From positions 1-18,919 of the forward strand of contig CAMKAP010000012.1 in the NCBI GenBank assembly GCA_946410505.1: DNA of 18,919 nucleotides, written 5' to 3'. Source of the stretch: an uncultured Clostridia bacterium (GTDB lineage Bacteria; Bacillota_A; Clostridia; Oscillospirales; Oscillospiraceae). Below are positions 1 to 18,919 of this stretch, one piece after another. Below the pieces are notes generated by a model. It had not been told where the DNA came from, ran no database searches, and worked only from the letters and a program-made list of their open reading frames with translations. How positions within the stretch are numbered: position 1 is the first letter of the stretch; each line of letters starts with the position of its first letter. The position numbers and the translations under genes are program-made.

Positions 1-404
1 GGCATACTGATAAAGCGCGCGAATGCCACACCCAGTATAAAAAACAGCGTCCCCGCAAGCAGTGCCAGAGCAATGCCAGTGCGCTCCTTTCCCGTAAGTC
101 CCGGGCTGCAGAAAGCATATGCTTCATAAGCGAGTACCGGAAAGGTCAGCACCGCCGCACCGATCAGCGCCAGATTAAAGTAGACCAGCAGCAGCTCCTG
201 CGGGGCGATATAGACATACTGATACTGGTAGGCGGCGCCCAAATCGGTCAGCGCGGTAACCAGTTTCCCGGCCACGCTCAGGCAGAGGAAAAATCCCAGC
301 ACAAGTACAGCCACACATACGGCAACCCGGTTTCGCAGTTCTTTGAGATGGCCGGAGAGGCTCATACTGCCGTCGTCTGCGGCGACGGCGTTATTCTTTT
401 TCAT
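1..404 (-). CDS. tatC: TatC, twin-arginine translocase subunit (C-terminus cut by window edge)
   Basis: Only the first about 134 residues are in the window; the gene runs off at base 1. TatC is the polytopic membrane core of the Tat system and binds twin-arginine signal peptides of folded exported proteins. I translated the minus strand by eye from the ATG at 404-402. Near the N-terminus is SGHLKELRNRV, the TatC cytoplasmic N-terminal signature. A first membrane segment follows, then an extracytoplasmic stretch with PQELLLVYFNLALIGA, the family's P-E-hydrophobic motif. After this come FPVLAYEAYAFCSPGLTGKER, matching the conserved P...E.Y.F..PGL...E segment, and a third hydrophobic segment. 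The start overlaps the end of tatA by 14 bases, so the two are translationally linked. Confident family call. Confidence 0.93.
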   Translation of the reverse strand, partial: MKKNNAVAADDGSMSLSGHLKELRNRVAVCVAVLVLGFFLCLSVAGKLVTALTDLGAAYQYQYVYIAPQELLLVYFNLALIGAAVLTFPVLAYEAYAFCSPGLTGKERTGIALALLAGTLFFILGVAFARFISM

Positions 405-612
405 CCTCGGAGGCCGTCTCGCCGGCTTTCTTGCTTTCGGCCTTTCGGGCCTTCTTATCGGCAGCGAGTTCTTCCTCTTCCTCCGCCATGCCCTCCTTGA
501 AGCCCTTCACGCTCTTGCCAAACATTTTTGTCAGCTTGGGGATCTGGGTAGGTCCAAAAATGATAATGACGACGATCAGAATGATGATCAGTTCCTGTAC
601 GCCCAGCTTCAT
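391..612 (-). CDS. tatA: TatA/TatE-family twin-arginine translocase subunit
   Basis: A 73-residue protein with the TatA plan: a short N-terminal membrane helix (about residues 5-20), the FGPTQIPKL hinge, an amphipathic helix (LTKMFGKSVKGFKEGM) and a very acidic and basic charged tail rich in Glu and Lys. TatA oligomers form the passage for folded proteins recruited by TatC. Its ATG overlaps the stop of the upstream tatB-like gene as ATGA (609-612), and its own end overlaps tatC, so all three are one translationally coupled operon. Length is normal for the family. Confidence 0.93.
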   Translation of the reverse strand: MKLGVQELIIILIVVIIIFGPTQIPKLTKMFGKSVKGFKEGMAEEEEELAADKKARKAESKKAGETASEDEKE

Positions 613-1040
613 ACGCTCTCTCCTCCGCTTTTCTTGTTTTCTCCCTCATCTGTCTGTGGATCCGGCTGTTCAGCCGGCGCATCGGGCGCCGTCTCGGCAG
701 TCAGATTCTCTTGTGCGGGATTCGCCGTTTGCTCCGGCTCCGATTCGTCCTTGTGTGTTTTTCCTATGTTCTTCAGATCCTTTTCCACGGATCTGAGATT
801 TTTATTGACGTCCCGGTTGAGCTCTTCAATGGGTTCGATCGCCTCACGCAGCGGCTTTTGGGCCTCCTCCAGAGGCTCGACAACGCTTTCCCGGATCTCT
901 TTCGTCACATCGGCCGAGGCCTTACGGAACTCGCGAAGGGCATTGCCCAACTTTTTTGCGTAAAGCGGCAGCTTGTCCGGCCCGATCACAAGAAGCGCCA
1001 CAATGAAGATGACGACCAGCTCCATCACGCCGATTTTCAT
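609..1040 (-). CDS. tatB: TatB-like (TatA/B family) translocase subunit
   Basis: 143 residues. The N-terminus has the Tat A/B pattern: an ELVVIFIVALLVIGPDKLP membrane helix and Gly-Pro hinge, then an amphipathic helix (YAKKLGNALREFRKAS) and a long charged, probably coiled tail with repeated EPLEEA/REAIEPIEEL blocks and an acidic, Pro/Ala-rich end. The longer tail compared with the neighbouring 73-residue TatA fits TatB, which with TatC forms the signal-peptide receptor; a second TatA paralogue is the alternative, since many Firmicutes lack a true TatB. A GGGGAGAG ribosome site precedes the ATG. It is first in the operon and directly downstream of a strong promoter. Confidence 0.85.
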   Translation of the reverse strand: MKIGVMELVVIFIVALLVIGPDKLPLYAKKLGNALREFRKASADVTKEIRESVVEPLEEAQKPLREAIEPIEELNRDVNKNLRSVEKDLKNIGKTHKDESEPEQTANPAQENLTAETAPDAPAEQPDPQTDEGENKKSGGESV

Positions 1041-1088
1041 GCCTCTCTCCCCTTTTCTCGCAGCTTCGGCTGCAGCGATATTATATAG

Positions 1089-1117
1089 ATTATATCGGCT
1101 CGCCGCATTGAAGTCAA
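1089..1117 (-). promoter_or_regulatory. Sigma-A type promoter of the tat operon
   Basis: On the minus strand, TTGACT (1117-1112) and TATAAT (1094-1089) are separated by exactly 17 bp, close to the sigma-A consensus. It lies about 50 bases before the tatB start. The predicted leader contains a small perfect hairpin, GCAGC/GCTGC with a 4-base loop (1060-1073), of unknown role. The promoter fits in the 102-base gap after apbE, so tat is likely transcribed independently of the asparaginase/apbE unit. Confidence 0.75.
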
Positions 1118-1142
1118 TACCGGGCGATACCGACGCCTTCCC

Positions 1143-2201
1143 TCAGCGGATCATCTGCAGGCTGCGGTTCCCGGCAGGTTCTGCGCAGCCTTCCAGGCCA
1201 GCGGTGATCCAGACCGCGCCGGCCCGGGTCACAAATACGGCGTCGAATTCCCCGCTGTGGGCGCGCCAATAATCGGCGGCCGCGTCCATGCCCATGATAT
1301 AAAGTGCAGTGGAGAGCGCATCACCCAGTGTGCCGTCAGAGGTTACGACAGTAACCTGGGCCAGCTCATTTTGCACAGGGCTTCCCGTGTTAGGATCCAT
1401 AATGTGTTCATAGGTGATTCCCGTGTTCTCATCCACGAAAAACCGCTCGTAACCGCCGGAGGATATGACCGCCTTATCCTTGACACTCACCACGGCGACA
1501 ATGCCGCCCTCCTCCGTATCCGGATTCCGCACGCCGATACGCCATGCGGAACCGTCGGGCTTGGCACCCAGACACTGGACGTTGCCGCCCAGACTTACAA
1601 GTCCCGAGCGGACGCCGTGTTCCCGATAGATTTCCATGATGCGCGCGGAGGTGTATCCCTTGGCAATGCCGCCCAGGTCGATGGCCTGCCCCTCATCCAG
1701 CGTGATCGTTTCCTTTTCCGCGTCAAATTGGACGCGGTCTGCTCCGACTTTCTGCAGCGTTTCGGCCAGTTCCTCCTCTGTGGGGACATGGTGCTCCCCG
1801 CCTGTAAAGCCCCAGAGGACCATGAGGGGATAAACGGTGGGCTCAAAAGCGCCGCCTGTGGAACGATAGAGCGCAAGCGCACGCTCCACAAGCTCCGCCG
1901 TGTCTTCGCTCAGTTTCCCGCCGCCTTCCCGGTTGACGCGCGATACTTCGCTGTCCTCCAGACCAATGGAGAGCAGGGCGTTGAGACGCTCGACCTCACT
2001 CACCGCCGCATCCAGAGCCTCGTCCCGTCTGCTGCCGTAAGCGGTAAGCTCAATCAGGGTATCCATACTGTCAAGATAGCGGTAGCTCCGCTCTGCGGCT
2101 TCGGAGTCCTGCTGAGACGGAGAGGCAGCCCCGCAGGCGGTGAGCAGCAGCATCAGCGCCAGGAGTACGGAAAGCAGACTTTGTTGATGTTTGTGTTTCA
2201 T
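1143..2201 (-). CDS. apbE: FAD:protein FMN transferase (ApbE), lipoprotein
   Basis: 352 residues. ApbE covalently attaches FMN from FAD to a Ser/Thr of target flavoproteins such as Rnf or Nqr subunits, working outside the cytoplasmic membrane. The N-terminus is a lipoprotein signal: basic MKHKHQQ, a hydrophobic run, and lipobox LLTAC with the modified Cys at residue 23. Family motifs follow in order: STGGAFEPTVYPLMVLWGF, DLGGIAKGYTSA, LVSLGGNVQ, SSGGYERFF, HIMDPNTGSP and a C-terminal GDALSTALYIMG that supplies metal ligands. I chose ATG 2201 over an in-frame GTG at 2234: the GTG overlaps the asparaginase stop (GTGA) but has no ribosome site and would put 11 residues before the signal peptide, while ATG 2201 has GAGG 9 bases upstream. 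The flavinylated target is not in the window. Confidence 0.93.
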   Translation of the reverse strand: MKHKHQQSLLSVLLALMLLLTACGAASPSQQDSEAAERSYRYLDSMDTLIELTAYGSRRDEALDAAVSEVERLNALLSIGLEDSEVSRVNREGGGKLSEDTAELVERALALYRSTGGAFEPTVYPLMVLWGFTGGEHHVPTEEELAETLQKVGADRVQFDAEKETITLDEGQAIDLGGIAKGYTSARIMEIYREHGVRSGLVSLGGNVQCLGAKPDGSAWRIGVRNPDTEEGGIVAVVSVKDKAVISSGGYERFFVDENTGITYEHIMDPNTGSPVQNELAQVTVVTSDGTLGDALSTALYIMGMDAAADYWRAHSGEFDAVFVTRAGAVWITAGLEGCAEPAGNRSLQMIR

Positions 2202-2230
2202 TGGCAGCGGCCTCAACAATAAGAATTCCC

Positions 2231-3235
2231 TCACGGGTCGGGGTGGAGAATGTCATGGGCAACCGGCGAATAGAAAAGACTGTGTACAGCCTCGGGGACC
2301 CGGGTCTGCCCCAGGATCCACATCATCTTGGTATAGGCGGCTTCCGTGGTCATGTCGAAGGCCTCCAGCACACGCCGGTTCTCCTTGAGTCTGTGGCCCA
2401 CACTGTAAACAGAGAGGTCGGAGCCCTCATTCTGCACCTGTGTGGTCATCACCACAAAGCGTCCCTGCGCCGTATATTCGGCGACCAGATCAAAGAACGC
2501 GTTGTCGCCGTAGCTGGGAAGCCCGCCCACGCCAAAGCATTCGATCACCAGCGCGCTCTTATGCGCCAGTGCAAAGCGCAGCAGCGCAGGGTCCATGCCG
2601 GGAACCAGCTTGATGAGTCCCACATCCGTGCTCAGGCGATCGAAGAAGCAAGGCTTCTGCGATCTGTCGCCCGGGATGTAGCACAGGAGCCTGTGATCCT
2701 GCAGCGTCGCCAGATCCGGGTAGTTGATGCTGGAAAAAGCAGCAAAGCTCTTGGAGCAGGTTTTGCGGGCGCGTGTGCCCAGGATCACGCGACCGTTAAA
2801 TACGATTGCCACACCCGCCGCCTTTTCAGAACACGCGCACACGAAGGCGTCTGTCAGATTGGTTTTTGAGTCAGTAGAATCAAAGTAGATGGGTTTCTGC
2901 GCGCCGGTGAGGACAATGGGCTTCCGGCTGTGCTGGATCAGATAGGAAAGCGCAGCCGCGGTATAGGCCATGGTATCGGTCCCGTGGCTGATGACAAAGC
3001 CGTCATAGCGCTCATAGTGGTCACGGATCGTCCGGGCGATCCGGGTCCAGTGCGCAGGTGTGATGTTGGTGCTGTCCTCGCTGAATACGGAGATACAGTC
3101 CACCTCGCAAAACCCGGAGACAGCAGGAACAAACTGCAGCAGCCGATCCGGGCTCAATCCCGGTGTCAGGCCGTCCGGTGTCATCTCCGAGGCAATGGTA
3201 CCGCCCGTTCCGATCATGAGCACCTTTTTCTTCAT
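2231..3235 (-). CDS. ansA: Type I (cytosolic) L-asparaginase
   Basis: 334 residues, hydrolysing L-asparagine to aspartate and ammonia. The first catalytic triad Thr lies in GTGGTIA (residues 9-15, Thr13). The substrate-binding DSTN (54-57) and the second Thr-Asp pair in SHGTDTMAYT (Thr86, Asp87) are present, and Lys158 in the TRARKT segment fits the conserved Lys. There is no signal peptide, matching the cytosolic type I (AnsA-like) class; length is typical. An AGGAGA ribosome site precedes the ATG. It appears to be first of a two-gene unit with apbE; the functions are not obviously related. Confidence 0.93.
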   Translation of the reverse strand: MKKKVLMIGTGGTIASEMTPDGLTPGLSPDRLLQFVPAVSGFCEVDCISVFSEDSTNITPAHWTRIARTIRDHYERYDGFVISHGTDTMAYTAAALSYLIQHSRKPIVLTGAQKPIYFDSTDSKTNLTDAFVCACSEKAAGVAIVFNGRVILGTRARKTCSKSFAAFSSINYPDLATLQDHRLLCYIPGDRSQKPCFFDRLSTDVGLIKLVPGMDPALLRFALAHKSALVIECFGVGGLPSYGDNAFFDLVAEYTAQGRFVVMTTQVQNEGSDLSVYSVGHRLKENRRVLEAFDMTTEAAYTKMMWILGQTRVPEAVHSLFYSPVAHDILHPDP

Positions 3236-3267
3236 CCGGCTTCTCCTTCGCTCCTTGGTGATAAGTT

Positions 3268-3296
3268 ATTTTACCATTCTTTTTGCCGGAAAGCAA
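3268..3296 (-). promoter_or_regulatory. Candidate sigma-A promoter for asparaginase/apbE
   Basis: On the minus strand TTGCTT (3296-3291) and TAAAAT (3273-3268) are 17 bp apart, placing the start site about 25-30 bases before the asparaginase ATG. The -35 is weaker than consensus. It sits in the short gap just after the sigK stop codon. Confidence 0.5.
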
Positions 3297-3311
3297 TGCG
3301 GTCCTGCTATT

Positions 3312-3992
3312 TCAGGACATCGCCAGGCGCAGCTTATCAAGCGCCCTCTTTTCGATGCGTGAAACATACGATCGGCTTATGCCGCAGGCAGCGGCCGTCT
3401 CCCGCTGTGTAAGCGGTTCTCTGCCGCCAAGTCCGTAGCGGAGCTGAACGATGCGCGCCTCTCTCGCATCCAGTTCGGACGCAATGCAGCTGCGCAGCTT
3501 CTCACACTGTTCCATGCTGCCGATCCGCTCCGCGAGATCGTCCTCCTGCGCCACCACGTCCAGAAAGGACAGACTTCCATCGTCCTCCTCCGTCTCCAGC
3601 GCTTCTGACAGGCTTACGTCTCCCGCGCTCTTGCGCTGGGCGCGGAAATACATCAGGATCTCATTTTCAATGCAGCGGCTGACATAAGTGGCAAGACGGA
3701 CGCCTTTATCGCCGCGGTAGCTGTTGATTCCCTTGATAAGCCCCACCGTCCCTATGGACAGCAGATCCTCCGTGTCCCCGCTCTGAGAATAGTACTTTTT
3801 TACGATATGCGCCACCAGACGCATGTTGTGCTCCACAAGGCGGTTTCTCGCCTCCAGGTCACCTTCGGCCCAGCGGTGCAGACACTCTTCTTCCTCCTCC
3901 TTGCTCAGCGGGCGCAGAAAAGAGCCGCTCGGTGAAATTCGGAGCATCAGAAACAGGCTTCCTGCCAGCAGGGCGAACGCATTTTCCAGCAT
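3312..3992 (-). CDS. sigK: RNA polymerase sporulation sigma factor SigK
   Basis: 226 residues from ATG 3992. Sigma-70 family factor of the late mother cell, directing spore coat and maturation genes. Region 2 is clear (ARNRLVEHNMRLVAHIVKKY, then EDLLSIGTVGLIKGINSY and ATYVSRCIENEILMYFRA), and region 4 ends with an HTH, GISRSYVSRIEKRALDKLR, typical of SigK/SigE. The first about 20 residues are hydrophobic (MLENAFALLAGSLFLML), as in pro-sigma-K, whose leader is removed by SpoIVFB in Bacillus. The frame stays open upstream to 4106, but ATG 3992 has an AGAGGTGA ribosome site at good spacing and gives the normal SigK length. The gene is continuous, with no skin-element interruption. A weak 6-bp hairpin (3301-3318) overlaps the stop. 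I could not identify a SigE/SigK promoter upstream with confidence. Confidence 0.9.
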   Translation of the reverse strand: MLENAFALLAGSLFLMLRISPSGSFLRPLSKEEEEECLHRWAEGDLEARNRLVEHNMRLVAHIVKKYYSQSGDTEDLLSIGTVGLIKGINSYRGDKGVRLATYVSRCIENEILMYFRAQRKSAGDVSLSEALETEEDDGSLSFLDVVAQEDDLAERIGSMEQCEKLRSCIASELDAREARIVQLRYGLGGREPLTQRETAAACGISRSYVSRIEKRALDKLRLAMS

Positions 3993-4134
3993 ATGATCAC
4001 CTCTCACACAGCATATTCCGACACAGCCTTGTACCATGCGCGAAAACAGAGGAACGCAGTACAAAAGCGCCGGACCGCACGGAAAAAGCATACGGCTCAA
4101 TTTCACCTATTGTGCTGCGCCTCGCAGTATAAAT

Positions 4135-4163
4135 CATAGGACGGGAAATCTTCCCGTCCTATG
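4135..4163 (-). terminator. Hairpin terminator after the ROK regulator gene
   Basis: A perfect 13-bp inverted repeat, CATAGGACGGGAA and its complement, with a 3-base loop, lies about 45 bases past the ROK stop codon and before sigK. On the minus strand it is followed by ATTTATACT, only a modest U tract, so it is a good terminator candidate for the long minus-strand operon but not a textbook one. It may also act on plus-strand transcripts. Confidence 0.65.
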
Positions 4164-4208
4164 GTGATTCATATTCTGTTTCATGTGCGCGGAAAACTCC
4201 CTGCAGCG

Positions 4209-5432
4209 TCAGAGGCTGACGCCGCCCTTTTCAAAAAAGCGCTGGACCGCCAGCAAACCGGCCGCCTTGTTTTCCAGCCGGTGATTGTAAATGCTTTTTT
4301 CCACCACTGTGATATGGCCGCTGTCCACACCCTCCCGCATTTCACTGAGAAGCCGAGAGAGATAATAGGAGTTTTCAAAGATCCCTCCGTACAGGACGAT
4401 CTTGCCCGGATCTGTGAGATAGATCACGGATTTGAGCGCACTGCCCAGCGCATTGACCGCATTGTCCACCACCGTGGCCACGCCGTTGTCCCCGTTACGC
4501 GCGGCGTTGAGAATGTCATCCACCGTCAAGTTCTCAAGTCCCCGCTCCTGGCAGAGCTTCCAGAGAACAGGTGTGCGTTCCTCCGAGAGCAGGGCCAGCG
4601 CATCTTCACGAATGGCGGAGGGAGAGGCTATGGTCTCCAGGCAGCCGCTCTTGCCGCAGGAGCAGGGCTTTCCGCCCCGCTTGATAACGGGAATATGCCC
4701 GATCTCGGCACACTGCTCCGTAACACCGTGCCAGATACGGTCGTCAATGGAGAGCGCCGCGCCGATGCCGTATTCGCAGCGCAGGAAAAACTGCGAGCCG
4801 CTGGCGCTGTCATCGGAAAGGAACATCTGCGCTGCGAACAGCGCACGCACATTGTTGTCCATCACGCATGGGATGCCGGTCAGGGCTTCCATGCGGTCAC
4901 AAAGTGGATAATTTGCCTGGCTCAGCGATCCGAAGCTGTTGATCAGGCGACGCCGGTCAGAGGAGGTGATGCCGCGAACGGCGAGACCAAGCCCCACAAT
5001 CTTCTCCCGGGAAATACGGTGCTCTTCCGCAAGCTCCAGCAGCCGATCGGCCAGCATGGCCGTTGTGCTGTCTGCGTCCGCATGAGGCTCTATGGAGATC
5101 TCTTCGAAGAAGAGCACCGTCCCGTCCAGCAGCACGGCGGAGACGATCGTCTGCCGCAAATTGATCAGCAGTCCCAGGGCGACGCCTGCGAAGGGATCCA
5201 GCTCCACCATGACTTCCCGCCGCCCGGCGCCCTCACTGGGGAGGACTTTGCCTTCCCGCAGCAGGCCGTCACTCATCATCTCGGCCACGATCTTCGTGAT
5301 AGCGGCAGGTGTGAGCTTGATGGCCTCGGCCAGCCGCTTGCGGGACATGCCGCCTTTTTTATGGAGGATGCGAAGCGCAGCACTGCGGTTATTGCGCTTA
5401 ACGCCCATCATGTTATCCCCTTCAAAGGGCAT
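4209..5432 (-). CDS. ROK-family transcriptional repressor (NagC/XylR type), probable sulfosugar regulator
   Basis: 407 residues. The N-terminus is a winged helix-turn-helix (about residues 15-62, with GGMSRKRLAEAIKLTPAAITKIVAEM). It is followed by an ROK sugar-binding body. The ROK zinc site is intact: EIGHIPV supplies His246, and CSCGKSGCLE supplies Cys257, Cys259 and Cys264. The DxGxT phosphate motif of ROK kinases is absent from the segment LGLLINLRQT, so this is a regulator. A GTG at 5450 is in frame but itself contains the AAAGGAG ribosome site of ATG 5432, which I prefer. It is the last gene of the minus-strand operon, so autoregulation through the dyad at 9785-9805 is likely. The inducer is inferred to be SQ or a pathway intermediate. 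Confidence 0.88.
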   Translation of the reverse strand: MPFEGDNMMGVKRNNRSAALRILHKKGGMSRKRLAEAIKLTPAAITKIVAEMMSDGLLREGKVLPSEGAGRREVMVELDPFAGVALGLLINLRQTIVSAVLLDGTVLFFEEISIEPHADADSTTAMLADRLLELAEEHRISREKIVGLGLAVRGITSSDRRRLINSFGSLSQANYPLCDRMEALTGIPCVMDNNVRALFAAQMFLSDDSASGSQFFLRCEYGIGAALSIDDRIWHGVTEQCAEIGHIPVIKRGGKPCSCGKSGCLETIASPSAIREDALALLSEERTPVLWKLCQERGLENLTVDDILNAARNGDNGVATVVDNAVNALGSALKSVIYLTDPGKIVLYGGIFENSYYLSRLLSEMREGVDSGHITVVEKSIYNHRLENKAAGLLAVQRFFEKGGVSL

Positions 5433-5462
5433 TTCACATTCTCCTTTCACCTTTTGAACAGA

Positions 5463-6380
5463 TCAACCGCGAAGTGGAGCTCCCTCATGATGAATGCGGC
5501 CGCGCAGCAGCAGAATCGCCGCGCCCGCCAGGACCACCAGGATCCCCAGCATTTTCTTCACAGTAAGCTCCTCGTTGAGGAAGAATACGCCGATAAAGCA
5601 GCTCACAACAGGCATCAGCAGCAGGCAAAGCTTTACCACCCAAACCTCATAGCGCTTGAGGTTGCGGTAATAGAAAAAGTAAATCCCCGTCTGGGCCAGG
5701 CCCCCAAGCAGGACAAGCCACCAGAGCTTAACCAGGGTGCCCAGTTCAAAGCTGCCCAGATCCCCTGTCACGGCCGCGGCACTGCCGAACAGGAGCAGCA
5801 CCACGAAATTATTGTAATAGGAGATCATGTCTGCGTCCTCGTGATATTTGTCCTGAGCACGCTTAATGATAAAGGCGTTTGCCGTGACGCACATGGCGCT
5901 TAGGATGAAAAACAGGTCAAAGACGCTTACGCGCATGCTGCTAAAATCGATTCCCAGCACCAGCAGCACACCAAAGAGCATCACAAAGGTCCCGAGCCAG
6001 TCGGAAGCATAGAGCTTCTTCTTATACAGGATCACAGACACCAGGTTCACCATCAGCACGTCCGTCTTCAATAAAGCGGTGCCCGTGCTGAGGCTGCCGC
6101 CTGCATAGCCAAGGTTGGCAAACAGATCCAGCAGAAAGCCGAAAACACCGATCATCAGTAGGATCCGAACAGCCTTTCCCTGATGAAAAAGGCGGGAAAA
6201 ATTACCGTCCAGCAGTAGCTGTGCCGTGAGGAAAATGAGTGCCGAGAGGCGCAGCAGAAAGCCCGCCAGCAGCGCAGAGCCCGTAGCGCCGACCACCACC
6301 TTGCTCACAGCATAGTAGATGGACCAGGCCAGCACCATGCCTCCGATCATCCCCACGGCGCTCCGATTGGCATGCTTCAT
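5463..6380 (-). CDS. EamA/DMT-superfamily membrane transporter, candidate sulfonate exporter
   Basis: 305 residues, about ten hydrophobic segments in two similar halves, the plan of EamA (drug/metabolite transporter) proteins. The second repeat ends with CFIGVFFLNEELTVKKMLGILVVLAGAAILLL, a hallmark of the fold (V-x-FLxE...G..LI..G). Its ATG overlaps the stop of the dehydrogenase gene as ATGA (6377-6380), so it is translationally coupled to the enzyme that would make isethionate. This placement suggests it exports the end product isethionate or another pathway sulfonate; the substrate is inference and cannot be read from an EamA sequence. No signal for a different role is seen. Confidence 0.85.
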   Translation of the reverse strand: MKHANRSAVGMIGGMVLAWSIYYAVSKVVVGATGSALLAGFLLRLSALIFLTAQLLLDGNFSRLFHQGKAVRILLMIGVFGFLLDLFANLGYAGGSLSTGTALLKTDVLMVNLVSVILYKKKLYASDWLGTFVMLFGVLLVLGIDFSSMRVSVFDLFFILSAMCVTANAFIIKRAQDKYHEDADMISYYNNFVVLLLFGSAAAVTGDLGSFELGTLVKLWWLVLLGGLAQTGIYFFYYRNLKRYEVWVVKLCLLLMPVVSCFIGVFFLNEELTVKKMLGILVVLAGAAILLLRGRIHHEGAPLRG

Positions 6381-7477
6381 CGCAGCGCTTCAAACATGCT
6401 CCGCAGAGCCGCCTCGTCGAGCTTCACCGGGTTATTGTTCATCAGCGGATGCGCTGCGCAGTCCCGGCAGAGCTTATCCATGTCAACGTCGCCCAGGTCC
6501 GCAAGTCTGCTTCTCAGCCCGGCCATCTCTTTGAAGGCGCGGATGCGCGCGGCAAGCTCATCCGTATCCTTGAGGCCGACAGCGCGGCAGAGGTACTCCA
6601 GCCGCTCGTCGGCATTGATCTTCACCAGGCTGTCCAGTGTGAAGGCACAGGCCTCCCCGTGGGGCAGATGATAATCTTCCGAAAGCGGATAGCTGCAGGC
6701 GTGGCTGGCGGCGGTCTTGGGAAGCGCGAAGCTCAGACCGCCGAGCAGCGCGGCCAGCGCCATGTTGCTCCTGGCCTCCAGATCGTCACCGTGACGGTAG
6801 GCCGTCTCCAGGTTCTCAAGAATCAGCCTGACAGCCTGGATCGCTGTAAGATCCGGGATCGGCTGATGGTTTTTGCTCCAGTAGCCCTCCAGCGCGTGGG
6901 CCATGGCATCAAGGCCGGTGCACATGGTGGTGCGGGGCGGAACTCCCACGCTCATCAGCGGGTCCACAATGGCGGCGGTGGGCATGAAGGCGGGGTTATT
7001 GATGGTTTTCTTCTCCTTGCCGTGGCTCACGACAGAGACCTGCGTCACCTCGCTGCCGGTGCCGGCTGTGGTGGGCACCGCCACGATCAGCAGCCGGTTC
7101 TTTGCGTCAAAAGCCCGACGCCCTTCATAGTAATCAAGGGCCTCCCCTTCGTTGGGAGCGACCGCGGCGGCAAATTTGGCGGTGTCCAGAGAACTCCCAC
7201 CGCCGATACCGATCACGGCCTGCGCCTTCGTCTCCCGACAGAGGCGCACTGTCTCTTCGATGCCGGAGAGCTGCGGATTCTGCTCCACCTGAGAGAAGAC
7301 CGCGACGAAGCGCTTGTCCGCCTCCGTCATGGCCTGCGCCTGCGCCGCGAAGTGCCGCCCGCACACGAGCACCGCGCGTTCAACGCCCAGTTCCTCCAGA
7401 ATGGAAGAGAGCGCCGCGTATTTGCCCTCGCCGAACCAGATCTTGACCGGCTGGGCATATATAAACTCATTTGCCAT
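6377..7477 (-). CDS. sqwF: Iron-containing (group III) alcohol dehydrogenase, proposed sulfoacetaldehyde reductase
   Basis: 366 residues from ATG 7477, which has GAGG nine bases upstream (a TTG 15 bases earlier is in frame but lacks support). Nucleotide binding is shown by GIGGGSSLDTAK (about 90-101) and PTTAGTGSEVT (135-145). The metal ligands of the family are all present: Asp190 and His194 (GLDAMAHALEGY), His259 (ASHACSYP) and His273 (LPHGEA). In the sulfo-TK pathway this enzyme would reduce sulfoacetaldehyde to isethionate with NADH, recycling cofactor; Fe-ADHs are known to do this in Bilophila (SarD) and Bifidobacterium (TauF). The family call is firm; the substrate is inferred from neighbours, and the symbol is from memory of the Clostridium pathway. 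It overlaps the isomerase gene by 11 bases. Confidence 0.83.
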   Translation of the reverse strand: MANEFIYAQPVKIWFGEGKYAALSSILEELGVERAVLVCGRHFAAQAQAMTEADKRFVAVFSQVEQNPQLSGIEETVRLCRETKAQAVIGIGGGSSLDTAKFAAAVAPNEGEALDYYEGRRAFDAKNRLLIVAVPTTAGTGSEVTQVSVVSHGKEKKTINNPAFMPTAAIVDPLMSVGVPPRTTMCTGLDAMAHALEGYWSKNHQPIPDLTAIQAVRLILENLETAYRHGDDLEARSNMALAALLGGLSFALPKTAASHACSYPLSEDYHLPHGEACAFTLDSLVKINADERLEYLCRAVGLKDTDELAARIRAFKEMAGLRSRLADLGDVDMDKLCRDCAAHPLMNNNPVKLDEAALRSMFEALR

Positions 7478-7943
7478 AGATGCTGTCCTCAATGGCAGAG
7501 ACCTGAACGGCGAACTTGTGCATATTGGCAGCGCGCCAGTCCTCCAGATCCTGGCACCACTCGGTGGCCAGGAAGGTCTTGGTCATCTCCACGGCCATCT
7601 CGGGGCCGACGATCCAGCCGCCCATGCAGAGGATGTTGGCGTTATTGATGGCGCGGGCCATCTTGGCGGAATACACTCCCTCGCAGGCTACGGCGTAAAC
7701 ACCCTTAAATTTGTTGGAAACCACACACATACCGGCGCCTGTGCCGCAAATCAGGACGGCACGGTCATATTCGCCCTTCTGCACCAGAGGAGCTACGGTG
7801 TTTGCCACTTCATAATAGGGATGCACATGCTCCAGATCCACAGTGCCCAGATCGTCAAACTCGACGCCCGCATCCTGCAGGTAAGCCTTGATGGCCTCTT
7901 TGGCGGAAAAACCGGATTTATCGCTGCCGATGGCAATTTTCAT
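7467..7943 (-). CDS. sqwI: RpiB/LacAB-family isomerase, proposed 4-deoxy-4-sulfoerythrose isomerase
   Basis: 158 residues with the RpiB/LacAB fold: N-terminal IGSDKSGF, the catalytic Cys66 in LICGTGAGM, and AINNANILCMGG. Compared by eye with E. coli RpiB, several substrate residues differ. The His of SDHxG is Lys9, the ring-opening His (RQHND in E. coli) is Ile99, and the C-terminal RHxxR that binds phosphate reads NMHKF (140-144). The Cys base that moves the proton is kept. This fits an aldose-ketose isomerase acting on an open-chain, non-phosphorylated sugar, such as 4-deoxy-4-sulfoerythrose, converting it to the ketose that transketolase cleaves again. A housekeeping ribose-5-phosphate isomerase is therefore unlikely. 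GAGGAGA ribosome site; same operon as the transketolase halves. Confidence 0.82.
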   Translation of the reverse strand: MKIAIGSDKSGFSAKEAIKAYLQDAGVEFDDLGTVDLEHVHPYYEVANTVAPLVQKGEYDRAVLICGTGAGMCVVSNKFKGVYAVACEGVYSAKMARAINNANILCMGGWIVGPEMAVEMTKTFLATEWCQDLEDWRAANMHKFAVQVSAIEDSIYGK

Positions 7944-7964
7944 GGGAATCTCCTCTCATATGAC

Positions 7965-7984
7965 GGGCGGCCCAAAGGCCGCCC
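7965..7984 (-). promoter_or_regulatory. Intercistronic GC hairpin between transketolase and isomerase genes
   Basis: A perfect 8-bp stem, GGGCGGCC with GGCCGCCC around a 4-base loop, occupies the 66-base gap between the C-terminal transketolase gene and the isomerase gene. On the minus strand it has no U tract, so it is more likely an mRNA-stability or processing element than a terminator. Read on the plus strand it is followed by CTGTTTTGTATT and could stop antisense transcription. Confidence 0.5.
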
Positions 7985-8009
7985 CTGTTTTGTATTCAGA
8001 TTGTCGGTT

Positions 8010-8933
8010 TTACTTCAGGCTGACAGCCTTTTTCGCCTGCTCCACGATGTTCTCCACCGTGAGGCCCATGACCTGGCGCAGATAGGGCATCTTGCCCACT
8101 TCGCCGAAGCGGTCGGGCACGCCCACGGCGACGGCGGGGATCTTCTCCTCAGCCAGCGCCTCAAGCACGGCGGAGTGCAGGCCGCCGATGACGTTGTGAT
8201 TTTCCACGGTCAGAACGGCGCCGGTCTTCCTGGCGGAGGCAATGACGGTCTCCCGGTCGATAGGCTTGATGGTGTGGACGTTAATGACCTCGGCGCTGAT
8301 GCCCTGCTCCTTGAGAAGCTCGGAAGCGTCGAGCACATCCTTCGTCATCATGCCGGAGACAAAGATCGAAAGATCGCTGCCCTCTTTGAGCAGGTCCGCC
8401 TTGAAAAGGTCGAACTTGTAATCCTCCGGGAAGATGACCGGCTGGACCTTGCGGAACAGGCGCATGTACACGCAGCCCTTGTAGGCGTCCAGAACAGGCA
8501 TCGCGGCGCGAAGCTGCACCTCGTCCACCGGCTCAAAAATCACCATGCCGGGGATGGAACGGAGAACGCCGATGTCCTCCATGCTCATGTGGGTGCCGCC
8601 GTTGAGCTCGGCAGAGATCCCGGGGTCGGTGCCGACGACCTTGACGTTCTGCTTGGCATAGACGATGGAGATCGCGATCTGATCGCAGATGCGGCGGGTA
8701 GCAAAGGGCGTGAAGCTCTCGATCCAGGGCCGATACCCGTAGCTGGAGAGGCCCGCGGCGATGGAGGCCATGTTCGCCTCGGCCACACCGCAGTCAAACA
8801 TCTGTCCGGGGAAACGCTCGTAAAGGTTTCTGGTGCCGCTGGCCTTGGAAAGGTCCGCATCCAGGACCACAACGTGCTTGTCCTTCTCCATCATTTCCGC
8901 CAGGCACTGGGCGTAAACAGCTCTCATTTCCAT
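8010..8933 (-). CDS. sqwH: Transketolase C-terminal subunit (Pyr and C-terminal domains), proposed 6-deoxy-6-sulfofructose transketolase subunit
   Basis: 307 residues forming the second half of a split transketolase. The pyrimidine-binding domain carries FDCGVAEANMASIAAGL, with Glu52 the family's TPP-activating acid. The FTPFATRRICDQI stretch and the LNGGTHMSMEDIGVLRSIPG region are as in transketolase and DXS-like proteins. The C-terminal transketolase domain starts near residue 185 and includes VENHNVIGGLHSAVLEALAE. In sulfo-TK the enzyme moves two-carbon units from 6-deoxy-6-sulfofructose, then from 4-deoxy-4-sulfoerythrulose, to glyceraldehyde-3-phosphate, giving xylulose-5-phosphate twice and releasing sulfoacetaldehyde. 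It starts 3 bases after the N-terminal subunit stop, with GGGGAGG ahead. The role comes from context; which subunit bears which letter is from memory. Confidence 0.85.
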   Translation of the reverse strand: MEMRAVYAQCLAEMMEKDKHVVVLDADLSKASGTRNLYERFPGQMFDCGVAEANMASIAAGLSSYGYRPWIESFTPFATRRICDQIAISIVYAKQNVKVVGTDPGISAELNGGTHMSMEDIGVLRSIPGMVIFEPVDEVQLRAAMPVLDAYKGCVYMRLFRKVQPVIFPEDYKFDLFKADLLKEGSDLSIFVSGMMTKDVLDASELLKEQGISAEVINVHTIKPIDRETVIASARKTGAVLTVENHNVIGGLHSAVLEALAEEKIPAVAVGVPDRFGEVGKMPYLRQVMGLTVENIVEQAKKAVSLK

Positions 8934-8936
8934 GTT

Positions 8937-9764
8937 TTATGCCTCCCCTCTGATCTCTGCGATAGCAGCCTTGGCCTGCTCCTCGTTGACGTTGCAATTG
9001 TGGTTGCCCGGTCCAAGGTCCTCGATCCACTTGACACCGCAGCCTTTCTTGGTGTTGAGAATGACCATGGTGGGCTTCTCGCTGCCGCGGCCGAGCTTGG
9101 CGTGCTTCACAGCCTCCTGCACCTGCTCCACGTCATTGCCGTCTTCCACATCGATGACGTTCCAGCCGAAAGCGGCCCACTTCTCGGCCAGAGGCGCAAT
9201 GCCGTTGACCTGTTCCACGGTGCCGTCGATCTGGAGCTTGTTGTAATCGGTAAAGGCGATCAGGTTATCCAGCTTCTTCGCGGCAGCAAACATGGCCGCC
9301 TCCCAGATCTGGCCCTCCTGGCTCTCGCCGTCGCCGATAATGGTGTAGATGGTGGCACCGTCGCCCTCCAGCTTGCTGCCCAGCGCAACGCCCACAGCGC
9401 AGGAGAAGCCCTGTCCCAGGGAGCCGGTGGTCATGTCGATGCCGGTGGTGAGGTTCATGTCGCAGTGGCTGGGCAGATGGGTGCCGCCCTGGTTGAGGGT
9501 GAGCAGCTCTTTCTTGTCAAAGTAGCCGCGATTTGCCAGCGTCGCGTAGACCGCGGGGCCGGCATGCCCCTTGGAGCAGACCAGGCGATCCCTTCCGGCC
9601 ATCTTGGGATTGGCCGGGTCAATGTTCATCTCTTCAAAATAGAGTACCGCCAGCACTTCCACCAGGGACAGGCAGCCGCCGATATGCCCCACGCCAAGAT
9701 GACCGATGCAGGTCATGATGTCGCAGCGAATATCCTTGCAGATCTCTCTGATATCGTGATCCAA
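8937..9764 (-). CDS. sqwG: Transketolase N-terminal TPP-binding subunit, proposed 6-deoxy-6-sulfofructose transketolase subunit
   Basis: 275 residues, the first half of a split transketolase. It has GVGHIGG (24-30; GHPGG in most relatives), the substrate His region SKGHAGPAVYATLA, GSLGQGFSCAVGVAL, and the TPP/metal motif beginning GDGESQEG (144-151) and ending at Asn175 in FTDYNKLQ, the usual GDG-about 30-N spacing. The start is TTG at 9764: GGGAGG lies nine bases upstream and no ATG comes before residue 17. It is first in the minus-strand operon, right after the divergent control region. Split transketolases also occur in the non-oxidative pentose phosphate pathway and in apulose-4-phosphate cleavage; the sulfosugar role is assigned from the adjacent isomerases and GH31 sulfoquinovosidase. 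Confidence 0.85.
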   Translation of the reverse strand: MDHDIREICKDIRCDIMTCIGHLGVGHIGGCLSLVEVLAVLYFEEMNIDPANPKMAGRDRLVCSKGHAGPAVYATLANRGYFDKKELLTLNQGGTHLPSHCDMNLTTGIDMTTGSLGQGFSCAVGVALGSKLEGDGATIYTIIGDGESQEGQIWEAAMFAAAKKLDNLIAFTDYNKLQIDGTVEQVNGIAPLAEKWAAFGWNVIDVEDGNDVEQVQEAVKHAKLGRGSEKPTMVILNTKKGCGVKWIEDLGPGNHNCNVNEEQAKAAIAEIRGEA

Positions 9765-9784
9765 TTTACGTTTCCTCCCGTAAT

Positions 9785-9805
9785 TTAATTAAATGGTCTA
9801 ACTAA
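9785..9805. promoter_or_regulatory. 21-bp dyad, proposed ROK repressor operator O1
   Basis: TTAATTAA, five bases, then CTAACTAA form an imperfect inverted repeat. It overlaps the predicted start site of the minus-strand operon, an ideal repressor position. It resembles the dyad at 14114-14134 and the AACTAA-type half-sites of XylR-class ROK repressors. Assignment to the ROK protein of this locus is inference. Confidence 0.6.
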
Positions 9806-9809
9806 ACAC

Positions 9810-9838
9810 AGTTTAACGCTGTCCACGGCGCTTGTCAA
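9810..9838 (-). promoter_or_regulatory. Sigma-A promoter of the minus-strand sulfo-TK operon
   Basis: On the minus strand, a perfect TTGACA (9838-9833) and TAAACT (9815-9810) are exactly 17 bp apart, with the start site expected near 9803. The leader to the TTG start codon is about 40 bases and contains the proposed operator. Confidence 0.75.
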
Positions 9839-9852
9839 TATGCATATTGACA
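9833..9852. repeat. Perfect 20-bp palindrome joining the two divergent -35 boxes
   Basis: TGTCAATATGCATATTGACA reads the same on both strands. Each end is the -35 TTGACA of one of the two divergent promoters, so the -35 boxes lie back to back with 8 bases between them. Both promoters cannot easily be occupied at once, and the element could also be a regulator site. Confidence 0.8.
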
Positions 9853-9875
9853 GATTGCGCAGGGGAGGCTATGAT
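9847..9875 (+). promoter_or_regulatory. Sigma-A promoter of the sqvD-DUF624-GH31 operon
   Basis: Perfect TTGACA (9847-9852), 17-bp spacer, TATGAT (9870-9875), giving a start near 9882 and a leader of about 36 bases before the sqvD ATG, which has a GGGAGG ribosome site. It diverges from the minus-operon promoter. Confidence 0.75.
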
Positions 9876-9878
9876 TGT

Positions 9879-9892
9879 TTCCAGCGTTTACT
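9879..9892 (-). promoter_or_regulatory. Weak catabolite-response-like (cre) sequence
   Basis: On the minus strand AGTAAACGCTGGAA keeps 8 of the 10 fixed positions of the CcpA cre pattern TGnAAnCGnWnnCA, with mismatches at the first T and the penultimate C. It lies over the predicted start of the plus operon, where CcpA would repress. Low confidence. Confidence 0.2.
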
Positions 9893-9917
9893 AATTATTC
9901 TATGGGAGGTTTATTTT

Positions 9918-11264
9918 ATGACCGGCAAAGCCTTTTCCCCTGTCTATATTCCCGTGGGAGTACCCACTTTTCATCTTGAGAGTGCGCAGGATCAGTTCGA
10001 GCGGAGCATAAAGCTTCTCAAGAGTGTGGATGAACGCTTTATCTGCCCCGCTGAGATGCTGCTCTCGCTCGACAAGCTCCGCGCTTATCTGGATGGGCTT
10101 GCGCCCAGTCTGATCGTTTTTCAGAACCTGACCTTTGCAAACGCGGCCTACATGTCTGAGGTGCTGCGCCGTTTTGACTGTCCGGTACTGCTCTGGACGC
10201 TGCGTGAGCCTGTCATTGACGGAGGCCGCCTCCGCCTCAACTCCCTGACCGGGGCCTACTCCGCCGCCAATGCTCTCCGGGCCTTTGACTATCGCCCCTT
10301 CTCCTACGTCTTCGGCGCGCCAGAAGAGGAAGAAGTGATTCGCACCGTCCGCGCGAGCACCGCTGCAGCCCGCGTAAAGCACGCCATGCGGCAGCTTAGG
10401 ATTTCTGCCGTGGGCCATACGCCCCAGGGCTTCGGCTTCGGCCGCGCGCTGGACAGCGAACTGATGAGCGTCTTCGGTGTGGAGCTGGAGGCCATTGAGG
10501 CCAGAGAGCTCATCGACATGGCCAAGGGCTATACCGATGAGGAGTGCGCAGCCTATCTGGAGAAGACCGCCTGCATGACCTGCGGGCTGGACAAAACGCC
10601 CGAGCAAAACCGCCTGGATCACGCAAGGCTTTATAAGGCCTATACGGAATACGTCCGCAGCCACGGCATCGGCGCTCTCGCCTCCCGCTGCTGGCCGGAT
10701 TTCTTCACGGCCTTCGGCACCCCTGTGTGCACAGTGTTGAGTCTTTTGAATGACGACGGTATCGCCGCCGCCTGCGAGGCGGACATCTACGGGGCCCTGT
10801 CCATGTGGATCGGCATGCAGCTTTCCGGTGAGCCTGTTTTCTTCGGCGACCCTGTCTCCCTGGACGAGGGAGAGAACACCATCACCTTCTGGCACTGCGG
10901 TGCCGCCGCCTGCCAGCTGGCCCGGAAAGATACCGGCGCCGAGATCGGCGTGCACCCCAACCGCAAGATCGGCCCGGCCATGAACTTCGGCTGCGAGGCT
11001 TTCCCGGAGGCCACCGTTTTCCGCATCGGCCGGGAGCCGGACGGCAGCTTCCGCTTCTTCCTCACCGAAGGCGAGGCGCTGAACAAGCCCCGGCAGTTCA
11101 TCGGTACCTCCATCGTGGTAAAAACCGACACCAACAGCCGCAGCGTGGTGGAGCAGAGCGTGCTGGACGGTTTTGAGCCCCATTTCGTGGTTATGAAGGG
11201 CCGTCACGCCGAGACGCTGGAGGCCATGGCGGACATGTTCGGTTTTGAGGTCTGCAGATATTAA
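9918..11264 (+). CDS. sqvD: FucI/AraA-like ketol isomerase, proposed sulfoquinovose isomerase
   Basis: 448 residues from ATG 9918, which has GGGAGG eight bases before it; the frame is open upstream to 9840 but nothing supports an earlier start. It resembles the fucose/arabinose isomerase superfamily, with an N-terminal Rossmann-like half (SLIVFQNLTFANAAYMSEVL, CPVLLWTLREP) and a C-terminal half containing CEADIYGALSMWIGMQLSGEPVFFGDP and FWHCGAAA. Glu287, Asp311 and His326 are candidates for the metal and proton-transfer site of this family. In sulfo-TK and sulfo-SFT loci a protein of this type (SqvD/SftI) converts SQ to 6-deoxy-6-sulfofructose. It heads the plus operon with the GH31 enzyme that releases SQ, supporting that role. 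The exact substrate is inferred from context. Confidence 0.8.
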   Translation: MTGKAFSPVYIPVGVPTFHLESAQDQFERSIKLLKSVDERFICPAEMLLSLDKLRAYLDGLAPSLIVFQNLTFANAAYMSEVLRRFDCPVLLWTLREPVIDGGRLRLNSLTGAYSAANALRAFDYRPFSYVFGAPEEEEVIRTVRASTAAARVKHAMRQLRISAVGHTPQGFGFGRALDSELMSVFGVELEAIEARELIDMAKGYTDEECAAYLEKTACMTCGLDKTPEQNRLDHARLYKAYTEYVRSHGIGALASRCWPDFFTAFGTPVCTVLSLLNDDGIAAACEADIYGALSMWIGMQLSGEPVFFGDPVSLDEGENTITFWHCGAAACQLARKDTGAEIGVHPNRKIGPAMNFGCEAFPEATVFRIGREPDGSFRFFLTEGEALNKPRQFIGTSIVVKTDTNSRSVVEQSVLDGFEPHFVVMKGRHAETLEAMADMFGFEVCRY

Positions 11265-11301
11265 ATCGCTTCTCTGTTCGCATGAACGGAAAGGTTGAGG
11301 T

Positions 11302-11925
11302 ATGAAAGAATCCAGGTTCAAACCCGCCCTTAGCGCTGTAATCGACATCCTATACGCCGGCATCCTCTGGCTGATCTTCTCGCTGCCCGTGCTTACGCTG
11401 GGGCCGGCCACCACGGCGCTTTACTACGCTGTGGTCAAGTGCATCCGCCATGAACGTGGCCGGCTGTCCCGGGTGTTTCTGTCCGGCTTCCGCCAGAACT
11501 TCCGACAGAGCTTTCTGATGTGGCTTCTGTACATGGCCGTTATGGGCCTTGCCGCGCTGGATTTCTACGCCTATCGGCATATGGGCCTCCGGGCGGGGAT
11601 ACCGCTTTCCGCTTTCAGCGGGCTGCTCGCGCTCCCGGCGCTGCTCACTTTTCCCTGGATGTTTGCTTATATCTCGCGTTTTTCCAATTCTCTGGGCGGA
11701 AGTCTCAAATTTATATGCTTTCTGGCGGCACGGTATCTGGGCAGGACGCTTCTGCTGGTCGGTGAGCTGCTGCTGTTTCTGGCCATTGCCTGGCTGCTGC
11801 CCCAGATTCTGCCCCTGATCCCCGGTGTCTTTGCTCTGCTGATGTCGCTGGCGATTGAGCCCGTGTTCCGGTTATATACGGCAGATCAGAAGAGCGAGAA
11901 CGGAGATTCCTGGTATAATGAGTAA
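11302..11925 (+). CDS. DUF624/YesL-family membrane protein
   Basis: 207 residues with about five or six hydrophobic segments and the DUF624 (YesL) pattern: N-terminal LWLIFSLPVLTLGPATTALYYAVVKCIR, then SFLMWLLYMAVMGLAALDFY and a conserved FPWMFAYISRF region. The function of the family is unknown. YesL-type proteins commonly sit next to carbohydrate ABC transporter or glycosidase genes in Firmicutes, and this one lies between the SQ isomerase and the GH31 glycosidase, 37 bases after the former and 18 before the latter. It may assist sulfosugar uptake or a sensor system, but nothing in the sequence shows how. AAAGG and GAGG both lie just before the ATG. Confidence 0.8.
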   Translation: MKESRFKPALSAVIDILYAGILWLIFSLPVLTLGPATTALYYAVVKCIRHERGRLSRVFLSGFRQNFRQSFLMWLLYMAVMGLAALDFYAYRHMGLRAGIPLSAFSGLLALPALLTFPWMFAYISRFSNSLGGSLKFICFLAARYLGRTLLLVGELLLFLAIAWLLPQILPLIPGVFALLMSLAIEPVFRLYTADQKSENGDSWYNE

Positions 11926-11943
11926 AACAACGAGGAGACCATA

Positions 11944-13941
11944 ATGTTTGAAATCCGAACTGAAGGAGCAAATGGTGTCAGCTTATGGCTGGACGGTCGG
12001 CTTCTGCTGCGCCACTCCCCCGACGCTCCCGCGTTTTTCTGCGGCAGGGGCCGGGACAACATCCGGATGTTTCGCGGAAACTTTGAAATCCGCGACCGGG
12101 TGAATGAGCGCCTCGCTCCGCGTCTGGCAAACGCCGAAGGCTGCACGCTGCGCTTTGTACACCCGGATCTTGCCGGGGATGTCTGGTTAAGCGCCGAGGA
12201 GCGGGTGGGCCTCGTCTATCTCACTCTGCACTGTGATGACCCCAGCGTAAATCGCCTTTGGATCCGTCTTTCGGCCAAGCCCGAGGAACACATGGTCGGC
12301 GGCGGCGAGCAGTATTCCGCGCTTGATCTCCGCGGAAAGCTCTGGCCGATCTGGACCCGGGAACAGGGCGTGGGCCGCAACAAGCTCACGGAGGTCACCC
12401 GCCTTGCCGACGCGCTGGACGGCAGCGGCGGTGATTATCACACCACCTTCTTCCCCCAGCCGACTCTGCTCTCCTCCCGGCTGTATTTCCTGCATCTGGA
12501 AAACTACGAATACAGCGAGCTGGATCTGCGAGAGAGCGATTTCCATGAAATCGGCGTCTGGAGCAGCGAAATGCGTCTGGTCCTCAGCGCTGCCGAGAGC
12601 TTCGAGGCGCTGCTGGAAAAGCTGACGGCCCATCTCGGCCGACAGCCGGTCCTCCCCGACTGGGCCATGAAGGGCCTCTGGTTGGGTGTTCAGGGCGGAA
12701 CTGAGCGTGCAGCTGCGTTGGAAAAGCGCTGCAAAGACGGGGGCATGGACGTCTCCGCTGTCTGGATTCAGGACTGGGAGGGGCGGCGCGTCACCTCCTT
12801 CGGCAAGCGTCTGCAGTGGGACTGGCGCTGGAACCGGGAACTGTACCCGGATCTGGACAAGGTGATCGCCCGGGACCGGGACACCGCCTGGATGGGCTAT
12901 ATCAATCCCTATCTTGTTGAGGGGGGCGTTCTCTTTGGCGAGGCCAGAGAGAAAGGCTATTTCGTAAAGCGCGCAGACGGCAGCGACTATCTCTTCGACT
13001 TTGGCGAATATGACTGCGGTGTAGTAGACCTGACTATGCCGGAAGCCTTTGCCTGGTACAAAAACGTCATCAAACAGAACCTGATCGGGCTTGGCTTTCG
13101 CGGCTGGATGGCCGACTTCGGAGAGTACCTTCCGGCGGACGCCGTCTGTTTCGGCGGCACCGGAAGGCAGATGCACAATGCCTGGCCCATGCTCTGGGCC
13201 AAATGCAATCGGGAAGCTGTGGAAGAAGCGGGCATGCTTGGCGACTGCGTGTTTTTCATGCGTGCGGGCGCAGCGGGAAGCCAGCGTTTTTCGACTCTCA
13301 CCTGGGCAGGTGATCAGTGCGTGGACTGGTCCGAGGACGACGGACTTCCCTCCGTCATCACGGCGGCGCTCAGCCTCGGCTTGAGCGGCTTTGGCCTGCA
13401 CACCTGCGACATCGGCGGCTATACGACGCTCTTCCATCTCAAGCGGGACGAGGAGCTGCTTCTGCGCTGGCTGGAATTTGCCTGCTTTACGCCGGTCATG
13501 CGCACCCATGAGGGGAACCGTCCCGACAGCAACGTGCAGCTGTACGACAGTGACGCGATGATCGCCGCGGCGGCCCGGCTGACCGGGATCCACGACGCGC
13601 TGCTGCCCTATTTGCGCCATTGCGTTGAAGAGAACGCAGCGCGCGGGCTTCCGGTCATGCGGCCGCTGTTTCTGGCCCAGAGCGATGCGCCGCAGGCCTG
13701 GGATCACAGGCAGTACAGCTATCTGCTGGGAAGTGATGTGCTGGTTGCCCCGGTGGTAAAGCCTGGCGAAGAAAGCAGGACGCTATGGCTTCCTGAGGGA
13801 GACTGGGTCCACCTCTGGAGCGGCGAGAAGTTTGGCGGCGGGGATTGCAGCGTTTATTCTCCTATCGGGCAACCGCCGGTTTTCTGGCGGGAGGACTCTC
13901 CCTGGGCGGAGCTGTTCCGTGCAATTTGCCGTAACTATTAA
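11944..13941 (+). CDS. yihQ: GH31 sulfoquinovosidase (YihQ-like)
   Basis: 665 residues, no signal peptide, so cytosolic. Hydrolyses alpha-sulfoquinovosides such as sulfoquinovosyl glycerol to free SQ. The GH31 nucleophile is Asp391 in GWMADFGEYLP and the acid/base is Asp457 in TWAGDQCVDWS. The residues that make E. coli YihQ specific for the sulfonate appear at matching places: Gln276 in WIQDW, Arg289 and Trp292 in TSFGKRLQWDW (E. coli Arg301, Trp304), Tyr493 in DIGGYTTLF (Tyr508) and His522 in RTHEGN. I aligned these by eye against remembered E. coli sequence; the constant offsets (12, then 14-15) support it. Ordinary alpha-glucosidases and xylosidases of GH31 lack the KRxxW feature. Ribosome site GAGGAG six bases ahead of ATG; the operon ends in a terminator right after. 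Confidence 0.93.
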   Translation: MFEIRTEGANGVSLWLDGRLLLRHSPDAPAFFCGRGRDNIRMFRGNFEIRDRVNERLAPRLANAEGCTLRFVHPDLAGDVWLSAEERVGLVYLTLHCDDPSVNRLWIRLSAKPEEHMVGGGEQYSALDLRGKLWPIWTREQGVGRNKLTEVTRLADALDGSGGDYHTTFFPQPTLLSSRLYFLHLENYEYSELDLRESDFHEIGVWSSEMRLVLSAAESFEALLEKLTAHLGRQPVLPDWAMKGLWLGVQGGTERAAALEKRCKDGGMDVSAVWIQDWEGRRVTSFGKRLQWDWRWNRELYPDLDKVIARDRDTAWMGYINPYLVEGGVLFGEAREKGYFVKRADGSDYLFDFGEYDCGVVDLTMPEAFAWYKNVIKQNLIGLGFRGWMADFGEYLPADAVCFGGTGRQMHNAWPMLWAKCNREAVEEAGMLGDCVFFMRAGAAGSQRFSTLTWAGDQCVDWSEDDGLPSVITAALSLGLSGFGLHTCDIGGYTTLFHLKRDEELLLRWLEFACFTPVMRTHEGNRPDSNVQLYDSDAMIAAAARLTGIHDALLPYLRHCVEENAARGLPVMRPLFLAQSDAPQAWDHRQYSYLLGSDVLVAPVVKPGEESRTLWLPEGDWVHLWSGEKFGGGDCSVYSPIGQPPVFWREDSPWAELFRAICRNY

Positions 13942-13953
13942 ACAATTTCAACA

Positions 13954-13988
13954 AATCGGGCAGCATGTTTTTGGCATGCTGCCTGATT
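13954..13988 (+). terminator. Hairpin terminator after the GH31 gene
   Basis: A 14-bp stem with one G-U pair (AATCGGGCAGCATG and CATGCTGCCTGATT) closes a 7-base T-rich loop 12 bases after the stop codon. The following CTTCGTT is only partly U-rich. It separates the enzyme operon from the binding-protein operon, which has its own promoter. Confidence 0.7.
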
Positions 13989-14048
13989 CTTCGTTAAAGT
14001 GCACAGATTTTCCTCTATAAAATCTACGAAAGCACGGGCTGAAATTGC

Positions 14049-14077
14049 TTTACAATTTTGAAATATTTCCCTATAAT
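14049..14077 (+). promoter_or_regulatory. Sigma-A promoter of the ABC transporter operon
   Basis: TTTACA (14049-14054), 17-bp spacer, TATAAT (14072-14077), nearly ideal, with a start near 14084 and a leader of about 63 bases containing the second 21-bp dyad. The gap 13942-14146 holds no gene. Confidence 0.78.
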
Positions 14078-14084
14078 TATTTCA
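14059..14084. repeat. AT-rich inverted repeat bracketing the -10 box
   Basis: TGAAAT (14059-14064) and ATTTCA (14079-14084) flank the -10, and inside the first arm GAAATATTTC (14060-14069) is a perfect 10-bp palindrome. Just upstream AAATTG, five bases, CAATTT (14042-14058) spans the -35. Possible regulator sites; in such AT-rich DNA chance is a real alternative. Confidence 0.35.
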
Positions 14085-14113
14085 GACGCTGCAAGTTATT
14101 TTTTTGTGGCTAA

Positions 14114-14134
14114 TTAATTAAATTTGTTAATCAA
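14114..14134. promoter_or_regulatory. 21-bp dyad, proposed ROK repressor operator O2
   Basis: TTAATTAA, five bases, TTAATCAA: an inverted repeat with one mismatch, the same layout as the dyad at 9785-9805. It lies in the predicted leader, ending right before the AAGGAG ribosome site, where a bound repressor would act as a roadblock. Confidence 0.6.
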
Positions 14135-14146
14135 AGGAGAACGCGT

Positions 14147-15421
14147 ATGAAAAAGGTATTTGCCCTGCTGCTCGTACTGGTAATGGTTTTCGCACTGTTC
14201 CCCGTATCGCAGCCCGCCTACGCCGATGACGAGATCGTCATCAACTTCCCCAGCATCTGGGTCGGCACCGACTCCAAGTCTGAGTACATGAGTAAGCTGA
14301 TCGATGCTTTCAACGCTGAAAACGCCGGTTCTATCAAGGTCGTTGTTGAAGAGCAGACCGACTACCAGGCCTACCGTGACAAGATTCGCACCGTTATCAC
14401 CACCGGCAACGCGCCCGACCTCTGCATTCTGGATACCTCTTATGACATCAAGGCCCTGATGAAATCCGGCAAATTCCTGGACCTCACTCCGTATCTGGAA
14501 GAGGGCTGGGGCGATGACTTCGAAGACGGCGTTTTTGACGCTTGGAGCGTCGACGGCAAGGTCAGCATCCTGCCCTTTGAGGCCGCTGTTTTCACCCCGA
14601 TCTACAACACCAAGATCTTTGAAGAGGCCGGTTGGGACCACTTCCCCGCCACCTATGACGAGTTCTTTAAGATGGCCGATGATGTAAAGGCCGCCGGTTA
14701 CAACGTCATGGGCCAGATGGCCGGTGAGAACGGCTGGTCCTCCATGCTGTGGTACTCCCTGATCGCGGAAGCCATCGGCGGCCAGGACGTCTATGCCGAC
14801 GGTCTGGAGAATCCCGCTTTCGTGCAGGCTGCCGAAATCCTCAAGAAGATGTATGACTACACCTTCGATGGCGCCGTCTCCGCCGGTGCTGCCGACGTGA
14901 ACGGTCACTTTATCGCCCGCGACACTGCTGTCTACCTCAACGGTCCCTGGTGGATCGCCAATCTCTATAAGGAAGACAACGCTGTTGACGGCGTGCTGCT
15001 GGCCGATGACTGCGAAGTCGCCAAGAATCCCGTCTATGAGGGCGGCCTGGGCGATCCCGATGCCGTAGTGACCTGCGTTCAGGCTTTCTTTGCCGCCGCC
15101 AAGCAGGACGATCCTGCCAAGGAAGCCGCCGTGGTCAAGTTCCTGCAGTACATTACCGATCCTGTGAAGGTGAAGGAGCTTTCCCTCAGCTCCGGCTCCA
15201 TGTTCTTCCTGAAGGACACCCAGCCCGACGAGCCCTCTGAGATCGCGCAGAAGGTGTACGACATCTACAACAACCGCAGCTATGCTGTGATCCACGTGCA
15301 GGGTGCTTTCCCGCCCGCCTACATTGCCGAATTCCCCTCCGCGCTTGCCGCTCTCATCAACGATGAGGTCGACGCGCAGGGCTTTGTCGATCAGCTCCAG
15401 GAAGCCATTGATATGGCCTGA
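14147..15421 (+). CDS. Extracellular solute-binding protein of a CUT1 ABC importer
   Basis: 424 residues, family 1 sugar-binding protein type. After the signal peptide the mature part begins with a beta strand (EIVINFPSIW) and shows the family's F...TGNAPDLCILD, SGKFLDLTPYL and LPFEAAVFTPIYNTKIFEEAG segments, and C-terminal FLQYITDPVKVKEL. The likely ligand is SQ or sulfoquinovosyl glycerol, from its place next to the glycosidase and its shared operator; this is inference. The odd point is the signal peptide: it ends SQPAYA-DDE and has no lipobox Cys, so it looks cleaved by signal peptidase I, whereas binding proteins of Gram-positive bacteria are usually lipid-anchored. Strong AAAGGAG ribosome site. 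Confidence 0.88.
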   Translation: MKKVFALLLVLVMVFALFPVSQPAYADDEIVINFPSIWVGTDSKSEYMSKLIDAFNAENAGSIKVVVEEQTDYQAYRDKIRTVITTGNAPDLCILDTSYDIKALMKSGKFLDLTPYLEEGWGDDFEDGVFDAWSVDGKVSILPFEAAVFTPIYNTKIFEEAGWDHFPATYDEFFKMADDVKAAGYNVMGQMAGENGWSSMLWYSLIAEAIGGQDVYADGLENPAFVQAAEILKKMYDYTFDGAVSAGAADVNGHFIARDTAVYLNGPWWIANLYKEDNAVDGVLLADDCEVAKNPVYEGGLGDPDAVVTCVQAFFAAAKQDDPAKEAAVVKFLQYITDPVKVKELSLSSGSMFFLKDTQPDEPSEIAQKVYDIYNNRSYAVIHVQGAFPPAYIAEFPSALAALINDEVDAQGFVDQLQEAIDMA

Positions 15422-15458
15422 GTCTGAGTATCCTACGAACTGAATCGAATAATCCGCT

Positions 15459-15490
15459 GTACAGGCTGCGGCTAACACCGCAGCCTGTAC
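15459..15490 (+). promoter_or_regulatory. Strong intercistronic hairpin after the binding-protein gene
   Basis: A perfect 13-bp stem, GTACAGGCTGCGG and its complement, with a 6-base loop lies between the binding-protein gene and the first permease gene. No U tract follows (CCTTACACC), so it is probably not a full terminator. Such hairpins in sugar ABC operons protect the 3' end of the binding-protein mRNA, giving more binding protein than permease. Confidence 0.65.
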
Positions 15491-15520
15491 CCTTACACCG
15501 TGTAACAAGGAGGCGGTCCT

Positions 15521-16429
15521 TTGAAACCCACACCATCTGACAGAAGAGCGCTTGTCGCTTTCATGGCCCCTGCAATCGCGGTCATGGTGGTTTTCTTTAT
15601 CATTCCCGTTATCTATGTTATCGTTGTCAGCACACTGAAATGGGACGGGATTTCTGCGCCGAATGTTGTTGGCATTGAAAACTTTGTCAAGCTCCTGAAA
15701 AACTCCACCTTCCAGCGCTCTCTGAAAAACAACATCGTCTGGGCCGCCGCGGCCGGATTTATTCAGGTCCCCCTTGCCATGGTGATGGCGATCATCCTCT
15801 CCCGCAAGCCCAGGGGCTGGAAATTCTTCCGGACGGTCTATTTCTTCCCCCAGGTCATTTCCGGTATTGCGCTGGCCACCCTGTGGCGCGCGATCTACAA
15901 CGCTGACCACGGCATGCTCAACGGTCTGCTCAATGCGATCGGTCTCGGCCGTTTTGCAACGGACTGGCTCGGAAATAAGGACACGGCGCTGCCCGCCGTT
16001 CTGATCTACTGGATCTTCTATGTGGGCTATTACATGGTCATTATGATGGCCGACATTACCACCATTGACACCTCCTACTATGAGGCGGCGACCATCGACG
16101 GCGCAACGGATTTCCAGCAGGCCATCTACATCACGATCCCGCTGATCAAGAAGACCTCCCTGCTGACCTGCGTGACGCTGGCAAGCGTCATGGGTCTCAG
16201 GCAGTTCGAGCAGGTCTATATGCTCACCAGCGGAGGCCCGAACCACCGCACCTCCACCATGGTGCTGTACATGTATGAGCGATTGCAAAGTTCAAGCTAC
16301 GGTCTTGCCAGTGCCACAGCCGTCATTTTGATCATCGTTGGCGTGATCTTCATCATTGCCATCCGCGCCCTCTTCAACGGCCGCAGTGAGACCGTCAAGC
16401 CCAAAAAGGCAAGGGGGGCAGTGAAATGA
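15521..16429 (+). CDS. ABC transporter permease, MalF/UgpA type
   Basis: 302 residues with six predicted membrane segments, the first at about residues 11-38. The cytoplasmic EAA loop that docks the ATPase is YEAATIDGATDFQQAIYITIPLI. It begins with TTG at 15521 behind a full AAGGAGG at seven-base spacing; no ATG offers a better start. Its stop overlaps the next permease start (ATGA). Paired with the upstream binding protein and downstream permease it forms the membrane channel of a CUT1 sugar importer, likely for SQ glycosides. Confidence 0.9.
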   Translation: MKPTPSDRRALVAFMAPAIAVMVVFFIIPVIYVIVVSTLKWDGISAPNVVGIENFVKLLKNSTFQRSLKNNIVWAAAAGFIQVPLAMVMAIILSRKPRGWKFFRTVYFFPQVISGIALATLWRAIYNADHGMLNGLLNAIGLGRFATDWLGNKDTALPAVLIYWIFYVGYYMVIMMADITTIDTSYYEAATIDGATDFQQAIYITIPLIKKTSLLTCVTLASVMGLRQFEQVYMLTSGGPNHRTSTMVLYMYERLQSSSYGLASATAVILIIVGVIFIIAIRALFNGRSETVKPKKARGAVK

Positions 16430-17286
16430 GTGAAACCCGTCTTCTTCCCCCGCTTCGCGGAAAAGAGCTTGTCCTCGCAATCCTGCGCTGGACCCTGATC
16501 CTCTTCTTTGCGGTCTATACGCTCTTCCCCCTGCTTTGGCTGCTGTCCTCTTCGCTCAAGACGAATTTTGAGTTTCTGGCGAAGTCCCCCTTCGCGCTGC
16601 CCTCGGTACCGCAGTGGATCAACTACAAAAACGCACTCACGGTCGCGGGTCTCGGCAGGATGCTGCTCAACTCCGTCATCGTCGGCATTTTCGCCACCCT
16701 GGTGAACGTGATCATCGCGAGCATGGGCGCCTACTGTATCTCCCGCTTCCGCTTCCGCGGCCGTGAGAGCATCTACACGCTCTTTACCGCCGGCATTCTG
16801 GTCCCGCTGAGTGCCCTGATGGTCCCTTACTTTGTCATCATCAACAAGCTCGGTCTCTACAACACCTACGGCGGCATGATCCTCCTCTACAGCGCCATCG
16901 GCATCCCCATGTCCACCTTCCTGATTCGCGGGCTGATGGATTCCATCCCCATGGATCTGGAGGAGGCAGCCTATATCGACGGCTGCGGCTTCTACGGGCG
17001 CTTCTTCCACATCATTCTGCCCCTGAGTCGCACAGGCATCGTCACCGCCGCCACCTTCCAGTTTCTCACCTGCTGGAACGAATTCATCTTTGCAAACCTG
17101 ATCGTCTCCTCCGAGAAACTGCGCACCATCCAGGTCGGTATCCGCTATTTCACCAACCAGTTTTCCACCGACTATGTGTCCATGTACGCCGCCATCGTCA
17201 TTTCGATCGTCCCCTCCATCATCGGCTATGTGCTCTTCCAGGAGCAGATCATCGCCGGCATGACCAGCGGCGCGGTCAAGGGCTGA
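16426..17286 (+). CDS. ABC transporter permease, MalG/UgpE type
   Basis: 286 residues, the second permease of the importer. It has an N-terminal membrane segment followed by the periplasm-side SSLKTNFEFLAKSPFALP typical of MalG-like proteins, then five more segments and the EAA loop LEEAAYIDGCGFYGRFFHIILPL. The C-terminus ends QEQIIAGMTSGAVKG, the usual tail of this family. Its ATG overlaps the preceding stop by four bases, so the two permeases are made in equal amount. No ATPase gene follows in this operon; a terminator-like hairpin comes 50 bases later. Confidence 0.9.
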   Translation: MSETRLLPPLRGKELVLAILRWTLILFFAVYTLFPLLWLLSSSLKTNFEFLAKSPFALPSVPQWINYKNALTVAGLGRMLLNSVIVGIFATLVNVIIASMGAYCISRFRFRGRESIYTLFTAGILVPLSALMVPYFVIINKLGLYNTYGGMILLYSAIGIPMSTFLIRGLMDSIPMDLEEAAYIDGCGFYGRFFHIILPLSRTGIVTAATFQFLTCWNEFIFANLIVSSEKLRTIQVGIRYFTNQFSTDYVSMYAAIVISIVPSIIGYVLFQEQIIAGMTSGAVKG

Positions 17287-17335
17287 AGCCATCTTTTCTC
17301 TCTGATTGACTGTCTCGGAAAAAGCAGGTTTTCCT

Positions 17336-17373
17336 GCGCCCGAACAGGCCCTGTTTTCAGGCTGTTCGGGCGC
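17336..17373 (+). terminator. Terminator after the permease operon
   Basis: GCGCCCGAACAG pairs with CTGTTCGGGCGC, extended by CCTG/CAGG across a 2-base bulge and closed by a TTTT loop; CGTTCTGTTTTG follows. A smaller hairpin (17324-17337, GCAGG/CCTGC) precedes it. The gap 17287-17526 holds no gene: only this and the next promoter. Confidence 0.7.
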
Positions 17374-17435
17374 CGTTCTGTTTTGCCGGGCAGCGGGGCG
17401 AAAACGGTAAAATTCTGCCTGACTCCAGACAAAAG

Positions 17436-17464
17436 TTGAAATTTCACTCCTTATGTGATTTAAT
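17436..17464 (+). promoter_or_regulatory. Candidate sigma-A promoter for the ATPase/second permease genes
   Basis: TTGAAA (17436-17441), 17 bp, TTTAAT (17459-17464). A perfect palindrome TGAAATTTCA (17437-17446) overlaps the -35 and is similar to the GAAATATTTC palindrome at the binding-protein promoter. No copy of the 21-bp dyad is seen here. Confidence 0.5.
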
Positions 17465-17526
17465 GGAAATATCCTGTATTCCGCGCACTGCAGATGTCCA
17501 ATTTAAACGCAAAGGGATGAATTGCC

Positions 17527-18624
17527 ATGAAAGTTGTTTTGCAGCATCTGACGAAAAAATTCCCCAGCCACAATAAAAAGGGCGAGGAAGTTACAGCCGT
17601 CAACGATTTCACTTTTGAGATCCCCGACGGAAAGCTGATCGGTCTGCTTGGACCCTCCGGCTGCGGCAAGAGCACCACGCTGAATCTGATCTGCGGCCTG
17701 GAATCCCCCACCAGCGGGCACATCTTCTTCGGGGAGGACGACGTGACCCGTCTGCCGCCCGAAAACCGCGGTGTGGGGCTCGTATTTCAGAACTATGCCC
17801 TCTATCCCCATTTGACCGTCCGGCAGAATATTCTCTTCCCTCTTCAGAATCTGAAGGGTAAGGATAAGCTCTCCAAGGCGGAGATGAACAGGAAAGCGGA
17901 AGAGGCTGCCCGGCTGGTGCAGATCGAGCAGCTGATGGAGCGAAAACCCGCGGAGATGTCCGGTGGTCAGCAGCAGCGCGTCGCCATCGCCCGGGCACTG
18001 GTGAAGATGCCCCGCGTCCTGCTGCTGGACGAACCGCTTTCGAATCTGGACGCCCGCCTGCGTTTGCAGACCCGCGAGGAGATCCGCCGCATCCAGCGCG
18101 AAACCGGAATCACCACCATTTTCGTTACCCATGACCAGGAGGAGGCCATGAGCATCTCCGATCTGATCGTCGTGATGAAGGACGGCGTCGTACATCAGAT
18201 CGGACAGCCCCAGAATGTCTATGACGAGCCTGTGAATCTCTTTGTCGCCAAGTTCCTCGGCACGCCGCCCATCAACGTCTTTGAGGGCGAGGTGCGCGGC
18301 GGTGTCCTCTATATCGGTGAGGACGGCGTGATGAACTTGAAGGGAATATCTGACCGCAAGGTTTTCGTGGGCGTCCGCCCCGAGGGCTTCCGGCTGGAGG
18401 CCGCCGGTCCGCTCAGCTGCCATCTGCAGGCAGTGGAGGTCATGGGCCGTGACCGCAGCGTTGTCTCTACCCACCCGGCTGCAGTCAGCGAGACGATCCG
18501 CGCCATCATCTCCTCTGAGGAGGAGATCGACGCCGGGCATGAATCCGTTCGCTTCGCCCTCAAGCCCGCCAAGGTCCATATTTTCGACGCCGCGACCGAA
18601 GAGCGCATCCCCTTTGAGGTCTGA
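17527..18624 (+). CDS. Sugar ABC transporter ATPase, UgpC/MsmX/MalK type
   Basis: 365 residues. Nucleotide-binding domain: Walker A GPSGCGKST (about 43-51), Q-loop FQNYALYPHLTV, signature MSGGQQQRVAIARAL, Walker B RVLLLDEPLSNLD and the switch His in FVTHDQEEA. After about residue 235 comes the OB-fold regulatory domain found in MalK-type ATPases (NVFEGEV, VFVGVRPEGF). This class can energise several importers, so it may serve the ATPase-less importer upstream as well as the system whose permease follows it. The N-terminal part has a small insertion (SHNKKGEEV) before the first strand. AAAGGG lies about ten bases before the ATG. Confidence 0.92.
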   Translation: MKVVLQHLTKKFPSHNKKGEEVTAVNDFTFEIPDGKLIGLLGPSGCGKSTTLNLICGLESPTSGHIFFGEDDVTRLPPENRGVGLVFQNYALYPHLTVRQNILFPLQNLKGKDKLSKAEMNRKAEEAARLVQIEQLMERKPAEMSGGQQQRVAIARALVKMPRVLLLDEPLSNLDARLRLQTREEIRRIQRETGITTIFVTHDQEEAMSISDLIVVMKDGVVHQIGQPQNVYDEPVNLFVAKFLGTPPINVFEGEVRGGVLYIGEDGVMNLKGISDRKVFVGVRPEGFRLEAAGPLSCHLQAVEVMGRDRSVVSTHPAAVSETIRAIISSEEEIDAGHESVRFALKPAKVHIFDAATEERIPFEV

Positions 18625-18637
18625 AGGGAGGCGCTCC

Positions 18638-18919
18638 ATGCAGAAGAAGAACTGGAAAGCCTGGCTGTATCTGCTGCCTGCCATCGCCTTCCTCGGCGTA
18701 TTCATGGTCTACCCGCTGGTGGATGTTTTCGTCTACTCTTTCGAGGAGGGCTATAATTCCGCGTCCCAGACCTTCTGGGGCACTGGCCTCTATAACTATT
18801 CCTACGTCCTGCACGACCCCTACTTCCTGCAGGCTGTGAAGAACACCTTCATTCTGGTCATCATCACCGTCCCCGTCTCCACGGGTCTGGCGCTTCTGAT
18901 TTCCGTGGGGCTCAACTCC
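18638..18919 (+). CDS. ABC transporter permease, MalF/UgpA type (C-terminus cut by window edge)
   Basis: The first 94 residues of a second MalF-like permease, read directly from the sequence: MQKKNWKAWLYLLPAIAFLGVFMVYPLVDVFVYSF, then a loop with GTGLYNYSYVLHDPYFLQAVKNTFILV, matching the FxGLxNYxxxLxDPxFxxAlxNT pattern of CUT1 permeases, and the start of the next membrane segments. GGGAGG precedes the ATG, 13 bases after the ATPase stop, so the two form an operon. It is distinct from the permease at 15521. The substrate is unknown; its UgpA-like look leaves room for a glycerol-containing compound. Confidence 0.88.
   Translation, partial: MQKKNWKAWLYLLPAIAFLGVFMVYPLVDVFVYSFEEGYNSASQTFWGTGLYNYSYVLHDPYFLQAVKNTFILVIITVPVSTGLALLISVGLNS

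Follow-up and report, generated by a model that had tools for sequence, protein, structure and literature searches.

A predicted locus for fermentation of sulfoquinovose to isethionate in an uncultured Oscillospiraceae bacterium

Does an uncultured gut Clostridia bacterium carry a whole route from sulfoquinovose (SQ) glycosides to isethionate, and where does the locus encoding it end? The original prediction placed an apparently complete transketolase-type (sulfo-TK) locus at positions 4209 to 13941 of an 18,919-nucleotide stretch of DNA, referred to here in full as the window. Gene starts were refined with a codon-model caller after the open reading frame (ORF) listing, and families were checked against Pfam and NCBIfam. 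All of the enzymes named earlier were found, arranged as two divergent operons: the GH31 enzyme, FucI-like isomerase, split transketolase, RpiB-like isomerase, Fe-ADH, DMT permease and ROK regulator are all present and, as had been claimed, no kinase, aldolase or transaldolase was detected among the window's scanned proteins. The features are as follows.

4209 to 5432, minus strand: ROK-family regulator, winged HTH and ROK domain, proposed SQ regulon repressor (Pfam ROK, 127 bits; an operator-like site tracks the gene in related loci)
5463 to 6380, minus strand: EamA/DMT permease, proposed isethionate exporter (Pfam EamA)
6377 to 7477, minus strand: Fe-ADH, putative SqwF/TauF-like sulfoacetaldehyde reductase (structure match 6jko, TauF residues)
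7467 to 7943, minus strand: RpiB-like isomerase with K9 and I99 replacing the RpiB histidines (Pfam LacAB_rpiB, 145 bits)
8010 to 8933, minus strand: transketolase C-terminal half, SqwH-like (Pfam Transket_pyr and Transketolase_C; motif R4 A31 F74 D103 R158)
8937 to 9764, minus strand: transketolase N-terminal half, SqwG-like (Pfam Transketolase_N, 161 bits; nearest structure 6yak)
9784 to 9807, minus strand: operator-like 9-3-9 palindrome upstream of the transketolase operon (14.2 bits, profile from relatives' importer promoters)
9918 to 11264, plus strand: FucI-like putative sulfoquinovose isomerase, SqvD/SftI-like (NCBIfam SftI, 383 bits, below cut-off)
11302 to 11925, plus strand: membrane protein of the DUF624/MusI-like kind, perhaps accessory to the importer (Pfam DUF624; 94.5 bits to the NCBIfam MusI family, below the cut-off of 160)
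11944 to 13941, plus strand: GH31 putative sulfoquinovosidase, YihQ-type (5aed match and residues)
14112 to 14135, plus strand: operator-like 9-3-9 palindrome upstream of the ABC importer (35.3 bits, same profile)
14147 to 15421, plus strand: ABC solute-binding protein (SBP), proposed binder of SQ or SQ glycosides (Pfam SBP_bac_8)
15563 to 16429, plus strand: ABC permease 1 (Pfam BPD_transp_1, scanned from 15521; start from the codon-model caller)
16426 to 17286, plus strand: ABC permease 2 (Pfam BPD_transp_1)

Of 80 related loci, many of them truncated by contig ends, 62 keep a five-gene core contiguous and in unchanged order, and the changes that separate the window from loci L001 and L002 fall mostly at third codon positions; chance is therefore excluded. 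The DUF624 gene is present in 19 of the 80 loci. The host is probably a gut anaerobe of the Oscillospiraceae, and its nearest relatives suggest a rumen bacterium.

We consider it very likely that the locus serves fermentation of SQ to isethionate by sulfo-TK, with ABC import, EamA export and ROK control, a reading in which we infer the catalysis, the product, the directions of transport, repression and the inducer. SQ or SQ glycosides would be imported through the ABC system (14147-17286), SQ would be released by the GH31 sulfoquinovosidase, and the isomerase would convert it to 6-deoxy-6-sulfofructose. The split transketolase would transfer two C2 units onto glyceraldehyde-3-phosphate to give two xylulose-5-phosphates, with the RpiB-like enzyme turning the aldose 4-deoxy-4-sulfoerythrose into its ketose between both cleavages. 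The Fe-ADH would then reduce sulfoacetaldehyde to isethionate, probably exported by the EamA permease, and the ROK repressor would act through one shared palindrome on both the transketolase operon and the importer. For each step there is an enzyme carrying the residues expected of it, and the pathway, ending at isethionate, has also been published for rumen bacteria (PMC13219744), supporting the route as first proposed. As to the fate of the two xylulose-5-phosphates, phosphoketolase was rejected as a general route because it is present in only 8 of 25 relatives' genomes, and a literature search found no paper for a sedoheptulose-bisphosphate route.

Against NF007746 (PRK10426, labelled alpha-glucosidase), which we take to be the YihQ model, the GH31 protein scores 873 bits with a cut-off of 553. 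Its best solved-structure match is YihQ itself (5aed, E 5e-224), the outcome anticipated for this protein search. Alignment gives Q276, R289, W292, Y493, D391 and D457, thereby placing in the window protein both the catalytic Asp pair (D391, D457) and the sulfonate-type R289/W292/Y493 that had been read as YihQ residues; we assume that the Arg/Trp/Tyr of YihQ bind sulfonate and that its D472 is the catalytic partner. GH31 genes occur in 48 loci, and in the 40 that were typed (length >85% of the window's GH31), 19 have Q and F replacing the presumed sulfonate-binding R and Y (QWF versus RWY). That 19 of 40 pathway-adjacent GH31 proteins are without two of three such residues calls for caution in surveys that infer SQ use from the presence of yihQ. 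Asp405 of YihQ is catalytic (PMC11968277); Arg301 or Trp304 as YihQ residue names did not occur among the matches listed in the literature search.

The sole NCBIfam match of the FucI-like protein is the sulfoquinovose isomerase SftI (cut-off 700 bits). An AlphaFold2 model (pLDDT 82.9) returned 41 Foldseek matches at E<=1e-3, all 41 of them arabinose or fucose isomerases. The fold thus agrees with the isomerase named earlier and SftI is the only family matched, though below cut-off; by sequence the protein is a candidate for the SqvD/SftI-type SQ isomerase of sulfo-TK. Taken by itself, an SftI score under the model cut-off counts against SQ isomerase identity.

Pfam domains confirm both transketolase halves, and the structure nearest to the N half is that of a split transketolase, giving the two-subunit enzyme of sulfo-TK with its R-A-F-D-R motif. 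This head-group motif was described for the sulfo-TK transketolase of Faecalicatena (PMC11659671). However, the motif alone is not diagnostic: among 30 transketolase loci of the class it occurs in 13, and in 9 of these 13 the visible stretch shows no RpiB gene.

The case for the Fe-ADH as a sulfoacetaldehyde reductase combines its nearest structure and tested residues, which agree. The closest solved structure, 6jko, scores 262 bits and the next 167. In a comparison with BkTauF (PMC6616044), the three mutagenised positions of the solved sulfoacetaldehyde reductase are kept, F265 as Y, and F255, T260, H264, Y268, H278, D195 and H199 are found in 70 of 70 Fe-ADH rows, window included. Of the 80 loci, 72 encode a TauF-like reductase. 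Family, structure and residues together point to the metal-dependent ADH, SqwF, of sulfo-TK. The neighbouring EamA permease, a member of the family expected of the proposed DMT exporter, is encoded in 64 of 80 loci and lies in an unbroken six-gene run in 54; judging from its gene's place, it probably exports isethionate. A drug/metabolite permease is likewise the export candidate in Faecalicatena (PMC11659671).

The RpiB-family gene adjoins the transketolase, as expected of SqwI in sulfo-TK, and Pfam bears out the predicted RpiB-like isomerase. Like the ribose-5-phosphate isomerase RpiB, its product has D8, C66, T68 and N100; unlike RpiB, it has K and I at positions 9 and 99 in place of both histidines. 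In EcRpiB, His99 opens the ring and a conserved His lies next to Asp8, with roles that do not fully agree between PMC3755991 and PMC4783025. K9 and I99 are found in 81 of 81 RpiB-like rows, including the window. Of 36 RpiB-family matches, 6 had no locus and were left out of the residue reading; in the remaining 30 loci the 13 pathway-linked proteins are K/I, 15 others H/H and 2 E/S. An H/H RpiB exists besides the K/I copy in 14 of 15 genomes searched. From the sequence, K9/I99 suits a substrate unable to form a ring. We give an even chance to the idea that this isomerase represents a separate catalytic class in the RpiB superfamily, keeping proton transfer by C66 and T68, having lost the furanose-opening His (I99) and carrying K9 for His, both changes arising because 4-deoxy-4-sulfoerythrose, lacking a 4-hydroxyl, is unable to cyclise. 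If true, the enzyme would be a sulfotetrose isomerase whose activity on ribose-5-phosphate is slight or absent, and sulfo-TK isomerases would be recognisable in any genome by two residues. SqwI activity has had no direct measurement, and spontaneous isomerisation of its substrate seems to occur (PMC9594981), both points against the reading; the two-residue signature makes the step directly testable.

To examine control of the locus, a 9-3-9 palindrome profile was trained on relatives' importer promoters, leaving out 3 of 16 SBP loci with promoters that departed from the pattern, and was then scanned before transketolase operons. The operator-like site precedes the operon in 45 of 45 loci with a ROK gene versus 0 of 19 without, 5 loci that have no ROK gene and <1.6 kb seen downstream being left out of the count. 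With a looser pattern, 14 of 17 sequences, the window among them, have a site upstream of the SBP gene, compared with 10 of 2000 random stretches. A count of exact inverted repeats in the divergent promoter yielded a mixture of short motifs. We propose that a ROK repressor, as originally suggested, controls the transketolase operon and importer via a common palindrome; the Pfam match and co-occurrence of gene and site are consistent with this, and we infer repression and inducer. Because the importer has the same kind of operator-like site as the transketolase operon, the end at 13941 is probably too early, although the claim of an apparently complete locus holds insofar as an enzyme is present for every step. 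The SQ system probably takes in the ABC importer as well, extending to 17286, and the predicted regulon ties the importer to the pathway. Of 21 loci with an RWY-type GH31, 11 have an SBP gene no more than two called genes away from it; of 19 with a QWF-type, none do. None of 36 structure matches of the SBP was named an SQ- or SQ-glycerol-binding protein, and, counting against the reading, no ATPase gene lies between the importer genes.

Sulfo-TK genes of this kind also occur in Faecalicatena and Caproiciproducens (PMC11659671, PMC13219744), raising the alternative of their bifurcated transketolase/transaldolase route, with C3 sulfonates formed as well as isethionate. A transaldolase-family gene is indeed present in 1 of 25 relatives' genomes. 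Nevertheless, no transaldolase is among the window proteins scanned, and the family is missing from the other 24 genomes versus present in 10 of 14 controls, absences outside the window being judged from relatives' MAGs of unstated completeness; we regard this route as very improbable. Oxidation of sulfoacetaldehyde to sulfoacetate by SqwD and SqwKL instead of its reduction, as described for Acholeplasma (PMC12890257), is extremely improbable here, as the window's scanned proteins include no CoA-acylating dehydrogenase or CoA ligase and the TauF-like reductase recurs across the loci with its tested residues kept.

Fucose isomerase, RpiB, transketolase and Fe-ADH are large families and R-A-F-D-R is unspecific, so an operon for another sugar could be misread as one for sulfosugar use. 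This too is improbable in the extreme: the GH31 is far above the NF007746 cut-off, closest to YihQ and equipped with the sulfonate residues, the isomerase matches no NCBIfam family other than SftI, the reductase is nearest to a sulfoacetaldehyde reductase, and an H/H RpiB accompanies the K/I one in nearly all genomes searched.

Fermentation of SQ to isethionate by sulfo-TK is a route already known, and the locus is real and largely ordinary; new here are the proposed common control switch and the isomerase with an unusual active site. Similar to the sulfo-TK pathway of Clostridium sp. MSTE9 (Liu et al. 2021, via PMC9594981, PMC12890257 and PMC11659671), the window has equivalents of SqvD, SqwGH, SqwI and SqwF, the metal-dependent ADH that ends at isethionate. 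A 2026 publication (PMC13219744) described sulfo-TK in Candidatus Limivicinus from the rumen, with the pathway transcribed in SQ-fed microcosms, and the Ca. Limivicinus sp900317375 cluster resembles the window in family-level kinship, pathway, expected product and the ruminant habitat of many window relatives. The operator, the SqwI residues and the RWY versus QWF split of GH31 do not appear in the available portion of that text. Isethionate is released from SQ by a Caproiciproducens strain (PMC13219744), and release during growth on SQ is published for other bacteria (PMC13219744, PMC11659671). The bifurcated systems share the transketolase branch with the window and, in Faecalicatena, R-A-F-D-R and a drug/metabolite permease, but as far as the available text of these sources goes both genera carry transaldolases, Caproiciproducens genomes have no YihQ and the candidate sulfoquinovosidase of Faecalicatena is of the NAD-dependent kind, whereas the window has a YihQ-type enzyme and no transaldolase among its scanned proteins. 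Through this locus plant sulfolipid is connected with isethionate, which is converted to sulfide in the rumen by sulfite-respiring bacteria; as the sulfolipid-isethionate-sulfide link is already published, the locus mainly adds breadth. A partner such as Bilophila had been suggested, and the isethionate to sulfide link stands; given the rumen host suggested by the nearest relatives, the Mailhella kind is more likely, judging by PMC13219744.

Unlike the MSTE9 cluster, the window is without SqvB/SftX (DUF4867), a usual feature of sulfo-TK clusters, and this counts against the reading. The feature is not a defining one, since PMC9594981 gives it for the majority of clusters and not all. A DUF4867/SftX gene of the SQ type is present in 40 of 80 relatives' loci; neither the window nor loci L001 to L004 yielded one, L001 ending inside the ROK gene. 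Searching whole genomes, we found six DUF4867 matches in 5 of 6 relatives. That these represent the missing SftX was rejected, as the SQ-operon type is represented only by the copy in the operon of L005 (L086). The remaining five copies are 38-42% identical to L086, and the one copy examined by ORF reading, L081, lies between a xylulokinase-like gene and another FucI-like gene.

Open reading frame calls and family searches arrange the window into two divergent operons, and an ABC importer follows the plus-strand operon.

Genes of the sulfoquinovose locus
4209-5432, minus strand: ROK regulator, minus-strand operon
5463-6380, minus strand: EamA permease, minus-strand operon
6377-7477, minus strand: Fe-ADH, minus-strand operon
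7467-7943, minus strand: RpiB-like isomerase, minus-strand operon
8010-8933, minus strand: transketolase C half, minus-strand operon
8937-9764, minus strand: transketolase N half, minus-strand operon
9918-11264, plus strand: FucI-like isomerase, plus-strand operon
11302-11925, plus strand: DUF624, plus-strand operon
11944-13941, plus strand: GH31, plus-strand operon
14147-17286, plus strand: ABC solute-binding protein and two permeases, about 200 bases after GH31

Judged by their coordinates, the RpiB-like gene shares 11 bases with the Fe-ADH gene, which in turn shares 4 bases with EamA. The original prediction, an apparently complete transketolase-type sulfoquinovose (SQ) pathway (sulfo-TK) ending in isethionate, is right in substance, as its genes, order and residues are present in the window. 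That this pathway occurs in rumen Oscillospiraceae and yields isethionate is already published (PMC13219744), as are the pathway and isethionate for Faecalicatena (PMC11659671). We therefore regard the locus as a further example of a published pathway, to which it adds a predicted regulon together with a residue signature in the isomerase. The flank at 3-4106 holds Tat export genes (TatC by reading, TatA-like), ApbE, asparaginase and a sigma-70-type factor, with no obvious link to SQ use. At the other end, the stretch 17527-18919 resembles the beginning of a second transporter operon, with an ABC ATPase at 17527 and then another permease-like frame running off the contig; the SQ importer, too, may be served by this ATPase.

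Relatives were the best 80 of 127 loci from a scan with the RpiB-like protein, selected by similarity of that one protein, the four best being 93-97% identical. They are titled Ruminococcaceae, Oscillospiraceae, Clostridiales, Clostridia or Bacillota, many with ruminant-gut names, and from these taxonomic and habitat names we infer a rumen Oscillospiraceae host. Because many loci are cut at contig edges, gene-order counts are lower bounds: SQ isomerase, both transketolase halves, RpiB-like and Fe-ADH genes are consecutive in at least 62 of the 80, the run including EamA in at least 54 and including ROK in at least 42, and the window's order of importer, GH31, DUF624 and isomerase occurs in at least 11. 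Of 300 genomes sampled from the family to which the genome of L002, a close relative, belongs, 16 have a close SQ isomerase (at least 64% identity, one partial). Four loci (L049, L062, L069 and L078) have a second transketolase pair on the opposite strand near the sulfo-TK locus.

The 13 sites that served to train a 24-base profile lie upstream of the solute-binding protein gene in relatives, the window being excluded. They were chosen with a loose pattern derived from the isomerase/transketolase side, which leaves the two sides partly dependent on each other. The profile reaches at least 10 bits in the isomerase/transketolase intergenic region of 45/45 loci with a ROK gene versus 0/19 without one, these being related loci rather than independent events, and ROK-less loci being counted only where at least 1.6 kb was seen downstream. 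At 12 bits the counts are 43/45 versus 0/19, and with a looser pattern 32/45 versus 0/19. As background, 26 of 1500 random 230-base stretches reach 10 bits, some of which may hold real sites. Within the window, 10 bits is reached at two places only, 14112-14135 (35.3 bits), an importer-promoter site of the same type as the training sites, and 9784-9807 (14.2 bits). Given both sites, the importer would be tied to the SQ pathway by a common predicted operator-like site, and the end of the system probably lies at 17286 rather than at 13941, where the locus first proposed (4209-13941) stops. Neither the predicted ROK regulon nor the isomerase residue signature was found in the accessible parts of the literature examined on SQ degradation.

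The importer block is absent from L002, which is 83-89% identical to the window in DNA over four colinear stretches. With matching flanks, L002 lacks window positions 11265-17022 (DUF624, GH31, solute-binding protein, permease 1 and most of permease 2) and retains the pathway core and the leftover end of permease 2. Since other relatives, including the genome of L003 (loci L087 and L105), keep genes from the block in the window's order, the gap is most simply a deletion, although an assembly fault is possible. The L002 genome has another GH31 elsewhere, adjoining an MFS_2 transporter.

A sequence search of solved structures gave no homolog for the FucI-like protein; its sole matches were to serum albumin, none with an E-value below 0.26. 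Its AlphaFold2 model has a pLDDT of 82.9, and in a structure search all 41 matches at E≤1e-3 were arabinose/fucose isomerases. The reference used (from 9915) has one extra leading residue, so alignment and model numbers are those of the 448-residue protein plus one.

GH31 residues Q276, R289, W292, Y493, D391 and D457 align with YihQ Q288, R301, W304, Y508, D405 and D472, the numbering being matched by hand. The counterparts of the YihQ Arg, Trp and Tyr presumably bind the sulfonate, and we likewise assume the D472 assignment (window D457). Typed by the residues at R301, W304 and Y508, 40 GH31 proteins in relatives comprise 21 R/W/Y and 19 Q/W/F. A solute-binding gene lies within two called genes in 11/21 R/W/Y loci versus 0/19 Q/W/F loci, and an MFS_2 transporter in 0/21 versus 13/19.

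GH31 of the Q/W/F type, with Gln and Phe replacing the YihQ Arg and Tyr
L047:3192-5222 and 18 other loci: beside the sulfo-TK core, often adjoining MFS_2
L091:1486-3540: elsewhere in its genome, away from the sulfo-TK core

The sole Q/W/F protein searched, that of L047, resembles sulfoquinovosidases, at up to 420 bits, more closely than YicI, where scores reach 145 bits. An altered sulfoglycoside specificity is possible for this clade. YihQ Asp405 is named as catalytic in PMC11968277, and PMC13219744 describes several YihQ clades and some Ca. Limivicinus with two yihQ copies.

The closest solved structure to the Fe-ADH is 6jko (262 bits, the next 167), deposited as a methanol dehydrogenase; the code 6JKO appears in the paper on the B. 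kashiwanohense sulfoacetaldehyde reductase BkTauF (PMC6616044). There, T257A and F265A almost abolished activity and F252A left about 28%. The corresponding window residues T260, Y268 and F255 are conserved in 70/70 rows. A number of BkTauF homologs, according to PMC6616044, carry Tyr in place of F265, and His in place of the metal ligand Q196, which is H199 in the window. In L037 and L039, no Fe-ADH is among the called genes after the RpiB-like gene; a short-chain-dehydrogenase-like fragment two genes on is possibly a different reductase.

The transketolase C half has the R-A-F-D-R motif, taken from section 22 of PMC11659671, as R4, A31, F74, D103 and R158. Across 81 rows, which include the second transketolase pairs of some loci, F74, D103 and R158 are invariant; R4 is kept in 73 (K in 7, one gap) and A31 likewise in 73 (C in 4, S in 3, one gap). 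The motif is not specific to sulfo-TK, as it is present in 13/30 transketolase loci from 391 genomes of the class, and 9 of these 13 loci have no RpiB gene within the 2.5-3.9 kb seen. Three loci with such pairs (L116, L117 and L119) have a nearby Fe-ADH (40-41% identical to that of the window) but, as far as their visible sequence extends, lack an RpiB gene.

The RpiB-like protein has C66 and T68 as in RpiB, and K9 and I99 in 81/81 rows. RpiB-family loci in 15 genomes (30 of 36 matches) carry K/I at these positions in 13, H/H in 15 and E/S in 2, so histidine loss is not confined to the sulfo-TK pathway. Two K/I copies are more distant (48% and 57%) and adjoin transketolase genes by coordinates. 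In PMC3755991, furanose ring opening is assigned to EcRpiB His99 and MtRpiB His102, EcRpiB H99N lowers kcat 26-fold and LacB H9A is inactive. PMC4783025 is less clear on histidine roles: Leishmania RpiB H102N loses activity, H11N (the window K9 position) only slightly affects Km and kcat, and His138 is cited for ring opening in M. tuberculosis. Loss of the ring-opening His would be expected for a 4-deoxy-4-sulfoerythrose isomerase, because this sugar lacks the 4-hydroxyl needed for the ring. No discussion of K9/I99 was found in the openly accessible SqwI literature.

As to carbon fate, searches of 25 relatives' genomes, all of them MAGs whose completeness is unstated, gave a transaldolase in 1 and a phosphoketolase in 8. 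Finally, a second DUF4867 type lies at L081:1495-2130, between a xylulokinase-like gene and another FucI-like gene; these neighbours suggest that DUF4867 serves other ketose pathways.
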